Assembly (NCBI RefSeq): GCF_002844195.1
Contig: NZ_PEND01000003.1
Span: forward strand, 1 to 64,000
Direction of reading: 5' to 3'
Length of the DNA: 64,000 nucleotides
Source: Halegenticoccus soli
GTDB taxonomy: Archaea > Halobacteriota > Halobacteria > Halobacteriales > Haloferacaceae
The number at the start of each line of letters is the position of its first letter. The stretch's first letter is position 1. Of this stretch, positions 1 to 64,000 are shown piece by piece. A program made the translations under genes and the position numbers. The notes beneath the pieces are model-generated. The model searched no databases and was not told the DNA's origin. It saw only the letters and a program-made list of their open reading frames with translations.

Positions 1-454
1 CGTTTTCGTAGTAGATGGCGCTTGGAACGTCGCCTAGAGCCGGGAACCGATCCCGCGCCTCCTCGGGCGACACGTCGTACAGCCGATCGGCCGGTGGGTG
101 ATCCGATTTCGCCCGTCGGGCGTAGATGCGTTTCCGGCCTTCGGAGAAGGCCGTATCGTCCTCCGAACGACTGGCTACGAGGATGCCGCACTGGCTGTAC
201 CCGGTCTCTTCTACCCCGCTCTCTCCTAACTCGGCTGTCAGCGAGCGGTAGTAGCTCGCCGCCTCGACGGCAAACTCGTACCACGTTTCGGAGTCGTGAC
301 GGCTGGTTTCGGGCGAGACGATGCCGGCTCCGGCGTCGGTCGCTCGACCGGGATCCCGCCGGTCGACGAGAAGCGCGCTGGCGCCGGCGCTCGACAGGTG
401 GTATCCGACCGAAGCGCCCACGATTCCCCCGCCGACGATTATGACGTCGTACAC
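1..454 (-). CDS. FAD-dependent amine/amino acid oxidase family (DAO), N-terminal part, cut by window edge
   Basis: The reverse strand reads an uninterrupted frame from a GTG at 454 to the window edge. The first residues are VYDVIIVGGGIVGASVGYHL, the dinucleotide-binding Rossmann motif GxGxxG of DAO-family flavoproteins, followed by an acidic residue-ended second strand (ALLVDRR). About 151 residues are visible of an expected 370-400, so the catalytic part lies outside. The GTG start is favoured because an in-frame stop lies only eight codons upstream and a TATA-like box sits 27 bases before it. Members oxidise glycine, sarcosine, D-amino acids or gamma-glutamylputrescine (PuuB). With polyamine genes 4-17 kb away the last is tempting, but this is inference. 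Family confidence is high, substrate confidence low. Confidence 0.8.
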   Translation of the reverse strand, partial: MYDVIIVGGGIVGASVGYHLSSAGASALLVDRRDPGRATDAGAGIVSPETSRHDSETWYEFAVEAASYYRSLTAELGESGVEETGYSQCGILVASRSEDDTAFSEGRKRIYARRAKSDHPPADRLYDVSPEEARDRFPALGDVPSAIYYEN

Positions 455-825
455 GTGACGGGTGACTTCGTACAGTCATATAAAACCGCGTTGCGGTCCG
501 AGCGAGCTTCGCAGCGAAGTTCGGTCACGTCGGTATGGGAGTACCGACGGTCGAGTTCCCCGACAGCGGAGACAACGCGCTCATCGCCGGTGCGGACGGG
601 GGCCGAGTGCGTTTTTTTGACGGAACCCGACCGCGCCGTATCGCCCGCCGCGATCCTCCAAGCGACCGCCGGGCGGCACACCGTTTTTCGACCGATCGGC
701 GAGCCGCTCCTCGGCGCGCGGGATCGACGGACTCGCGACGTCTGTGGAGGGTTGAACATCGACGCGCCGAGGGAACCGTCTCCGACGAACGCTGAATGCG
801 CGGCGCCGCCGGCGGCGAGAGTCGC
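455..825. other. Intergenic region with no supported gene
   Basis: The 371 bases hold the promoter of the leftward oxidase and the downstream side of the protease gene. All long frames here are antisense or out-of-frame high-GC shadows with arginine-rich composition. A short palindrome, GCTTCGCAGCGAAG, lies near 510. I see no RNA gene. Confidence 0.5.
476..486 (-). promoter_or_regulatory. TATA box of the FAD oxidoreductase
   Basis: On the minus strand this reads GTTTTATATGA, centred 27-28 bases before the GTG at 454. This is the normal haloarchaeal spacing for a leaderless transcript and supports that start. Confidence 0.55.
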
Positions 826-2169
826 TCAGTTTTGTACCGCGCCGAGCGTGTTCAGGTACCCCGATCCGTAGTAGGATTTGTCGTAGCCCTCCGGGACCGA
901 CGCGGCCTGCTCCAACGCGGTCTGCACCTGCCCGGCGGTGAAGTCTGGGTGGACGCTCCGGACCAGCGCCACGGCAGCGGTCACTTGCGGCGCGGCCATC
1001 GAGGTGCCGGCGACCCAGTCGTAGCCGTACTCCGTCCCTTCGTACGTCCCGTCGGCGGCGTAGTCCGGGATAGCGACGCAGTTCAGCACGAAGTCCCGGA
1101 ACCAGCCTTCGGGCCTGTCGTCCCCATCGTCGTCCAGAACGTCGGCGCTCGCGCTGCCGCCGGGTGCGGCGAGATCGATGGCGTTCGTCCCGTAGTTCGT
1201 GTAGAACGAGGGCGCGTGCGGCGGCGCCTCCAGTCCGGGATCCCCCCACGCGAACCCGACGGGTCCCGTGGCGCTGACGTTGACGCTCCTCGCGCTCTCG
1301 CTGGTGTCGACGTGGTTCCCGTCGTGCTGGAGGTCGGTACTGACGTTCCCCGCCGCGTGGACGAGGAGTGTGCCCCGTCGGGTGGCGTAGGTCGCCGTCC
1401 GATTGAGCGCCTTCCCCCAGAACGGGCCGAGTCCCCGTCGGTCGAGGTACGCCCCAAGACTCAGGTTCGCAGCGTCCGCGTCGATCTCGGCGCTGTAGAC
1501 GATCGCCGCGAGAACGTCGCCGAAGAATCCCGTCAGCGTCTCCGCGGCGTCCGTCTCGGAGAACACGCGGCAGTCGACGAGTTCGGCGGCGGGTGCGCTG
1601 CCGACGACGCCGACCTCGTTTCGGTCGGACGCGGCGACGATGCCGGCGACGTGGGTTCCGTGGTAGCCGCCGTACGGTTCGCCGACGCCGAGGTCGTCCT
1701 CCGTGAAGTTTCTCGAGAGGCCCTCGTTCACAGCGCGTTCGAGGTCGGGGTGGTCCGCGGCGATCCCAGTGTCGATGACGGCGACGCGCGATCCTTCGCC
1801 GCGCGTCACCTCGTGAACCTCGGGGATCCGCTGGTCCCGTTTGTCCCACTGGAGGTCGTACAGCGGTTCGTCGCTCGCGCTCTCGCTCGCTCGCGCCGGC
1901 CTGTCGACGGGGTCGGTGCGCGCGACGCTCACGTCGCGTGCGTACCGCTCGCCCAGGTCTTTCACGTCGCGTTCCGCGCCGCGAACGACGGAGAGGCTGA
2001 CCGGTTCGAGGCGGTGGACGACGTCGAGGTTGGATCGGTCGTCGACCGAGGCGGTGTTGACCAGGAAACGCTCCCGCGGAGCGGCTGTCGCACTACGCGC
2101 CGTCAGTCCAACTCCCCCGACCACCACGCCGCTCGTCCCGAGGAATTTCCGCCGAGAATATCCTACCAT
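826..2169 (-). CDS. Tat-exported subtilisin-like serine protease (S8, halolysin type)
   Basis: A 447-residue secreted endopeptidase. The N-terminus MVGYSRRKFLG with a hydrophobic stretch (residues 14-30) and AxA-like end is a twin-arginine signal, so the protein should fold before export, as haloarchaeal proteases do. A propeptide-like region follows (about 32-105). The S8 catalytic domain carries Asp133 (VIDTG), His170 (HGTHVAG), oxyanion Asn275 (AAGN) and Ser390 (GTSMAAP), all in the usual order. The C-terminus ends soon after the catalytic domain, so the C-terminal extension found in classical halolysins is missing. The start ATG at 2169 is followed directly by the signal. It is monocistronic in this window. 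The likely role is extracellular protein degradation; family confidence is very high. Confidence 0.95.
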   Translation of the reverse strand: MVGYSRRKFLGTSGVVVGGVGLTARSATAAPRERFLVNTASVDDRSNLDVVHRLEPVSLSVVRGAERDVKDLGERYARDVSVARTDPVDRPARASESASDEPLYDLQWDKRDQRIPEVHEVTRGEGSRVAVIDTGIAADHPDLERAVNEGLSRNFTEDDLGVGEPYGGYHGTHVAGIVAASDRNEVGVVGSAPAAELVDCRVFSETDAAETLTGFFGDVLAAIVYSAEIDADAANLSLGAYLDRRGLGPFWGKALNRTATYATRRGTLLVHAAGNVSTDLQHDGNHVDTSESARSVNVSATGPVGFAWGDPGLEAPPHAPSFYTNYGTNAIDLAAPGGSASADVLDDDGDDRPEGWFRDFVLNCVAIPDYAADGTYEGTEYGYDWVAGTSMAAPQVTAAVALVRSVHPDFTAGQVQTALEQAASVPEGYDKSYYGSGYLNTLGAVQN

Positions 2170-2299
2170 GTCCGGATATAATTCACAGAAGATATTAATT
2201 AAATGATTTGATTCGATTACGGTAAGGTGTCGGGGGCGGCTACTGGCGTCTCACTGGGCGGAATCGGGATTCCGCCCGCAGGCTACGCTCAGATCTCTA

Positions 2300-2711
2300 T
2301 CAGAACCCTTGGCGGAGTTGTGGAAGAACGCCCTCGAGGAGTTTTTCCCATGATCTCCCGAAGAATGAGTGGCGGAGTCTCGTGCTCGGATGCGACGCCC
2401 CGCCGATCTTCGGCTTCCGCTGTCGAGTGCTGGAAGTGAGCCCGGCCGAGGTCGGGATGGTCCTCGTCTCGGTGTCACCCTGCGCGAAATCCCGTGTTCG
2501 GATCACTGTAGTTCACGCGAAACCAGTCGTGAGGAGTCCGGCGATACCACGTAACGATGATTTCCGGCGACTCGGGTCCGGTCGGTGGGTCAAGGCGAGT
2601 CGGGTCAAGCGTCGCTTTCGGCTGTTTCGCCTCGACGTCGTTCGGGATATGTTCGACAGCCGTCACGTGAGGGACGCGGTCAAGGACGTCACGCCCGAGT
2701 TGTTCGACCAA
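2300..2711 (-). pseudogene. Broken small haloarchaeal protein gene (one nonsense codon, one base insertion)
   Basis: The minus strand encodes MVEQLGRDVLDRVPHVTAVEH... and WYRRTPHDWFRVNYSDPNTGFRAG, which reads like a real acidic protein. It then meets TGA at about 2476-2478. Reading on in frame gives HRDEDHPDLGRAHFQHS and continues to about 2350. There, removing a single A from ATCATGGGAAAAACT restores IWEKLLEGVLPQLRQGF and a stop at 2300. The repaired protein would be about 136 residues. TGA most simply replaces a Trp codon (TGG). I cannot name the family with certainty; the shape recalls the small TumE-like proteins of toxin-antitoxin pairs, but no clear antitoxin gene is present. Both lesions could also be sequence errors. 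Confidence 0.65.
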
Positions 2712-2907
2712 GTGAGCGTTCGGATCGCCGCCAGGGTGCGGGACTGACCTCGGTCAATTCTCGGCCTCGGCGCGTTCTGCAGGAGTCAGGAGATCCCACT
2801 CGCGGATGGCGAGACCAACGGCCAGGATGCGTCGCTCAAGCCACCACCGTCGCCGCCGAAAAACTCCTGCGCCGGTATCTCCAAATGAATGCCGACCGTA
2901 CGACGAG

Positions 2908-3342
2908 ATGGAGATGACCGCAAGACAAGCTGAAACGACCTGGCAGGGTGGAAAGGACGGAAGCGGCGACTTCGAGACCGAGAGTGGGCAAATCGAAGGG
3001 ACTTTCCGATTCCCGACCCGCTTCGAAGACGAGCCCGGGACGAATCCCGAAGAGCTCATCGGGGCAGCCCACTCGGGCTGTTTCTCGATGCAGCTGACGG
3101 CGTTCCTCGAAGAAGAGGGGTACGCGCCCGATCGCCTCCACACCCAGGCGGATGTTCACCTCGAACGAGCCGACAGCGGGGGCTTCGAAATTCCGCGCAT
3201 CGAGCTCACACTAGAAGCCGCCGTTCCCGACATCGACCAGGAGACGTTCGACGAGCTCGCCCAGCGCGCCAAGGAGAATTGCCCGGTCTCGAAGGCGTTA
3301 GCCGGCCCGGACATCACACTCGACGCGACCCTCGAAAGCTAA
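2908..3342 (+). CDS. OsmC/Ohr family peroxiredoxin-like protein
   Basis: A 144-residue cytosolic protein with the OsmC two-cysteine signature: Cys58 in AAHSGCFSM and Cys125 in KENCPVSKAL. The family reduces organic hydroperoxides using these two residues and a thiol donor. The central motif NPEELIGAAHSGCFS and the C-terminal CPVSKAL are both complete, and the length is typical. I chose ATG 2908; the frame is open further upstream but that part is arginine-rich and unlike the family. ATG 2914 is the alternative. The convergent winged-helix gene (3416-4036) may be its regulator. Role in peroxide defence is inferred from the family; confidence in family is high. Confidence 0.9.
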   Translation: MEMTARQAETTWQGGKDGSGDFETESGQIEGTFRFPTRFEDEPGTNPEELIGAAHSGCFSMQLTAFLEEEGYAPDRLHTQADVHLERADSGGFEIPRIELTLEAAVPDIDQETFDELAQRAKENCPVSKALAGPDITLDATLES

Positions 3343-3415
3343 CCGCACTCCTTCCTGTTTTTGGGCCTCAACCTTCCGCGAGGATGTCCTCTCTCTCTCG
3401 TACACGCTGGGGCAG

Positions 3416-4036
3416 TTACCGCCCCTTGGAGGCAAGGCGTACGATCCACCGGGTAAAGACATCGGACGTGAGAGGATCGATCTCGTCGGTCCCGACGAGC
3501 GGAGAGAACGCATTCCCGGCCATCAGTAACGAGAAGTCGAGCTCCTCCTTCGCTGGGAGAAGGACGTACGTTTGCCGTCCGTCGTGCGTCGCTTCTTCCC
3601 GGCGGATCAGTCCCTCGGATTCGAGGCTGGTCGCCAGACGACTTCCCGTTCGACTGCTCACCCCCAGTTCCTTCCAGAGCTCGCTCTGGTAGAGTCCCCC
3701 CCGCTCGCGGATGAGTGCCAACGCGCGCGTTTCTCGGGTATCCGGGTCAGCATCCGTCTCGGCAGTTGATCCGACCGCTGCGCGTCCGCTCTGCGTCCGA
3801 GAGGGCGCAGGGGCGCGGCCGTTCGTCGGTTTAAGCAGGTAGGTCCGCTGGCCCTCGCTCGTCGTCTGCTCTCGCGTGAGAAGTCCCTTCCCTTCGAGAG
3901 CAGTCGCGAGACGGCTGCCTGTACGGCTCGAAACGTCGAGTGTTTTCCACAGATTGCTCTGGAGGAGGCTACCTTCGGAAACAATCAGGTCGTACGCTCG
4001 CTTTTCGATCGGAGAGAGATCCGCCTCTGTACTCAT
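3416..4036 (-). CDS. Tandem winged-helix DNA-binding regulator
   Basis: A 206-residue protein made of two copies of the same winged-helix unit, at about 8-70 and 108-172. Both copies carry LWK-L-VSSRTGSRLAT-LE--GL--RE, so it is an internal duplication with a recognition helix conserved in both halves. The linker (71-105) is low-complexity and rich in Ala, Thr and Pro. The C-terminal tail (NAFSPLVGTDEIDPLTSDVFTRWIV) resembles the short tails of haloarchaeal MarR-like regulators. The frame is open back to a TTG at 4114, but ATG 4036 starts just before the first helix and is preferred. A fused dimer could bind a pseudo-palindrome as a monomer. It faces the OsmC gene, so redox control is possible but not shown. 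Confidence 0.8.
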   Translation of the reverse strand: MSTEADLSPIEKRAYDLIVSEGSLLQSNLWKTLDVSSRTGSRLATALEGKGLLTREQTTSEGQRTYLLKPTNGRAPAPSRTQSGRAAVGSTAETDADPDTRETRALALIRERGGLYQSELWKELGVSSRTGSRLATSLESEGLIRREEATHDGRQTYVLLPAKEELDFSLLMAGNAFSPLVGTDEIDPLTSDVFTRWIVRLASKGR

Positions 4037-4187
4037 TCTCGTCGTACTGAATAATAGGCGCTCACCGGCTAAAGCCTCATCGCTCCGTCGCGAGAGTGGA
4101 GAGGGAGAGGACAAGGGTCATTCCGACTATAGTTCTCGATTGAACCTATCTCTCAACCGTGGTCGGCGTCCAAGTTACTCTGTCACG

Positions 4188-4577
4188 TCACTCGCTCCGC
4201 GTCGCGATTGCCCACAGGTTTCCCTCGGGATCTCTCACCATCCCCCGCCGATCTGGGTCGTCCTCCCGCTGCATCGGCTCCTGGATGGCGGTACCACCTG
4301 TTTCGAGCGCACGCTGGTAGGCGGTATCGACATCTGGCACGTAGACGTGGACCACTGATGCGGACGCCGAAACGGTGTCATCCCCTTCTCCGAGCATGAT
4401 AACTGTGTCGTCAAGGCGTACTTCGACGTGCATGATGGACCCATCGGGCCGATCATACCGCCGGAGTTCAGCCGCGTCGAACACAGCCGCGAGAAAGTCG
4501 ATGACGCGCTGAGCGTCTTTGACTATCAGGTAGGGTGAGACGCTGGAATACCCCTCCGGTTTGAAGTGACGGTTCAT
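4188..4577 (-). CDS. Glyoxalase/bleomycin-resistance (VOC) fold protein, PhnB-like
   Basis: A 129-residue protein with two beta-alpha-beta-beta-beta halves. It begins SVSPYLIVKDAQRVIDFLAAVF and ends DRRGMVRDPEGNLWAIATR, the PhnB-type pattern of the VOC superfamily. The final Asp-Pro-x-Gly-Asn-x-W segment is typical. Metal-ligand positions are weak, so an enzymatic role is uncertain; many homologues are uncharacterised or bind metal without known chemistry. It is a single gene between the regulator and a non-coding stretch. The start ATG 4577 fits the family N-terminus. Family confidence is high, function unknown. Confidence 0.85.
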   Translation of the reverse strand: MNRHFKPEGYSSVSPYLIVKDAQRVIDFLAAVFDAAELRRYDRPDGSIMHVEVRLDDTVIMLGEGDDTVSASASVVHVYVPDVDTAYQRALETGGTAIQEPMQREDDPDRRGMVRDPEGNLWAIATRSE

Positions 4578-4643
4578 GAGTGCTTCCCCGGTTTGCTACG
4601 CGATAGCTGAGGGCATATCACTATCGACAGAGAGTACTGACCG

Positions 4644-4832
4644 TTACGAATTCGCGAATCCGTTCCGCGGTTCCGCGGTTCCGCCGTCCGCCAGTACCGG
4701 ACGGCGACGTCGCGGGCGCGGTTTCTCATAGCCCGGATCGAGGCCGTATCTGGGATGAATCTCGGCGGGAAGCCGAGTCACCGTCCCGTAGATCCGTTCG
4801 CCTGGCTCGACGAGGACGTCTGCACGAAGGAA
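4644..4832 (-). pseudogene. C-terminal gene remnant of unknown family
   Basis: Downstream of the deacetylase gene, the minus strand has an open frame of about 62 codons. It begins directly after a TGA at 4833-4835 and reads DVLVEPGERIYGTVTRLPAE then IHPRYGLDPGYEKPRPRRRP, ending in TAA at 4644. The composition is protein-like but there is no start codon of its own. I do not recognise the family. The stretch contains an inverted copy of part of the deacetylase gene (see 4787-4820), so it may be a rearrangement product rather than an old gene end. Confidence 0.35.
4787..4820 (+). repeat. Inverted copy of the deacetylase 3' segment (arm 1)
   Basis: Bases 4791-4820 on the plus strand match the coding (minus) strand of the deacetylase at 4982-5011 in 29 of 30 positions. 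The single difference is C versus T in GATCCGTTC/TGCC, and similarity trails off by 4787. Read on the plus strand it would encode DPFAWLDEDV, the same peptide as in the deacetylase. Confidence 0.85.
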
Positions 4833-4909
4833 TCACCGAGGCCGTAGATGATCCGCGCGCCGTCGTCGATCCCGATTCTTCCGAAACGTACCCGACAGCT
4901 GCCAGCCGG

Positions 4910-6028
4910 TCAGGTATCGACGGCGGGCCAGCGGTCAGCGAACGCCGTTGCAACGTCGTCGATCGCTCGCCGCGCCGACTCGACGTCCTCGTCGAGCCAG
5001 GCAAACGGATCTTCGATCCCCGTTTCGATTCCGAGCGCGCCTTCGAGGACACCGAGAGTCGCGTAGGGGAGGTGGCTGATTTGGTACCCGCCCTCTTGGA
5101 CGAGCACGAGTCGGCCGTCGGCGGACTGCTCGCTCAACCGCCGGGCGCGTCGGCCAAACGTCTCGAATCCCTCCTTCGTGACGACACACCGGCCGAGCGG
5201 GTCGACTGTACCGGGATCCTGCCCCGCACTGATGAGCAGGAGATCCGGATCGAACGCCCCGATTACGGGCTCCACGATTCGATCGAAGGCGTACGCGTAC
5301 CCGTCGTTACCGGTGCCCGGCGGCAGCGGGACGTTGAGATTGTACCCGTATCCGTCGCCCGCCCCGTACTCGTCTCCGTCACCGGTTTGAGGGTGCGCTT
5401 CCGGATCCCACGACCAGTGCTCGTTGTGAAGGCTGACGAAGAGCACGTCGTCACGGTCGTAGAACGCTTCCTGGGTCCCGTTTCCGTGGTGGACGTCCCA
5501 ATCGAGGATTGCTACGCGATCGGCCAGACCGGTCTCCCGGGCGTGTTCAGCCGCAATCGCGACGTTGTTGAAAAAGCAGAAACCGTCGGCCTGCGCCGGC
5601 TGAGCGTGGTGACCGCTCGGGCGACAGAGCGCGTACGGCAGCTCGTCGCTCTCGAACGCCCGCTCTGTCACTTGCACGGCGGCGCCAGCCGCGTGTCGTG
5701 CTGCGGTCCAAGACGCCTCGTTCGCACCGGTTTCGGCCGTGAGTCGCCCGCCGCCAGCCTCGCAGAAACGCTCGAACGCGTCGACGTACTCGGGCTCGTG
5801 GACGCGAGCGAGCTGTTCGTCGGTCACTGGATCAACGGGCTCCCAGTCGACGCGGTCCGCGATGGTGTGTTCGATGATGTGGCGGATATTGCGAATTCGC
5901 TCCTCGCGATCCGGGTGCGGCTCTTTCACCGCAAGTCGGCCGGTCCACTCTGCCTCGAACTCGCCCGCCGGCGGCTCGTGGGCCAGAAAGCTGTCGTCCC
6001 AGTAGACGGCAAGGTTTTTCTCTGTCAT
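4910..6028 (-). CDS. Histone deacetylase-fold amidohydrolase (acetylpolyamine amidohydrolase candidate)
   Basis: A 372-residue zinc hydrolase of the HDAC/AcuC/AphA superfamily. Visible catalytic residues are the His140-His141 pair (PSGHHAQP), zinc ligands Asp178 and His180 (LDWDVHHGNGTQ) and Asp271 (ISAGQDPGTVDPLGR), and the transition-state Tyr315 (QEGGYQ). Nothing essential is missing. Family members remove acetyl groups from lysine, polyamines or other amines; without histone tails in haloarchaea a small-molecule substrate is plausible. The gene starts 3 bases after the SSS symporter stop, so both come from one transcript. Next to a Pot-type importer and a glutamine-synthetase-like ligase, N-acetylpolyamine is the best guess, but that substrate is inference. 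A lysine or acetoin role is the alternative. Confidence 0.9.
   Translation of the reverse strand: MTEKNLAVYWDDSFLAHEPPAGEFEAEWTGRLAVKEPHPDREERIRNIRHIIEHTIADRVDWEPVDPVTDEQLARVHEPEYVDAFERFCEAGGGRLTAETGANEASWTAARHAAGAAVQVTERAFESDELPYALCRPSGHHAQPAQADGFCFFNNVAIAAEHARETGLADRVAILDWDVHHGNGTQEAFYDRDDVLFVSLHNEHWSWDPEAHPQTGDGDEYGAGDGYGYNLNVPLPPGTGNDGYAYAFDRIVEPVIGAFDPDLLLISAGQDPGTVDPLGRCVVTKEGFETFGRRARRLSEQSADGRLVLVQEGGYQISHLPYATLGVLEGALGIETGIEDPFAWLDEDVESARRAIDDVATAFADRWPAVDT
4982..5011 (-). repeat. Inverted copy of the deacetylase 3' segment (arm 2, inside the gene)
   Basis: This is the partner arm of 4791-4820, about 160 bases away and in the opposite orientation. It lies in the deacetylase reading frame at residues 340-349. 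A hairpin between the arms is possible in single-stranded DNA or read-through RNA. Confidence 0.85.
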
Positions 6029-6031
6029 CGT

Positions 6032-7576
6032 TTAGTCGTTATCGACCGGCGAGAGCGGTTCGTACTCGCCGAGGACGTTCCCGCGGCTCTTCAAATCGAG
6101 CGTTTTGGACCCGTCGTACTCGGAGATCTCTTCGAAGAGTTCGTCCACGTAGTCGACCTCCGGTCCGAGATACGCGCCGACCACGTACATCGCCACGTTC
6201 ACCGGTAACCCGATGATAGCACCGGTGAACCCGGCGATAGCGGGACCGCCGAAGCTAGAGGCCATGGTGAGGTTGATAGTGAAGGTAACCGTAAGCCCGA
6301 GAACGATGCCGGCGAACGCGCCGTACTTGTTACCCCGCTTCCAAAACAGTCCCAGGACAATTGGAGGAACGAGGTGAACGATCCCCTCATAGGCCCAAAT
6401 CGCGATCTTCGCCAGAAGCGGGAGATCGAGCGTCGCCAGGTAGAACGCGATCGCGACCCACAGCACGATAACGGCGCGCGAGATGTTCACCGCGTCCTTC
6501 GTCGAAATATCGGGCTTGAGTTCTTTGACGACGTTCCAGGACGTGACGACGCCCAGCGTGGCGAGCTGCGAATCGATGCTCGACATCCCCGCGGCGAGGA
6601 CGATAATGCCAACGCCTGCGAGAAGGAGTGGTCCACCGGCCATTCGTGCCATCACGAAGAAAGCGCTCTCGCCGGCCTCGGTTACCTGCGGAACGAGGCT
6701 CGCACCCATTCCAAGCACGAGCAGAGCGAAGGTAGCGACGACCGCGAGAAGCGGAGCGCCGACGGCGACCTTTTTCACCTCCCGCACGTCCTTTGCCAGG
6801 AAGATCCGGTTGAATACTTCGAGCCAGGCGTACCCGCCGATCGTCCCGGTGAGGATAATTGACGCCCAGTAGCCGCTACTGTCCTGCACCGTCAGCAGGC
6901 TTGGAGTTTTCGCCGCGACTTGGCCGAGCAGAGGGCCGAAGCCGCCGAACAGGCTGTGGGCGATCCAGACGAGGGCGACCAACAGAATGATTGTGGAAAT
7001 TATCCCCTGGACGAAATCTGTGATCACGACGCTTCGCATCCCTGCGAACACGATATAACCGAGAACGACGAGCGTGATGATGCCCATCCCGACGTTGAAC
7101 GGAATCGTCCCGTTAGTCGCCTCCTCCATGAGGAAACCGAACGTCTTGATGCTCAGGACCTGCCACGGCGCTCCGATGATGATCCCGCCGATCGCCATCA
7201 GGACGGCCAGGCCCGGCGAGTTGTACCGAAGGCGGATGAAATCGGGCATGTTGTAGAGGTCGTGGAGCTTCCCCCACTTCCACACCCGCGGTGCGAGAGC
7301 GTAATAGACGACCAGCGCGGCAATGGTGTAAATCACCAGGTAGAAGGCGATCACGCCGCCCGATCCCGCCCACGCAAACCAACTCGTATACACACTCGCC
7401 ACGAGCCAGGTCGCTAACACGGTGAATATCATCATCCACCACGGGTACGACCGCCCGGCGACGGCGTACTCCTCCATCGTACTGTCCCGCATACGACCGT
7501 AGAGTAGAACCACTACGCCGAGCAGCGCGAGATACGCGAAAATAAGCAGAGCCGGTAGGAGATCTGAGAGCGTCAT
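6032..7576 (-). CDS. Sodium:solute symporter (SSS family), large subunit
   Basis: A 514-residue inner-membrane transporter with about 13 hydrophobic segments and the SSS pattern: an N-terminal RSYPWWMMIFTVLATW segment, GGYAWLEVFNRIFLAKDVREVKK in the middle, and AAGMSSIDSQLATLGVVTSWNVV, the conserved Ser-rich sodium-site helix. The charged C-terminal tail ends EYEPLSPVDND. The frame is open to 7873, but ATG 7576 overlaps the stop of the small partner gene by four bases (ATGA) and starts before the first membrane helix, so it is the likely start. It is cotranscribed with the 88-residue protein upstream and the deacetylase downstream. The solute is unknown; an acetylated amine would fit the operon. 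Confidence 0.9.
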   Translation of the reverse strand: MTLSDLLPALLIFAYLALLGVVVLLYGRMRDSTMEEYAVAGRSYPWWMMIFTVLATWLVASVYTSWFAWAGSGGVIAFYLVIYTIAALVVYYALAPRVWKWGKLHDLYNMPDFIRLRYNSPGLAVLMAIGGIIIGAPWQVLSIKTFGFLMEEATNGTIPFNVGMGIITLVVLGYIVFAGMRSVVITDFVQGIISTIILLVALVWIAHSLFGGFGPLLGQVAAKTPSLLTVQDSSGYWASIILTGTIGGYAWLEVFNRIFLAKDVREVKKVAVGAPLLAVVATFALLVLGMGASLVPQVTEAGESAFFVMARMAGGPLLLAGVGIIVLAAGMSSIDSQLATLGVVTSWNVVKELKPDISTKDAVNISRAVIVLWVAIAFYLATLDLPLLAKIAIWAYEGIVHLVPPIVLGLFWKRGNKYGAFAGIVLGLTVTFTINLTMASSFGGPAIAGFTGAIIGLPVNVAMYVVGAYLGPEVDYVDELFEEISEYDGSKTLDLKSRGNVLGEYEPLSPVDND

Positions 7577-7839
7577 CCGACTACCTCCCCTCGTTTGCAC
7601 TCGATCCAGTAGAGCGCAGAAAGGCCAAGTGCCATCATGACTCCGACGAACAGTGTCCAGAACAGGACGAACGACAGACCGAACACCGACGGCTCCATCC
7701 GGTTCACGAAACTGAAGAACGGCGGCATCACGGAGAGAAAGAGTGCGAGGAAGTACGCGGAAAAGAGGATCGTTACGGTGCGCCTCCGCGGTCTCTGTAC
7801 TAGCTGTGCTACTACACCGCTCACGTTCACTCGTGGCAT
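7573..7839 (-). CDS. Small membrane partner of SSS symporter (DUF3311-like)
   Basis: An 88-residue protein with a basic N-terminus (RPRRRTVT) and two membrane segments (about 25-45 and 54-78), ending IECKRGEVVG. Small two-helix proteins of the DUF3311 type are usually encoded directly before SSS symporters, as with YhdT before PanF. Its stop overlaps the symporter start by four bases, which suggests translational coupling and a fixed ratio of the two proteins. ATG 7839 is preceded at about 20-25 bases by an AT-rich TTTGTATT element. Function is probably assembly or stability of the carrier; the family assignment rests on topology and position. Confidence 0.75.
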   Translation of the reverse strand: MPRVNVSGVVAQLVQRPRRRTVTILFSAYFLALFLSVMPPFFSFVNRMEPSVFGLSFVLFWTLFVGVMMALGLSALYWIECKRGEVVG

Positions 7840-8343
7840 GTTTGGTAACTAGTAGCAATACAAAGAGTATCACGTATTTATGTGTATCGTCGAAACCGAT
7901 CAGTGCATCGAGCGTTCTCCAGGCGCTGCCAACGGCAGTCGGGAGAGGCTCTGTTCGATCTCGAGCAGGCGAGGGATCTCTCAGTTCGTTTGAGTAACCG
8001 GACGCTGTTCGCTGGCCTTCACCCGTAACCCGAAGGCCAGTAACTCGTGAAGGGGAGAGGACGGATCCGTGCTTGACGTTGTCTCTGTCATTACGCGCCT
8101 ATGTCTGACATCGATACTGACAGGATGGGCGTGATCCACGCGGCGGAGTTGCGGTTCGCAGAACGCCTTGCCAACCGCCCGCACAGGCGACCGCGCTGTA
8201 CCTCCGGTGGTCTGGAGTTTCGAACCCGCCTCGACTCCGCTAGCCGGGAAGATGGTATCCGTTCGACGTACTCGGTCTCACGACGAGGAGAAAACTTGCG
8301 AGCGCCGACGATGTCACCGTGGTTCTTCCGGAGAGACTACCGC
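7840..8343. other. Intergenic region with no supported gene
   Basis: About 500 bases separate the oxidoreductase stop from the symporter unit. The best candidate is a 36-codon frame on minus from ATG 8091 (MTETTSSTDPSSPLHELLAF) ending at 7981, which could extend upstream to 8184. It has no recognisable domain and no clear promoter. The AT-rich part at 7845-7885 likely holds the promoter of the symporter operon. Confidence 0.4.
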
Positions 8344-10011
8344 TTACACGGCCGCAGAAACCCGCGCTTCCGGAACCGTCCCGTCGTCGCTCCAGCCCCG
8401 TTCCGCGTAGTAGGTCGAGAGAGCCTCGTCGAACCCCGGCAGGCCGTAGGGGAGCGTATCGTCCCCGCGGTCGAAGCCGCGTCGGTTGTTGAAGTGACGC
8501 TCGAGATCGACGATCCGTGCACCGACCGCGAGTAAGTCCCCGTAGTCGGCGCCGAAGAGCGCTTCGAGGCGTTCCGGGGTCACGTAACTCCCCGAAAACT
8601 TGCACACGACGCCGCTGTCCTTCACCGCGTTCGCGTTCTCGGCGGCGACGAGGGTCGAAGCCTTTCCCTCTAGTCCCTCGGGAGGGAACGCCTCCTCTTG
8701 GCTCACGAGGGGGTACTCGTAGTCGTAGAACTCAGCGTACATGTGGTCAGCGCCGCGGTTGGCGGTTGCAAACGCCAGTCCTTGACCGTGGAGCGCACGC
8801 CCGTCGTGGGCGGGAAACTCCATACCCTTCACGGTCCAGTTTTCAACGCCCAGTTCATCGGCGATTCGATCGACTCCCTCCGCGAGGAAATCGCCGACGC
8901 CCTCCCGATAGGCGATCTTTTTGACCGTCTCGTGGACCAGGTCCACATTGCCAAATTCGCCTTCCGCTTTCAGGTACGCTGCGACGACGTCGCCACAGGA
9001 GATGGTGTCCATCCCGAGAGAGTCACAGAGTTCGTTCGATTTCATGACGGCAACGACGTCGTCGACAGCCTGGTTCGAGCCGAACGCCATCACCGTCTCG
9101 AACTCCGGACCCTCTGTCTCGATGTTCGCTTCCCCGTCGCGCGTCGGTAGTTTGCAGGCGAACGCGCAGGCGGAGCAGGTACCCTTCCGGTACTTCTTCT
9201 CCTCGACCGCGTCGCCGTTGATTCCCTCGACGCCCTCGAAGGAGCGTTCGGCGAAGTAGCGGGTGGGAAGCGCACGGACCTCGTTCGCGAGGTCGGTTAT
9301 GCTCGCGGTGCCTTGCCGTTTCATGATATGGTCATCGGTGGCGGCTTCGCGATGAACCTCCGTCTGGATAGCCGGAACGTCGATGTCGTGGCTGGCAGCG
9401 CCGTCGAAGGTGATCGCCTTCACGCCCTTTGCACCCAGTACGGCCCCTAACCCGCCTCGGCCGAAAGCGCGGCCGGACGAGGTCACGATGGCGGCGAACC
9501 GGACGCGGTTCTCGCCCGCCGGTCCGATCGCGGCGAGGTGTTCGCTGCCGAACCCTCGTTCTTCGTCGAGAGATGCCTCTACTTCGGGGACGGCGGCTCC
9601 TTCGAGGTCGGGAACGTCCTCGAACTCGACGCCCTCGTCGGTGACGTGGACGACGAGCAGGTCGTCACTCTCGCCCGTAAGCTGGACCGCACCGTAGCCG
9701 GTCGCGGCGAAATTTCTGGAGAGGAAGCCGCCGGCGTTCGAAGAGAGGAGGCCGCCGGTTAACGGCGAGACGCCCGTGCAGTTCATCCGCCCGGTGAAGC
9801 TCATCCGCGAGATCTGCATCGGCCCCGTCGTGAAGAACAGGCTGTTAGTCGGATCGAACGGATCGACTCCGAACGGGATCCGCTCGTGAGCGAGCCGCGT
9901 CGCCACCCCGCGTCCGCCGATGAACGCCTCCAGCACCGCGTCGATATCCTCCAGTTCAGTCTCGCGCGAACCCACGTCGACGGTCAGAAGTGGTCCCGTT
10001 GCGTGGAGCAT
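8344..10011 (-). CDS. Tungsten-dependent aldehyde:ferredoxin oxidoreductase (AOR family)
   Basis: A 555-residue cytosolic enzyme that oxidises aldehydes to acids with ferredoxin as acceptor, using a tungsten-bispterin centre and a [4Fe-4S] cluster. The cluster ligands Cys279-x2-Cys282-x3-Cys286 (CSACAFAC) and the distant Cys470 (SGVVCKFSG) are present. Pterin-binding stretches NAGGFLSRNFAATGYGAVQL (residues 92-111), GPAGENRVRFA and GRGGLGAVLGAKGVKAI also match the family. The length is slightly below the usual 600. It starts 2 bases after the PotA stop, so it belongs to the polyamine importer operon (PotD-PotA-AOR). That placement suggests an aminoaldehyde such as 4-aminobutanal or its gamma-glutamyl form as substrate, which is inference. 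Confidence 0.92.
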   Translation of the reverse strand: MLHATGPLLTVDVGSRETELEDIDAVLEAFIGGRGVATRLAHERIPFGVDPFDPTNSLFFTTGPMQISRMSFTGRMNCTGVSPLTGGLLSSNAGGFLSRNFAATGYGAVQLTGESDDLLVVHVTDEGVEFEDVPDLEGAAVPEVEASLDEERGFGSEHLAAIGPAGENRVRFAAIVTSSGRAFGRGGLGAVLGAKGVKAITFDGAASHDIDVPAIQTEVHREAATDDHIMKRQGTASITDLANEVRALPTRYFAERSFEGVEGINGDAVEEKKYRKGTCSACAFACKLPTRDGEANIETEGPEFETVMAFGSNQAVDDVVAVMKSNELCDSLGMDTISCGDVVAAYLKAEGEFGNVDLVHETVKKIAYREGVGDFLAEGVDRIADELGVENWTVKGMEFPAHDGRALHGQGLAFATANRGADHMYAEFYDYEYPLVSQEEAFPPEGLEGKASTLVAAENANAVKDSGVVCKFSGSYVTPERLEALFGADYGDLLAVGARIVDLERHFNNRRGFDRGDDTLPYGLPGFDEALSTYYAERGWSDDGTVPEARVSAAV

Positions 10012-10013
10012 GG

Positions 10014-11141
10014 TTACTGCTCGATGAGCTCGCAGTCCGAGGGTTCGAAACCGACGACGACCGCTTCCCCCTCCTGAAACTGCGATTCCTGCCGCGTCTT
10101 TTGTCGCTGTGCGACCAGCGTTCGAGTCCCGATATCGACAACGTACTTCGTAGTCGCACCCTTGTAGATGACGTCGTCGACGGTCCCCCGATACCGGTTC
10201 GCCAGCTCGTCACCGCCGCCGGGGCGGGTAAGTGTGACGTTCTCGGGTCGAACCGACACGCCCACCTCGACACCCGGGGGGAAACCGCTGTCGCCGACGG
10301 CGAGCGTCTCCGTGCCCGTGTCGACGCCGAGCCCTTCCTCGGAGCTGGTCGTCACTCCGGTCAGGAGATTCGTTTCGCCGAGGAACGTCGCCACAAACGT
10401 CGTTTCCGGGTGGTCGTACAGCTCTGTGGGCGGGCCGACCTGCTCCAATCTCCCCTCGTTCATCACCGCAATCCGGTCGGACATCGTCATCGCCGCCTCC
10501 TGATCGTGCGTGACGTAGAGGAAGGTGATCCCGAGTTGCTCCTGGATGTCCTTCAGTTCGACCTGCATGCGCTGACGGAGCCCCCGGTCGAGGCTCGCCA
10601 GCGGCTCGTCCAGCAGGAGGACGTCCGGCTCACGAACGATGGCGCGGGCCATGGCGACGCGCTGTTTCTGGCCGCCGGAAAGTTCGCCGATGCTGCGGTC
10701 ACCGTATCCGGGAAGCTCAACGAGTTCGAGTACCTCCGTAACCCGTTCCTCACGCTCGGGCTTCGGGACGTTGTCCATCTCGAGCCCGAACGCTATGTTC
10801 TCTTTGACCGTCATGTGGGGAAAGAGGGCCCACTCCTGGAAGACCATGCTCGTGTTCCGTTTGTTCGCGGTCAGGTCGGTGACGCGCTCGCCGTCGATGA
10901 AGATGTCCCCGTCAGTTGGCGTTTCGAGCCCGCTGACACAGCGCAGCGTCGTCGTTTTCCCGCAGCCGGACGGACCGACCAGCGTGATGAACTCGCCGGG
11001 GCGGATTTCGATGTCGAAGTCTGCCACCGCGGTGACGTCGTCGTACTCTTTGCGTAACCCGCCGATGCGGATGTGACCCGTCTCTTCGGCCGATCTGGAG
11101 GCTGCCGATTCGGCGCTTGCTCCTGTCTGCTCTACGGGCAT
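10014..11141 (-). CDS. potA: Polyamine-type ABC transporter ATP-binding protein (PotA-like)
   Basis: A 375-residue ATPase that drives the PotB-PotC permease. It carries Walker A GPSGCGKT (56-63), Q-loop Gln102, ABC signature LSGGQKQR (154-161), Walker B VLLLDE (174-179) and the switch His212. A C-terminal TOBE region spans about 290-370 (VSVRPENVTL, GTVDDVIYKGATTKYVV). The first 22 residues are a low-complexity extension. It begins 1 base after the PotD stop. The Pot/Fbp/Mal group shares this layout; the polyamine assignment comes from PotD and the two permeases with it. Other cargos of this subfamily (iron, sulfate, sugar) are less likely. Confidence 0.9.
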   Translation of the reverse strand: MPVEQTGASAESAASRSAEETGHIRIGGLRKEYDDVTAVADFDIEIRPGEFITLVGPSGCGKTTTLRCVSGLETPTDGDIFIDGERVTDLTANKRNTSMVFQEWALFPHMTVKENIAFGLEMDNVPKPEREERVTEVLELVELPGYGDRSIGELSGGQKQRVAMARAIVREPDVLLLDEPLASLDRGLRQRMQVELKDIQEQLGITFLYVTHDQEAAMTMSDRIAVMNEGRLEQVGPPTELYDHPETTFVATFLGETNLLTGVTTSSEEGLGVDTGTETLAVGDSGFPPGVEVGVSVRPENVTLTRPGGGDELANRYRGTVDDVIYKGATTKYVVDIGTRTLVAQRQKTRQESQFQEGEAVVVGFEPSDCELIEQ

Positions 11142-11142
11142 A

Positions 11143-12354
11143 CTACAACCCCGCTCGCGCCTTCGCCTCCGACCACATGTCCGTCCATTCGTCCGTGTGT
11201 TCGGAGAACTGGTACGGAATGCACTTCTCGACGATGGTCTCGGCCGCGTCGAAGCCGTTCTGGTTGAACGTGAGCGAGACCTGTTCCTCCTCGGAAAACT
11301 GGTCGTAGGCGTTTTCGTTCACCGGAATCCCCTTGTTGCCGGGTTTCCAGCAGACCGAGTACTGTCCCTCGGGGGTCGTGACGTCGTTGATGAATTCGAC
11401 CGCAAGCTTGCGGTTGTGCGGATTCTTCACCACGCAGGCCCCCTCGGTCCACGCGATGCCGCCCGCCTGCTCAGTGAGCAGCGTCTTCACCCACTTTGCG
11501 CCCTCGTGGTACATCGTGCTGAAGTAGTAATTCCCGATGGGCGCAAGCCAAATGTCCTCGTTCTGCATCGCCTGTCGCGTGTCGCTCCCGCCCCCGTAGA
11601 CGGCCTCGACGTTCTCGAACATTTGGATGAGCTTCTCTTTGATGTCCGCGAGTTCGTCTTCGCTCTGCTGGTACGGCTCGTACCCGAGCCGAATAGCGAT
11701 AGCCGGGATGACCCACGTCGGCCAGTCGACAGTGCCCACTTTCCCTTTGAATTCGCCGCTCTCGCCGCCGGTCCAGAACAGTTCGTACCCGGTTTCGGTC
11801 GCCATCTCCTCGTCCACTTCGTTCGTGTTGATGGTGAGCGAGTCCCAACCCCACCGGGTCGGAACGCCGTACATCTCGTCCTCCCAGCTGAACGGCTCGA
11901 ACGGATACTGGTAGCGCTCGATGAAATTATCCATCTCCCTGAAGTCCTCAGGGTCGAGCGCTTCGATAGTGCCCGCGCGTGCGTGGCGCTGGACCCACGT
12001 GTTGTCGATGACCATCACGTCGTACTCGCTGGTCCCGCCGCCCTGGAGGATGTTGAACGCCTCCGTGTCGGAGCCGATGAGCTTCACGTTCACGTCTACC
12101 CCGCGGTCTTTGTACTTTCCGAGCAGGTCGTCGTGATCGTATCCCTCCCACGTGAGGATGTTGAGTACTTGTTCGTCGCCGCTCTCCTCGGTCGTCCCAC
12201 CCCCGCCGCTCGCTCCTACGTCTCGCTTTCCCATACAACCGGTTAGCCCTGCGACGCTCGCCGCGCCCGCTACCTTCAGGAAGGCTCGCCGTCCGTCGGT
12301 TGGCTCGGCGCTGTATCTCCGTCCGTGACCGTCATCCGTGCTCTCATTTGCCAT
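11143..12354 (-). CDS. potD: Periplasmic-type spermidine/putrescine-binding lipoprotein (PotD-like)
   Basis: A 403-residue substrate-binding protein. RRAFLK at 22-27 followed by AGAASVAGLTGC makes a Tat signal with a lipobox; Cys40 would be lipidated and the protein anchored outside the membrane. A glycine-rich linker follows. The mature part begins LNILTWEGYDHDDLLGKYKD, the PotD/PotF start, and continues with YDVMVIDNTWVQRHARAGTI and WGWDSLTINTNEV. In PotD proteins several Trp/Asp/Glu side chains bind the amine; aromatic residues are plentiful here. The start ATG 12354 lies about 30 bases after TATATTAATC, so leaderless or nearly so. Whether the ligand is putrescine, spermidine or agmatine cannot be read. 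Confidence 0.9.
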   Translation of the reverse strand: MANESTDDGHGRRYSAEPTDGRRAFLKVAGAASVAGLTGCMGKRDVGASGGGGTTEESGDEQVLNILTWEGYDHDDLLGKYKDRGVDVNVKLIGSDTEAFNILQGGGTSEYDVMVIDNTWVQRHARAGTIEALDPEDFREMDNFIERYQYPFEPFSWEDEMYGVPTRWGWDSLTINTNEVDEEMATETGYELFWTGGESGEFKGKVGTVDWPTWVIPAIAIRLGYEPYQQSEDELADIKEKLIQMFENVEAVYGGGSDTRQAMQNEDIWLAPIGNYYFSTMYHEGAKWVKTLLTEQAGGIAWTEGACVVKNPHNRKLAVEFINDVTTPEGQYSVCWKPGNKGIPVNENAYDQFSEEEQVSLTFNQNGFDAAETIVEKCIPYQFSEHTDEWTDMWSEAKARAGL

Positions 12355-12529
12355 CGTATGAACTGACAGATTACCCTCCCGATTAATATATCTTCTTATA
12401 AATTACCTTACCTAATGGGACAGAATATCATCAAAGTCCGATTCAATTGAACGTATTAAGGAGTACTTGCCAATCGGCAGAATCAAAGACAAGATTGAAG
12501 AGGGTCCGTGCGAAGGACTGTGTTAGACC
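12355..12529. promoter_or_regulatory. Divergent promoter region of the pot genes with palindrome
   Basis: Minus-strand TATA candidates lie at 12381-12390 (TATATTAATC) and 12393-12402. A perfect ten-base palindrome TTCAATTGAA occupies 12442-12451, midway between the two start codons, and is a candidate operator acting on both directions. On the plus side the AT-rich ACGTATTAAG at 12451-12460 could be the potB promoter. Confidence 0.5.
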
Positions 12530-13435
12530 ATGGCAACAAGTGACGGGAAACGCTCGGCGCTGGGTGAGCGCTTCGAGAGAGCGGTCGACCGCTCTCCGCT
12601 CCCGGCCGGCGTCGTCGTAACAAGCGGCCCGGTTCTCCTCTTGCAGCTGTTGTTCTTCGTCGGTCCGCTGTTCATCATGGTGACGATTGCGACCATGGAG
12701 ATGGAGAACCTCGTCCTGATTCCCGACTACAGTCTCGACAACTTCGTCGAGGTTTTCACCGGATTCGTTCCCCGGACGGCGTTCACCAACACCGTACTCA
12801 TCTCGGTGCTCACTACGCTGTCGGCGATCGTCATTGCGTACCCGATCGCCTACTTCATCGCCCGCAGGGGCGGGTCCCACAAGAACCAGCTTCTGATACT
12901 GGTGATGATCCCGTGGTGGACAAATTTTATCGTTCGCGTCTACGGGTGGCGGCTCATCCTCGGATCGCGCGGGGTGGTCAACTCCGCGCTCATCTACGCC
13001 GGTTTCATCGATCAGCCCATCGATTGGTTGTTGAACACGAAGTTTTCCATTTGGCTCGGGCTGACCTACCTCTGGCTGCCGTTCATGATACTCCCGCTCT
13101 ACACCAGTTTGGAGAAGATGGACCAGTCGCTCATCGATGCCGCCTACGATCTCGGCGCCTCCCGCTGGGTCGTGTTCCGGCGTATCATCCTTCCGCTCTC
13201 GTTCTCCGGCCTGGTCGGGGGCACCATGTTCGTGTTCATCTTCAGCATGGGATCGTACATCGTCCCTTCGATGCTCGGGGGCGGCACGACGTTCGTCGGC
13301 CCGCTGATCGACTATCAGTTCGGCTTCGGCGGCGACTGGCCTATGGGCGCAGCCATCGCGAGCGTCCTGATGCTCATCGTGATGGTGGTGCTACGCGCCC
13401 TGATGCGCCACGTCGAGATCGAGGAGATGATCTGA
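12530..13435 (+). CDS. potB: Polyamine-type ABC transporter permease (PotB-like)
   Basis: A 301-residue membrane protein with six predicted helices. The cytoplasmic EAA loop reads DAAYDLGASRWVVFRRIILP, the contact site for the ATPase. Other conserved parts are NTVLISVLTTLSAIVIAYPI and MIPWWTNFIVRVYGW, typical of PotB. ATG 12530 is the first in-frame ATG. The next gene begins 1 base after its stop, so potB and potC are cotranscribed and diverge from potD-potA-AOR. Together the four proteins form a complete importer. Confidence 0.92.
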   Translation: MATSDGKRSALGERFERAVDRSPLPAGVVVTSGPVLLLQLLFFVGPLFIMVTIATMEMENLVLIPDYSLDNFVEVFTGFVPRTAFTNTVLISVLTTLSAIVIAYPIAYFIARRGGSHKNQLLILVMIPWWTNFIVRVYGWRLILGSRGVVNSALIYAGFIDQPIDWLLNTKFSIWLGLTYLWLPFMILPLYTSLEKMDQSLIDAAYDLGASRWVVFRRIILPLSFSGLVGGTMFVFIFSMGSYIVPSMLGGGTTFVGPLIDYQFGFGGDWPMGAAIASVLMLIVMVVLRALMRHVEIEEMI

Positions 13436-13436
13436 C

Positions 13437-14294
13437 ATGAGCGGCGGAACCGACGTTACGACCGGCGACCGCCCGTCGGAGATGACCGAAACTGGCCTCC
13501 CGCTCCGCCGCCTCCGGGACGTTCTCGACACCTACTGGATCCACGTCTGGACTCTGCTCGTGTTCGCATTCCTCTATTTCCCTATCGTCGTGCTCGTCGT
13601 CTTCTCCTTCGAGAAAGGAACCTACTCGACGCTTCCCTGGAGCGGCTTCACAGTGCAATGGTACGCGGAGATGGTCACCGACCAGGTGCTCATCGATTCG
13701 GCGACCAACAGCGCCATCGTCGCCGTGTTCGTCACTGTTATCGGCACAACTCTCGGGACGCTCGGTGCCATCAGCCTCGTCCGCTACGAGTTCAAACTCA
13801 AGAGCGTCTACCGCTCGCTCATCATCGCACCGATGACCGTCCCCGGACTCATCCTCGGCGTCGGTCTCCTGATGTGGTTCAAATACCTCGGCTTCAGTAC
13901 CGACCTGAAGACGGTGATGATCGGGCAGCTCGTCTTCGTCACGCCGTTCGTCCTTATCACCGTTAGCGCCAGCCTCAGCGGCTTCGACCCGCATCTCGAA
14001 GAGGCGGCACGCGACCTCGGGGCGAGCCGCTGGCAGACGTACCGCCGCGTCACCATCCCGATGCTCATGCCCGGCATCGTGAGCGGAGCGATGTTCGCCT
14101 TCGCACTTTCGTTCGACGACTTCCTCATCGCCTTCTTTACCAGCGGGGTGAAGAACACGCTCCCGGTCTACCTGTGGTCGCGCATGAACCACGGCATCAG
14201 TCCGGTCATCAACGCGATCTCCACCGTCGTGTTGCTGTTCAGCATCGTCCTCATCGTGGGAAGCGAACTGCTCCGACGACGCAATGAATTGTAG
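13437..14294 (+). CDS. potC: Polyamine-type ABC transporter permease (PotC-like)
   Basis: A 285-residue permease with six helices and the EAA loop EEAARDLGASRWQTYRRVTI. The N-terminal 25 residues are hydrophilic and longer than in bacterial PotC. NHGISPVINAISTVVLLFSI near the C-terminus matches the PotC group. It pairs with the preceding permease. The aminotransferase that follows begins 109 bases after the stop and may be part of the same transcript. Confidence 0.92.
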   Translation: MSGGTDVTTGDRPSEMTETGLPLRRLRDVLDTYWIHVWTLLVFAFLYFPIVVLVVFSFEKGTYSTLPWSGFTVQWYAEMVTDQVLIDSATNSAIVAVFVTVIGTTLGTLGAISLVRYEFKLKSVYRSLIIAPMTVPGLILGVGLLMWFKYLGFSTDLKTVMIGQLVFVTPFVLITVSASLSGFDPHLEEAARDLGASRWQTYRRVTIPMLMPGIVSGAMFAFALSFDDFLIAFFTSGVKNTLPVYLWSRMNHGISPVINAISTVVLLFSIVLIVGSELLRRRNEL

Positions 14295-14403
14295 GATCGC
14301 GGCGGCTCGGACGCCGAACCTCAGCCCCTCGATGCTGGACCCACCTCCGCCCACGCTGACCGCTGCCGGTCCGAACCGCCTACGAACGCCTACCCGAAAC
14401 ACC

Positions 14404-15753
14404 ATGCAACTCTGGCCAGACATCGAATCCGAGTACGTCGAACGAACGCCGACCAGCGAGAGACTTCACCGCGAGACCCGCGCGCACGTGCCTGCGGGCG
14501 TCGCAAGCACCTTCCGGAACTGGGACCCCCACCCGCTCTTCGTCGAGCGCGCGTCGGGCGTCCACCTCTACGACGTCGACGGGAACGCCTACCTCGACTT
14601 CGCACTCAACAACGGCGCGGCGATGGTCGGCCACGCTCATCCAGCCGTCAACGAGGCTGTCGCCGACCAGCTAGGCGACGGGACGCTCTACTGTCACCCG
14701 CACGAGCTCCTCTCGGAGGCCGCCGTCGAAATAAAGCGGCGGTGGGACCCGATTGACCTCGTCCGCTTCACGAACAGCGGCACCGACAGCACCATGCACG
14801 CCATTCGCGTCGCTCGCGCGTACAGCGGCCGGGACAAGATCCTGAAGATAGAGGGGTCGTACCACGGTGTCCACGATTACGTCCTCATCAGCAAGTCCAC
14901 CCCCGAGGGGAAGTGGGGACACCCGAAGCGCCCGGCGAAGCTCGTCGAGAGCGCGGGTGTTCCGGAACAGGTCGCCGAAACCGTCGAAGTCGCGCCGTTC
15001 AACGACCTCGAGGCCGTCGAGTCTATTCTCCGCGAACACCGTAACGAGATCGGCGCCGTCATCGTCGAACCGATCGTGATGAACGTCGCCGTCACCCAGC
15101 CGCGAGAGCGGTTCCTGCACGGCCTGCGCGAGCTCTGCGACGAGTACGGCCTGGTCTACATCTTCGACGAAGTGAAGACCGGCGCAAAGGTCGCGCCGGG
15201 GGGCGCGGCCGAGTACTACGGCGTCGAACCGGATCTCGTCGCGATGGCGAAGAGCATCGGCGGCAACTTCCCCGTCGGCGCGTTCGGCGGCAGCGAGGAG
15301 ATTATGCGGACCATCGAGGACGACGCCGCCCACTTCGGCACCTACAACGGTAACCCGCTCGTCCTCCGCGCGCTCGTGACCGTCCTCCGAGACGTGCTCA
15401 CCGACGAAGCCTACGAGCGCGCGTACGCCCTCGGCGACGCGCTCGCGCAGGGGTACGAGGACGTCATGGAGGACGCCGGTCTCGTCGGCCACGTCGATCA
15501 GGTGACGACTCAGGGAACCGCCGTGTTCACCGACCACGAGATCCGGAACTACCGAGACTTCCAAACCCACGTCGATCCAGACCTCCAGGAGAACTACTTC
15601 TTCGGGATGCTCAACCGGGGCGTCATGGCCCAGCCCCACGGCATCGCCCAACAGTGGACCATCAGCGTCCAGCACGATCGAGCGTACGTCGACGAGCACC
15701 TCGAAGCGTTCAAAGATCTCGCTCCGCGACTCGCGGACGAACAGTCGCTATAG
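14404..15753 (+). CDS. PLP-dependent class III aminotransferase (glutamate-1-semialdehyde mutase-like branch)
   Basis: A 449-residue enzyme. The PLP Schiff-base lysine is Lys283 (VAMAKSIGGN), the cofactor-nitrogen Asp is Asp255 (YIFDEVKTG), and NSGTDSTMHAIRVARA binds the phosphate. The branch is close to glutamate-1-semialdehyde 2,1-aminomutases in motifs (AEYYGVEPDLVAMAKSIGG), but a haem-synthesis role is unlikely next to transport genes. It more likely transfers an omega-amino group from a polyamine-derived substrate. The frame extends upstream to 14284 inside potC, but ATG 14404 gives the family N-terminus. It converges with the ligase gene; the two stop codons share the palindrome CTATAG at 15748-15753. 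Confidence 0.88.
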   Translation: MQLWPDIESEYVERTPTSERLHRETRAHVPAGVASTFRNWDPHPLFVERASGVHLYDVDGNAYLDFALNNGAAMVGHAHPAVNEAVADQLGDGTLYCHPHELLSEAAVEIKRRWDPIDLVRFTNSGTDSTMHAIRVARAYSGRDKILKIEGSYHGVHDYVLISKSTPEGKWGHPKRPAKLVESAGVPEQVAETVEVAPFNDLEAVESILREHRNEIGAVIVEPIVMNVAVTQPRERFLHGLRELCDEYGLVYIFDEVKTGAKVAPGGAAEYYGVEPDLVAMAKSIGGNFPVGAFGGSEEIMRTIEDDAAHFGTYNGNPLVLRALVTVLRDVLTDEAYERAYALGDALAQGYEDVMEDAGLVGHVDQVTTQGTAVFTDHEIRNYRDFQTHVDPDLQENYFFGMLNRGVMAQPHGIAQQWTISVQHDRAYVDEHLEAFKDLAPRLADEQSL

Positions 15754-17040
15754 CGTTTCGACGTACTGCTCGCGCTCCCAATCTGTCACGTGGTCGTTGA
15801 ACGCCCGTAACTCGCGCCGCTTCGTCGCGGCGTACGCCGCGGTTACTTCCCTCCCCAGCCGCTCGGAAAGTTCTTTGTCGGCTTCGAGCGCTCGAAGCGC
15901 CCGCGTGGGTGACCGGGGCAGCTCCGGACAGTGACCGACAGGATCACCGGTGACGGCCGCTTCGGGCTCCAGTCCCTCCTCGACGCCGTGCAGCCCCGCC
16001 GCGATCGTGCTGGCGATGACGAGGTAGGGGTTCGCGTCGGCGCTGGCGATCCGATTCTCCAGCCTGACCGTCCCGGGCGGAACTCGGATCGCCGTCATTC
16101 GGTTGTCGTAACCCCACGAGGCGGTGTACGGTGCGAACTCCTCCGGCGCGTAGCGCTTGAACGCGTTGATCGTTGGCGTTCCGAGCGCCGCGAGCGCGTC
16201 GGCGTGCGCCAGTAGCCCGCCGACGAAGTGGCGGCCGGTCTCGGAGAGCTCTCCCTCCGCCCCTTCGAAGACGTTTTCGCCGCCCTCGAAGGCGCTAACG
16301 TGGAGATGGTAGCCGCTTCCGGATCGATCACCGAACGGCTTCGCCATGAACGTCGCCCACTGATCGTGGTGGCGGCCCGCCTGCTTGATGAGCCGCTTGA
16401 AATCGAACGTCGTGTCGGCTTGAGCGAGCGGACGCCCGTAGTCGAACAGTATCTCGAGCTGACCCGCGCCGTGCTCGTGTTGAAGCGAATGCAGGTCGAT
16501 GCCGTATCCGGCACACCACTCGGTCACAGTGTCATAGAACGGTGCGATCTCCTCGGTCGCCCACGATACGCACTCGTGTTTGTGGTCAGTACACGGCGTG
16601 TAATCCTCGTCCAGGAGGTAGAACTCGAGTTCGCTGCCGACGAAGAGGTCGAAGTCGACGTCCGCAGTCTCGATAACGCGCTTGAGCGCGGTTCGGGGCG
16701 CCGCCTCGACCGGTTGCCCGTCGCGGGTGAAATCACACAGAACGCGCGCCGCGTTCTCGCGCCACGGGAGCACCCGGAACGTCGACGGATCGGGTCGGAC
16801 CGTTCCGTCGCCGTAGTCTATCTCTTCGCCGAGCCCCGTGCCCTGCGGCACGTCGTTTCGCGGCGTCTGTACGAGCAACAGGAGATTCATCGGAAACCCC
16901 CCGTCCCAGTGCTCGATGAAGTACTCCGCGGCGATCTGTTTCGACCGCGAGATGCCGTTTACGTCCGCGAACTCGACGAACACGTGCTCGATACCTTCCT
17001 CATCGATGCACGCACGCATCCGTTCGCCGTGATCGGTCAT
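15748..17040 (-). CDS. Glutamine synthetase-like gamma-glutamyl ligase (PuuA/GlnA-like)
   Basis: A 430-residue ATP-dependent ligase of the glutamine synthetase fold. The metal-binding ExE (Glu137, Glu139 in GSELEF), HEHGAGQLE (188-196), GYHLHVS (243-249), the ATP-side Arg in NRMTAIRVP and RLENR with Glu328 are all present. The N-terminal strand VFVEFADVNGISRSK is shorter and different from true GlnA, as in gamma-glutamylpolyamine synthetases. ATG 17040 is preferred; GTG 17049 is the alternative. Lying between an omega-aminotransferase and a lone amidotransferase, it probably attaches glutamate to putrescine or another amine. Ammonia assimilation is less likely, and the amine cannot be read from sequence. 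Confidence 0.88.
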   Translation of the reverse strand: MTDHGERMRACIDEEGIEHVFVEFADVNGISRSKQIAAEYFIEHWDGGFPMNLLLLVQTPRNDVPQGTGLGEEIDYGDGTVRPDPSTFRVLPWRENAARVLCDFTRDGQPVEAAPRTALKRVIETADVDFDLFVGSELEFYLLDEDYTPCTDHKHECVSWATEEIAPFYDTVTEWCAGYGIDLHSLQHEHGAGQLEILFDYGRPLAQADTTFDFKRLIKQAGRHHDQWATFMAKPFGDRSGSGYHLHVSAFEGGENVFEGAEGELSETGRHFVGGLLAHADALAALGTPTINAFKRYAPEEFAPYTASWGYDNRMTAIRVPPGTVRLENRIASADANPYLVIASTIAAGLHGVEEGLEPEAAVTGDPVGHCPELPRSPTRALRALEADKELSERLGREVTAAYAATKRRELRAFNDHVTDWEREQYVETL

Positions 17041-17150
17041 GGCGTCCACCGCGCGGACGCGCGGCGAGGTTGTACCGCAATTGCCGTCGACGTAGATTCG
17101 TTCCCTATCATTCGAAGTCCCCGACTCCTGTACAACTACGTTCGAAAATA

Positions 17151-17159
17151 TTATATTTT
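17151..17159 (+). promoter_or_regulatory. TATA box of the amidotransferase gene
   Basis: TTATATTTT lies about 28 bases before ATG 17183 in an otherwise GC-rich gap, matching a leaderless promoter. Confidence 0.6.
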
Positions 17160-17182
17160 GTCCTCACGCGTTTCAAATCGTG

Positions 17183-17818
17183 ATGCTACTCGTTCTCGAC
17201 AACGAGGTCAACCCGGACTACCGGTACCTCGGACCGGAGATCGTGCGCCTGCTCCCCGGCTCGGAGTACCGCGTCTTCGCGGACGATCCGACCCTACCGT
17301 CACTCGACGGCGTGGATGGCGTCGTCCTCTGCGGGAGTACAGCCAGCGTCTACGACGCGGACCACGACGGGTGGCTCGACCCCCAGCGCGAGCTCGTCCG
17401 TCGCTGCATCGACCGCGAGGTTCCCCTCCTCGGCGTCTGCTTCGGACACCAGCTCGTCAACCAGGCGCTCGGCGGCGAGGTCGCGAAGGACGAGCGCCGC
17501 GCGACGTTCGTCGAGATGACCGAACTGGACGCTGGGGACGCCGTCCTCGCCGGCGTCGAGCCGGTCGTCCCCGTCCTGCACGCGGATCTAGTAACCGAAC
17601 CCGGTGCGGGGATGGTATCGACGGCGAGCACCGACTACAACGACTACTTCTGTACCCGTCACGAGAGCGCGCCGCTCTGGACTGTCCAGTTCCACCCGGA
17701 ATTCACGGAGCGGGTAATGGATCGCCCGAGCGACTGGTCGAACGGCGAACACTCGTTCGAGGATTCGACGGCGACGCGCGTGCTCGACAACTTCGCGGCG
17801 CGCTGTCGCGAATGCTGA
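17183..17818 (+). CDS. Class I glutamine amidotransferase-like hydrolase (gamma-glutamyl hydrolase candidate)
   Basis: A 211-residue stand-alone GATase domain with the catalytic triad Cys86 (GVCFGHQ), His171 and Glu173 (VQFHPEF). No synthetase domain is attached or encoded beside it. In the Puu pathway a class I-type hydrolase (PuuD) releases glutamate from gamma-glutamyl-GABA, so this gene next to a ligase of the PuuA type fits that role. A general GMP-synthase-type or carbamoyl-phosphate role is unlikely because partner domains are absent. GTG 17180 would add one residue. It diverges from the ligase gene across 142 bases with its own TATA box. Confidence 0.85.
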   Translation: MLLVLDNEVNPDYRYLGPEIVRLLPGSEYRVFADDPTLPSLDGVDGVVLCGSTASVYDADHDGWLDPQRELVRRCIDREVPLLGVCFGHQLVNQALGGEVAKDERRATFVEMTELDAGDAVLAGVEPVVPVLHADLVTEPGAGMVSTASTDYNDYFCTRHESAPLWTVQFHPEFTERVMDRPSDWSNGEHSFEDSTATRVLDNFAARCREC

Positions 17819-17952
17819 AAATTCGTCACGACGTTCAGCTGTCTCTACTGCTTTACGAGGATCCGCGTTTTTGCTCAATTTAAGAGTGAACGCCAAATAC
17901 TCACATATACGTCGAAAATATGGGTGGTGGTCGAACGCTGTTTAAATAAACA

Positions 17953-17958
17953 TTTATA
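17953..17958 (+). promoter_or_regulatory. TATA box of the second class III aminotransferase
   Basis: TTTATA is centred 27 bases before ATG 17983, in a stretch rich in A and T (17940-17960). The spacing fits a leaderless transcript. Confidence 0.65.
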
Positions 17959-17982
17959 TCTCGGGACAACAATCACTGCCAC

Positions 17983-19302
17983 ATGTCTCCTCAGGACACG
18001 GCACTGCAGGTCGACGCGGCAAACATCCCGCACTGGTACGATCCGGACGGCGAGGTCCTCACGCTCGCGGACGGGGAGGGGGTCCGCGTCCGGGACGACG
18101 ACGGCGACGAGTATCTCGATTTCAGCTCGCAGCTGTACTGCACGAACCTCGGGCACAGCGAGGACTCGATCGTTCAGGCGATGGTCAAACAGGCCCGGCG
18201 TCTCCCCTACGTCTCCTCTGCAAAGCGTTCCCCTCCGCGCGAGGAGTTAGCGACCCGCCTCGCCGAGATCGCCCCCGGTGACCTCTCGCACACCTTCTTT
18301 TCGATATCGGGGAGCGAAGCCAACGAAGTCGCCGTCCAGCTCGCCCGCGAGTACAAGGACGCGTCCACGGTGCTCACGCGCTGGCGCTCGTACCACGGAG
18401 GAACGTACGGCGCGGGGAGCCTCACGGGCGATCCGAACACGCGCGCCACGGTCGAGCGCCACGCGGCCACCACCGGGGCCGCGAAGTTCCTGCCGCCGCT
18501 TCCGCGGGCTTTCGACACCGAGGATCCCGAAACGCTCGCTCGGCGCGCGGGCGAGCATCTCGAGTTCGTCATCCGAAACGAGGGGCCCGACTCGGTCGCC
18601 GCGGTGCTCGTCGAACCGGTGGCCGGGAGCAGCGGCGCATTCCCCGCCCCGCCGGGATATTTCTCCCACGTCCGGGATCTCTGTGACGAGTACGACGTCG
18701 CGCTGATTGCGGACGAGGTCATCACCGGATTCGGGCGGTGCGGAGAGTGGTTCGGAATCGAAACGGAGAACGTCGATCCCGACATCCTCACGTTCGCGAA
18801 GGGGATCACGGGCGCGTACGTCCCGTTGGCGGGCGTCATGGTGCGGCCGGAGCTCGCAGCCTTCGTCCGCCGGGAGGGCTTCGACCTCGGGCAGACGTTC
18901 GGCGGTCACCCGATCGCGTGTGCGGCCGGGATCGCCGCCATCGAGGCGTACGCCGACGGCCCGATCGAGAACGTTCGGGAACTCGAACCTGTACTCCGAG
19001 ACGGACTGGAGGAACTCGCCGCAGCCCACGACGTCGTGAGCCGCGTTCGGGGTCGCGGCTTCCTCTGGGGAATCGAGTTCGCTCACCCCGAAACGGGCGA
19101 GCCGTTCCACGATCCGCGCGTCGACCAGGGGACCAACCCGGTCTCGGACGTTCTGAAAGCTGCTCGGGAGAGAGGCGTGCTCTTCGGTGGCGGTCGCCCG
19201 TCGTTCCAAATCATCGTCGCACCCCCGCTGGTGGCGACCCGGACGGACGTAGAGCAGGCGGTCGAGGCTCTCGACGAAGCGATCGAGGCGGGTTTCGAAT
19301 AA
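17983..19302 (+). CDS. PLP-dependent class III omega-aminotransferase
   Basis: A 439-residue enzyme with Asp244 (LIADEVITGFGR) and Schiff-base Lys273 (LTFAKGITGAYVPL), plus SISGSEANEVAVQLAR for cofactor binding and RSYHGGTYGAGSLTGDP. It belongs to the beta-alanine/taurine/4-aminobutyrate group of omega-transaminases, giving a semialdehyde and an amino acid. It has its own leaderless promoter and lies after the amidotransferase. GABA released by that enzyme is a reasonable amino donor, which would give succinate semialdehyde. The N-terminal 20 residues are short for the family but contain HWYDP, a normal start. Substrate is inferred. Confidence 0.9.
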   Translation: MSPQDTALQVDAANIPHWYDPDGEVLTLADGEGVRVRDDDGDEYLDFSSQLYCTNLGHSEDSIVQAMVKQARRLPYVSSAKRSPPREELATRLAEIAPGDLSHTFFSISGSEANEVAVQLAREYKDASTVLTRWRSYHGGTYGAGSLTGDPNTRATVERHAATTGAAKFLPPLPRAFDTEDPETLARRAGEHLEFVIRNEGPDSVAAVLVEPVAGSSGAFPAPPGYFSHVRDLCDEYDVALIADEVITGFGRCGEWFGIETENVDPDILTFAKGITGAYVPLAGVMVRPELAAFVRREGFDLGQTFGGHPIACAAGIAAIEAYADGPIENVRELEPVLRDGLEELAAAHDVVSRVRGRGFLWGIEFAHPETGEPFHDPRVDQGTNPVSDVLKAARERGVLFGGGRPSFQIIVAPPLVATRTDVEQAVEALDEAIEAGFE

Positions 19303-19427
19303 CGATGGAGAACGGACCGCGCGTCGAGATCCGGTCTGACGCGGTGTATCTCGTGTCGTAACCTCCTCGAGGCGTTCTCTCGGCCGTGGAGTGTTCGAGG
19401 TGCGTCGAGAGCCGAGAGCTCGTTCGG

Positions 19428-19937
19428 TTATCTTCGCGTATCGAGGTAGATGCGATGGAACTTACCGCTGACGCCGTCGACGACGTAGTCGTACTCGTCG
19501 CCGGAGACGGTCGTGCACTCGAGAGCGTGAAACGGCCGATACAGGAGCGCCCGTGACAACGCTCGCAGCGTCGGCGTTCGGACGAGTTTGAGCCGCTGTT
19601 GTGTGACCTCGAAGAGATACGTTCGCGCAGCGCTCTCTACGTCTGCGACCGAGTGCGGCGTCGAAAGGACGTTCTGCTGCGGAACGGAGCGCTGTTCGGG
19701 CGTCGGTTGTTCGTCGACGAGGAGCTCTTTTTCGTTGATGAGATCCACCGCACAGGTGACCTTCTCGCGAAAGGAGTTGAGGAGTGCCTCCGCTCGCACC
19801 TCGAACGCGAAGACGCCGTACGGGTAGTACAGTATCGAGTGCGGTGTCGCACGGTCCATGCGCTCGTCGGATTCGACCAGCGTCCGAGCGGCCTCGGCCG
19901 CGTCGACGCGCAGCGGAAACGACTCGATTGTCTCCAT
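19428..19937 (-). CDS. Hypothetical soluble protein downstream of an SSS symporter
   Basis: A 169-residue protein from ATG 19937, seven bases after the symporter stop, so in the same operon. It has no signal, no membrane helix and no motif that I recognise. Visible features are HSILYYPYGVFAFEVRAEAL, an acidic middle with LINEKELLVDEQPTPEQRSV, and a C-terminal strand pattern ending VSGKFHRIYLDTRR. The upstream extension of the frame to 20021 overlaps the symporter and is rejected. The YYPY/FEV pattern recalls small zinc-ribbon-less binding folds, but this is only an impression. A regulatory or substrate-sensing role for the carrier is possible. Confidence 0.7.
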   Translation of the reverse strand: METIESFPLRVDAAEAARTLVESDERMDRATPHSILYYPYGVFAFEVRAEALLNSFREKVTCAVDLINEKELLVDEQPTPEQRSVPQQNVLSTPHSVADVESAARTYLFEVTQQRLKLVRTPTLRALSRALLYRPFHALECTTVSGDEYDYVVDGVSGKFHRIYLDTRR

Positions 19938-19944
19938 GGATCCC

Positions 19945-21546
19945 TCAGTCGGCGGTCGGGTGGTTCCCTCGCGAGGTCGGCGGAGCGGTCGGTTCGGACA
20001 CCCGCTCGAGGTGTTTCGCAATCGCCGTCGCCTCCGGTGCGAGTGACGGCGACGACTTTTCCGCCGTGCCGGCCGGTGCGCCGATCGCGTCGCGTGCGGC
20101 TCGGATCTCCGCGATCACCTCTTTGTCCGGGGGTTCGGTGAGGAGCGTGACGACGACAAGCGACGCGACGGAGAGAACGAGGCCGGCGAAGAACGGGTGA
20201 ATCGCCGTCGGCTCCTGGAGGTTCCACGCCGTCCAGACGATGTTCGTCCCGGCACCGCCGACCATCCCCGCGAGGGCACCCGGCCAGTTTGCACGATCCC
20301 AGTAGACGCCGGCGACGTTGGGAACCAAGAATGCGGTTCCGAGCCCGCCGAACGCAAAGATGACGAGTTCGAAGATCCCCGGCGGCTGAACGGCGGCAAC
20401 GGCGATTCCGGCGACCCCGATCGCGAGGACGAGCGCGCGTGACCACACGAGCATTTGTCGATCGGCGAGGTCTCGTCGGCTGAACCGCTGGATGACGTCG
20501 CGCGACAGGATCGATCCAGCCATGATGAGCAGCGAGTCGGCCGTGCTCATGACGGCTGCCATGAGCGCGGCGAGCACGATCGCCGCGACGACAGTCGGTA
20601 GCAGTTGGAACGCGAGCGTCGGGATTGCCATCTCCGGGTCGCCCAGGTTCGGGAGAAGGACGATCGCAAGGAGGCCGAGCAGATAGGGTTGATAGACGAA
20701 GAACGTGTTGTAGAACACGTTCCAAACCGTCGCCTTTTTCGTCGTCTCGGCGTCCTTCATGCTGAGGTGCCGGACGACCGCGTGAGGGAGTCCCATGTAC
20801 CCGATCGCATAAATGAGGACTGCGCCGGCGATGACCCCGAATTCGCCGGCGTGCTCCAGCCCTTTCCCCCAGATCGAGAGGTAGGTGGGGTCCTTCGCGG
20901 CGATGCGATCGAACAGGGGCGTGATTCCGCCGACGGACAGCACCCCCGAAACGAGGATCAAGTTGATCCCGACCGCCATCACGATAGCTTGAAACGCGTC
21001 GGTCCACGCGACGGCCAGGTAGCCGCCGACGAACGTGTACAGGACGATGATACCCGCGCCGATCAGCAAGCCGTACAGAAACGGTAGTCCGCTGATGGCT
21101 TCGATCGCTTTCCCGGCGGCGATGAACTGCGCGAAGACGTACGCCGACAGAAACACGATCGCGATCGTCGCACCGACGATTCGGACGCTCGGGTGCGGGT
21201 AGCGATCTTCGAGCCACTCGATCGGCGTGAGCGAGCCGAGAGCTTCGGTGATTTGTCGCAGTCCCCGACCGAGAACGCCGAGATTCACTAATCCACCGCC
21301 AAAATCGCCAGCCGCATACCAGAGCGCCCAGACGCCCTGTTTGAACGCCAGGGCGGGCCCGCCCATGAACATGAACCCGCTCATCGAGGTCGCCTGTAAC
21401 GTTAGCGCGGTGACGCCGCTTCCGATCGACCGACCGCCGAGGAGGAAATCGTCCAGGCTGTTCATGTAGCGGTTAGCGACGAACCCGAATCCGAGCAGCG
21501 CCAGGAGGTACAGAACGAACGGCACGATGAGCAGCGGGTCCGCCAT
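19945..21546 (-). CDS. Sodium:solute symporter (SSS, PutP-like), large subunit
   Basis: A 533-residue carrier with about 13 membrane helices. The N-terminal DDFLLGGRSIGSGVTALTLQ, FVGGYLAVAWTDAFQAIVM and the Ser-rich sodium-site helix ALMAAVMSTADSLLIMAGSI followed by LSRDV match proline/pantothenate-type SSS proteins. The hydrophilic C-tail (about 465-533) is longer than usual. The gene starts 4 bases after the 56-residue small protein and is followed by the 169-residue unknown, giving a three-gene operon. An amino acid or related organic acid is likely; proline is only one option. Confidence 0.9.
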   Translation of the reverse strand: MADPLLIVPFVLYLLALLGFGFVANRYMNSLDDFLLGGRSIGSGVTALTLQATSMSGFMFMGGPALAFKQGVWALWYAAGDFGGGLVNLGVLGRGLRQITEALGSLTPIEWLEDRYPHPSVRIVGATIAIVFLSAYVFAQFIAAGKAIEAISGLPFLYGLLIGAGIIVLYTFVGGYLAVAWTDAFQAIVMAVGINLILVSGVLSVGGITPLFDRIAAKDPTYLSIWGKGLEHAGEFGVIAGAVLIYAIGYMGLPHAVVRHLSMKDAETTKKATVWNVFYNTFFVYQPYLLGLLAIVLLPNLGDPEMAIPTLAFQLLPTVVAAIVLAALMAAVMSTADSLLIMAGSILSRDVIQRFSRRDLADRQMLVWSRALVLAIGVAGIAVAAVQPPGIFELVIFAFGGLGTAFLVPNVAGVYWDRANWPGALAGMVGGAGTNIVWTAWNLQEPTAIHPFFAGLVLSVASLVVVTLLTEPPDKEVIAEIRAARDAIGAPAGTAEKSSPSLAPEATAIAKHLERVSEPTAPPTSRGNHPTAD

Positions 21547-21550
21547 CGTA

Positions 21551-21721
21551 TCAATCCTCCCGCGCGATCGATCGGCGACGCCTGGATGCGGTCCCTGCGC
21601 GCCGTTTCTCCCGGTCGTGTTTGTTCATCCGGTACAGGCTGAGTCCCGCGATCAGCCACCAGAAAGGTATCCAGAAGAAGAGCGCGAGAAACGTTCCGAG
21701 CGGGAGTCCGAACACGCTCAT
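21551..21721 (-). CDS. 56-residue membrane partner of SSS symporter
   Basis: ATG 21721 opens a frame of 56 codons ending TGA at 21551-21553. The protein starts MSVFGLPLGTFLALFFWIPF, has one long hydrophobic span (about 4-28) and ends in a very basic tail (KHDREKRRAG...RRRRS). The basic tail predicts an outside N-terminus and inside C-terminus. It sits four bases before the symporter and behind a good TATA box, as with the other two symporter systems in this window. The protein is too short for usual gene-length cutoffs and may be unannotated elsewhere. A helper role for the carrier is inferred. Confidence 0.75.
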   Translation of the reverse strand: MSVFGLPLGTFLALFFWIPFWWLIAGLSLYRMNKHDREKRRAGTASRRRRSIARED

Positions 21722-21741
21722 CTGCCGTCACCCCTTCTTGG

Positions 21742-21750
21742 AATATATGC
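21742..21750 (-). promoter_or_regulatory. TATA box of the 56-residue protein/SSS operon
   Basis: The minus strand reads GCATATATT, centred 25 bases before ATG 21721. This supports both the small gene and its start. Confidence 0.65.
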
Positions 21751-21971
21751 TGGAGAATCCGATCTCAGTTCAATCATCTCCCCCATTTCTGTACGTAACG
21801 TGTATTTTGTTCTCATACGGCGATGTATGCGATAGACATTCACACACTATTAAAATTTGCTGAATCGATCAAAGATTAGAGGAGTGTGGCCAGCTCCATC
21901 CTTTCACTCAGTTGTAACAGACTTGATCCCGCGTTGAGCGGCGCGTGAACGCGAGGAAGGAAAGAGATTGA

Positions 21972-22493
21972 TCAGTCGGCCTGACTGCCGACGTTGGTCC
22001 GCATCTCCTCGGACATGTTCGAGATGACCTTCGGGTCCGTTTTCAGCTCTTTCATGACGAACTGCGACGAGGTCTCGTTGACCCCGTCGATGCTCACGAT
22101 CTCGTCGATGAGGTCGTTCATCTGCTCGCGGTTCTGGACGCGAGAGATCACCACGAAATCGATATCGCCCATCGTGTAATAGACCTGTTCGACCCCCTTT
22201 ACCGCGGAGAGGCGCTCACCGATGTCCTCGGCGTATCCGCTTTCGTGGGTGACCGATACGTTCGTGATCACCATCATATTGAGCCCGAACGCGAGCGGAT
22301 CGAGCGTCGCGGTCACGGCCTTGATCACACCGCGCTCGCGGTGCTTTTTCAATCGGTAGTGGATAGCCGACTTCGAGAGGCCGAGTTCGTCCGCCAGTTC
22401 TTCGAGACTCTTGTCGAAGTCGTTCTCGACGTACTCGAGCAACTGGAGGTCTTTTTCGTCGAAGCTGACGTCTCTAGATTCCGAAGAGCTCAT
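21972..22493 (-). CDS. Lrp/AsnC family transcriptional regulator
   Basis: A 173-residue regulator. The N-terminal helix-turn-helix (about 15-55) contains DEKDLQLLEYVENDFDKSLE, LADELGLSKSAIHYRLKKHR and the following ERGVIKAVTATLDPLAFGLN. The C-terminal RAM domain (about 75-160) follows with VKGVEQVYYTMGDIDFVVIS and DGVNETSSQFVMKELK. Such proteins form octameric dimers and respond to amino acids. ATG 22493 is chosen because TTAAATA lies about 29 bases upstream; the ATG at 22517 lies inside that box and would put the start before transcription. It sits between the PutP-like symporter operon and a class III aminotransferase, both likely targets. Confidence 0.93.
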   Translation of the reverse strand: MSSSESRDVSFDEKDLQLLEYVENDFDKSLEELADELGLSKSAIHYRLKKHRERGVIKAVTATLDPLAFGLNMMVITNVSVTHESGYAEDIGERLSAVKGVEQVYYTMGDIDFVVISRVQNREQMNDLIDEIVSIDGVNETSSQFVMKELKTDPKVISNMSEEMRTNVGSQAD

Positions 22494-22517
22494 CACGACT
22501 CCGTTGTCTTCGAACAT

Positions 22518-22528
22518 TATTTAATCTA
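22518..22528 (-). promoter_or_regulatory. TATA box deciding the start of the Lrp gene
   Basis: The minus strand AGATTAAATAA is centred about 30 bases before ATG 22493. It overlaps the upstream in-frame ATG at 22517, which therefore cannot be used on a leaderless message. Confidence 0.55.
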
Positions 22529-22767
22529 CTGCCAAACAGCTCGACCGATATTCGAACGAGTTCGTCGGCAGCACGGGTGTTGGAGACATTTTCCGAGTTC
22601 GCGTTCTCTGCGGACCGGAGATCCCTGTCGCGTTAACCGAGAGCACCGGAACGGGGATTCGACGTACCGTCGGGATCGTTGTAGCGTCTCGCCCGAAACG
22701 AGGGCGGTATTGCCCTTTCCCCAGAAACTGACCGCGAGAGCGGTGGGCGGATAGAATGCGGGCGAAG

Positions 22768-24117
22768 TCACGCGTCCATTGCCGCATCAGATACGTCGAG
22801 TGCAGCGTCGAGGGCGTCGACCGCCTCGTCGATCTCCGCTTCCGTAATCGTCAACGGAGGCGCGATGATGAGCGTGTTGATCATGTTGGCGACGTACGCA
22901 CCCTGCTCGTAGGCCTCCGCAGCGACCTCGTCGACAGTCGTCGATCCTTTCGAGATCTTGTGTTCCCGACGACCGAACGGCTCCCGCTCGTCTTTTCTCT
23001 TCGTGAGTTCGATACCGCGGAACAGCCCGACGCCCCGGGTATCACCGACGCTCGGGTGGTCCGTTTCGAGTTCGACTAACCGCTCGCCGAGGTACGAGCC
23101 GACTTCGCGGGCGTGGTCGATCAGGTCGTCCTCCTGATACGCTTCGATTGCAGCGAGGCCCGCGGCGACCGCGACGGGGTGTCCCGAGTAGGTGTGGCCG
23201 TGGCAGAACATTTCGTCCTCGAAGTGGGCGGCGATCTCGTCCGTCACGATCGTCGCACCTAGCGGCGCGTAAGCGCCGGTGAGACCCTTCGCCATCGTCA
23301 CGATATCGGGCGTGACGTCGAACACGTCACAGCCGAACCACTCCCCCGTCCGACCGAATCCGGACATAACTTCGTCGCAGATCAACAAAGCGCCGTGTTC
23401 GTGCGCGAGTTCCTTTAATCGCGGCAGGTACTCGTCCGGCGGAACGAGAATCCCGTTCGATCCGACGATCGGTTCGACGAGGATAGCCGCGACGGTGTCT
23501 CCTTCGAGCATCAGCATCTCCTCGATGTAGTCGAGGCTCTGCATCGGCTCTAGCGTCGAACCGTACGCGTACGGATCCGGGGCTTTGATCATCCCAGGAA
23601 TACCCGGTTCGGCCATCAACCGACGGGGATCTCCCGTGGCGCTGATGGACCCGTAGGTCGCACCGTGATAGGACCGGTACCTGGACACAATCTTCTGTTT
23701 TCCCGTGTAGAAGCGGGCGATCTTGATCGCGGCCTCGACCGCTTCCGTCCCGCTGGTCGAAAAAAAAGTCTTGGAGAGATTTCCGGGGGTGACTTCCGCG
23801 AGTTTTTCTCCGAGGCGGGCCCGCGCTTCGGTGGTAAACCCCGGCGCAAAATACGCCCCCTCGCGCGCCTGTGAGGCGATCGCCTCCGCGACCGCCTCAG
23901 CCGAATGTCCCAGGTTCGAGCACATGAGCTGCCCTGAGAGGTCGATGCACTCGTTTCCGGCCGCATCCGTGAAACGAACGCCTTCAGCGCGGACGATCTG
24001 TGTCGGGCTTACCTCGCTCTGGTACGACCACGTGCCGAACACGAATTCGCGGTCCAGACTCTCGATTTCGTTGAGATTGTCGTCCTGTTCGATAGCGGTC
24101 TCCTTCTTGCTAGACAT
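22768..24117 (-). CDS. PLP-dependent class III aminotransferase (beta-alanine/omega-amino acid type)
   Basis: A 449-residue enzyme with Asp248 (LLICDEVMSGFGR) and Schiff-base Lys277 (VTMAKGLTGAYAPLG). STSGTEAVEAAIKIAR binds phosphate and RYRSYHGATYGSISATGDPR is conserved. ATG 24117 gives the normal N-terminus; the frame runs upstream to 24180 without family similarity. It diverges from a methylmalonate-semialdehyde dehydrogenase-like gene. The pair would convert beta-alanine or 3-aminoisobutyrate to a semialdehyde and then to an acyl-CoA. The Lrp gene is next to it. It is clearly a different paralogue from the aminotransferase at 17983-19302. Confidence 0.9.
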   Translation of the reverse strand: MSSKKETAIEQDDNLNEIESLDREFVFGTWSYQSEVSPTQIVRAEGVRFTDAAGNECIDLSGQLMCSNLGHSAEAVAEAIASQAREGAYFAPGFTTEARARLGEKLAEVTPGNLSKTFFSTSGTEAVEAAIKIARFYTGKQKIVSRYRSYHGATYGSISATGDPRRLMAEPGIPGMIKAPDPYAYGSTLEPMQSLDYIEEMLMLEGDTVAAILVEPIVGSNGILVPPDEYLPRLKELAHEHGALLICDEVMSGFGRTGEWFGCDVFDVTPDIVTMAKGLTGAYAPLGATIVTDEIAAHFEDEMFCHGHTYSGHPVAVAAGLAAIEAYQEDDLIDHAREVGSYLGERLVELETDHPSVGDTRGVGLFRGIELTKRKDEREPFGRREHKISKGSTTVDEVAAEAYEQGAYVANMINTLIIAPPLTITEAEIDEAVDALDAALDVSDAAMDA

Positions 24118-24252
24118 ACGCTCCCAGATGCTCCCTCTTTCGTGATTAATCTTTGGTCTACGAGCGAATTCTTGATACAAAATTTACGCCAACGGCTTAC
24201 TAAGAGGAGAGTGTTCGAACTCATCGAGAGATACTTGAACCGCGACCTAAAG

Positions 24253-24258
24253 TTTATT
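24253..24258 (+). promoter_or_regulatory. TATA box of the semialdehyde dehydrogenase gene
   Basis: TTTATT is centred 27 bases before ATG 24283, in the 165-base gap between divergent genes. Confidence 0.6.
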
Positions 24259-24282
24259 GTACGGTGATGTAGATACCCACCC

Positions 24283-25761
24283 ATGGGATCGACAGAGACC
24301 CAGTCCGAGCACGAACCGGCCAGGAATTACGTAAACGGCGGTTGGCGGACGCCCGCCGAGGAGGGGCTCGATATTATCAACCCCGCGACGGGCGCCCACC
24401 TGAGTACCGTTCCGTTCACATCGCGCGAGGAAGTCGACGAGGTCGTCGCGACGGCACGGGACGCGTTCGAAGACTGGTCGCGGCGCCCGGTCGAAGAACG
24501 GATCCAGCCCCTGTTCAGATTCAAGCAACTGCTCGAAGAACGGCAGGACGAGATCGCGCGCACTCTCGTGCAGGATCACGGGAAGACCCTCAAAGAGGCC
24601 CGCGGTGAACTTCGTCGGGGAATCGAGAACGTCGAAGTCGCGTGCGGCATTCCGACGACGATGCAGGCGGGGCATCTACCCAACGCGGCGCCCGCGATCG
24701 ACGAAACGGCGGTCCGAAAGCCGCTCGGCGTCTTCGCTGCGATCACCCCGTTCAACTTCCCGGGGATGATCCCCCTCTGGTTCCTTCCGTACGCGGTTGC
24801 GACCGGGAATTCGTTCGTCCTCAAACCGAGCGAGCAGGATCCGCTCACCGCACAGCGGTTGTTCGAGCTGATCGACGAAGCCGGGTTCCCGGACGGCGTG
24901 ATCAACCTGATCAACGGCGGCGTCGACACGGTCAACGCCCTCATCGAACACGATGACGTCGCGGGGATCTCGTTCGTCGGGAGCACCCCGGTCGCAGAAC
25001 TCATCTACGAGAAGGCGGCTGCGAACGGGAAGCGCGTCCAGGCGCAGGGCGGCGCGAAGAATCACATTATCGTAACGGAAAGCGCCGACCTCGAGTTCGC
25101 CGCGGAGAAAACCGTGAGCTCGGCCTGCGCGTGCGCGGGTGAGCGGTGCTTGGCGAACGACGTCGTCCTCGTCGAGGAATCCGTGTACGGCGAATTTGCC
25201 GATCTCGTCGTTACGATCGCCGAGGACCAGACCGTCGGAAACGGCCTCGACGAGGACACCGATATCGGCGCTCTCATCAGCCGCGAGCACGAACAGCGCG
25301 TTCGCAACTACATTCAAACCGGGATCGAAGAGGGAGCGACGCTCCTCCGAGACGGGCGTGACGTGACCGTTGCGGGCCACGAAGGCGGAAATTTCCTCGG
25401 ACCGACGGTCTTCGGCGACGTGACCGAGGACATGGTCATCTCTCGAGAAGAGATCTTCGGGCCGGTCCTCGGACTCTCGCCGGTGGCCGATCTCGACTCC
25501 GCGATCGAACGCCTCAACAACAGCAAATTCGGAAACGCTGCGAGCCTGTTCACCACGAGCGGCGTCGATGCAAACGCGTTCAAACACGAGGCCGAAGCCG
25601 GCAATCTCGGCGTCAACGTGGGGACGGTCGGTCCGATGGCGTTCTTCCACTTCGGTGGCCGCAAAGCGTCGTTCTTCGGCGACCTCCACGCGCAGGGCGA
25701 AGACATGATCCACTTTTACACCGACAAAACGATCTACATCGAACGGTGGCCGGACGCCTGA
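24283..25761 (+). CDS. mmsA: CoA-acylating (methyl)malonate-semialdehyde dehydrogenase (MmsA/IolA-like)
   Basis: A 492-residue ALDH-fold enzyme that converts methylmalonate or malonate semialdehyde plus CoA and NAD to propionyl- or acetyl-CoA. The catalytic Cys289 lies in GERCLANDVVL, the Asn158 in TPFNFPG. The general-base Glu of ordinary ALDHs is replaced in VQAQGGAKNHIIV, as in all CoA-acylating MMSDHs. IGALISREHEQRV and the C-terminal FFGDLHAQGEDMIHFYTDKT are specific to this family. Its partner is the divergent aminotransferase. Besides valine or beta-alanine breakdown it could serve inositol catabolism (IolA), of interest because of the sugar genes after 43 kb. Confidence 0.93.
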   Translation: MGSTETQSEHEPARNYVNGGWRTPAEEGLDIINPATGAHLSTVPFTSREEVDEVVATARDAFEDWSRRPVEERIQPLFRFKQLLEERQDEIARTLVQDHGKTLKEARGELRRGIENVEVACGIPTTMQAGHLPNAAPAIDETAVRKPLGVFAAITPFNFPGMIPLWFLPYAVATGNSFVLKPSEQDPLTAQRLFELIDEAGFPDGVINLINGGVDTVNALIEHDDVAGISFVGSTPVAELIYEKAAANGKRVQAQGGAKNHIIVTESADLEFAAEKTVSSACACAGERCLANDVVLVEESVYGEFADLVVTIAEDQTVGNGLDEDTDIGALISREHEQRVRNYIQTGIEEGATLLRDGRDVTVAGHEGGNFLGPTVFGDVTEDMVISREEIFGPVLGLSPVADLDSAIERLNNSKFGNAASLFTTSGVDANAFKHEAEAGNLGVNVGTVGPMAFFHFGGRKASFFGDLHAQGEDMIHFYTDKTIYIERWPDA

Positions 25762-25972
25762 GATTCCGTCCCTCCGTGGGATCTCGTCCGATCTACGGCG
25801 TCCCGACGGTGGAACGAGTGATCAACAGCTCGTCGTCACGGGATACGCACGAGTGAAAGTTAGACCCGCCGCAGGCCTCGTCGTACAGGTCAGAAACGGT
25901 CGGAAAATTCGGCGGGTGACGAAGGTATTCTGAGCAGCTTCAAGTCGGGGTTACAGAGATTCAAGGAGAAAG

Positions 25973-25992
25973 CCCACGACTTCAGTCGTGGG
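25973..25992. mobile_element. Terminal hairpin of an IS200/IS605-type element (relic)
   Basis: CCCACGAC-TTCA-GTCGTGGG is a perfect eight-base stem with a four-base loop, followed by AGGATGTCA and preceded by AAGGAGAAAG. This arrangement is the right-end signature that I know from haloarchaeal IS200/IS605 (TnpB-carrying) elements and their short non-coding derivatives. No transposase frame is present in the 237-base gap (25762-25998), so only an end or a small palindrome-associated element remains. The last bases of the putative end overlap the TGA of the peptidase gene at 25999-26001. Confidence 0.55.
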
Positions 25993-25998
25993 AGGATG

Positions 25999-27255
25999 TC
26001 ACCTCGTTAGATCTCCGACGAGTTCCGCCGTCGAGACCGCCATGACCTTCGCCGCGGTGAGCACTTCCTCGACGGGGACGTACTCGTCCGCGACGTGGGC
26101 CTGGTCGAGAAGGCCGGGTCCGTACACGATGCACTCCTCGACGCCGGCGTCGTTGACGACGAATCGCTGGTCGTCGGAGCCCGGCGAGATCACGAACTCC
26201 GCCTCCCCGTGAAACGCCGCGACGTTCCGCGCGTAGGTCTGGCTCACCTCGCAGTCTCGGGGGACGCTGGTCGGCTCGGCGAACATGATCTCCTCGTAGT
26301 CGAGCGATGCGCCGACGTTCGCCTCCGTTTCGGCGATCCGCTCTCTGATCTCGTTGCGGGCGTCCGCGACCGATTCGTCGGGAACGAGGACGCGGTAGAA
26401 GGTCGCCGTACAGCGGTCGGGGACGACGTTCTCGGAGTAGCCCGCGTCCACCATCGTCGCCGAAATGTCCGCCCGCCGGGACCCCTCGGGAATGACCGGA
26501 AGGTCGGTCGTCCGGCGGTGGAGTTCCTCCCGGTGCTCCTCGACCCGAGTGAGGAAGTCGCTCATCGCCGAGATGGCGTTCGTTCCGTCCTGAGCCATGC
26601 ACCCGTGGGCTTTCCGCCCGTGGGCGACGACGCGGAACTTCAGAACGCCCCGGTGACCCAGACAAACCCGCGAGGAGTCGAAACACTCGGTGTAGACACA
26701 GTAGTCCGTATCGTCGAGATGGCCCTCCCGGACGAGATACCCGAGGCCGGTGAATCCCCCCGTTTCCTCGTCGACGGTCATGCTCTGCGTGATCGAGCCG
26801 CCGAACTCGATCCCGGCCGCTTCGAGCGCGTCGATCGCGAGAAGGCTGGCGGCGATGCCGGATTTCATGTCGCTCGCACCACGGCCGTAGAGACGCCCGC
26901 TCTCTAGCTGGGCGGCGAACGGATCCCGCGTCCAGTCCGCACCCGCGGGAACGACGTCGTAATGACCAGTGAAGTGGACGTTCGGCCCGTCTCCGAACGA
27001 TTTGCGCCCGAGGACGTTGACCCGCTCGTAGGCGGTTCGATCGGGGTAGTGACGCTCCACGACCGCCTCGGGCACTTCGACGTACTCCACGTCGTAGCCC
27101 CGCTCTGCGAGCGCATTGCCGAGAAACGCCGCTCCTTCGCGGTAGTTTCGGCCCGGCGGGTTCTCGGTTTCGATTCGGAGGAACTCGGAGAGGAAGGTGA
27201 CGACCTCGTCGCGTCTAGCGTCGACGGCATCGTACACGTCCTGCCGGGCGGTCAT
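25999..27255 (-). CDS. M20 family metallopeptidase (ArgE/DapE-like)
   Basis: A 418-residue di-metal amidohydrolase. His98 and Asp100 (FTGHYDVVPAG), bridging Asp129 (GRGASDMKSG), catalytic Glu163-Glu164 (DEETGG) and Glu190 are visible. The dimerisation domain (about 200-310) includes HGRKAHGCMAQDGTNAIS. Family members split N-acyl amino acids such as acetylornithine or succinyl-diaminopimelate, or dipeptides. The start ATG 27255 overlaps the SDR stop, so SDR and peptidase are translated together. Its 3' end abuts an IS-type hairpin and the stop codon may come from that element. Substrate is unknown. Confidence 0.9.
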   Translation of the reverse strand: MTARQDVYDAVDARRDEVVTFLSEFLRIETENPPGRNYREGAAFLGNALAERGYDVEYVEVPEAVVERHYPDRTAYERVNVLGRKSFGDGPNVHFTGHYDVVPAGADWTRDPFAAQLESGRLYGRGASDMKSGIAASLLAIDALEAAGIEFGGSITQSMTVDEETGGFTGLGYLVREGHLDDTDYCVYTECFDSSRVCLGHRGVLKFRVVAHGRKAHGCMAQDGTNAISAMSDFLTRVEEHREELHRRTTDLPVIPEGSRRADISATMVDAGYSENVVPDRCTATFYRVLVPDESVADARNEIRERIAETEANVGASLDYEEIMFAEPTSVPRDCEVSQTYARNVAAFHGEAEFVISPGSDDQRFVVNDAGVEECIVYGPGLLDQAHVADEYVPVEEVLTAAKVMAVSTAELVGDLTR

Positions 27256-27998
27256 CAGATATCTCTCCCTCCGTCGACCTCCAGCGCCGTCCCCGTTATC
27301 ATCGCTGCGTCGTCACTGGCTAGAAAGACCGCCGCGGCCGCGATATCTCCAGGCACGGCGAGGCGGCCGAGCGGGATCGTCTCCCGCATTCCCTCGACGC
27401 TGAGGTCCTCACCGGCGAAGTCTGCCAGCATCGGCGTGTCCGTCGCCACCGGGCAGATAGCGTTCACGCGAACGTCCGGCGCGAGCTCGTAGGCTAACTG
27501 CTTCGTCAGCGCGACCATTCCGCCTTTCGACGCGACGTACGCCGAAAGCCCGGTTCGCGGCCGAATCGCCGCGGTCGAAGCGGTGTTGAGGATCGCGCCG
27601 CCCCCCTCGCGCAGGTGAGGAACGGCGTACTTAACGCCGAGAAACGCGCTCTTGAGGTTAACGTCGAGAATCCGGTCCCACTCGTCCACCGCGACCTCCT
27701 CGACGGGCGTCGCTCGCTGCGGAACGCCCGCGTTGTTGTGGAGCACGTCGAGCCCGCCGAACGCCTCGACGGTCCGGTCGACCATCGCCTCGACTTCGTC
27801 GGCGCGCGACACGTCTGCCTCGACTGCGAGCGCCACGCCGCCTTCGCGCTCGATTTCGGTCGCAGTCGCCTCCGCCGCGTCCGCGTCCACGTCCACGCAG
27901 GCGACCGCGGCTCCACGCGTCGCGAATCGCCGGGAAACGGCACAGCCCATACCGGACCCCGCGCCGGTCACGATCACCGACTTTCCGGAGAGACTCAT
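27255..27998 (-). CDS. Short-chain dehydrogenase/reductase (classical SDR)
   Basis: A 247-residue NAD(P) oxidoreductase. TGAGSGMG (11-18) binds the cofactor, and an Asp after the second strand (CVDVDAD) suggests NAD. NNAG, catalytic Ser in NTASTAA, and YVASK (Tyr-x3-Lys) complete the active site. The C-terminus ends ITGTALEVDGGRDI as in the family. It is the first gene of a two-gene operon with the M20 peptidase, and is divergent from the broken aldehyde dehydrogenase. The substrate is an alcohol or ketone that cannot be named. Confidence 0.92.
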   Translation of the reverse strand: MSLSGKSVIVTGAGSGMGCAVSRRFATRGAAVACVDVDADAAEATATEIEREGGVALAVEADVSRADEVEAMVDRTVEAFGGLDVLHNNAGVPQRATPVEEVAVDEWDRILDVNLKSAFLGVKYAVPHLREGGGAILNTASTAAIRPRTGLSAYVASKGGMVALTKQLAYELAPDVRVNAICPVATDTPMLADFAGEDLSVEGMRETIPLGRLAVPGDIAAAAVFLASDDAAMITGTALEVDGGRDI

Positions 27999-28157
27999 AC
28001 GTTCTCAACCGTGGGTACTGGTATCAAACTTCGGTTCGTCGCCGCGCCCCTTCGTCTCCGTTCGGAATCGGTCCACAGCTCCGAACGGCGGTCCGCACGG
28101 CCGCTGCCGACCGACCCGGTGCCAAAGAACTATCGTCCCCGCAGTCCCTCTCCCCGT

Positions 28158-29626
28158 ATGACCCGGCCGACCATCGCTTTCGAGCAACGCTACGACCTCC
28201 ACATCGGCGGCGAGCGGACGGGGCCGTCCGGCGGCGACTACTCGCCGACGTACGATCCCGCGTCCGGCGAGCCCTTCGCGGAGGTTGCGGTCGGAACCGA
28301 CGACGACGTCGATCGCGCGGTGGCCGCGGCCCGCGCCGCCTTCGAGTCGTGGCGCGACACGGATCCCGGCGAACGCGGGCGCCTCGTTCACCGCGTCGGC
28401 GAGCTCGTGGCGGAACGCGCCGCCGAACTCGCGGCCATCGAGAGCAAAGATCAGGGGAAGCCGCTCTCACAGGCCCGAAGCGACGTGGACGGGGCCCGCC
28501 GGTACTTTGAGTACTTTGCGGGCGCGGCGGACAAGCTCGAGGGGCGGAGCGTCCCGATCGGGCCGCAGCAAGTGGATTTCACCGTTCGCGAACCGTATGG
28601 GGTGAGCGCGCAAATCACGCCGTGGAACTTCCCCGGGAATCTGTTCGCGCGCGGCGTCGCTCCGGCGCTCGTCGCCGGCAATGCGGTGGTCGTCAAGCCC
28701 GCGCCGCAGACGTCGCTTACGACCCTCCGCCTCGCAGAACTCTGCTCGGAGGCGGGTCTTCCGGACGGCGTCGTCAACGTCGTCACCGGCCCCGGCGATC
28801 CCACGGGGGAAGCGCTCGTCTCTCACCCCGGCGTGGACACGATCACCTTTACCGGAAGCGTCCCGACCGGCCGACGGATCATGAAACGGGCGGCGGAGAC
28901 GGTCACGCCCGTGACGCTCGAACTCGGCGGAAAGAATCCGGCGCTCGTCTTCCCGGACGCTGATCTCGATACGGCGGCGGACGCCATCGCGGCGGGGATC
29001 TTTACCAACGCCGGGCAGGTCTGTTCGGCCGTAGATCGCCTCCTCGTCCACGAGGCTGTTCACGACGAGCTGGTCGACCGGGTCGTTGGGATCGCCGAGG
29101 GCTACGAAATAGGCCCCGGGTGGGATGATCCCGATCTCGGTCCGCTGGCCTCGCGCGAGCACCGTGATCGCGTGTTGGAGTACGTCGCGGACGGGCAGGC
29201 CGAAGGCGCGACGCTCCACACCGGCGGGTCAGCGCTCGACCGGCCGGGGTACTTTGTCGAACCGACGGTTTTCACGGGCGTGCAAAACGACATGCGGATC
29301 GCTCGGGAGGAGATCTTCGGCCCCGTGCTTTCGGTCATCGCCTTCGGTGACGAGGCTGAGGCGCCAACGAGACCGATTATGGGCTGACCGCTGGAGTCTT
29401 CACCCGTGATATCGTGCGAGCGCACCGCTTGGCGCGGCGGTTAGAGGCCGGGAACGTCTACGTGAACAAGTGGTTCGGCGACACGGTGCAGACCCCGTTC
29501 GGAGGGTACAAACACAGCGGCGTCGGGCGCGAGAAGGGCCTCGAAGCGCTCGACACGTACCTCCAGACGAAGAACGTCGCCATCGCGATCTCGGAGGGGG
29601 ACTCGCCCGATCTTCCCGGTGCTTGA
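28158..29626 (+). pseudogene. NAD aldehyde dehydrogenase, interrupted by a frameshift
   Basis: From ATG 28158 the frame encodes an ALDH with Asn157 (TPWNFPG), general base Glu255 (LELGGKNP) and nucleophile Cys289 (AGQVCSAVDR). At about 29361-29366, after FGDEAEA, it shifts into PTRPIMG and a stop at 29387. The other frame continues with NETDYGLTAGVFTRDIVRAH, then GNVYVNKWFGDTVQTPFGGY and a stop at 29626. Compared with the family pattern EA-x3-AN-x-T-x-YGL, about three residues plus one base are missing, so a ten-base deletion is the simplest account. The first 409 residues hold all catalytic residues but lack the C-terminal oligomer strand. An assembly error is possible. Confidence 0.85.
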
Positions 29627-29800
29627 ACGCTTCACGGCCAGGGCGGGAGTGCGCCGGTTCCTGCTTTCTTACGGACGGTTCGTAAATTCGCCATCACGTT
29701 TCTCGATGTTCGAACGATATCCGAAAGTACGCTGGTTTTCTCGGATCGTGTAAGCGGGTCACCAATATGATTTTTCACAGGCGGCCCGATACGGGAGTCC

Positions 29801-30973
29801 ATGTCGGCCACAGCCAACGTTGACGAACTAGAGGCGCTCATCGCCGACCTGGTGAGCATCGAGAGCGAGAATCCGCCGGGCAACGAACGGAGGTGCTCGG
29901 AGTTCATCGTCGAGTGGTTCGCCGAGCGCGGAATCGACGCGTCGCTCGTAGACGAACCCTACCCGGACCGACCGCAGGTCGGCGTCCGCGTCGGCGAAGG
30001 CGACCCGGCGCTCGTTCTGAACGGCCACATCGACGTCGTCCCGGCGGGCGACCGCGACCACTGGACGCACGATCCGTACGGCGCCGCCGTCGAGGACGGC
30101 AGCCTCTACGGTCGCGGGAGCGTGGACATGAAAACCGGGGTCGCGGTGGGGATGCTCGCGACGGCACTGCTCGCCGAGGAGATCAGATCGGGCGAGCTTC
30201 CGGGTTCGATCGTGTTCCACGCCGCCATCGGCGAGGAGACGGCGGAGCCGGGGACGAAGACCCTGTTAGAGCGCGGTTACGACGGCGATTACGGGGTCGT
30301 GCTCGAACCGACGGGGATGCGAACGGCGACGAGCGAGAAGGGGCTCGCCTGGTACGAGATCACCGTCCGGGGCGACCCGTCGCACGCGAGCCGCCCCGAT
30401 CAGGGCGAGAACGCTATCCAGCGCGCGCGACCGGTACTCGACGCGCTCGAGACCTACGACGAGGAGATCCGAGCCCGCGAGCACGATCTCGTCGGGCGAG
30501 CGTACGCCACCGTCACGATGTTCGAGGCGGGGACGAAGGAGAACGTCGTGCCCGAGCGTGCAACCGTCACCGTCGACCGGCGCTTCCTCCCCGACGAAAC
30601 CGTCGCAGACATCGACTCAGAGATCGACGAACTGCTCGCCGAGGTCGCCGAGGAACACGGCGTCGAGGCGTCGTGGGAACGGACCCGGACGTACGAGTCG
30701 GCGGCGATCGACACGGACAGTCCCCTGGCGGAGGTGTTCCGACGCCACGCCGCCGAAGTCGCGGACGCGCCGACGGAACCGTGGGGCGTCACCGCCTCGA
30801 CGGACGTGCGAAACTTCGTGAACGACGCCGGCATTGAGGCCATTACCTGGGGGCCGGGCGACATCACGCAGGCCCACACGTACGACGAGCACGTCGACCT
30901 CTCGGCCGCGCGGGACGGCCTCGATGCGCTCGTCGGTGCGGCCCGGACCGTCCTCTCGGGCGATCTCGACTAG
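29801..30973 (+). CDS. M20 family metallopeptidase (ArgE/DapE/carboxypeptidase G2-like)
   Basis: A 390-residue di-metal amidohydrolase with His76 and Asp78 (LNGHIDVVPAG), Asp109 (GRGSVDMKTG) and Glu145-Glu146 (AIGEETAEPG). It is a distant paralogue of the M20 protein at 25999-27255. A lid-domain motif GDPSHASRPDQGENAI is clear. The start ATG 29801 follows an AATATGATTTTTCA stretch at about 30 bases. The stop codon overlaps, on the opposite strand, the stop of an amidohydrolase relic (30970-30973). Substrate is an N-acyl or amide-linked amino compound; which one is unknown. Confidence 0.9.
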   Translation: MSATANVDELEALIADLVSIESENPPGNERRCSEFIVEWFAERGIDASLVDEPYPDRPQVGVRVGEGDPALVLNGHIDVVPAGDRDHWTHDPYGAAVEDGSLYGRGSVDMKTGVAVGMLATALLAEEIRSGELPGSIVFHAAIGEETAEPGTKTLLERGYDGDYGVVLEPTGMRTATSEKGLAWYEITVRGDPSHASRPDQGENAIQRARPVLDALETYDEEIRAREHDLVGRAYATVTMFEAGTKENVVPERATVTVDRRFLPDETVADIDSEIDELLAEVAEEHGVEASWERTRTYESAAIDTDSPLAEVFRRHAAEVADAPTEPWGVTASTDVRNFVNDAGIEAITWGPGDITQAHTYDEHVDLSAARDGLDALVGAARTVLSGDLD

Positions 30974-31111
30974 GTCACCCAGGAGTCGTCGACGACCGCG
31001 CCCTCGCGGGCCACCACGTTTCCGCCTTTGACGACGTGCGAGCGCGCCGACTGCGTGAGGATCGCCCACTGCGGTGACGGTGCCACCCGCGAGCGCGCGG
31101 CGTGGGCGTCG
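30970..31111 (-). pseudogene. C-terminal relic of an amidohydrolase (cytosine deaminase/hydantoinase type)
   Basis: The minus strand between the symporter stop and 30970 reads TQSARSHVVKGGNVVAREGA followed by VVDDSWVT and a stop. The VxKGGxxVA pattern is the last beta-strand of the composite domain in many amidohydrolases. Nothing of the barrel remains; the frame runs into symporter coding sequence in another phase. This therefore looks like a gene whose 5' part was replaced. Its TAG overlaps the TAG of the convergent M20 gene within the palindrome CTAG. Confidence 0.5.
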
Positions 31112-32548
31112 TCAGCCGCCGACCGCGACGGTGGGTTCGGCCTCCCCTTTCCAGAGGGCGTAGCCGATTCCGAGCGTGACGATGGCGGCGCCGACTCCCA
31201 TGAACGTGGCGGGGATGCCCACCGGGCCGCCGAGGAAGTCCCACCCGACGCCGAGCGCGGTCCCCGACACGATCGACAGCAACACGGCCTTCCCGGGTAT
31301 CCCGCGGGCGTACAGCGCGACGTAGACCGGCACGAGGAACGCGCTGGTCAAAAGAATCGCGCGCCACTCGTACAGCTCGATGATCGTTCCCGGCGGATCG
31401 ACCGCGATGGCCGTCGCGGCGAGGCCGAAGAAGATCGTCGAGGCCCGCGAGACCTTCAACAGCTGTCGGTCGCTGGGATCGTCGGCGAAGTAGTCGTAGA
31501 CGTCCCGCGCCGCCGTGACGCCGACGGCGTGGAGGCGGGTGTCGGTCGTCGAGAGGATGCCGCTGAGGATCGCGAGGATGATGACGACGCCGACCTCGGT
31601 CGGGACGTACTCCGTGATCAGTACGGGGAACGCCCGGTCGACGTTATCGACGCCCAGTCCGGCGCTCTCCAGCGCGACGGTGGTCGCCCCGCCGAGCAGG
31701 ATCAGCGCCACGTAGAACACCGAGAGGATGACGCCAGCGGCCGCGAGGTGGAGCTTCGCGGTGCGGATGTCCTTCGTCGCGTTGATCCGGACGACCGTGG
31801 CCTGCGAGGTGAAAATCGTCCCGAAGAACGCGACGAGCGAACCGAGGACGCCGATGACCGTGTACGTCCCGCCGCCGAGGGGCCGGACGTGACTCGGCTC
31901 GATTGCGGCGAACTCCTGGTTGATCGTGGCGATGCCGCCGAGGTCGAATGTCATGACCACCAGCGCGAGGAGGACCATTGCGACCATCAGCGTCCCCTGG
32001 ATGAGGTCGGTCCAGGCAACGCTGACGAGCCCGCCCAGGACGGTGTAGAGGATGAACACGCCCCCGATCACCCAGATCATGTACTCGTAGGGGACGCCGG
32101 TGACGACCGTGACCAGCAGCCCCGCGCCCACCAGTTGCATGATCAGATACACCCAGGCGTTCGCGAACAGAACGGTGCCGGCGATCGGTCTCGCGGCCTC
32201 GTAGCCGGTCAGTTCCGCGATGATATCCGGAAACGTGATGTGATTGAGCTCCCGGACCTTGTGGACGACGAAGTACAGCCCGCTGACGCCGAGCATCAGT
32301 CCGAGGATGATCCCGGTCAGAATCGAGTAGCCGCCGCCGTACACCGCCCCGACGAAGCCGATCACGCTGACCGCGCTGACGAAGTTGGCGACGTACGACC
32401 ACGTCGCTAACCACGGACCGAGCTTCTTTCCGTACACCCAGAAGTCGTCGACGTCCTCGGTCCGCACGTACCCCCACGCGCCGATGGCGAGGATGATCAG
32501 CAGGTAGAGGACGAAGACGCCGAGGTAGAACGGATTGACCTCGGCCAT
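31112..32548 (-). CDS. Sodium:solute symporter (SSS family), large subunit
   Basis: A 478-residue carrier with about 13 helices. DDFWVYGKKLGPWLATWSYV, GGLVSVAWTDLIQGTLMVA and the sodium-site helix AILSGILSTTDTRLHAVGVT with the following TAARDVYDYF are diagnostic. ATG 32548 lies two bases after the small-partner stop; GTG 32554, which would overlap that stop, is an alternative. It is the third SSS system in the window and is not a close copy of the other two. An amidohydrolase relic lies right behind it, so the original operon may have coupled uptake to hydrolysis. Confidence 0.9.
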   Translation of the reverse strand: MAEVNPFYLGVFVLYLLIILAIGAWGYVRTEDVDDFWVYGKKLGPWLATWSYVANFVSAVSVIGFVGAVYGGGYSILTGIILGLMLGVSGLYFVVHKVRELNHITFPDIIAELTGYEAARPIAGTVLFANAWVYLIMQLVGAGLLVTVVTGVPYEYMIWVIGGVFILYTVLGGLVSVAWTDLIQGTLMVAMVLLALVVMTFDLGGIATINQEFAAIEPSHVRPLGGGTYTVIGVLGSLVAFFGTIFTSQATVVRINATKDIRTAKLHLAAAGVILSVFYVALILLGGATTVALESAGLGVDNVDRAFPVLITEYVPTEVGVVIILAILSGILSTTDTRLHAVGVTAARDVYDYFADDPSDRQLLKVSRASTIFFGLAATAIAVDPPGTIIELYEWRAILLTSAFLVPVYVALYARGIPGKAVLLSIVSGTALGVGWDFLGGPVGIPATFMGVGAAIVTLGIGYALWKGEAEPTVAVGG

Positions 32549-32550
32549 CG

Positions 32551-32745
32551 TCACTCGCCTCCCGCGGTCGGCTCCTCACCTGTACGCGTCAGTTCGCCCG
32601 TAGGCGGTTCTTCCCGGATGTACTCGTCGACCGGCTTTCCCATGATCACGTGCACGGTCACGTAGTGGATCGCCCCGAGACTCCCCGCGAGCAGCGTCGC
32701 CGTGAAGATCAGGAACATCTCGGTCGGCATGCCAAGTACTGACAT
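32551..32745 (-). CDS. 64-residue membrane partner of SSS symporter
   Basis: A 64-residue protein with one membrane span (about 9-34, FLIFTATLLAGSLGAIHYVT) and a polar acidic tail (VDEYIREEPPTGELTRTGEE). It sits directly before the symporter and after a strong TATA box. The topology is opposite in charge to the 56-residue partner, whose tail is basic, so the two are not obvious homologues. A helper function is inferred from position only. Confidence 0.75.
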   Translation of the reverse strand: MSVLGMPTEMFLIFTATLLAGSLGAIHYVTVHVIMGKPVDEYIREEPPTGELTRTGEEPTAGGE

Positions 32746-32767
32746 GCACGAGGGTATGCGGAAATAG

Positions 32768-32777
32768 TATAAAAATT
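32768..32777 (-). promoter_or_regulatory. TATA box of the third SSS operon
   Basis: The minus strand AATTTTTATA is centred 26-27 bases before ATG 32745 and fits a leaderless start of the small partner gene. Confidence 0.65.
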
Positions 32778-32987
32778 CTCGTGATAGTTAGAACAGATCG
32801 TAACTAATAGGCTTCAGATCGATCGACGTCAAGCTCATTTCAAAATGCCTGAAAAGTACTAGTGAACGACCGAAAGCCGGATTACCCGGTACTGCCGACG
32901 GGACCGTAGAGACGAACTCCCTGAACTCCTCTCTACCTTCGTGGCTTCTATGCGTACTTTTTTGCTATCTCATCCGGAGCGTAGGGT

Positions 32988-34880
32988 ATGGTTTCTCAGC
33001 CCAAATACGCGACTGCGGTCGCGCTCGACCGGATGGTCGAGATGCGCGACGGGACGCGGCTCGCCACGGACGTGTATCGGCCCGCGTCGCGCGACAGCGG
33101 CGAACCGATCGACGAACCGCGACCCGCTCTCCTCCTTCGGACGCCGTACGACAAGCGCGATCGAAAGCGCATCGAACGCCACGGCCACTGGTACGCACGG
33201 CGGGGATACGTCGTCGCGCTTCAGGACTGCCGCGGTCGGTACGCGAGCGAGGGCGAGTTCTATCTCCTGGCCAACGAGGCCGAAGACGGGTACGACACGG
33301 TGGAGTGGCTGGCGGACCAGCCCTACTGCGACAGGCAGGTGGGAACGATGGGAACCTCCTACAGCGCGTGGGTACAGAACGCCCTGGCGAGCCTCGATCC
33401 CCCCCACCTTGAGGCGATGTTCGTCAATCAGGGGGCCGCTAACGGGTGGAAGGCGACCCTGCGGCAAAACGGCGCGTTCGAGTTGCGGTGGCTGTGCTGG
33501 GCGCTCACGATCGGCGGCGGCTTCGCCCAGCGGGCCCTGGAGGATCCCGACGTGCAGCGTCGGCTCGCAAACGTCCGGACGGACGAACTACTGGCGGAAG
33601 GACCCGTTTTCCCGGGGCAGTCGCCGCTCCGGCACGTCCCCGGCTACGAGGAGTGGCTCTTCGACTACGCGACCGCCGACGGCGACGACGAACTGTGGGA
33701 ATCGCCCGCCGTCAACTTCGAGGCTCATTACGAGGAGATGGCCGACGTTCCGACCGTGTACGCGGGGTCGTGGTACGACTCGTACGCGAAAGCGACCTGC
33801 GACAACTTCGCCGCGCTGTCGGAGATGAAAGAGAGCGAGCAGTACCTCGTCATGGGCGCGTGGATACACGGCGGCGTCGACGCGTGGTCGAAACCGTACG
33901 CCGGCGAGGTTTCGTTCGGCGAATCGGGTCCCAGAGCGTACCTGGAACTCCGGCTCCGATTTTTCGATCACTACCTCAAAGGCGAGGAAACGTGGAGCGA
34001 CCAGTCGCCGGTCGAATACTTCGGGATGGGTACCGGCGACGGCTCGCGGGTCGCCGGCGACCGACTGTTCCACGGCGGGGCCTGGTACAGCGCCGACGAG
34101 TGGCCGCTCCCGGACGCGGAGACCACGACGTACTACGCCCACGCGGACGGGACGCTGCGCCGCGAAAGACCGGGGGACGAGGCGTCGAGTACGAGCTACC
34201 GGTTCGATCCTCGCGACCCGGTGCCGACGGTCGGCGGGAACTGTTCGTCGTACATCACGCCCGAGCGGCGCGACGAAACCATCGAAGCGTATCCGCTCGA
34301 GAATCGGCCGTTCCACAGCATCACGGGGCAGGGAGGGTACGACCAGCGAACGCGCGAGTGGACGGTCGGCGCCGCTCCGCCCTATCGACCCCTCGAAGAG
34401 CGCGACGACGTGCTCGTATTCCGCACGGCTCCGCTGACGGAAGCGGTCGAGATCGCCGGACCGATTCGCGTCACCGTGTACGGATCCACCGACGCGCCGG
34501 ACACTGATTTCACCGCGAAACTGATCGACGAGTACCCGCCCAGCGAGGACTTTCCCGACGGAGTCGCGCTCAACCTCTGCGACTCCATCTGTCGAGCCCG
34601 GTACCGGGGCTACCGCCGCGACCCGGACTTCGTCGAGCCCGAAGAGGTGTACGAGTTCCCCGTGGAGCCGTACCCTACCGCGAACGTGTTCAAGCCCGGT
34701 CACCGGATTCGCCTCGACATCTCGTCGTCGAACTACCCGCGCTACGACGTGAACCCGAACACGGGAGGGCCGCTGTACGCCGACCGCGACTGGAACGTCG
34801 CGACCAACACCGTCTACCACGAGCGCGCCCATCCGACGGGGATCGACCTTCCGATTCGGTCGGTCGGCGAAGACAACTGA
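32988..34880 (+). CDS. CocE/NonD family alpha/beta-hydrolase (X-Pro dipeptidyl-peptidase-like)
   Basis: A 630-residue serine hydrolase. The N-terminal catalytic domain opens with MVEMRDGTRLATDVYRP and carries the nucleophile Ser124 in MGTSYSAW, where the family usually has GxSYxG, so the last Gly is Ala here. YAGSWYDSYAKA supplies the Asp region and MGAWIHGGV the His region. A helical cap and a C-terminal jelly-roll (from about residue 470, VLVFRTAPLTEAVEIAGPIR, ending SSNYPRYDVNPNTGG) follow. Known members split cocaine esters, cephalosporin side chains and X-Pro peptides. It faces a convergent amidase gene. No signal peptide is seen, so a cytosolic enzyme is likely. Confidence 0.88.
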   Translation: MVSQPKYATAVALDRMVEMRDGTRLATDVYRPASRDSGEPIDEPRPALLLRTPYDKRDRKRIERHGHWYARRGYVVALQDCRGRYASEGEFYLLANEAEDGYDTVEWLADQPYCDRQVGTMGTSYSAWVQNALASLDPPHLEAMFVNQGAANGWKATLRQNGAFELRWLCWALTIGGGFAQRALEDPDVQRRLANVRTDELLAEGPVFPGQSPLRHVPGYEEWLFDYATADGDDELWESPAVNFEAHYEEMADVPTVYAGSWYDSYAKATCDNFAALSEMKESEQYLVMGAWIHGGVDAWSKPYAGEVSFGESGPRAYLELRLRFFDHYLKGEETWSDQSPVEYFGMGTGDGSRVAGDRLFHGGAWYSADEWPLPDAETTTYYAHADGTLRRERPGDEASSTSYRFDPRDPVPTVGGNCSSYITPERRDETIEAYPLENRPFHSITGQGGYDQRTREWTVGAAPPYRPLEERDDVLVFRTAPLTEAVEIAGPIRVTVYGSTDAPDTDFTAKLIDEYPPSEDFPDGVALNLCDSICRARYRGYRRDPDFVEPEEVYEFPVEPYPTANVFKPGHRIRLDISSSNYPRYDVNPNTGGPLYADRDWNVATNTVYHERAHPTGIDLPIRSVGEDN

Positions 34881-35053
34881 CAGTGATCGGACGACGTGGA
34901 CGCCGAGACGACGTTCCGGTTCGGTGACGCGGTCCTTGCGTCCCTCGTCCGACGGCGTGGCGTCCACCGAACCGCTTCCAGCGAGCCGGACTTCCGACCG
35001 CCTTCCGCGCTCCGGACGGCTCGTCTCTCCCGCCGCGTCCGCGGGTCGCCCCC

Positions 35054-36490
35054 TCACTCGGGGTACCGGTCGTGCCAGGGACGCTGCCGCTCGAAGGCGG
35101 CGCTCGCCGCGAGAACGTCATCGTCGGCGTGGCGTCGGCCCGCGATCTGCATCCCGATCGGGAGACCGTCGACGAATCCGGCGGGGATCGATGCGGCGGG
35201 GTGGCCGGTGAAGTTGTACGGCTGCGTGAGCACCCACCCGCGGAGGGGTTCGACGTCGACGCCGTCTATCTCCTGCGGTTCTTCACCGTGGGGGAACGCC
35301 GCGGTTCCCAGCGTCGCCGTTACCAGTAAGTCGTACTCTTCGAGGAGGTCCTGCAGGCCGTCGAAGACGTGCGTCCGGACTACGTCGGCGCGATTCAACT
35401 CCCGCGTGGTCGGCTCCTCGGCGTCGATGATGAGATCGACCAGGTAGGGCCGCAAGCGGTCGCGGTCCTCGCCGCGGGGGTCGAAGCCCTGCCCTTCGAG
35501 GTTGTCGAACAGCGCCTGCCAGCGGACGGTGGCCATCGTGTAGAAGGCGTCCAGTATCTCCTGTCGCTCGTGGCTGAGTTCGGGACCCACCTCATCGACA
35601 GTCGCACCGGCTCGCTCGAACGCCGTGACGGCCTCGTCGAGCACCTCCCGTACTGCGGGTTCGATGGGATACGTGCCCATGTCGGGGCTGTAGGCTATCT
35701 TCACGCCGTCGATGGGGCGATCGACGGCGGCGCGGTAGTCTCTCTGAGCGGGGACGGAAAACGGATCCCGCGGGTGGACACCCGCCATCACGTCCAGCGA
35801 AATAGCCGCGTCCTCGACGGTTCGAGCCATCGGCCCGACGTGCGAAAACGGCGTGTGACTCGCAAAGGCGTCGGGTCGCCCGACGTTCGGTACCAGCCCG
35901 TACGTCGGCTTGAGCCCGTAGACGCCACAGAGACTGGCCGGAATGCGAATCGATCCGCCCGCGTCGGAGCCCGGCGCGAGAGGGACCAGCGAGTCCCCGA
36001 GCGCGGCGGCCGCGCCGCCCGAGGACCCGCCGGCGACGCGCTCGGGATCGAACGGCGTCCCCGTCGGCCCGACGATCCTGTTGTTCGTGGTCGTCCCCAG
36101 GCCGAACTCCGGCGTGTTGGTCTTGCCGACCACGATCGCACCGGCGTCTTTCAAACGCGAAACAAACGGCGAGTCGGACTCGGCGACGCGATCTTCGAAG
36201 AGCACCGACCCCGACGTGGTACGGACTCCCTCGACGTCATCGAGATCCTTGATAGCGACGGGAACGCCGTGGAGCGGCCCGAGCGGTTCACCGTCTCGCA
36301 CGGCCCGTTCGGCATCCCTGGCCATTTCGTGGGCGAGCTCGTCGGTGATGGTGACGAAGGCGTTCGTCCCATCGTTGCGTTCGTGGATGCGATCGAGATG
36401 CGCCTCGACGACCTCGACGGGGGAGCGCTCGCCGTCTCTGATTCGCCTCGCGATACCTGCAGCGGACAGGCGTGTGGGGTTCTCTGTCAC
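35054..36490 (-). CDS. Amidase signature family hydrolase
   Basis: A 478-residue amidase with the Ser-cisSer-Lys triad: Lys81 (VAIKDLDD), Ser156-Ser157 (AGGSSGGA) and nucleophile Ser180 (GSDAGGSIRIPA). The C-terminal FTGHPAASIPAGFVDGLPIG is typical. The frame is open far upstream to 36724, but GTG 36490 follows TCTTTTTACTT by about 25 bases and begins at the family N-terminus (TENPTRLSAAGIARRI), so it is chosen. It is GatA-like in fold, but a lone hydrolase with no GatB or GatC nearby, and so probably acts on small amides. It shares only the core with the second amidase at 61508-62983. Confidence 0.9.
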   Translation of the reverse strand: MTENPTRLSAAGIARRIRDGERSPVEVVEAHLDRIHERNDGTNAFVTITDELAHEMARDAERAVRDGEPLGPLHGVPVAIKDLDDVEGVRTTSGSVLFEDRVAESDSPFVSRLKDAGAIVVGKTNTPEFGLGTTTNNRIVGPTGTPFDPERVAGGSSGGAAAALGDSLVPLAPGSDAGGSIRIPASLCGVYGLKPTYGLVPNVGRPDAFASHTPFSHVGPMARTVEDAAISLDVMAGVHPRDPFSVPAQRDYRAAVDRPIDGVKIAYSPDMGTYPIEPAVREVLDEAVTAFERAGATVDEVGPELSHERQEILDAFYTMATVRWQALFDNLEGQGFDPRGEDRDRLRPYLVDLIIDAEEPTTRELNRADVVRTHVFDGLQDLLEEYDLLVTATLGTAAFPHGEEPQEIDGVDVEPLRGWVLTQPYNFTGHPAASIPAGFVDGLPIGMQIAGRRHADDDVLAASAAFERQRPWHDRYPE

Positions 36491-37450
36491 AGTCGAAAAC
36501 GACCTGAGGGAAGTAAAAAGATAGGTGCCGCGGAGATCTAGGAGGAGAGCGGCGTTGTTCTCGGAGTGGTCGGTTACGGTTGCGGCGCCTCGAAGCCCGA
36601 GAGTAGCCATCCGTGTGTCAACCCCTGCGCGATTCGAGCTCTGAGCCGCCTCGAACGTTTGTCCACGTCGAACGTGCCTTTTCCCGTGGAAGGACCCCGT
36701 AAAGCCGGTGAAACTAGGCGTCAAACCGCACGTTGCCGCTTCGTTCCGACGAATACGCCATCAGCGAGGACCCGGGTCACGTGACTCGAAGCCGTCCGAG
36801 CCGAGGGCTTTGTGAGCCTCTAACACGCAGATGCGGTCTGCCACGAGGATGTACATCGATATCGAACGGCGCCTTACAACCGTATAGTTGTCATCAGTTC
36901 TCCTCAGTAGGGAAGAGACGTTCAGTCGTCGCGAACTGCCGTTCGCGACCAACCGACCGCAGTCTACGAGTTATGAGCCTGATCGAGCGTCTCGTGAGAA
37001 AGTGGCTGAAACCGAATAGCCGTGTTCTCGGAGGATTACGACCGTGATCGCACCGTGTTCCTTGTTCACTATCGTCGGACCACTAACTGTAAATCGGCTA
37101 CGGATTGTTCGAGCTAGAGAGCGGGCATTATCGTACGCTTAGACGATTAAGAGATTTTCAGTGTTACGTAATTCCGGAAAATGATCCGAATCATCCACCA
37201 CATCCCTCATTCGTTCATGACGAGACTCTCTGTCGCACGTTCAGTCCAATGGAATCATGATCTACGACGCGTACTCATCAAACTCGACGATACGAGGATC
37301 GGCGTACTGTTCGCGGACACGGGAGGCAAGCGATCCGTCCGAAGGGCGCAGTAACGGTATAGCGTTGCCCTTCGAGTAACGTCCGTTTTTCGAATTGAAG
37401 TTGAGCGCGGATGACCCTTCCACCCGGCGGATCTCCGCTCTCGTCGAACG
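36491..37450. other. Long non-coding stretch (about 960 bases)
   Basis: No frame here looks like a real protein; the longest (36733-37047 plus, 36761-36952 minus) have no domain or promoter logic. The stretch is lower in GC than its neighbours, especially 37071-37260. It contains the amidase promoter at the left, a strong hairpin at 36928-36949, and scattered AT-rich blocks. It may be remains of a deleted or inserted element. Confidence 0.5.
36928..36949. repeat. Perfect nine-base hairpin
   Basis: GTCGCGAAC-TGCC-GTTCGCGAC forms a perfect stem of nine with a four-base loop. It lies in gene-free DNA, not at a gene end, and no T-run follows. It could be an IS or MITE subterminal hairpin, or a protein-binding site. 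Confidence 0.7.
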
Positions 37451-38830
37451 CTAGGCGCTCCAATCGGGACGTTCCCGGTGGATATACTCGCCGTAACCCG
37501 GGTCGGTGACGATCTCCCCCTCGTCGGCGACGAGTTGACCGCGGACGAACGTCTTCCTCACCCGGCCAGTGACTTCCCGCCCCTCGTAGATTGAGAAGTC
37601 GGCGTTCGACGCGTTGTCTTCGGCGGTGATGGTGTACCTCTCATCGGGGTCGAACAGGACGATGTCGGCGTCGGTACCGGGGTCGAGAGTGCCCTTGTTC
37701 GGCATGCCGAAGATGTGCGCCGGATTTCGACTCATGACGCGGACGAGGAAGGGATACGAGAACCCTCGTTCGTTCACCGCCTCGTCGTGGAACACCGGCA
37801 ACGACACCTGTAGCGCGTTCGCGCCGAACGTGGAGTCCCACCAGTTTTCTACCTCCTTCGACTCGCGCTTGTAGCCGCAGTGATCCGTCGACACAACGTC
37901 GAGCGTGCCGTCCGACAGATGCGTGAACATCGCCTCAATATCGTCCTGGGTCCGAATAGGTGGCGCTATCATGGGGAGGTTCCCGAGTTCCTCGAACACT
38001 TCGTCCGTAAGCGTCGTATAGTGGGTACACGTCTCGGCGCGGATCTTCGATCCGTCCTCGCGGAAGCGCTTTATCACTGCCGCCGCCTTCCGGCACGACG
38101 TGTGGATGCCGTAGTACTTCGCCCCCGTCTGCTGAGCCATCCGAATGGCGTCGTCGGCCGCCATCGCCTCGGCGTAGTCCGGGCGAGACTGTGGGTAGTC
38201 CGTCGGATCACCTCGGCCCTCCCGCTTGAATCGCTCGGTGAGCATGTCGGTGATCGAAGAGTCTTCCGTGTGGTAGACGCCGACTGCGTCGAGTTCGGCT
38301 ATCTCCTCCATCACCTGGTGCATAAACCCGTTCGAAAGCCCGTGTTCGTAGGCTGTGAACATCTTGAACGAGGGGACGCCCGCCTTGATCGCGTCAGAAA
38401 GCTCGTCCAGGACCGCGGGATCCTCCCGGGTGATGGCCCCGTGGAAGCTGTAATCGACGTGAGCGTCCTCGGCCTTGTTTCGTTTACGTTCGATCCCTTC
38501 CATCAGCGTCCCTTCCTCCGAGAAGATCGAAAGGTCGCCTTCCCACGCTTGCCACGCGAAGTCGATGTACGAGGTTACGCCCCCGAGCGCCGCCGCCGCC
38601 GAGGCCGTCTCGTGCGTATCGATGGAGAACATGTCGTCGATGTGGACGTGCGGGTCGATGACGCCGGGCATAACCAGGAGTCCCGACGCGTCAATGCGCT
38701 CTTCGGCGTCGGGCATTGACGATGGCGTGCCGACGCCGACTATCTTCCCGTCGTCGATGGCAAGGTCGGCCTCGAAGATGTTTGTCTCCGTCACTATCGT
38801 CCCATTCACGATGATGGTATCGATTAGCAC
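37451..38830 (-). CDS. Dihydropyrimidinase/hydantoinase (cyclic amidase)
   Basis: A 459-residue metal-dependent cyclic amidase. His61 and His63 (DPHVHID), the carbamylated Lys156 (PSFKMFTAY), His187 (VYHTED), His243 (GIHTSC) and Asp316 (STDHCGY) form the two-zinc site. The C-terminal composite strand (GRVRKTFVRGQLVADEG) is present. The GTG start at 38830 is 28 bases after TTTTTACTTAATC. Family members open dihydrouracil, hydantoin or allantoin rings. With an N-carbamoyl hydrolase and an NCS1 permease nearby, hydantoins or dihydropyrimidines are the likely substrates. It is separated by 112 bases from the next minus-strand gene and has its own promoter. Confidence 0.92.
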   Translation of the reverse strand: MLIDTIIVNGTIVTETNIFEADLAIDDGKIVGVGTPSSMPDAEERIDASGLLVMPGVIDPHVHIDDMFSIDTHETASAAAALGGVTSYIDFAWQAWEGDLSIFSEEGTLMEGIERKRNKAEDAHVDYSFHGAITREDPAVLDELSDAIKAGVPSFKMFTAYEHGLSNGFMHQVMEEIAELDAVGVYHTEDSSITDMLTERFKREGRGDPTDYPQSRPDYAEAMAADDAIRMAQQTGAKYYGIHTSCRKAAAVIKRFREDGSKIRAETCTHYTTLTDEVFEELGNLPMIAPPIRTQDDIEAMFTHLSDGTLDVVSTDHCGYKRESKEVENWWDSTFGANALQVSLPVFHDEAVNERGFSYPFLVRVMSRNPAHIFGMPNKGTLDPGTDADIVLFDPDERYTITAEDNASNADFSIYEGREVTGRVRKTFVRGQLVADEGEIVTDPGYGEYIHRERPDWSA

Positions 38831-38942
38831 GATTCTACGGAGAACCCCGATTAAGTAAAAAGTTCACCATATGATGGGAAGTCTAACATGTATTCCACTA
38901 CGAGGGAGTTCTGCTGGAGGACGTTCGAAGATGAGTCGACGG

Positions 38943-39992
38943 CTACGTCTCGGCTTTGGCCTCGGCCAGCGCGTCGATGACGTCCTCCATGTTGTCCGTC
39001 AGTGGATAGACCACCGGTTCGGTACAGCCGGCCGCACAGTAATCCCGGATGCGTTCGATCACGTCATCGCGGGTCCCCGCTGCGACGATATTAGTGACGA
39101 CGTCGTCGCTGACGTACTCGGAAGCCCGTTTGATGTCGGCGGCGGTGGCCGGCCAACCGCCCAGCTCCGCCTTGACCTTCTCGGCCCGTTCGTCGTCGAT
39201 GCCGCACGCCTTCGTGATGTGCGGTTGCTGGCCGATATACTGCGTGGCGAGGTTGCGCGCTTGGTCGATGGCATAGTCGACATCCTCGTCCATCGATACT
39301 GCGATGAGCTGTGGCCGGTCGACGTCTTCCAAAGATCCGTCCTGCTTCTCGACTCCCTCTTTCAGTTTCTCCAGTCCTTTGAGGTTGTGCTCGGGAGGGA
39401 TAAGATAGTTCATGAATATCCCCCCGGCGATACCGTTTCCAACGAGTTCGCCAGTGAGTTTGTGCATCGTCTCGCCGGTCGCACCGACGTATATTGGTAC
39501 GTCACGCGGTTCGGCGTTGGAGCGGACGAGATCCAGTTCGATGTCCTCGACACGGAGCGTGTCACCCTCATAGGTAACGTTCTCGAGGTCGAGCAGGCGC
39601 TTAGTCACGGTGCAGTACTCCCACATCCGTCGAAGTGGCCGCTCACGATCAATACCGACTTTCGAAGCCAGCGGATCCCACCACGCGCCGATACCGAGTT
39701 TCATCCGCCCTCCCGAAAGCTCGTGGAGCGTCGAGAACGTCTGGGCCATCAGCGCCACGTTTCGCGTGTAACAGTTCGTAACGCCCGGGGCGATATCTAT
39801 CTCGTCGGTCACCTGCGTGTACGCGCCCATCAGGGTCATGGCGTCCCGGACCAGTCGAGACTCGCCCTGCCACACCGAGTCGAGACCCGTCTCTTCCGCG
39901 TACTGGGCGGATCTCACCTCGTCTTCGACGTGCGATCTCTCCCAGTTCCAGATACCGGCGCGCGTGAACTCACGGTCGAAATTGGCGTTCAC
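38943..39992 (-). CDS. LLM-class F420/flavin-dependent oxidoreductase (methylene-H4MPT reductase-like)
   Basis: A 349-residue TIM-barrel oxidoreductase of the luciferase-like superfamily. It begins REFTRAGIWNWERSHVEDEV, then GLDSVWQGESRLVRDAMTLM, GVTNCYTRNVALMAQTFSTL and GGRMKLGIGAWW, which match the F420-dependent Mer-like branch. Later PIYVGATGETMHKLTGELVG is the cofactor-side loop. Haloarchaea make F420, so a hydride transfer from F420H2 is likely. The GTG start at 39992 lies 6 bases after the carbamoyl hydrolase stop, so the two are in one operon. An enzyme of this class is not part of textbook hydantoin or pyrimidine reduction; its step here is open. Confidence 0.88.
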   Translation of the reverse strand: MNANFDREFTRAGIWNWERSHVEDEVRSAQYAEETGLDSVWQGESRLVRDAMTLMGAYTQVTDEIDIAPGVTNCYTRNVALMAQTFSTLHELSGGRMKLGIGAWWDPLASKVGIDRERPLRRMWEYCTVTKRLLDLENVTYEGDTLRVEDIELDLVRSNAEPRDVPIYVGATGETMHKLTGELVGNGIAGGIFMNYLIPPEHNLKGLEKLKEGVEKQDGSLEDVDRPQLIAVSMDEDVDYAIDQARNLATQYIGQQPHITKACGIDDERAEKVKAELGGWPATAADIKRASEYVSDDVVTNIVAAGTRDDVIERIRDYCAAGCTEPVVYPLTDNMEDVIDALAEAKAET

Positions 39993-39998
39993 GAGTTA

Positions 39999-41231
39999 TC
40001 ACTCCGTTGTGAGTTTGAAGGCTGCGTTCGCAAGCGTATTCGCCGCAGCGTAGCAGTCCGACCAGCTCGTGTACTCATCCTCTGTGTGACTCTTTCCGTT
40101 CTCCGAGACGGAGAACACCATCCCGGTGTCCATCACCTTGTGCGTGTGCGTTGCGTCGTGACCGGCACCACTGAAGATCCGCATACCATCGTAGCTGAGC
40201 TGCTCCGCAGCGCGCGCTACGGCGTCAACGCATCTATCCGCGAAGTGAACGGGATCGACCCACATACGGTCTTCGTAGTCCCAGTCGACCCCCTCGCGCT
40301 CGGCGGCCCACTCTGCCTCTGCGAGGACTTGGGCCCGCGCCTCCTCGATCACGTCGGCGTCAGGATCACGAAAGCCCCAAGTAAACGTCACCTGTTCAGG
40401 GATGGTGTTGATAGAATTGGGCTGAGAATCGATATAGCCGGTAGTTCCGACTGTGCGTTCACCCAGGGTGCTCGGAATCCGTCGGATCTGGGTGATGACG
40501 TCGGCGGCTGCCACGAGTGCGTCACTCCGGTAGTGCATCGGGGTCGGACCGGAGTGGTCGGCTTCGCCGTGGAAGGTGATCGCCCCCCACGTGAACCCCA
40601 CGATACCCGTGACGATACCCACGTCTGCGTCGTTCTCCTCCAGGTACGGGCCCTGTTCGACGTGGAGTTCGAGATACGAGTCGTACTCTCTTTGCGGTTC
40701 CGCAGGCGTCTCGCCCTTGTAGTCGATCCGCTCGAGCTCCTCCTCGAAGACGTCCCCGCTCGCGTCCGTCTTAGCGTACTCCTTTTCGATGTCGTGTTCG
40801 CCTGCCCACACGCCGGACCCCTGCATGGCAGGCTGAAACCGAGAGCCCTCCTCGTTCGTCCAGTTGACGATCTCGATCGGACGTTCCGTCTCGATACTCT
40901 CGTCGTTTAGCGTTCGGACCAGTTCGAGCGCCGCGACGACGCCCATCGCACCATCGTAGATCCCGCCGTAGGGTTGGGAATCCAAGTGCGAGCCTACGAG
41001 GACGGTGCCGGCGTCGGGATCGGTTCCCTCCCTGTACCCGAACATGTTGCCGAACTCGTCTACGGTGATCTCGAGCCCTTCGTTCTTCATCTGGGTCGCG
41101 AACCAGTCACGGATCTGCTTGTCTTCGTCAGAGAGGGCAAGTCGGTGTAGGCCGCCACCATCCGTGCCCCCGATTTCCGCTTGCTCTTTCATCGTGTCGA
41201 CGAACCGTTCTCTGTCTACCTCGACCAGCAT
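39999..41231 (-). CDS. N-carbamoyl amino acid hydrolase/beta-ureidopropionase type (M20, HyuC/AmaB)
   Basis: A 410-residue di-metal amidohydrolase that removes carbamoyl groups from ring-opened hydantoins or ureidopropionate. His82 (GSHLDSQPYGG), bridging Asp93 (YDGAMGV), Glu127-Glu128 (WTNEEGSRF) and the His of LELHVEQGP are clear, as are GAGHDA and the C-terminal SHTEDEYTSW. Length and motifs are normal. ATG 41231 is about 25 bases after TTTTAGTATTTTC. It leads the operon with the LLM enzyme. The product would be an amino acid (alpha, or beta-alanine) plus ammonia and carbon dioxide. Confidence 0.92.
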   Translation of the reverse strand: MLVEVDRERFVDTMKEQAEIGGTDGGGLHRLALSDEDKQIRDWFATQMKNEGLEITVDEFGNMFGYREGTDPDAGTVLVGSHLDSQPYGGIYDGAMGVVAALELVRTLNDESIETERPIEIVNWTNEEGSRFQPAMQGSGVWAGEHDIEKEYAKTDASGDVFEEELERIDYKGETPAEPQREYDSYLELHVEQGPYLEENDADVGIVTGIVGFTWGAITFHGEADHSGPTPMHYRSDALVAAADVITQIRRIPSTLGERTVGTTGYIDSQPNSINTIPEQVTFTWGFRDPDADVIEEARAQVLAEAEWAAEREGVDWDYEDRMWVDPVHFADRCVDAVARAAEQLSYDGMRIFSGAGHDATHTHKVMDTGMVFSVSENGKSHTEDEYTSWSDCYAAANTLANAAFKLTTE

Positions 41232-41568
41232 AATCCACTACTTGTGAAGAAAATACTAAAAAACTTTCTTCCGTTGAAATCATATTCGAAGTACAATGAG
41301 AGCGAATGTATATTGTAGAACTGCCATCTGGTTCGACATGAGATACCGAGGTGGCCTTCGACCCTGCCGATCAGCAGCCAGAACCCCTCGTGCGTCGGCG
41401 ATGCGAGGTATACTATCGAGTACTCCGACGACCACTCTTCGTTGGACTCGTTTTTTCGGCACCCCTCCCTCTTAACCGAGTTTCCAACGTATTTATCCAA
41501 CCATCCAAAAGAATTAAGCAAGAGCCGATATATGTTGATTGTTGTCCCATGTCACGGAGGACAGAGGA
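41232..41568. promoter_or_regulatory. Divergent control region between hydrolase operon and permease
   Basis: Leftward: TTTTAGTATTTTC at 41252-41262 serves the hydrolase. Rightward: GATATATG at 41527-41534 is a TATA box for the permease, giving a short leader. A Shine-Dalgarno GGAGG at 41556-41560 lies 8 bases before ATG 41569, so unlike most genes here the permease uses a leadered message. The middle 250 bases hold no supported gene. Confidence 0.6.
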
Positions 41569-42930
41569 ATGAGTGATCGCACCAATCTCGAAGGTTTAGA
41601 ACCGATCTCAAAGGACGATCGGACGATGGGGCTCGTCCACTACATTCCGGTGTGGTGGTCGTCTCTCATCATCGTCCAGGCGTTCGCCGTCGCGTTCTTC
41701 GCGGTGTATCCACACGGGAACCTCAACCTCCTCCAAGCAGGAATCGCGATCGGAATCGGTTCTCTGATCGTGACTGCCGGATTCATCGCGAATGGTTTTC
41801 CCGGATATGAAAAGGGGATTCCGTTCGTGGTTCAAACACGGTCGGCGTTCGGAACCAAAGGCTCCGTCATCCCCAACTATCTGCGGATCATCCCGGCCAT
41901 TGGATGGCTCGGAATCGGAAACTGGATCGGAGCCCTCGCCCTTGAGAGCATCACCAGTACGCTTTGGGGATTCGGGAACGTCTGGGTGTACTTCGTACTG
42001 TTCCTCCTCCTTAATCTTCTGTTAGCCCTGAACGGGGTGACCTCGATAAAGTGGTTCGATTCCCTGGCCGCCGGCGTCCTCGCGATTCTGCTCGGGTACA
42101 CGATATACACGGTCCTGACCACGCAGACGATCCCGGCGGACGTGATCAACTATCCCGGATCGTGGGGGATGCAGTTTTTCGCCACCATCACCGCAACCGT
42201 CGGATTTGTCGTGACGGGCGCGCTAAATGCCTCCGATCTCAGTCGGCATCTGAAGAACCCGGGTAGCAGTCGAAATCAGGTGCTCGGTCATCTCCTCGGC
42301 ATCGCGCCGCCGATGTTGTTCATGTTGGTCGTCGGACTCGTGTTCGGCGTATCAACCGGAAATCCGAATCCGGTCGACGCGATCATGATCGTCGCCCCGA
42401 ACCCGCTCATGGGTAGTCTGATGCTCCTTTTCGTTCTCGGTGCCCAGATCTCGACCAATCTGACGTTGAACATTCTCCCCCCGACGCACGTGTTTCAGGA
42501 TTCTCTCGGACTGAGTTGGAAACAGGGCGTCGTTCTCACTAGCGCCCTCTCCGTCATCTCGTTTCCGTGGGTGCTATTCACGAGTGATATCTTCTATACC
42601 TTCATCAACACCTACGCGGCCTTTCTGGGCCCTGCACTTGGCGTACTTCTCGCTGACTACTGGATCATCCGGGACCGAGACACCGATATCGCCGCTCTCT
42701 ATCGGACGGATCGGGAGTCGAACTTCTGGTTCGTCAACGGGTACTCTGTCACAGCCATCTTCAGCGTCCTCGTGGGCGCCGCGGTGAGTCTCCCCTTCCT
42801 GAGCGTTTCGCTTTTGATCGGACTGCCGGTTGGGTTCGGCATTTACATCGCTCTCCGACGGGCGGATCTCGATGCGACCATCCGGTCGTACCTCTTGGAC
42901 GGGGACAAAACTGCCTCCGGTGCAGACTGA
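41569..42930 (+). CDS. NCS1 family nucleobase/hydantoin/allantoin permease
   Basis: A 453-residue membrane carrier with 12 predicted helices. The N-terminal PISKDDRTMGLVHYIPVWWS, GFPGYEKGIPFVVQTRSAFG, then LRIIPAIGWLGIGNWIGALA and GFVVTGALNASDLSRHLKNP follow the Mhp1/CodB pattern, including the substrate-binding Trp and Asn positions. ATG 41569 is fixed by the SD site before it. It faces away from the N-carbamoyl hydrolase operon and probably supplies its substrate. Hydantoin, uracil, cytosine and allantoin are all possible. The IclR gene lies 404 bases downstream. Confidence 0.9.
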   Translation: MSDRTNLEGLEPISKDDRTMGLVHYIPVWWSSLIIVQAFAVAFFAVYPHGNLNLLQAGIAIGIGSLIVTAGFIANGFPGYEKGIPFVVQTRSAFGTKGSVIPNYLRIIPAIGWLGIGNWIGALALESITSTLWGFGNVWVYFVLFLLLNLLLALNGVTSIKWFDSLAAGVLAILLGYTIYTVLTTQTIPADVINYPGSWGMQFFATITATVGFVVTGALNASDLSRHLKNPGSSRNQVLGHLLGIAPPMLFMLVVGLVFGVSTGNPNPVDAIMIVAPNPLMGSLMLLFVLGAQISTNLTLNILPPTHVFQDSLGLSWKQGVVLTSALSVISFPWVLFTSDIFYTFINTYAAFLGPALGVLLADYWIIRDRDTDIAALYRTDRESNFWFVNGYSVTAIFSVLVGAAVSLPFLSVSLLIGLPVGFGIYIALRRADLDATIRSYLLDGDKTASGAD

Positions 42931-43334
42931 GGTGGTATCTCCGGGTTCACTCGCCGAGATATCAATCCGCGCCCGTGGAATCGACTACCACTGCCACATC
43001 TGGCTTCAAGGATGTTCATCCGAGCAGAACGAGTAGCGGTCGATCCATCTGTTAGTCGATAACGGTTATAACGGTTACAAACGAGTCGAAAAGACTGTAC
43101 GTCGGTACGAAATGCCGTGGGATACGTTGAGTGTTACAAAGCCAGTATTGTTGTTTCAGCACAGAGTTGTTCGGCACCATTGAACGCCGAACTGTCACAT
43201 CTATATCCACTTTTGTGGAGGAGCACGAGGTACTGAGGCGTTTTCCGTGGCCCAACATTCATTTGAGTATATGTTCTCTGTTCATCAGAAATGAACAACT
43301 ATTTAGTTAAACGCTAACAATCCTCTCCTCAAAC
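42931..43334 (+). promoter_or_regulatory. IclR control region: tandem repeat, inverted repeat and TATA
   Basis: Two perfect tandem copies of TAACGGTTA occupy 43060-43077. An inverted repeat GTTCAT-5-ATGAAC lies at 43280-43296, immediately before the AT-rich CTATTTAGTTAAAC (43299-43312) that serves as TATA box for ATG 43335. The inverted repeat is well placed for auto-repression by the IclR protein. No gene is supported in this gap. Confidence 0.5.
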
Positions 43335-44096
43335 ATGAAGGATGAAACGACTGTGATCCAGGCGTCGATCACGACGCTTCGTGTCGCAGAGGCGCTCAAA
43401 CACCTCGAGGGTGCCAGAGTCACCGAACTCGCCGCGCACCTTGATCTGCCGAAAAGCACGATTCACTACCACCTCCAAACACTGATGAAGGCCGAGTTCA
43501 TCGTCGCTGACGGCGACGAGTACCGCATCGGTCTCCGCTTTCTCGACTTCGGCGAGTTCGTCCGGGACAGAGTCGAGTTGCTCGGGTCGGCCGAATCGGA
43601 ATTGCGGAAACTCGCCGAGGAAACGGGGGAGATCGCGAGTCTAATGGTCGAAGAGCACGGAAGGGGAGTCTACGTCGCGAGAGAGGAGAGCGAAAGCGCG
43701 GTGAGAACGAGTTTCCACACGGGCAAACGAGTTCTGCTCAGTCAGACGGCGGCGGGAAAAGCAATCCTCGCGTTCACCCCACACGAACGCGTCGAGGAGA
43801 TCCTCGACCGGCACGGCCTCGAGGGCAAGACCCGAAACACGATCACCGAGCGAAACTACCTCGTCGAGGTGCTCGACGAGATACGTGAGCGAGGGTACGC
43901 CTACGACGACGAAGAGTGGCACCGCGGCCTCCGTTGTGTCGCCGCACCGATCAGGGATATGGACGACCGAGCCGTCGGCGCCGTCAGCGTGGCCGCGCCC
44001 CTCAGCCGCACTCGTGGAGAGCGCTACAAGCGGGATCTCCCCGAGGCCGTTCTGAGCACCGCCAACGTCATCGAGCTGAACATGCAGTACTCGTAA
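43335..44096 (+). CDS. IclR family transcriptional regulator
   Basis: A 253-residue repressor/activator. The winged helix-turn-helix (about 10-65) contains VTELAAHLDLPKSTIHYHLQ and TLMKAEFIVADGDEYRIGLR. The IclR effector domain (about 80-250) contains GEIASLMVEEHGRGVYVARE, LLSQTAAGKAILAFTPHERV and RGLRCVAAPIRDMDDRAVGA followed by VSVAAPLSR. It is 86 bases before an isomerase-like gene and probably controls the sugar genes that follow, with an inverted repeat before its own promoter. Effector unknown. Confidence 0.93.
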   Translation: MKDETTVIQASITTLRVAEALKHLEGARVTELAAHLDLPKSTIHYHLQTLMKAEFIVADGDEYRIGLRFLDFGEFVRDRVELLGSAESELRKLAEETGEIASLMVEEHGRGVYVAREESESAVRTSFHTGKRVLLSQTAAGKAILAFTPHERVEEILDRHGLEGKTRNTITERNYLVEVLDEIRERGYAYDDEEWHRGLRCVAAPIRDMDDRAVGAVSVAAPLSRTRGERYKRDLPEAVLSTANVIELNMQYS

Positions 44097-44182
44097 CGAT
44101 GGCGCGACCACACGAATCCCACGCACGGACTGAGAGCGACGGCGCAAGATAGATTCTTAACCACGACCTGAGTACCCCCGTC

Positions 44183-44926
44183 ATGCGAATCGGCATTAAT
44201 CTGTTCACGCTCAGGGACCTGGATGCCCCCCTCCCTACCGTACTCGAACGCGCCGCTGAAGCTGGTTACGACGGGGCGGAGTTCCTCCACCGCCTCCCGG
44301 ACGCGAACGAGGAAGAAATCGTCGAGACCCTCGACCGAACGGCACTTGCTGTCCCCGGAGCGCACCTCGGGCCGTTCACCGAACTGTCGGGGCTTCCGAC
44401 TGAACTCGAGCGGACGATCGATCTGTACGACGCGATAGGGTGTAAGACGCTCGCCGTGTCGATAGGCGAGGAGCATCTCAGCTCCCGGGACAACGTCCGC
44501 GAAACGGCCGCTCGCCTGAGTGGGCTCGCCGACCGCGCCGCAGGGCGGGAGATCGAACTTCTCTACCACAATCACCACTGGGAGTTCCGTTCACTCGACG
44601 GAGCAACTCCCTTCGATCTCCTGCTCGACTCACTTGACGGGCGAATCGGCGTTGAGCTGGACGTCGGCTGGGTAGCCGCCGGGGGCGCCGATCCCGTCGA
44701 ACGGATTCACACCCTCGGAGACCGGCTGTCCCTCCTCCACGTCAAGGATGTGAACGTGGCGCGAAAAGCGTCGGTCGAGATTGGGACGGGTGACGTCGAC
44801 CTCGCGGCCTGCATCGATGCCGCGCGCGCGGAGGGCGTCGAGTGGTTCATCTACGAGCACGACGAACCGGACGATCCGATCGATTCGCTCGACCGCGGCA
44901 TCGCGTTTCTCGAACCGTTTCGGTGA
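44183..44926 (+). CDS. Sugar phosphate isomerase/epimerase-like TIM barrel
   Basis: A 247-residue xylose-isomerase-like TIM barrel (AP endonuclease family 2). It begins MRIGINLFTLRD and contains RAAEAGYDGAEFLHRL, LLYHNHHWEFR (metal-side His and Glu), IGVELDVGWVAAGG and LLHVKDVNVA, then FIYEHDEPDDPIDSLDRGIA. Members act as ketose epimerases, inosose isomerase/dehydratase (IolI/IolE) or endonuclease; next to sugar enzymes the first two are likely. A TAGATTCTTAA box lies about 25 bases before ATG 44183. Substrate unknown. Confidence 0.85.
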   Translation: MRIGINLFTLRDLDAPLPTVLERAAEAGYDGAEFLHRLPDANEEEIVETLDRTALAVPGAHLGPFTELSGLPTELERTIDLYDAIGCKTLAVSIGEEHLSSRDNVRETAARLSGLADRAAGREIELLYHNHHWEFRSLDGATPFDLLLDSLDGRIGVELDVGWVAAGGADPVERIHTLGDRLSLLHVKDVNVARKASVEIGTGDVDLAACIDAARAEGVEWFIYEHDEPDDPIDSLDRGIAFLEPFR

Positions 44927-44982
44927 CACCTACCCACGGTAAACGGCGTGGTTCTAGCGTCTGCAATCGAAAGTAGCGGCGA

Positions 44983-45978
44983 TTACGACGGATCGAGGTC
45001 GACATCGACCCGTCGACCAGTGCGCGCCGCCTCGTACGCTGCTGCGGTCAGCGCGACTGAGCGAAACGAGTCACGGGCGGTCGCCGGCGGCTCGTCGCCG
45101 GATTCGATTGCGTCGACGAACGCCTCGACTTTGGTCGGGTCGTCTCCGCGATCGACGCGCGGGCGCCACTCGTTCCCGTCTTCATCGAGCGTTACTACCT
45201 CGTCCTCGTTGAACCGAATTTCCTCATCCTCTGTCCAGACGCGAATACGCTCGGTGAACCGCGGAGTTCGTCCCGACACGGCGACGGTTCCGGTCACTCC
45301 GCCCTCGAACGCGACGCTCAGCGCCGCGTCGGACTCGACCCGGCGGTCGCCGTCTTCGAACGCCATCTCCGCGGAGACGCTGACGGGAGTCAGTCCGGTT
45401 GTCCAGAGGAGGCCGTCGATCAGATGGTTGCCGGTGTCGTACGTGACGCTCCCGCCGCTGAGTTCGGGATCGGTCCGCCACGTGCCGCCAAACAGATCCA
45501 TGTACGGCTGGGTGATCTCGGCGTCGACGTAAACGATGTCGCCCGTCGACTCCGCGATGCGCCGACGAGCCGTCCGATAGGCGCCGCTGAGGTGGCGCTG
45601 GTAGCCGAGCATTACCGTTCGGTCGCTCGTCTCGACCCGATCGACGATCTCCTTCGCGTTTCTCGGTTCGACGCAGAGCGGTTTCTCGCACAGCACGTCG
45701 AGCTCGGCATCGAGTGCAGCCGCGACCTGTTCGTGGTGGAACACGTGCGGAGTGGCGACGACAACGGCATCGAGTTCCTCGGTCGCCAGCAGGTCATCGT
45801 ACTCCTCGTACAGCGACCGTGCCGGCAAATCGAGCTCCGCACCGGCGCGCCGCCGCGCCTCCGCGGAGACGTCCGCGACGCAGACAACCTTCGCCCGCTC
45901 GTGGTCTCGGATCTGTCCGGCGAGTACGCCGCCGAGCCAACCGTAGCCGACGACGCCGAATAGATAATTGTCTGACAT
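44983..45978 (-). CDS. Gfo/Idh/MocA family NAD(P) sugar dehydrogenase
   Basis: A 331-residue oxidoreductase. N-terminal Rossmann fold: GVVGYGWLGGVLAGQI; then the signature CEKPLC and LGYQRHLSGAY. The catalytic region has GGSVTYDTGNHLIDGLLWTT with the usual Asp-x3-His pair. The C-terminal sheet domain closes at DVDLDPS. ATG 45978 starts two residues before the fold; the upstream extension to 46002 is rejected. Members oxidise inositols, glucose, glucose-fructose or pseudo-sugars. It is convergent with the isomerase-like gene and followed upstream by the kinase on the same strand. It is a paralogue of the right-edge gene. Confidence 0.9.
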   Translation of the reverse strand: MSDNYLFGVVGYGWLGGVLAGQIRDHERAKVVCVADVSAEARRRAGAELDLPARSLYEEYDDLLATEELDAVVVATPHVFHHEQVAAALDAELDVLCEKPLCVEPRNAKEIVDRVETSDRTVMLGYQRHLSGAYRTARRRIAESTGDIVYVDAEITQPYMDLFGGTWRTDPELSGGSVTYDTGNHLIDGLLWTTGLTPVSVSAEMAFEDGDRRVESDAALSVAFEGGVTGTVAVSGRTPRFTERIRVWTEDEEIRFNEDEVVTLDEDGNEWRPRVDRGDDPTKVEAFVDAIESGDEPPATARDSFRSVALTAAAYEAARTGRRVDVDLDPS

Positions 45979-46080
45979 CGCGCTGGAACTCCCCTTATTC
46001 ACGCTTGATCACTCTCGTCGACCGATCCAACCCTTCTGACCGTGTAAACACCATGAAGCGCCCGACTTTTGAGTTTCCGT

Positions 46081-47211
46081 TCATTGGTCGGTGAACAGGT
46101 CCTCGTAGCCGCCGAGGAACGTCCGAAGTTCGTCGTACGTCGGGGGACCGCCGTTCCGAACGAACCAGCCGGCGACGGCGCTTCCGGCGGCGAGCTGTGC
46201 ACCTCCCTCGACGTCAGCGAGCTTCCCGACGAGAAGGCCGGCGTTGAAATGGTCGCCGGCGCTCGTGGTGATCGCCGGCGTCGGCTCGTGGGGGATAGAA
46301 ACGCGCCAGCGCCCGTCGTCGTTCGCCATCGCTGCCTCGGTCAATGCGTGGATCACAACTTCAGAGACGCCGAGATCTGTGCACAGCGTGGCGGCGACAT
46401 CGTCGAGCTTTCCCTCGTTCGCGTCGGAGGCACCGAGGTCCGCGAAACGGAGCGCTTCGGCCCGGTTCGCGCTCACGGTCACCGGGACGACCTCGTCAAG
46501 CGCGCGCAGCGACGTGAGACCCTCCGTCAGTGTTTCCGTCGAAAGTCGTCTGACGTCCGCTGGGTCGACGAGAATTCGGCGGGGCGGGTCTCGGAGGCGC
46601 GGCCAGAGCTCTTCGCGCATACCGTCCCAGATGGTGGGCATCTGAGGGATGGTCGCCCAGTAGCCGAGGCCGAGCAGTTCCGTTCGGTCGACGGACGCAG
46701 CGAGTGAGTTTATTCCGACGGTCGAGCTAATTACTTCCCAGTCGAGTTTTGCGAGCTGGCGAGTCTCGCTCAACAGCACCTTTCCGTCGTCGAACTCGAT
46801 CGCGTCGGTGATCGGGGCTTCGCCGATCGAGACCAGGCGCGTGCGGTCGTACTCGCGCGTGAACGTCTCGCGCGGTGGCGACCCGTACGTCCCGACGATG
46901 GTCGGTCGGTGACCGAGACGCTCCATCGCCCGACCGAGGTGCGCCGTGTGGCCTCCCGCTCGCTTCCGCTCGCTGAACCATTCGATGCTACAAGAGGTGT
47001 CGAGTGCGCCGGCGTCGACGATCCGTCTGCCGAACTCCTCGAGCGTTGCCATCCGTTCGTAGTCGTCGGGACCGAATCGCGTCGCGATTGCAGTCCGGAC
47101 GCGATCGACGACGCCGTCGAAGCCGAACGCGACCTTTCGATCGTCGAGCGACCGCGGTAACCCCTGCCGACAGGCGTCGAGGTATTCCCGAGTTTCAGTA
47201 TCGATACCCAT
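46081..47211 (-). CDS. PfkB-family carbohydrate kinase, divergent
   Basis: A 376-residue kinase, longer than the usual 300-330. The GAGD-type motif appears as TSAGDHFNAGLL with catalytic base Asp320. RAGGHTAHLGRAMERLGHR with GTYGS matches the GGN substrate region, and an N-terminal strand (KVAFGFDGVVDRV) contains the substrate Asp. The first 25 residues are an extension. It would phosphorylate a sugar or sugar acid with ATP. The Gfo gene lies downstream on the same strand (102 bases), and a divergent aldolase gene lies 215 bases away, so kinase and aldolase probably act in sequence on the same sugar. Confidence 0.82.
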   Translation of the reverse strand: MGIDTETREYLDACRQGLPRSLDDRKVAFGFDGVVDRVRTAIATRFGPDDYERMATLEEFGRRIVDAGALDTSCSIEWFSERKRAGGHTAHLGRAMERLGHRPTIVGTYGSPPRETFTREYDRTRLVSIGEAPITDAIEFDDGKVLLSETRQLAKLDWEVISSTVGINSLAASVDRTELLGLGYWATIPQMPTIWDGMREELWPRLRDPPRRILVDPADVRRLSTETLTEGLTSLRALDEVVPVTVSANRAEALRFADLGASDANEGKLDDVAATLCTDLGVSEVVIHALTEAAMANDDGRWRVSIPHEPTPAITTSAGDHFNAGLLVGKLADVEGGAQLAAGSAVAGWFVRNGGPPTYDELRTFLGGYEDLFTDQ

Positions 47212-47426
47212 GAATGATTAGTCGTGCAGATGCGTCTCCCCCCGGTGACTAAACTGTTGTCCCGAGGGAGTGGTCGGTCGGATCCGGGTGCGGTCGACCG
47301 GCCGCACGCGCAGAATCGGGGTGAATGTCGTAGCGACACCTGCTGCGGCGATGCGGTGACCGACGTTCGAGGGGCTGTCGCATCCAAAACTGATATCACG
47401 GTGCCACCGGAAGCAGCGGACATCAG

Positions 47427-48209
47427 ATGCGCTCAGTAGCCGAGACGCCACTCTCCCGAAACGGACGATCGATACTCATCGCGATGGATCACGGCCTCGA
47501 ACGCGGGCCGAGCGTGTTCGAGTCGCTGCCCGAGCGAGCGGACCCGTCGACCGTGTTCGACGTCGCCACCCACGACGCGGTGACGGGGTTGGCGGTCCAG
47601 AAGGGAGTGGCCGAGACGTATTACCCCTCTTACGAGGACGACGTGACGCTGGTCGCGAAGCTGAACGGAAAGACAGGGATGGTGATGGGTGACCGGTACT
47701 CGCCGCCGATCTGGACGGTCGAGAACGCGGCGGCGCTGGGCGCCGCCGCCATCGGGTACACCGTCTACACGGGATCGAACCGCGAGGCGGACATGTTCAA
47801 GGAGTTCAGCAGGGCGCGTGACGCGGCGCGTGAGGCCGATCTCCCGGTCGTTCTCTGGTCGTACCCGCGAGGACAGGGAGTCAACGACCACGACGCTCCC
47901 GACACCGTCGCCTACGCGGCGCGCGTCGGACTCGAACTCGGGGCCGACATGGCGAAGATCAAACACCCCGGTACCAGGGAAGCCGTCGAGTGGGCCGTCC
48001 ACGTCGCCGGCGAACTTCCCGTCCTGATGAGCGGCGGCGCGTCGGTGAGCGAGGAGGCGTTTCTCCGCGACGTGCACACGTTCATGCGCGCCGGCGGCCG
48101 GGGGCTAACCGTCGGTCGCAACATCTGGCAGCGCGAGAATCCGACAGCCACGCTCGACAAACTCGAACAGCTCGTCTACGAGGATGCCGCCCTTGACGAC
48201 GTCATCTGA
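47427..48209 (+). CDS. Class I aldolase, archaeal FBA/DhnA (DeoC/LacD) family
   Basis: A 260-residue TIM-barrel Schiff-base aldolase. AMDHGLERGPS is the phosphate-binding start of the family, GADMAKIKHPG holds the Schiff-base lysine (Lys177, with Lys179 as a less likely choice), and PVLMSGGASVSE and GRGLTVGRNIWQ form the C-terminal phosphate loops. The family includes archaeal fructose-1,6-bisphosphate aldolase, ADH synthase and LacD/YihT-type ketose-phosphate aldolases. Beside a PfkB kinase and two sugar-modifying enzymes, cleavage of a non-glucose sugar phosphate is plausible. The start ATG 47427 gives a normal N-terminus. Confidence 0.87.
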   Translation: MRSVAETPLSRNGRSILIAMDHGLERGPSVFESLPERADPSTVFDVATHDAVTGLAVQKGVAETYYPSYEDDVTLVAKLNGKTGMVMGDRYSPPIWTVENAAALGAAAIGYTVYTGSNREADMFKEFSRARDAAREADLPVVLWSYPRGQGVNDHDAPDTVAYAARVGLELGADMAKIKHPGTREAVEWAVHVAGELPVLMSGGASVSEEAFLRDVHTFMRAGGRGLTVGRNIWQRENPTATLDKLEQLVYEDAALDDVI

Positions 48210-48248
48210 CCAGAATGAACGAAGACGACGTAGCTTGATCCACGACAC

Positions 48249-49772
48249 ATGAGGATCCTGTACATCGACTGCGATTCGCTCCGGGCCGATCACCTGGGTT
48301 GCTACGGATACGACCGGAACACGACGCCGAACATCGACGCCCTCGCGGACGACGGCATGCGGTTCACCGACTATTACGCGTCGGATCTCCCCTGTCTGCC
48401 GTCGCGGACAGCGCTCTTCTCCGGCCGCTTTGGCATCCACACCGGGGTCGTCAACCACGGGGGGCTCGCGTCGGAGCCACGGCGGACCGGTCGAGACCGG
48501 GGGTTCTCGACGGACGAGCGATTCCGGACACTGCCGGCAGTCCTTCGGAGCGCTGGCCACCACACCGCGCTCGTCAGTTCGTTCCCGACCAGACACGGGG
48601 CCTGGCACGTACTCGACGGGTTCGAGGACTGGCGAGACACCGGCGGACGCGGGTTCGAACGCGCCGACGAAGTGTACGACCGGGCCGAGGGATGGCTGGA
48701 CGCGCACGCGAGCGACGAAAACTGGTACCTCCACGTTAACTTCTGGGATCCGCACACGCCCTACGACACGCCCGCGGCGTACGGCAACCCGTTCGAGGAC
48801 GATCCGGCGCCCGAGTGGCCCGACGAGGAGGCGATCCGGGAGCACTGGAAGGGGTACGGCCCCCACAGCGCCCGCGATCTCCACGGCGTCGGCAAGACTC
48901 CCGACCAGAGCATCGACTGGGGTGCGGACCCCGGCTTGGAGCGGACACCGGCGCAGATCGAATCCCACGAGGACTTCCGACAGTGGATCGACGGCTACGA
49001 CGTCGGGATCAGGTACATGGACGACTACGTCGGAGAGCTTCTCGCTCAACTCGAACGTCACGGCATCCGGGACGAGACGCTGGTGATCGTCAGCGCCGAT
49101 CACGGCGAGAACCAGGGCGAGTGTAACATCTACGGCGACCACCACACGGCCGACCTGCCGACCGGTCGCGTTCCGCTGGTAATGAGTGGACCGGGTGTCG
49201 GGGTCGGCGTCGACGACGGCTTTCACTACGCCCTCGATCTCGCGCCGACGCTCGCCGAACTGATCGGGACGAGTGCTGCCGACGGGTGGGACGGGCGATC
49301 GTTCGCCACCGCGCTCGCCGGCGAAGGTGAGAGCGGCCGCGATCATCTCGTCCTCAGCCAGGGCGCGCTGACCTGCCAGCGCGGCGTCCGCTGGAGCAAC
49401 TGGCTCCTGCTGCGGACGTATCACGACGGGCTCCACGACTTCGACGACGTGGAACTGTACGACATCGACGCGGATCCGCACCAGACGACGAATCTGGCTG
49501 GCGGGCACCCCGACGTCGTCGCCGAGGGCACGCGGCGCCTCGAAGCGTGGCACGCCGCCCGGATGGGAGAGTCCGCCCGCGGCGAGCGCGGTGGGAACCC
49601 CGACGCGCCCACCGGGCTTCGGGATCCGCTCTGGATGGTGATCGCGGAGGGCGGTCCGTACCACGCCACCCGGCGTCCCGAGAAGCTTCGACGGTATCTT
49701 GCCCGCCTCCGCGAAACCGACCGCGCGCCGGTCGCGGACCGGCTCGAACAGCAGTACCGCGACGTTCTGTGA
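48249..49772 (+). CDS. Sulfatase (type I, formylglycine motif)
   Basis: A 507-residue alkaline-phosphatase-superfamily enzyme. Metal-site Asp residues appear in YIDCDSLRADHLG; the sulfatase signature CLPSRTALFSG carries Cys49, which must become formylglycine. VSADHGENQG supplies the later Asp-His metal ligands. No signal sequence is seen, so the enzyme is likely cytosolic. It starts 39 bases after the aldolase stop and is likely cotranscribed. Members release sulfate from glycans, steroids or other esters; choline sulfatase-like or phosphonate monoesterase-like activity cannot be excluded. It is a distant relative of the sulfatase at 59812-61434. Confidence 0.9.
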   Translation: MRILYIDCDSLRADHLGCYGYDRNTTPNIDALADDGMRFTDYYASDLPCLPSRTALFSGRFGIHTGVVNHGGLASEPRRTGRDRGFSTDERFRTLPAVLRSAGHHTALVSSFPTRHGAWHVLDGFEDWRDTGGRGFERADEVYDRAEGWLDAHASDENWYLHVNFWDPHTPYDTPAAYGNPFEDDPAPEWPDEEAIREHWKGYGPHSARDLHGVGKTPDQSIDWGADPGLERTPAQIESHEDFRQWIDGYDVGIRYMDDYVGELLAQLERHGIRDETLVIVSADHGENQGECNIYGDHHTADLPTGRVPLVMSGPGVGVGVDDGFHYALDLAPTLAELIGTSAADGWDGRSFATALAGEGESGRDHLVLSQGALTCQRGVRWSNWLLLRTYHDGLHDFDDVELYDIDADPHQTTNLAGGHPDVVAEGTRRLEAWHAARMGESARGERGGNPDAPTGLRDPLWMVIAEGGPYHATRRPEKLRRYLARLRETDRAPVADRLEQQYRDVL

Positions 49773-49872
49773 GAGATCGGAGCATCGAGTTCGGCGCGGT
49801 CGAACCGCGAGCTCGGAGCCGATCCGCCATTTGAATCGAAGGCGGCGAGGCTTCGTCGGGTGCGTCTTCGAA

Positions 49873-52251
49873 TCAGGGCTCCCCCGAGTCCGCGTCGACG
49901 TGCTCGACGCTCGTCGGCGTCGTGTACTCGCGACCGCCCCTCGGGATTTCGTAGCGGTTGCCGACGACGTCGAACGTCTCGGTCGTCTCGATGGCCGCGG
50001 CGGAGCGGCCGACCCGGACCTCGAACGGCCCGGGTTCGACCGCGAGGGTCATGTTAAGATCGTGGGAGGCCAGCATTGTCGCCGACAGTTCGAACGAGAT
50101 CCGGACCGCTTCGCCCGCATCGAGGCGGACTCGTCGGAAGCCCTTGAGCTCCTGAACCGGGCGGACGAGCGACGGCTCGCACTCGCTGACGTACAGTTGG
50201 ACGACCTCGGAGCCGGCCCGCTCGCCCGTGTTCTCGACGGTGACCGCGGCCGTAACCGTTCCTGCCGGGCCGATTTCGCGGTCGGAGAGTTCGAGGTCGC
50301 CGTACGCGAACTCCGTATACGAACACCCGTGTCCGAAGGGGTACAGCGGGTCGCTGTCCGTGTAGACGTGGCGCTCGTTTCGGCTGTTGGGCCGCCGGCT
50401 GTAGTATACGGGGAGCTGGCCGACGTTCTTCGGAATCGAAATCGGCAGGCGACCGCCCGGGTCGTCGTCTCCGAACAGTACGTCCGCGATGCCGTGGCCG
50501 CCTTCCTCGCCGGGAAGCCAGGCGTGGACCACGGCTGGAACGTGCTCGTCGGCCCACGTGACGGTGTGTGGTTTGCCGCTGACGATCACAACGACGAGCG
50601 GCGTCCCCGTCGCGTGTAGTTCCTCGAGCAGGTCGTTCTGAACGCCCGGTAGCGAGAGATCGGTCACGTCGGCACCCTCGCCGCTGGTCGGGAGGTCGGG
50701 CTGTTCCGCCCGCGACTCGACATCGTCGGTGAGCGCAAGTGCCGACCGGGCGCCGACGAAGGCGACGGTCACGTCGCTGTCGGAGGCGACGGCGATGGTC
50801 TCGTCGAACCCGTCGGTCGTCGAACCGGTCGTCGTGCATCCCTCGCTGTACGTGACGACATCTTCGCCCAGCCGTGACTCGAACGCTTCGAGCGGCGTCA
50901 CGACGTGACGGGTCAACTCTTCGTCGGGATAGTGGGCCGGATAGGTATAGTCGCCGAGTTGCCCTACGGGCGCGTCAGCCTTCGGCCCGACGACCGCGAC
51001 CGAATCAGGATCGGAGAGCGGCAGGAGCCCGTCGTTTTTTAGAATCGTCACCGACTCGCGGGCGAGTTTGCGGGCGTACTCGCGGTTCACGTCGGATCCG
51101 AACGCCGCGCCAGCGTCATCGGGGTCGACACCGCGTGTTTCGAACAGTCCCTTCCGGAATTTCTGTCGGAGGACGCGTCGGACGGCAGTATCGACGGCCG
51201 CTTCGGAGATCTCGCCGGAGTCGACGGCGTCGACCAACCGGTCGTAGCAGTCGACAGCCGGAAGTTCGACGTCGATGCCGGCGGTAAGCGCCCTGACGGC
51301 GGCCTCACGCGGCGTCTCGGCGACGCCGTGTTCCGTGATGAGGTGCATGACGCTGAAGTAATCCGAAACGACGGGTCCGTCGAACCCCCACTCCTCGCGG
51401 AGCACACCGGTCAGCAACTCGCGGTCGGCCGCGCAGGGAACGCCGTCGATGTCGTGGTAGGCGTTCATCACGGACTCGACGCCGGCCTGCCGGACGGCGA
51501 CTTCGAACGGGTAGAGGTGGACTTCGCGCAACTTACGCTCGCCGAGGTGAGCGGTCGGACGGTTCTTGCCGCCCTCGCCGACGCCGTGGCCGGCGAAGTG
51601 TTTGACCGTCGCCGAGACGCCCTCTCTCGGATCTTCGCCCTGGAGACCGCGGATGTACGCGCCGGCCATCTCGGCGACGAGCTGTGGATCCTCGCCGAAC
51701 GTCTCCTCGGTCCGACCCCAGCGGGGGTCTCGGGCGACGTCGAGCACCGGCGAGAGCGCGTGGACCGTGCCGATGGCGAGAAGCTGCTCCCGAATTCGCT
51801 TCGTCATCCCCTCGATCAGGTCCGGGTCCCACGTGCTCGCCAGTCCGATCGCCTGCGGATACGTCGTTCCGCCCGGCCCCATGTAGCCGGCCAGACACTC
51901 CTCGTGCGGGATCGCTGGGATGCCCAGACGCGTCTCGGCGACGAGAAGGTCCTGGAGTTCGACTGTCACCGCAGCGGCACGATCGGGATCGAGCCCCCCG
52001 CCGCCTCCGACACGGGTGACGTGCCCAACGCCGTTTTCGAACAGTTCGAGGGCGCGAATACGGTCGAGGGCCCCGTCTTCGTCGATCAGCGCATCGTCGC
52101 TTCCGGGAAATCCGGCGACCGGAATCGGGGAGATCGACGTGAGCTGCGCGACTTTTTCTTCGAGGGTCATCCGATCGAGGAGATCCTCGACGCGTCTCTC
52201 GGTGGGTACCGACGCGTCTCGATACGGCGCTGTCGACCGATCTCGTGACAT
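49873..52251 (-). CDS. Glycoside hydrolase family 3 (beta-glucosidase/xylosidase type)
   Basis: A 792-residue three-domain glycosidase. The N-terminal barrel holds ATVKHFAGHG and the catalytic nucleophile Asp297 in GPVVSDYFSV. The second alpha/beta domain (about 370-620) carries KLARESVTILKNDGLLPLSD and VAVVGPKADAP. A fibronectin-type III-like C-terminal domain (about 680-760) ends with LAVEPGPFEVRVGRSA. No signal peptide is visible, so the protein is probably intracellular and acts on imported oligosaccharides. It is on the minus strand alone; a gap of 152 bases separates it from the GH4 gene on the same strand. Confidence 0.93.
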   Translation of the reverse strand: MSRDRSTAPYRDASVPTERRVEDLLDRMTLEEKVAQLTSISPIPVAGFPGSDDALIDEDGALDRIRALELFENGVGHVTRVGGGGGLDPDRAAAVTVELQDLLVAETRLGIPAIPHEECLAGYMGPGGTTYPQAIGLASTWDPDLIEGMTKRIREQLLAIGTVHALSPVLDVARDPRWGRTEETFGEDPQLVAEMAGAYIRGLQGEDPREGVSATVKHFAGHGVGEGGKNRPTAHLGERKLREVHLYPFEVAVRQAGVESVMNAYHDIDGVPCAADRELLTGVLREEWGFDGPVVSDYFSVMHLITEHGVAETPREAAVRALTAGIDVELPAVDCYDRLVDAVDSGEISEAAVDTAVRRVLRQKFRKGLFETRGVDPDDAGAAFGSDVNREYARKLARESVTILKNDGLLPLSDPDSVAVVGPKADAPVGQLGDYTYPAHYPDEELTRHVVTPLEAFESRLGEDVVTYSEGCTTTGSTTDGFDETIAVASDSDVTVAFVGARSALALTDDVESRAEQPDLPTSGEGADVTDLSLPGVQNDLLEELHATGTPLVVVIVSGKPHTVTWADEHVPAVVHAWLPGEEGGHGIADVLFGDDDPGGRLPISIPKNVGQLPVYYSRRPNSRNERHVYTDSDPLYPFGHGCSYTEFAYGDLELSDREIGPAGTVTAAVTVENTGERAGSEVVQLYVSECEPSLVRPVQELKGFRRVRLDAGEAVRISFELSATMLASHDLNMTLAVEPGPFEVRVGRSAAAIETTETFDVVGNRYEIPRGGREYTTPTSVEHVDADSGEP

Positions 52252-52403
52252 ATTCTCTCACACGAACGACGCCGGCTAAACTGTTTGCCTTTCGCCGCCG
52301 CGTCTTTCCGGTTTGTCTCGGCCGCCGAGCCGCGCTGCCGCCCACGGACGGTTGCCGCATCGCCGGCGACCGAATCGGTCGCCGCCTGAAGGTACCGCCG
52401 ATC

Positions 52404-53726
52404 CTACGCGAGGAGTTGATCCGACAGATAGTCAGCGTTCGCCGCCAGCAGGTCGTCAACCATGGCGTCGATCTCGTCGAGGCTGCAGGACGCCGCAGTC
52501 AGCGGATCGAGCTTAACGGCTTGCCGCAGGGCAGTCTGGTCGTGGTCCAGCCCGGCCGTGACAGCGAGACGCTGGACGTCGACGTTCGCCCGATCGAGCG
52601 CGGCCAGGTGCGGAGGGAGGGCGCCGACGGAGCACGGATTCACTCCCCTGCCGTCGACGAGACACGGAACTTCGACGCAGGCGTCGGTCGCCAGGTTGGT
52701 GATCAGCCCGTCGGTGTTGCGAACGTTGAGGTTCATCCGGCGGCGTTTGCCGGTCTCCGTCGAGTGGATGATCCGGGCGCCGTACTCCTCGGACCGTTCG
52801 ATCTCCGGATCGATGTCCGACGGATCCATCTCGGCCGCCTCCTCCTGGTAGGAACACCAGTGTTCGAAGTACCGCCCAGTCGGCATCCACTCGACGAAGT
52901 AATCGTCGAAGTTCTCGTCGACGGAGAACTCCTCGATGAGTTCCGGCTCCGTTCGGAAGTACGGGACGTATTCGGACATGTGATTACTCGACTCGGTGAC
53001 GAAGGCGTCGAAGTGACGAAGGATCTCGAAGCGGACGGTGTCGCGCTTGTAGATTTCCGTATCGTTCATCGCCTCGTACAGGTCGGGGTAGACGCTCTCG
53101 CCGTCGTGTTCGGCGTCGAGGAACCACGCCATGTGGTTGATGCCCGCGACCCAGTACTCGAGCTCGTCTGCGGGGACCTTGGCGTACTTCGCGATCGCCT
53201 CCGCGGTGTGCTGAACGCTGTGGCAGAGTCCGACGATTTCGACGTCCGTCGCTTCGTCGATCGCCCAACACAGCATCGCCATCGGATTTGTGTAGTTCAG
53301 CAGCAAGGCGCCCGGGCAGAGCTCCTCCATATCCCGGGCAAGGTCGAGCATCACCGGAATTGTGCGGAGGAATCGAAAGATTCCACCTGGGCCGAGCGTG
53401 TCTCCGACCGCCTGATTGACGCCGTACTCCCGCGGGATGTAGATCTCGTTCTCGAACGGTTCGCGCCCGCCGACGTGGATCGTAGTGATGACGTAGTCCG
53501 CATCGGTCAGCGCTTCGCTCCGATCCACAGTCGCATCGACGGCCGCCTCGACGTCGTTGTGTTCGAGCATCGCGTCGACCGCCGTCGCGGTCCGATCGAG
53601 CCGATCCGGATCGATATCCATGAGTGAGATCGTACTGCCCTCCAGTTCGGGAAACGAGAGGATATCCCCCATCAGGTTCCGCGCGAAGACGATACTTCCG
53701 GCGCCGATGAACGCGATTTTCGGCAT
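52404..53726 (-). CDS. Glycoside hydrolase family 4 (NAD/Mn-dependent, MelA-like)
   Basis: A 440-residue NAD-dependent glycosidase. KIAFIGAGSIVFARNLMGDI is the Rossmann start, and NYTNPMAMLCWA, GLCHSVQHTAE (with the metal-binding Cys and His) and AGINHMAWFL are GH4 signatures. The GLCHSVQ form points to the alpha-galactosidase/alpha-glucuronidase branch rather than 6-phospho-glucosidase. The mechanism uses a transient oxidation at C3, so both alpha- and beta-links can be cut. It is divergent from a dehydrogenase gene, with a 268-base gap. Confidence 0.93.
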   Translation of the reverse strand: MPKIAFIGAGSIVFARNLMGDILSFPELEGSTISLMDIDPDRLDRTATAVDAMLEHNDVEAAVDATVDRSEALTDADYVITTIHVGGREPFENEIYIPREYGVNQAVGDTLGPGGIFRFLRTIPVMLDLARDMEELCPGALLLNYTNPMAMLCWAIDEATDVEIVGLCHSVQHTAEAIAKYAKVPADELEYWVAGINHMAWFLDAEHDGESVYPDLYEAMNDTEIYKRDTVRFEILRHFDAFVTESSNHMSEYVPYFRTEPELIEEFSVDENFDDYFVEWMPTGRYFEHWCSYQEEAAEMDPSDIDPEIERSEEYGARIIHSTETGKRRRMNLNVRNTDGLITNLATDACVEVPCLVDGRGVNPCSVGALPPHLAALDRANVDVQRLAVTAGLDHDQTALRQAVKLDPLTAASCSLDEIDAMVDDLLAANADYLSDQLLA

Positions 53727-53962
53727 AGGTGACGTTCAAAGTTCGACGTGATAAAATATCGGGCTCCTGCGGTGCTGGACGACGGGAGCGACCACTCTTC
53801 ACACCGTCGCCAACGCCGAAGGTTGCCCCGACCTCCAACGGGAAGTTCCGCTCCGATCTCGACGCGCTACGCCGTGATTGGCCGTCGATCCGGTTGATCT
53901 ATCGCTTTCGTGTTGTACCATCGGTGACAGACTGTAGCGCTCGGAACCTCCATAATCAGTAG

Positions 53963-53968
53963 TTATTT
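53963..53968 (+). promoter_or_regulatory. TATA box of the zinc-type dehydrogenase gene
   Basis: TTATTT lies about 30 bases before ATG 53995 and picks that ATG over the in-frame upstream GTG/TTG-type start at 53983. Confidence 0.5.
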
Positions 53969-53994
53969 GTGAGCAGGAAGACTTGCAGGCAGAT

Positions 53995-55065
53995 ATGAGT
54001 AGGCAATCCACGACCGAGCAGGTCGCACAGCGGAGCGACCGGATGCCGGCGGTCGTCAACTACGAACCGGAGCGCGTCGAGCTTCGAGAGGTTGACGTTC
54101 CCGAGATCGACGAGGGCGGGGCGCTGGTTCGGGTCGAGGCGGTGGGAATCTGCGGCAGTGACGTCCACCAGTGGCACGGGAGTCACAGCTGGGACGTGAA
54201 CTATCCCGTCACGCTCGGCCACGAGTTCGGCGGCGTGATCGAGGAGATTGAGAGAAGCGACGAGTTCGCACCCGGCGACCGCGTCGTCAGCGAGACGGCG
54301 GCCGAGATCGACGAGACGTCTCCGCTCAGTCGTCGAGGGTTGTACAACCTCGACCCTTCCCGGAAAGGGTTCGGCTACGGGACCGACGGCGCGATGGCGC
54401 AGTACGTCGCCGTCCCGGTGCGGTGTCTCCACCACATCCCCGACGATCTCCCGTTCGAGCGGGCCGCGCTGGCCGAACCGTGCAGCGTCGCCTACAACGC
54501 CGTCTGCGGAAACGCAGACGTCAACCCCGGCGACAGCGTGCTCGTACTCGGCCCTGGGCCGATCGGCCTCCTGTGCGTCCAGATGGCGGCGCTGGCCGGC
54601 GCGAGCACTGTCGTTGTTCAGGGAGTACCTGCCGACCAAGATCGACTCCGCGTCGCCGAGCAGCTCGGTGCGACGCACACCGCGACCGACGACCCCTCGG
54701 ATTTGGTCGACGACGTCGGCGATGGCCTCGGCGTCGACACCGTCATCGACGCTGCGGGCGTTTCCGCAGCGTTCGAAACGGCGATGGAGGCGGTTCGTCC
54801 GGACGGTCACATCACCAAAGTCGGTTGGGGGCCGCAACCGATGGAGTACAGCATGGATCCAGTTGTCCAGAAGGCGGTCACAGTACAGGGAAGCTTCTCG
54901 CACACGTGGTCAATCTGGGAGAAGGTCATCACACTACTCAGCACTGGTCAACTCGACGTCGAACCGATCGTCGACCGCGTGGCACCGCTCGAAGAGTGGC
55001 GCGATTGCTTCGCGGGAATGCACGACCGCGACTACATCAAGTGCGTCCTGACGCCGAACGCATGA
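53995..55065 (+). CDS. Zinc-type medium-chain alcohol/polyol dehydrogenase (structural zinc site lost)
   Basis: A 356-residue MDR dehydrogenase. GICGSDVHQWHG gives the catalytic-zinc Cys and GHEFGG the His-Glu pair; VLVLGPGPIGLLCVQMAALA is the NAD fold. The usual lobe with four cysteines for structural zinc is absent, replaced by SETAAEIDETSPLSRRGLYN. Relatives oxidise sorbitol, threonine or other polyols. Its start is supported by a TATA box. It heads an operon with the sugar isomerase-like gene 45 bases downstream, so a sugar or polyol substrate is likely. Divergent from GH4. Confidence 0.88.
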   Translation: MSRQSTTEQVAQRSDRMPAVVNYEPERVELREVDVPEIDEGGALVRVEAVGICGSDVHQWHGSHSWDVNYPVTLGHEFGGVIEEIERSDEFAPGDRVVSETAAEIDETSPLSRRGLYNLDPSRKGFGYGTDGAMAQYVAVPVRCLHHIPDDLPFERAALAEPCSVAYNAVCGNADVNPGDSVLVLGPGPIGLLCVQMAALAGASTVVVQGVPADQDRLRVAEQLGATHTATDDPSDLVDDVGDGLGVDTVIDAAGVSAAFETAMEAVRPDGHITKVGWGPQPMEYSMDPVVQKAVTVQGSFSHTWSIWEKVITLLSTGQLDVEPIVDRVAPLEEWRDCFAGMHDRDYIKCVLTPNA

Positions 55066-55093
55066 GTCGGATCCCGATACAGGCCAGACAGAC

Positions 55094-55101
55094 GGAGGTG
55101 A
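55094..55101 (+). promoter_or_regulatory. Shine-Dalgarno site for the isomerase-like gene
   Basis: GGAGGTGA lies nine bases before ATG 55111. It marks an internal operon gene translated from a leadered position, in contrast to the leaderless first gene. Confidence 0.6.
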
Positions 55102-55110
55102 CCGCCTGAC

Positions 55111-56007
55111 ATGCCGCTCGCCGCGTTTCCAAAGTGCTATCTCGGCCGACTGATAGACGGCGAGATGAACCTCGAAGAATGGTTCGACGTCGCAAGCGAC
55201 ATCGGCGTTGACGGTGTCGAGTTCTACTGGGGCATCACGCCCGACGATGATCCTGCAGAACTGGAGTACCTGCGATCGGCCGCCGCCGACCGCGGACTCT
55301 CGATTCCGATGATGTGCTACTCGCCGGACTTCACCAACCCCGATCCCGAAACGCGCCGAGAGGAGGTTGAACGGGAGAAGCGCGCCATCGAATCGACCGC
55401 ACGGCTCGGCGGGAGCTACTGTCGGGTTCTCTCGGGCCAGCGACGACCGGATGTTTCCCGGGAGGAAGGATTGGCGTGGGTGAGCGACTGTATCGAGGAA
55501 CTGCTCCCCCACGCGGCCGCCTACGAGGTGACGCTCGTGCTCGAGAACCACTACAAGGACGACTACTGGGAGCACCCGGAGTTCGCCCAGCAGATGGACC
55601 TCTTTCTCGACCTACTCGATCGCGTAGACGAGAGTGCGTGGTTCGGCGTCAACTACGATCCCTCGAACGCCATCATCGCGGGCGACGATCCGCTCGAACT
55701 GCTGGAAGCGGTAGCCGATCGGGTCGCGACGATGCACGCGAGCGACCGGTACCTCGAAGGAGGGACTATGGAGGATCTCCGCGAGATGGAGGCGGAGGGC
55801 GGTCGGGGGTACGCCGACATCCTCCAGCACGGTGTCGTCGGCGAAGGGATGATCGATTACGACGCGGTGTTCTCGATACTCGCCGACGCCGGCTTCGACG
55901 GCTGGATCTCCATCGAGGACGGCTACGACGCCGAGAAGGGAAAGGATCACCTCGACCGCTCGGCTCGGTTTCTCCGCGAGAAGATGGCCGAACACGGCCT
56001 CGCGTGA
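55111..56007 (+). CDS. Sugar phosphate isomerase/epimerase-like TIM barrel
   Basis: A 298-residue TIM barrel of the xylose-isomerase-like family. It opens PLAAFPKCYLGRLIDGEMNL and shows DVASDIGVDGVEFYWGI, LVLENHYKDDYWEHPEF (metal Glu and His), FGVNYDPSNAIIAG (metal Asp), TMHASDRYLEGG and a closing WISIEDGYD. The metal site Glu-Asp-His-Glu is therefore complete. It differs from the shorter protein at 44183-44926. A zinc-type dehydrogenase precedes it. Function could be epimerisation or dehydration of the oxidised sugar. Confidence 0.87.
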   Translation: MPLAAFPKCYLGRLIDGEMNLEEWFDVASDIGVDGVEFYWGITPDDDPAELEYLRSAAADRGLSIPMMCYSPDFTNPDPETRREEVEREKRAIESTARLGGSYCRVLSGQRRPDVSREEGLAWVSDCIEELLPHAAAYEVTLVLENHYKDDYWEHPEFAQQMDLFLDLLDRVDESAWFGVNYDPSNAIIAGDDPLELLEAVADRVATMHASDRYLEGGTMEDLREMEAEGGRGYADILQHGVVGEGMIDYDAVFSILADAGFDGWISIEDGYDAEKGKDHLDRSARFLREKMAEHGLA

Positions 56008-56052
56008 CGCCGTCCACGCTGTAAACCCGGCTCCCGACGCGGGATCGCCGGC

Positions 56053-56898
56053 TCACCCGCGGACAAGCTCGAACATGCAGCCCTGCTCGACGTGGTAGAC
56101 CGGCACGTCGGGAAACGCACCGTCGAGGTGTTCGGCGAGCAGTTCGACGCTTTTCACCTCACTGGTCGCGTGATTCACGACGACGACCGGCACGCCCGCG
56201 TCGACCGCGACGTGCCCGTCCCGCCAGTACGTGAACCCGTCGTCGGAGCAGACGACCATGTCCGGATCGTACGCGTCGAATAGGTGTCGGAAGGGCGTGA
56301 TTGCGCCAGTTCCGACGGCGATCCGAGAGACGGGCGTCGTCGCCTCGCCGAGCAGTTCGACCGCGTCCTGGCCGACGTTGCGGACCGCACCTGCGATCTG
56401 GCTGGCCGCTTCCCGGGCGGTTCGCTCGCCGACGTCGTACACGCGGTAGTAATCACCGCGTCCGAACGCCGCGGGCGGCGTCGACATCGTTTCTACCGGC
56501 ACCTCGTCGTCTGGCTCAAAGCCGAGGTGACGCCCCCACGCGTCCGGTACACCGATTTCCGGGTACTGGTCCCAGAGATCGTGGCAGCGGAGGATCACGA
56601 GACCGTGCTCTTCGATGAACCGCTGCTTGGCGTCTATCAGCTCGACGACGCTCGGCGGGTGATTCCCTGGGATCGGTTCCTCGTCATGGTCGTAGTACGT
56701 ACCCTCGTGGATGATGAAGACGTTGCAGCCGAGTTCGACGGCGCGTTCCAGCGCCCACATATAGCTCATCCAGCCGACGGCGATCCCCTCCACGTCCGCG
56801 TGCGGATCGCCCGTTTTGAACGTGTCGACCGTGTCGTCCCAGTCAACCCACCCGTCGTCGAGCGACCGCAGGTAAGTGCGAATCTCGCTCGCCTTCAT
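56053..56898 (-). CDS. Nif3-like (DUF34/NIF3) dinuclear metal-centre protein
   Basis: A 281-residue protein. FIIHEGTYYDHDEEP and CHDLWDQYP supply His-rich metal ligands and the C-terminal VVNHATSEVKSVELLAEHL gives the second His/Glu set of the Nif3 fold. The family is widely conserved but its chemistry is uncertain; some members hydrolyse GTP or act on cofactors. Its ATG overlaps the stop of the GH38 C-terminal gene by four bases, so it is translated with the glycosidase. That link to glycan breakdown is unusual and may reveal a role on a sugar intermediate. Confidence 0.8.
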   Translation of the reverse strand: MKASEIRTYLRSLDDGWVDWDDTVDTFKTGDPHADVEGIAVGWMSYMWALERAVELGCNVFIIHEGTYYDHDEEPIPGNHPPSVVELIDAKQRFIEEHGLVILRCHDLWDQYPEIGVPDAWGRHLGFEPDDEVPVETMSTPPAAFGRGDYYRVYDVGERTAREAASQIAGAVRNVGQDAVELLGEATTPVSRIAVGTGAITPFRHLFDAYDPDMVVCSDDGFTYWRDGHVAVDAGVPVVVVNHATSEVKSVELLAEHLDGAFPDVPVYHVEQGCMFELVRG

Positions 56899-58466
56899 GC
56901 GCCCCCCTCGAAGGAGAGACGGACGACGCGCAATTCCCGCGGACTGAGGTCGACCTCAAACGCGTCACGGGTCGCGTCGAGTGACCGTTCGGGGGTGTCC
57001 TCGCCCAGAAGCCCGACGATTCGCGCCGCCGCAATGTCGAGCACGCCAGGGCCGACCGCTGCGGTGCGGGCCTCGTCGCTCGCGTTCAACAGGCCGATGT
57101 CGAGCTCGCGCCCGTCGGTCACCGTATCCCCGCTTCCGCCAGTTAGTACGCCCACGCCGGCGACGGGGGCGGTCTCGATCCCGATCGCCCGCGTCGGGCG
57201 GATGAAGGGGATGAGCACGGGCGGTTCGGGGAGATCGAGGAGACTTCCACTCTCGGGGAGCGCCGGGTTGATTCCCGCTTCCGCAATCGGCTGGACGAGC
57301 GGTATCGCGTGTTCGGCGCCCGCGCCCGCGGTGTGGGCCCGCGCCTCGTCGAAGGGGCCGTCGTGGGGGCGCAGGTGGTACCGCGCTCGTACACGTCCGG
57401 GCTGGTGAGCGCGGAAGTTCGTGTTGTAGTAATTCGTGGTCACCCATCCGAGCAGGAGCGCCCGATCGAGGGCGAATTCGCGGTTGTGGTCGCCGAACCG
57501 GAAGCCGCCGAACTGCACCATCGGGTTCAGCGGACAGCCGACCGTCACCCCGCGGTGGTCGTTCGACAGTTCGACCCACCGCTGAGCGGTAAAGTAGTCC
57601 CGACACGACCCCGGTAACTGGTCGACGCCGGAGCGCACCGCCTGCCCGCCGACGTCGACGTGTGCTCGCGGCTCGGGCAGCGCGAACGGGAATGCCAGAT
57701 ATGTCGACGCAGGGAGCGTGTCACGGCTCTCCTCCCACGTCGCTTCGAGGACGACTTCGGCCCCCTCGCGCGGGACGACCGCCCTCAGGTCGACGGCCGA
57801 CGCGAGTCCCTCGACCGCCAGCGTCTGCCGGACGTCGTAGCCGAGCGGCGTCCGGTACACCCGGTGGCGGATCACCTGCTCGGGACCGTACCGCTCGGCG
57901 TGCCAGTCGGTCTGGTACCCCCACGTCGGCGACTCCCACGAGGTGTCGGTCCCGGCCTCGGCCTCGACGAGGTCTGGCGCCGCGTTCCACAGCCCGTCCG
58001 GGTTGTCCTCGCCGGCGGACGGCGCCCGAAACAGTCGGTCTCGCGGTCTCTCTCCGTGCGGGTCGGCGAGCCGCTCTCGCACGATGCCCGCGAGCGGGTA
58101 GTCGGCCTCCTCGTCGACCCACTCACAGTCGAGACGCTTGTCCCACCATCCGGCGATACCGCCCCGATCCCGGTCGAACGTGATGCGGTACGTGTCAGTT
58201 TCGACGACGCGCCGCTCGTCGAACGGCCAGCCGCCATTCGAACGTAGCTCCTCCGTCGGAACGACGGCGTAGCCGTAGCCGGGGACATCCGTCGGAGGGA
58301 GCAGGAAGGCGTCGTCGTTGATCGAACGGTCCTGCCAGTGGCGGGCCGACAGGTCGTCGTCCGGACGGCCGCGGGGGTGGACGGCGTACTTCGAGACGGG
58401 GCCCGAAACCGTCCGCGCCCACGGGAGCGGGTTCGCGACGAGCACCCGGTCGTACGCGTCGCTCAT
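56895..58466 (-). CDS. GH38-type alpha-mannosidase, C-terminal beta-sandwich subunit
   Basis: A 523-residue protein that corresponds to the C-terminal two thirds of family 38 alpha-mannosidases. It begins MSDAYDRVLVANPLPWARTV, where the full-length enzymes have VFNPLSW after the helical bundle. Typical pieces are YRITFDRDRGGIAGWWDKRL, VIRHRVYRTPLGYDVRQTLA and YLAFPFALPEP. It has no catalytic nucleophile of its own. The ATG at 58466 overlaps the stop of the upstream catalytic gene by four bases. The large frame that extends upstream to 59513 in this phase is a shadow. It should assemble with the N-terminal subunit. Confidence 0.85.
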   Translation of the reverse strand: MSDAYDRVLVANPLPWARTVSGPVSKYAVHPRGRPDDDLSARHWQDRSINDDAFLLPPTDVPGYGYAVVPTEELRSNGGWPFDERRVVETDTYRITFDRDRGGIAGWWDKRLDCEWVDEEADYPLAGIVRERLADPHGERPRDRLFRAPSAGEDNPDGLWNAAPDLVEAEAGTDTSWESPTWGYQTDWHAERYGPEQVIRHRVYRTPLGYDVRQTLAVEGLASAVDLRAVVPREGAEVVLEATWEESRDTLPASTYLAFPFALPEPRAHVDVGGQAVRSGVDQLPGSCRDYFTAQRWVELSNDHRGVTVGCPLNPMVQFGGFRFGDHNREFALDRALLLGWVTTNYYNTNFRAHQPGRVRARYHLRPHDGPFDEARAHTAGAGAEHAIPLVQPIAEAGINPALPESGSLLDLPEPPVLIPFIRPTRAIGIETAPVAGVGVLTGGSGDTVTDGRELDIGLLNASDEARTAAVGPGVLDIAAARIVGLLGEDTPERSLDATRDAFEVDLSPRELRVVRLSFEGGA

Positions 58467-59707
58467 CGCGCGTCCTCCGGACCGACGACGCGGCGTGCGA
58501 ACTCGGCGGTCGCGTCGCGACGGAGCAACAGGCTCCGACTTCGAGCCTCGTAGGCGTGTTTGGCCTTGTGGTGCCACTGGCTGCGCGTGTCTTCGGATTC
58601 CGGCTGTTCGACCGAGACGTCCGCACCCCACGTGTGCTCGTCGTACATCGTCACGGCACGCCACGCGCGTTCGCGTTCGGCCGGTCCGCTCCGCCGCGCA
58701 GGCTGTCGGTTGTCCCGTCCGGCACCCATCGCGGTCAGGGCAGCCTCCACCGCGTCGGCCGTCCGCAGCCGACGGCGGCTCTCCCGCGCGATCGCCGTCT
58801 CTCGCGCGCTGGTGATCGAGCCGAAGTTCCAGTAATCGGTCCAATCGCCGCGGTACGCCGGGAGCTCCGCGTCGCAGGACGCGACGGCCTCCCACCACTC
58901 GGTCGGCGTCGCGAGGCGGAGCGACGGGAGGTCCCCGTCCGCCACGTCGGGGCGACCGTTCCACTCGCTGACGAACGCGGGAAGCTCCGCGAACGGGGGG
59001 TTGTTGTCGAAGAAGGGGTGGGTCGTCTGCACCATCAGTATCGGCGGGGAGTAGTCGATTCGGTCGAGGAGCGCTTCGAGTCGAGGGAGCCATCGTTCGG
59101 CGAGTGCCTCGGCGTCCCGGCCGATGCCCATGTTGTAGCCGCCGCCGTACTGAAAGCCGTTGTACGTCCGGAGCGTTCGACCGCTCGGTCCCTCCCAGCG
59201 GAAGGCCATCGGTCGATCCAGCGGAGCGCCCCCCCAGTGTCTGTTGACCGCCATCGAGAACCCGTCGATACCTGCGTCGAGGAGGCGGTCGACGAGAGGC
59301 CAGTTGTGCCCGTTCACGTCGCCGTTCATCGCGGTCCGGATCTCGAATCCGTACTCCTCGCGGAGCCGTCTGAGCGGCCGAAGCGACTCGACGAGCTCCG
59401 CTTGATCGTACAGGGGCGTGAGGTTTCCGAGCATGGCGCTCACCTCGATGCGTCCCCGCTCTTCGAGCGCCCGGAACCTGGCGAGACGCTCGTCGTCCGC
59501 GGTCCGAAGCCACCGCAGCAATGGTTCGGTCGTCTCGACCGTCCAGCGGAACGCCTCGTGATCCGGGCGGTCGAGGCCGCGTTCGGCGAGGTCGACGGCT
59601 CTCTCGATGAACCGGCGCTGGAGGTCCCAGACGACCGGCTGGTCGTGCGTGTATCCGACGTCCGTGTGACAGTGGTGGACGACGAATATCTCGTCGAGTT
59701 GGCTCAT
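58463..59707 (-). CDS. GH38-type alpha-mannosidase, catalytic N-terminal subunit
   Basis: A 414-residue protein with the GH38 barrel and part of the helical bundle. His14 and Asp16 in HHCHTDVGYTHD bind the active-site zinc and Asp130 in AMNGDVNGHNW is the candidate nucleophile. RWEGPSGRTLRTYNGFQY and QTTHPFFDNNPPFAELP lie in the barrel. The chain stops after GPEDAR, where single-chain enzymes continue into the beta-sandwich. The stop overlaps the start of the next gene (ATGA). It leads the three-gene set catalytic subunit, sandwich subunit, Nif3-like protein. Confidence 0.87.
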   Translation of the reverse strand: MSQLDEIFVVHHCHTDVGYTHDQPVVWDLQRRFIERAVDLAERGLDRPDHEAFRWTVETTEPLLRWLRTADDERLARFRALEERGRIEVSAMLGNLTPLYDQAELVESLRPLRRLREEYGFEIRTAMNGDVNGHNWPLVDRLLDAGIDGFSMAVNRHWGGAPLDRPMAFRWEGPSGRTLRTYNGFQYGGGYNMGIGRDAEALAERWLPRLEALLDRIDYSPPILMVQTTHPFFDNNPPFAELPAFVSEWNGRPDVADGDLPSLRLATPTEWWEAVASCDAELPAYRGDWTDYWNFGSITSARETAIARESRRRLRTADAVEAALTAMGAGRDNRQPARRSGPAERERAWRAVTMYDEHTWGADVSVEQPESEDTRSQWHHKAKHAYEARSRSLLLRRDATAEFARRVVGPEDAR

Positions 59708-59736
59708 CTGAACACCGCCCCTGTCACGGGCTACCG

Positions 59737-59743
59737 TTATATA
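59737..59743 (-). promoter_or_regulatory. TATA box upstream of the split GH38 operon
   Basis: TTATATA is centred 33 bases before the minus-strand ATG 59707. It is near-palindromic and might also drive the rightward sulfatase gene with a leader of about 45 bases. Confidence 0.45.
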
Positions 59744-59811
59744 CGTTCGTCTCTCGGTCTCGCGTCACACGAGAACACCTACCACCTCCGACGCCGTCGG
59801 TACGACCGTGG

Positions 59812-61434
59812 ATGAATCGGCCAAACGTCATCTGTTTCGTTCTTGACCAGCTGCGGTACGATCACCTCGGCTACGCCGGCAACGCGACCGTCGAAACGCC
59901 GAACATCGACGCGCTCGCCGAGCGAGGGGTCGCGCTCTCGCGCGCGTACGTCGCCAACCCGCTGTGTATGCCCGCACGGGCCAGTCTGTTCACCGGATTG
60001 ATGCCTCGGGATCACGGCGTCCGGACGAACGGTATCCCGCTCGATCCCTCATTGCCGACACTGCCCGGCGCGCTCCGGGACGCGGGCTACCGGACACACG
60101 CGGTCGGCAAGCTCCACCTGCACACCTACGATCTCCCGAACGGTGCCGATGTCGCGGAGAGTGCCTCCGCGAACGTGACCGAGGCCGAATCCGCTGCAGG
60201 CGCTATCAACGGTTCGTCGGCGGAAGCGGGCGTCGTCGCGCCGGAGGAGTTCCCCGAGGCGCGATCGCTGTGGAACGTGGGGCGTCACCGGGCGCTGCCG
60301 GAACCGTACTATGGCCTCGAAACCGCGGACTTCACCGGCGGACACGTGAGTTGGATCTTCGGACAGTACCGCCAGTGGCTCGAACGCGAGCGTCCGGACG
60401 CCGCGGCTCGCCTGCGCGAAGATCACCCCGGCAACGATCCCCGGCCGGCTCCCCAAACGTTCGACTGGTCGCTTCCCGAGGAACTCCACTACAACCGGTG
60501 GATCGCCGACCGATCCCGCGAATTCATCGGGTTGTCGGGGGGCGACGACCCGTTTTTCCTCTGGTGTTCGTTCCCCGACCCGCACCACCCCTTCGCCGCG
60601 CCCGAACCGTGGGGGAGCATGTATGACCCCGACAGGGTGGATCTCCCGACACGGCGCGAGGGCGAACTCGACGACCTGCCGCCGTTTTATCGTGAGGCCT
60701 ACGCCGACACCGACACGCAACTCAGCGGGTTCCACGGAACGAGCGATCTCTCCGACGACGAGCTTCGAGAACAGGTCGCCGTGACGTATGGCATGATCAG
60801 CTTCGTCGACCGGGAGATCGGACGCGTCTTGACCGCGCTCGACGACGCGGGGCTTCGCGGGGAGACGCTTGTCGTGTTCACGTCCGATCACGGAGACATG
60901 ATGGGCGACCACTGGATGCTCCGCAAGGGACCGTTCCACTTCGAAGGGTTGCTCCGCGTTCCGATGGTGTGGAGCTGGCCGGGAAAGCTCCCGGCCGGTC
61001 GGCGAAGCGACGGGCTCGTCAGTGCCGTCGACGTCGCGCCGACGGTGTTAGACCTCTGCGACGTACCGATCCCGGAAGGACGGGTGCCCCCGGAACGCGA
61101 GGCGGCGCAGGAGCCTCCGGCGTGGCCGGGCCGATCGCTCCGCCCGCAACTGGCGGGCGAGATCGACGCCGTCCGCGACGGCGCCGTCGTCGAGAACGAC
61201 GAGGACTACCTCGGCCTCCGGGTCCGCACGTACGTCACCGACCGCTACAAGCTGACGGTGTACCCGGGCGAGCCGTACGGAGAGTTATTCGATCTGCGCG
61301 CGGATCCCGAAGAGCTGTACAACCGATGGGATGACGAACGGTACGCCGACGTCCGCGGGCGGTTACTCTCGGAGTTCTTCGAGCAATACGTCCTTCACGA
61401 ACGGGGGCTCCCCCGGCGGTTGTGCCACGCGTAG
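59812..61434 (+). CDS. Sulfatase (type I, formylglycine motif)
   Basis: A 540-residue arylsulfatase-like enzyme. VICFVLDQLRYDHLG starts the metal site, and NPLCMPARASLFTG is the CxPxR sulfatase signature with Cys52 as formylglycine precursor. GKLHLHTYD, CSFPDPHHPFA and FTSDHGDMMGDH supply further metal and sulfate ligands. An Ala/Glu-rich insertion lies at about 110-145. No signal peptide is seen. It diverges from the split GH38 operon and converges on an amidase, so sulfated mannose-containing glycans are one possible target. Phosphonate monoester hydrolase activity is an alternative in this superfamily. Confidence 0.9.
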   Translation: MNRPNVICFVLDQLRYDHLGYAGNATVETPNIDALAERGVALSRAYVANPLCMPARASLFTGLMPRDHGVRTNGIPLDPSLPTLPGALRDAGYRTHAVGKLHLHTYDLPNGADVAESASANVTEAESAAGAINGSSAEAGVVAPEEFPEARSLWNVGRHRALPEPYYGLETADFTGGHVSWIFGQYRQWLERERPDAAARLREDHPGNDPRPAPQTFDWSLPEELHYNRWIADRSREFIGLSGGDDPFFLWCSFPDPHHPFAAPEPWGSMYDPDRVDLPTRREGELDDLPPFYREAYADTDTQLSGFHGTSDLSDDELREQVAVTYGMISFVDREIGRVLTALDDAGLRGETLVVFTSDHGDMMGDHWMLRKGPFHFEGLLRVPMVWSWPGKLPAGRRSDGLVSAVDVAPTVLDLCDVPIPEGRVPPEREAAQEPPAWPGRSLRPQLAGEIDAVRDGAVVENDEDYLGLRVRTYVTDRYKLTVYPGEPYGELFDLRADPEELYNRWDDERYADVRGRLLSEFFEQYVLHERGLPRRLCHA

Positions 61435-61507
61435 CCGTGTCGTGAGAACGACGGTGTTTCGCCCGGTACAGGTGGAAGCCGTCGTCAGTCTTCTCAGCGC
61501 GCGGGGC

Positions 61508-62983
61508 TCAGGCGCTCTGTTCGAATGCGTAGGCGGTGTCGAGCAGGTCCTTCTCTCCGTGCCACGGACCGATCAACTGAAGGCCGACCGGGAGGCCGTC
61601 GACGTCGCCGCACGGGACACTGAGCGCCGGGTGACCGGTCACGTTCGCCGGCGCGAGCGCGCCGTTCGGTGGCGGCATTTCCTCGTTACCGAATGCACCG
61701 AGTTCGGGGGCGACCGTGGGCGTCGACGGCGTCACCAGCACATCGTACGCTTCGAGCGCCTCGTCGACGACATCGGTGAGCGCGGCGCGGAGATTCTGTG
61801 CCCGGACGTAGTGGTAGCCGCCGTGGTTGAACAGGAGATGAGCCCCGAGGAGGATAACCTCCTTCGGGACGGAGCTGATATCGTCGCTGGTGGCCCGACG
61901 AACCCGCTCGAACCCTTTCGCGAGGCTCGGAATTCCCGCCCGACGGCGCCAGAGGCCGATGTCGTTGGTGAAGTACGCGGCGGCGAACTCCGCCGGGGCG
62001 ATTCCCCACCACGCCGCGCCGACGTGGTCGAGTTCCGGCACTTCGATCGTGTCGACAGTCGCGCCACGCGACTCAAGGCGATCGAGCGCGGCGTCGAACT
62101 CCTCCAGCACCGAGTCGCGTGCGAATCCGTCGGTGTACCGGCCGAGCACACCGAACCGCGTGTCGGAGAGGTCACGCCCGAGATCGTCGACGAAGCGCTC
62201 GCGTCCCTCGCGGGGAAGCGGGTCGGCGATGACTTCCATCCCGCGGGCGGCGGTCTCTACGTCGGCCGCCATCGGACCGATTTCTTCGAGCGAATCGCCC
62301 TGCGTGACGAACCCGCGTTTGGAGACGCGCCCGTGGGTGGGCTTCAGCCCCACGACACCGCAGTAGCTCGCCGGAATGCGGATGCTTCCCCCCGTGTCGG
62401 ACCCGAGCGCGAGGTCGACAGTGCCGGCGGCGACGGCGGCGCCGCTCCCACCAGAGGAGCCTCCGGCGACCCGCTCGGCGTCGTGAGGGTTCGTCACTGG
62501 GTCGAAGGCGCTGCTCTCGCTCGTCGGCCCCATGGCGAACTCGTCCAGGTTCGTCTTCCCGCGGAGGCGAGCGCCGGCGTCGAGGAGGCGCTCGACGACT
62601 GTCGCGTGCGCTCCGGGGACGAACCCCTCGAAGCCGCGCGAGGCGTTCGTCAACTCCACGCCGCGGACGCAGATGTTGTCTTTCACACCGACCTCGACGT
62701 CCGAGAGTAATCCATCGGCGCCCGTCCGGACGAGATCGAATAGGGTGATCCACGCGTTGTGTGGGTTCTCACCGTCCGTTGGCCGGTACGGCGGCTCTCC
62801 GTACGTGTCTCCGCCGCCCGAAAAATCGCACAGCGCGTCGAGTGCTGCGGATTCCAGGTCGGCGTACGCGTCGGATTCCGAGTAGGCTGCGGCGGCCGCC
62901 GCCTCCCCCTTGGTCACCTCCATGCCGATCTGCTCGGCGAGCGCTTCCGCATCGGCCTCCGAGAGGCGTCTGTACATGCTCAT
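61508..62983 (-). CDS. Amidase signature family hydrolase (GatA-like)
   Basis: A 491-residue amidase with Lys101 (VGVKDNICVRG), Ser176-Ser177 (AGGSSGGSG) and nucleophile Ser200 (GSDTGGSIRIPA). SYCGVVGLKPTHGRVSKRGF and the C-terminal ANVTGHPALSVPCGDVDGLP are GatA-like, but no GatB or GatC is present, so it is probably a small-amide hydrolase. ATG 62983 is preferred over a TTG at 62992. It follows the Gfo gene by 12 bases, so both are cotranscribed. An amide-bearing sugar or sugar acid is a possible substrate. Confidence 0.9.
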   Translation of the reverse strand: MSMYRRLSEADAEALAEQIGMEVTKGEAAAAAAYSESDAYADLESAALDALCDFSGGGDTYGEPPYRPTDGENPHNAWITLFDLVRTGADGLLSDVEVGVKDNICVRGVELTNASRGFEGFVPGAHATVVERLLDAGARLRGKTNLDEFAMGPTSESSAFDPVTNPHDAERVAGGSSGGSGAAVAAGTVDLALGSDTGGSIRIPASYCGVVGLKPTHGRVSKRGFVTQGDSLEEIGPMAADVETAARGMEVIADPLPREGRERFVDDLGRDLSDTRFGVLGRYTDGFARDSVLEEFDAALDRLESRGATVDTIEVPELDHVGAAWWGIAPAEFAAAYFTNDIGLWRRRAGIPSLAKGFERVRRATSDDISSVPKEVILLGAHLLFNHGGYHYVRAQNLRAALTDVVDEALEAYDVLVTPSTPTVAPELGAFGNEEMPPPNGALAPANVTGHPALSVPCGDVDGLPVGLQLIGPWHGEKDLLDTAYAFEQSA

Positions 62984-62995
62984 TGTCGTCAAGCG

Positions 62996-64000
62996 TCAGT
63001 AGTCGAGGTCAACGTCGACCTGTTTACCGGTCCAGGCGGACTCGTAAGCCGCCTCGGTCACGGCCGTCGACAGGAGCCCGTCGTGAACGGTGGCCGGCGG
63101 TTCGCTGCCGGTCTCGATGGCCTCGATGAAGGCGTCGGCCTTCGGAATCTCCGATCCCAAATTGATATTCGGCGTGCGGATGTCGCCGTCGCCGTCGATG
63201 CTGCGGAATCGGCGGGGATTCCACTCGTGACCGTCGATGAGCGTCGCGCCATCCTCGCCCCAGAACTGGTAGGCCTCGCTCACGCGCGGAGCGTCTCCCG
63301 AGACGGCGATGGTCGCGACGCCGCCGTTCTCGAACCGGACCGTGAGCCCCGCCTGGATGTCGATCCGTTCTTCGTCGTCGTGAAACGTCATCTGGGCGGT
63401 CACCGACAAGGGTGTCTCGTCCATCACCCACAGCACCGCATCGACGACGTGACTCCCGGAGTCGTACAGCTGTCCGCCGCCGCTCAGGTCGGCGGTGGCC
63501 TTCCAGGACCCGCGCACCGCGTTGATCCAGTCCTGGGTGAGCTCGGCGGTGACGAACTCGGGGCTCGTCTCGCGCTCGCTCCAGTATTCGCGGGCCGTTC
63601 GGAAGGCGGTATCGAGGTGCCGTTGGTACCCGAGCATCACCGTTCGGTCGGACTGCTCGACCCGGCGGACGAGGTCCTTGGCGTCGTCGAGGGACGTACA
63701 GAGCGGCTTTTCGCAGAGGACGTGGAGGTCGCGCTCCAGGCCTGCCACGATCTGTTCGTGGTGGAGCGCATGGGGCGTCGTTATCACCAACCCATCGAGG
63801 TCCTCCTCTTCGAGCATGCGCTCGTACTCTTCGTACCGTGATTCTTCAGGGACACCGAGTTCATCCGCCGCCTCGATGAGAACGTCGGGATTGAGTTCGG
63901 CCAGTGCGCCGACGGTCGCCCGGTCGTGGCGGCGGAACTCTCGTCCCATCGCCTTGCCGAGAAAGCCGGTCCCGATAATTCCCGCTCGAAACGGTACCTC
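62996..64000 (-). CDS. Gfo/Idh/MocA family dehydrogenase, N-terminus cut by window edge
   Basis: About 334 residues are visible from the right edge to the stop at 62996. The first part reads FRAGIIGTGFLGKAMGREFR, a Rossmann motif, so only a few N-terminal residues lie outside. CEKPLC, LGYQRHLDTAF and GGQLYDSGSHVVDAVLWVM are conserved as in the paralogue at 44983-45978, including the ending VDVDLDY. The pair share the string QRHL and the motif YEEY-x-LL/ML, so they come from one duplication or a common subfamily. It is the first visible gene of an operon with the GatA-like amidase. Confidence 0.9.
   Translation of the reverse strand, partial: EVPFRAGIIGTGFLGKAMGREFRRHDRATVGALAELNPDVLIEAADELGVPEESRYEEYERMLEEEDLDGLVITTPHALHHEQIVAGLERDLHVLCEKPLCTSLDDAKDLVRRVEQSDRTVMLGYQRHLDTAFRTAREYWSERETSPEFVTAELTQDWINAVRGSWKATADLSGGGQLYDSGSHVVDAVLWVMDETPLSVTAQMTFHDDEERIDIQAGLTVRFENGGVATIAVSGDAPRVSEAYQFWGEDGATLIDGHEWNPRRFRSIDGDGDIRTPNINLGSEIPKADAFIEAIETGSEPPATVHDGLLSTAVTEAAYESAWTGKQVDVDLDY

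Follow-up and report, generated by a model that had tools for sequence, protein, structure and literature searches.

What is an LLM-class oxidoreductase doing among genes for the hydrolysis of hydantoin- or pyrimidine-type rings? This question is raised by a haloarchaeal locus in the window (the whole stretch of 64,000 nucleotides that was analysed), for which the sequence-only reading placed the LLM gene 6 nt behind an N-carbamoyl hydrolase gene, next to a cyclic amidase and an NCS1 permease, and proposed that uracil or a similar ring is reduced with F420H2 before it is opened. The ORF coordinates confirm the spacing (39993-39998, both genes on the - strand) as well as both neighbours, the permease being divergent (Table 1). 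As to function, the proposal is the best-supported reading, a prediction which we hold at a probability of about 0.6 on the grounds of gene linkage, phylogeny, predicted fold and the lack of a PreA-type protein: the window LLM is probably an F420H2-dependent uracil/thymine reductase that replaces PydA in what would be a novel version of the reductive pyrimidine pathway. We infer F420 as the cofactor, reduction as the direction and, from the pathway genes, uracil/thymine as the substrate. Among named relatives, the closest is Halegenticoccus (Haloferacaceae), with 96% identity in the LLM.

Table 1. Genes of the window assigned to, or lying beside, the proposed pathway
Feature	Position	Strand	Length and model matches
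Lrp/AsnC regulator of the aminotransferase/MMSDH module	21972..22517	-	PF01037, PF13412
Class III omega-aminotransferase, proposed beta-alanine/beta-aminoisobutyrate transaminase (PydD role)	22768..24180	-	NF004718 465 (cut-off 472), other class III aminotransferase models
CoA-acylating (methyl)malonate-semialdehyde dehydrogenase (MMSDH)	24283..25761	+	TIGR01722 507.7 > 448.5
Cyclic amidase, proposed dihydropyrimidinase (PydB role)	37451..38830	-	PF01979; TIGR02033 341 bits (cut-off 393)
LLM-class oxidoreductase, proposed F420H2-dependent uracil/thymine (dihydropyrimidine-forming) reductase	38943..39992	-	349 aa; PF00296 180.6 bits
N-carbamoyl amino acid hydrolase, proposed beta-ureidopropionase (PydC role)	39999..41231	-	410 aa; TIGR01879 403.2 > 204
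NCS1 nucleobase permease	41539..42930	+	PF02133 189.5 bits; TIGR00800 177 (below cut-off 353)
IclR-type regulator, after the NCS1 permease	43335..44096	+	PF01614, PF09339

Because the LLM, the amidase and the permease all score under curated equivalog cut-offs, their exact substrates are unreadable from the models, which weakens the case. Three genes of the proposed pathway that the sequence-only reading did not include, for the Lrp regulator, the class III aminotransferase and MMSDH, lie inside the window at 21972-25761, about 12-13 kb away from the LLM operon, the latter two being divergent from each other. At that distance these two enzymes could instead be users of polyamine-derived beta-alanine, a point against the proposed pathway. 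As orthologs of this module are found near the LLM and amidase in many relatives, the window has candidate genes for every step from the permease through to acyl-CoA. In the proposed scheme, the permease would bring the base into the cell, and the LLM, with F420H2 supplied by NADPH:F420 reductase, would hydrogenate C5=C6 of uracil and/or thymine to give dihydrouracil/dihydrothymine, a step otherwise catalysed by the Fe-S flavoenzyme PydA/PreTA. The cyclic amidase would then open the ring, the N-carbamoyl hydrolase would release NH3, CO2 and beta-alanine or beta-aminoisobutyrate, and the aminotransferase together with MMSDH would carry these products to acetyl-CoA or propionyl-CoA.

The neighbourhood of the LLM was compared in 25 haloarchaeal loci with an LLM at least 69% identical (clade A), with neighbour matches counted within 20 kb, or less where the flanks were shorter. 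The N-carbamoyl hydrolase was found in 22 of the 25 loci (immediately adjacent in 19), the cyclic amidase in 17, orthologs of the aminotransferase and of Lrp in 13 each and MMSDH in 12, these counts not being independent events since some of the loci are closely related to one another. Strand and gene order are rearranged between loci, and the linkage of LLM, hydrolase and amidase exceeds chance. XDH, SsnA, UacY and PALP, searched for within the same 20 kb, were found in 0/25 loci. The recurrence of hydrolase, amidase, aminotransferase and MMSDH near the LLM, combined with the absence of XDH and SsnA, supports the F420H2-reductase reading.

Expression data from Haloferax volcanii bear on this linkage as well. 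According to PMC6801745, in medium that contains uracil the genes of a cluster on pHV4, encoding a luciferase-family protein (HVO_A0295A) together with amaB2, dpyS, mmsA and gabT6, are upregulated by log2 4.6-5.7 when alanine replaces ammonium; the passages on this cluster propose a uracil-to-beta-alanine flux from these data and name no ring reductase. The co-induction argues for the F420H2-reductase reading, the tie of HVO_A0295A to the clade-A LLM being one of published gene order. It also tells against the idea that the LLM is a passenger with an unrelated substrate, or an F420-reducing dehydrogenase acting on a downstream intermediate. That idea would agree with two loci (G187, G362) in which the LLM gene stands apart from the pathway set on its contig, and with the many cyclic amidase/hydrolase pairs that have no LLM, but it fits poorly with a hydrolase that stays adjacent in 19 of 25 rearranged loci, and we consider it highly improbable.

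The clade-A clusters also hold genes that might point to another ring. Hydantoinase A/B (HyuA/HyuB) occurs in 11 of the 25 loci, a hydantoin-type racemase in 12 and isochorismatase in some, and therefore the substrate range may exceed uracil. One could thus suppose that the LLM is an F420-dependent enzyme for some other cyclic ureide or amide (a hydantoin-type ring, a dihydropyrimidine analogue or a related heterocycle) as part of a wider island for ring hydrolysis, given that HyuA/HyuB, an Asp/Glu/hydantoin racemase and an ABC transporter stand beside the LLM in G020, G028, G166, G247, G398, G416 and others, with isochorismatase too in several HyuA/HyuB relatives. However, hydantoins lead to alpha-amino acids, for which the aminotransferase/MMSDH pair would be unneeded, and yet this pair directly adjoins the LLM in G241 and G384, which themselves carry HyuA/HyuB. 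Moreover, HyuA/B is absent from the compared flanks of the window locus and of the other NCS1/NCS2a loci. On balance, we find a non-pyrimidine ureide or amide unlikely as the substrate of the window LLM.

The two hydrolytic enzymes of the operon were compared with curated models and solved structures. For the cyclic amidase, the D-hydantoinase/dihydropyrimidinase model TIGR02033 is the top match, though below its cut-off, and the closest solved structures are likewise D-hydantoinases/dihydropyrimidinases. The clade-A amidase carries the motif SFKMFTAY, with K156 and, five residues past it, Y161, which we take to be the carboxylated lysine and the substrate tyrosine of D-hydantoinases/dihydropyrimidinases; the corresponding motif in the amidase of clade B (see below) is ELKAFTADP. 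The hydrolase is placed at the level of the hydantoinase/carbamoylase family (TIGR01879), and among its PDB relatives N-carbamoyl-beta-alanine amidohydrolase (292 bits) and beta-alanine synthase (245) outscore allantoate amidohydrolase (184), as do N-carbamoyl-L-amino-acid hydrolases among the solved structures.

If the proposed pathway operates, its ring-reduction step calls for an enzyme. The sequence-only reading had pointed to a dihydropyrimidine dehydrogenase gene elsewhere as something that might serve the operon instead. With E. coli PreA as the query (E 1e-30) no match was found in the organism's own genome, whose only strong and complete DHO_dh match is a PyrD-like protein, two further matches being short and partial; among 391 Halobacteria the same query gave only three weak matches (31-32% identity). 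The late steps of the Pyd pathway are present, MMSDH above its cut-off and the class III aminotransferase at family level, and for the PydA/PreA ring reductase, of which no copy was found in this genome, we propose the LLM as the substitute. The two would share the reaction and the pathway position while belonging to unrelated families, PydA/PreTA having a DHO_dh fold with FMN and Fe-S and the LLM a barrel of its own class. As for the cofactor, the genome encodes CofD (383 > 257) and NADPH:F420 reductase (npdG, 257 > 150), which, together with the F420 operons of sister genes and a predicted fold nearest to Mer (both described below), suggests that F420 is used.

A phylogeny, which the sequence-only reading had proposed as a check, places the window LLM on the side of the Mer-type F420 enzymes and apart from RutA. 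Clade A forms one branch (96/98) beside clade B and bacterial sequences (96/94), and all of these are joined at 100/100; Mer is nearest to this family, with an uncertain join (92/40) and long branches, and RutA and SsuD fall outside, far off. The AlphaFold2 model of the window LLM (pLDDT 92.5, pTM 0.91) predicts the fold of F420-binding luciferase-like hydride transferases: the top 22 matches of this model in a PDB fold search were F420-dependent Mer, Adf and Fgd, with Mer first (TM 0.85-0.92 at 2.2-2.3 A for the best entries), followed by Adf and Fgd. The F420-operon neighbours of the sister genes lend indirect support to the predicted F420 binding and hydride transfer by the LLM.

Is the window LLM, then, simply a Mer? 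The two share, besides the nearest structures, a conserved glycine-rich core and a G-V motif after the third strand, but identity is 26%, the Mer models score far under their cut-offs (TIGR03555 143.8 vs 348.7, NF002619 168 vs 276), the conserved catalytic Glu of Mer is replaced by W15 and the pathway context is unrelated, so this identification was rejected.

RutA is the other obvious comparison, as it shares with the window LLM both the PF00296 superfamily and a pyrimidine pathway, and the host, like haloarchaea in general, is presumably aerobic, all of which would suit an FMN/O2-dependent monooxygenase. Against such a monooxygenase stand the distance of RutA and SsuD in the tree and the fold rank of RutA (47, TM 0.68). 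RutA cleaves the ring in an O2-dependent manner without a cyclic amidase, and its product needs no dihydropyrimidinase; furthermore, F420 operons containing sister genes occur in Anaerolineae, a group that includes anaerobes. We therefore give a RutA-like role hardly any credence.

The sister clade shows what the same scaffold may do elsewhere. In the eight haloarchaeal loci of clade B, which act as a control for the linkage seen in clade A, an SsnA-like amidohydrolase, PALP and a different cyclic amidase (HYDB) are each found in 8/8, UacY-like and the hydrolase each in 7/8, and aminotransferase and MMSDH in none. Beside the LLM in 52 bacterial sister loci, mostly from Chloroflexota, we found cofC in 40, cofD in 38, npdG in 37, cofE in 35 and SsnA in 28. 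In one of them, L036, cofC, cofD, cofE, npdG and SsnA each score above the curated cut-off and the LLM directly follows cofC.

The gene arrangements of these loci deserve a description of their own. The L036 operon (5598-13895) reads ssnA-npdG-cofE-cofD-cofC-LLM-inorganic pyrophosphatase-xdh, and similar operons occur in the Chloroflexota loci L031, L039, L050, L066 and more, so that F420 biosynthesis and a purine-ring pathway are encoded together. Haloarchaeal loci, such as L173:1259-21986 (Haloarcula marismortui pHMA411), L026, L027, L029, L030, L032, L033 and L035, hold an apparently complete reductive urate pathway, with XDH (in most), D-aminoacylase (UacY-like), HyuA-like and SsnA-like amidohydrolases, PALP (YgeX-like) and carbamoyl hydrolase; the clade-B LLM stands there in the place of YgfK/UacX.

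An anaerobic reductive urate pathway was characterised in E. coli by Li et al. 2025 (PMC12507026), who also made the untested prediction that Chloroflexota use a luciferase-family, F420-dependent yanthine reductase acting analogously to PydA; archaea are unmentioned in the text. Linked through phylum, PF00296, SsnA neighbourhood and F420, this putative yanthine reductase very probably belongs to the sister clade, in one family with clade A (100/100). The proposed chemistry is the same, namely hydride reduction of a uracil-type ring followed by opening by an amidohydrolase, and this analogy adds support to the F420H2-reductase reading. Clade A differs in being archaeal, in lacking XDH/SsnA/UacY/PALP and in its linkage to aminotransferase and MMSDH.

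It might be asked whether the window LLM is itself a purine (yanthine/2,8-dioxopurine) reductase, since it is 46-53% identical to the urate-cluster clade and residues around positions 41-49, 100-109 and 251-258 are invariant in both. Apart from the missing urate-pathway genes, this is opposed by consistent differences near the predicted active site, where W15/N16/W17/E18 and C74/Y75 of clade A face Y/L/Q/D and N/W in the sister clade. These residues lie next to strand 1 and to the G-V motif that follows strand 3, and the differences are compatible with different substrates on one scaffold, the active site being located from the predicted fold. In addition, both versions coexist in Haladaptatus halobius (L022, L026). 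A purine substrate for clade A is thus very unlikely. An allantoin/urate reading was also tested and set aside.

We tentatively extend the proposal, with a confidence somewhat short of even, to a single family of F420H2-dependent nucleobase reductases that may replace PydA/YgfK-type Fe-S flavoenzymes, clade A for uracil/thymine in haloarchaea and the sister clade for yanthine in haloarchaea, Actinomycetota and Chloroflexota, nucleobase dearomatisation possibly being a main physiological use of F420 there. The role of F420 in haloarchaea has been called enigmatic, only one reaction that depends on F420 having been reported (PMC8305020), and a 2021 review describes its role in halophiles as undetermined and leaves uracil and purines unmentioned (PMC8498797). 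If the uracil/thymine reading is true, the clade-A family would fill two gaps, an F420 job in haloarchaea and the ring reductase of haloarchaeal uracil catabolism, and would provide an F420-dependent counterpart to the NAD(P)H-dependent and ferredoxin-dependent (PMC7332683) forms of PydA, as well as a hint of how one scaffold got tuned to pyrimidine and purine rings. Since genetics exist for H. volcanii, the proposal is testable there. Our search of the open-access literature on F420 and dihydropyrimidine dehydrogenase/dihydrouracil found no F420-dependent pyrimidine catabolic enzyme. The putative F420/FMN oxidoreductase SSGG-03002/NpsU reduces uracil C5=C6 in mureidomycin/napsamycin, according to genetics and NMR, in vitro assays having failed (PMC10714638); compared by the described reaction, it resembles our candidate in being tied to uracil C5=C6 reduction and differs in serving antibiotic tailoring in Streptomyces.

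Several further observations concern the clusters themselves. A strict co-occurrence of cyclic amidase and LLM failed among the 391 Halobacteria genomes: 80 have a close cyclic amidase, a clade-A LLM is present in only 18, and close amidase/hydrolase pairs occur in genomes without it, which counts against the F420H2-reductase reading. An aldehyde-ferredoxin-oxidoreductase-family (AFOR) gene is present in 6 of 10 examined clusters without a clade-A LLM, in several of them near an aminotransferase, and might serve semialdehyde oxidation or be another ring reductase. Haloarchaeal examples are L223, L224, L225, L228 and L229, which combine the same amidase/hydrolase pair and NCS2 permeases, often with an aminotransferase too, with an AFOR-family gene but lack an LLM in the vicinity. 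A thermosome/cpn60-family paralog (PF00118) lies within the ABC-transporter/amidase cluster in 10 of the 25 clade-A loci (L172:11039-12790, and also G020, G028, G166, G247, G274, G345, G398, G416 and L018). Finally, positions 4910-29387 of the window are likely a polyamine/amino-acid catabolic stretch, holding a histone-deacetylase-family protein, AFOR, an ABC transporter, a glutamine-synthetase-like protein and several class III aminotransferases and aldehyde dehydrogenases.
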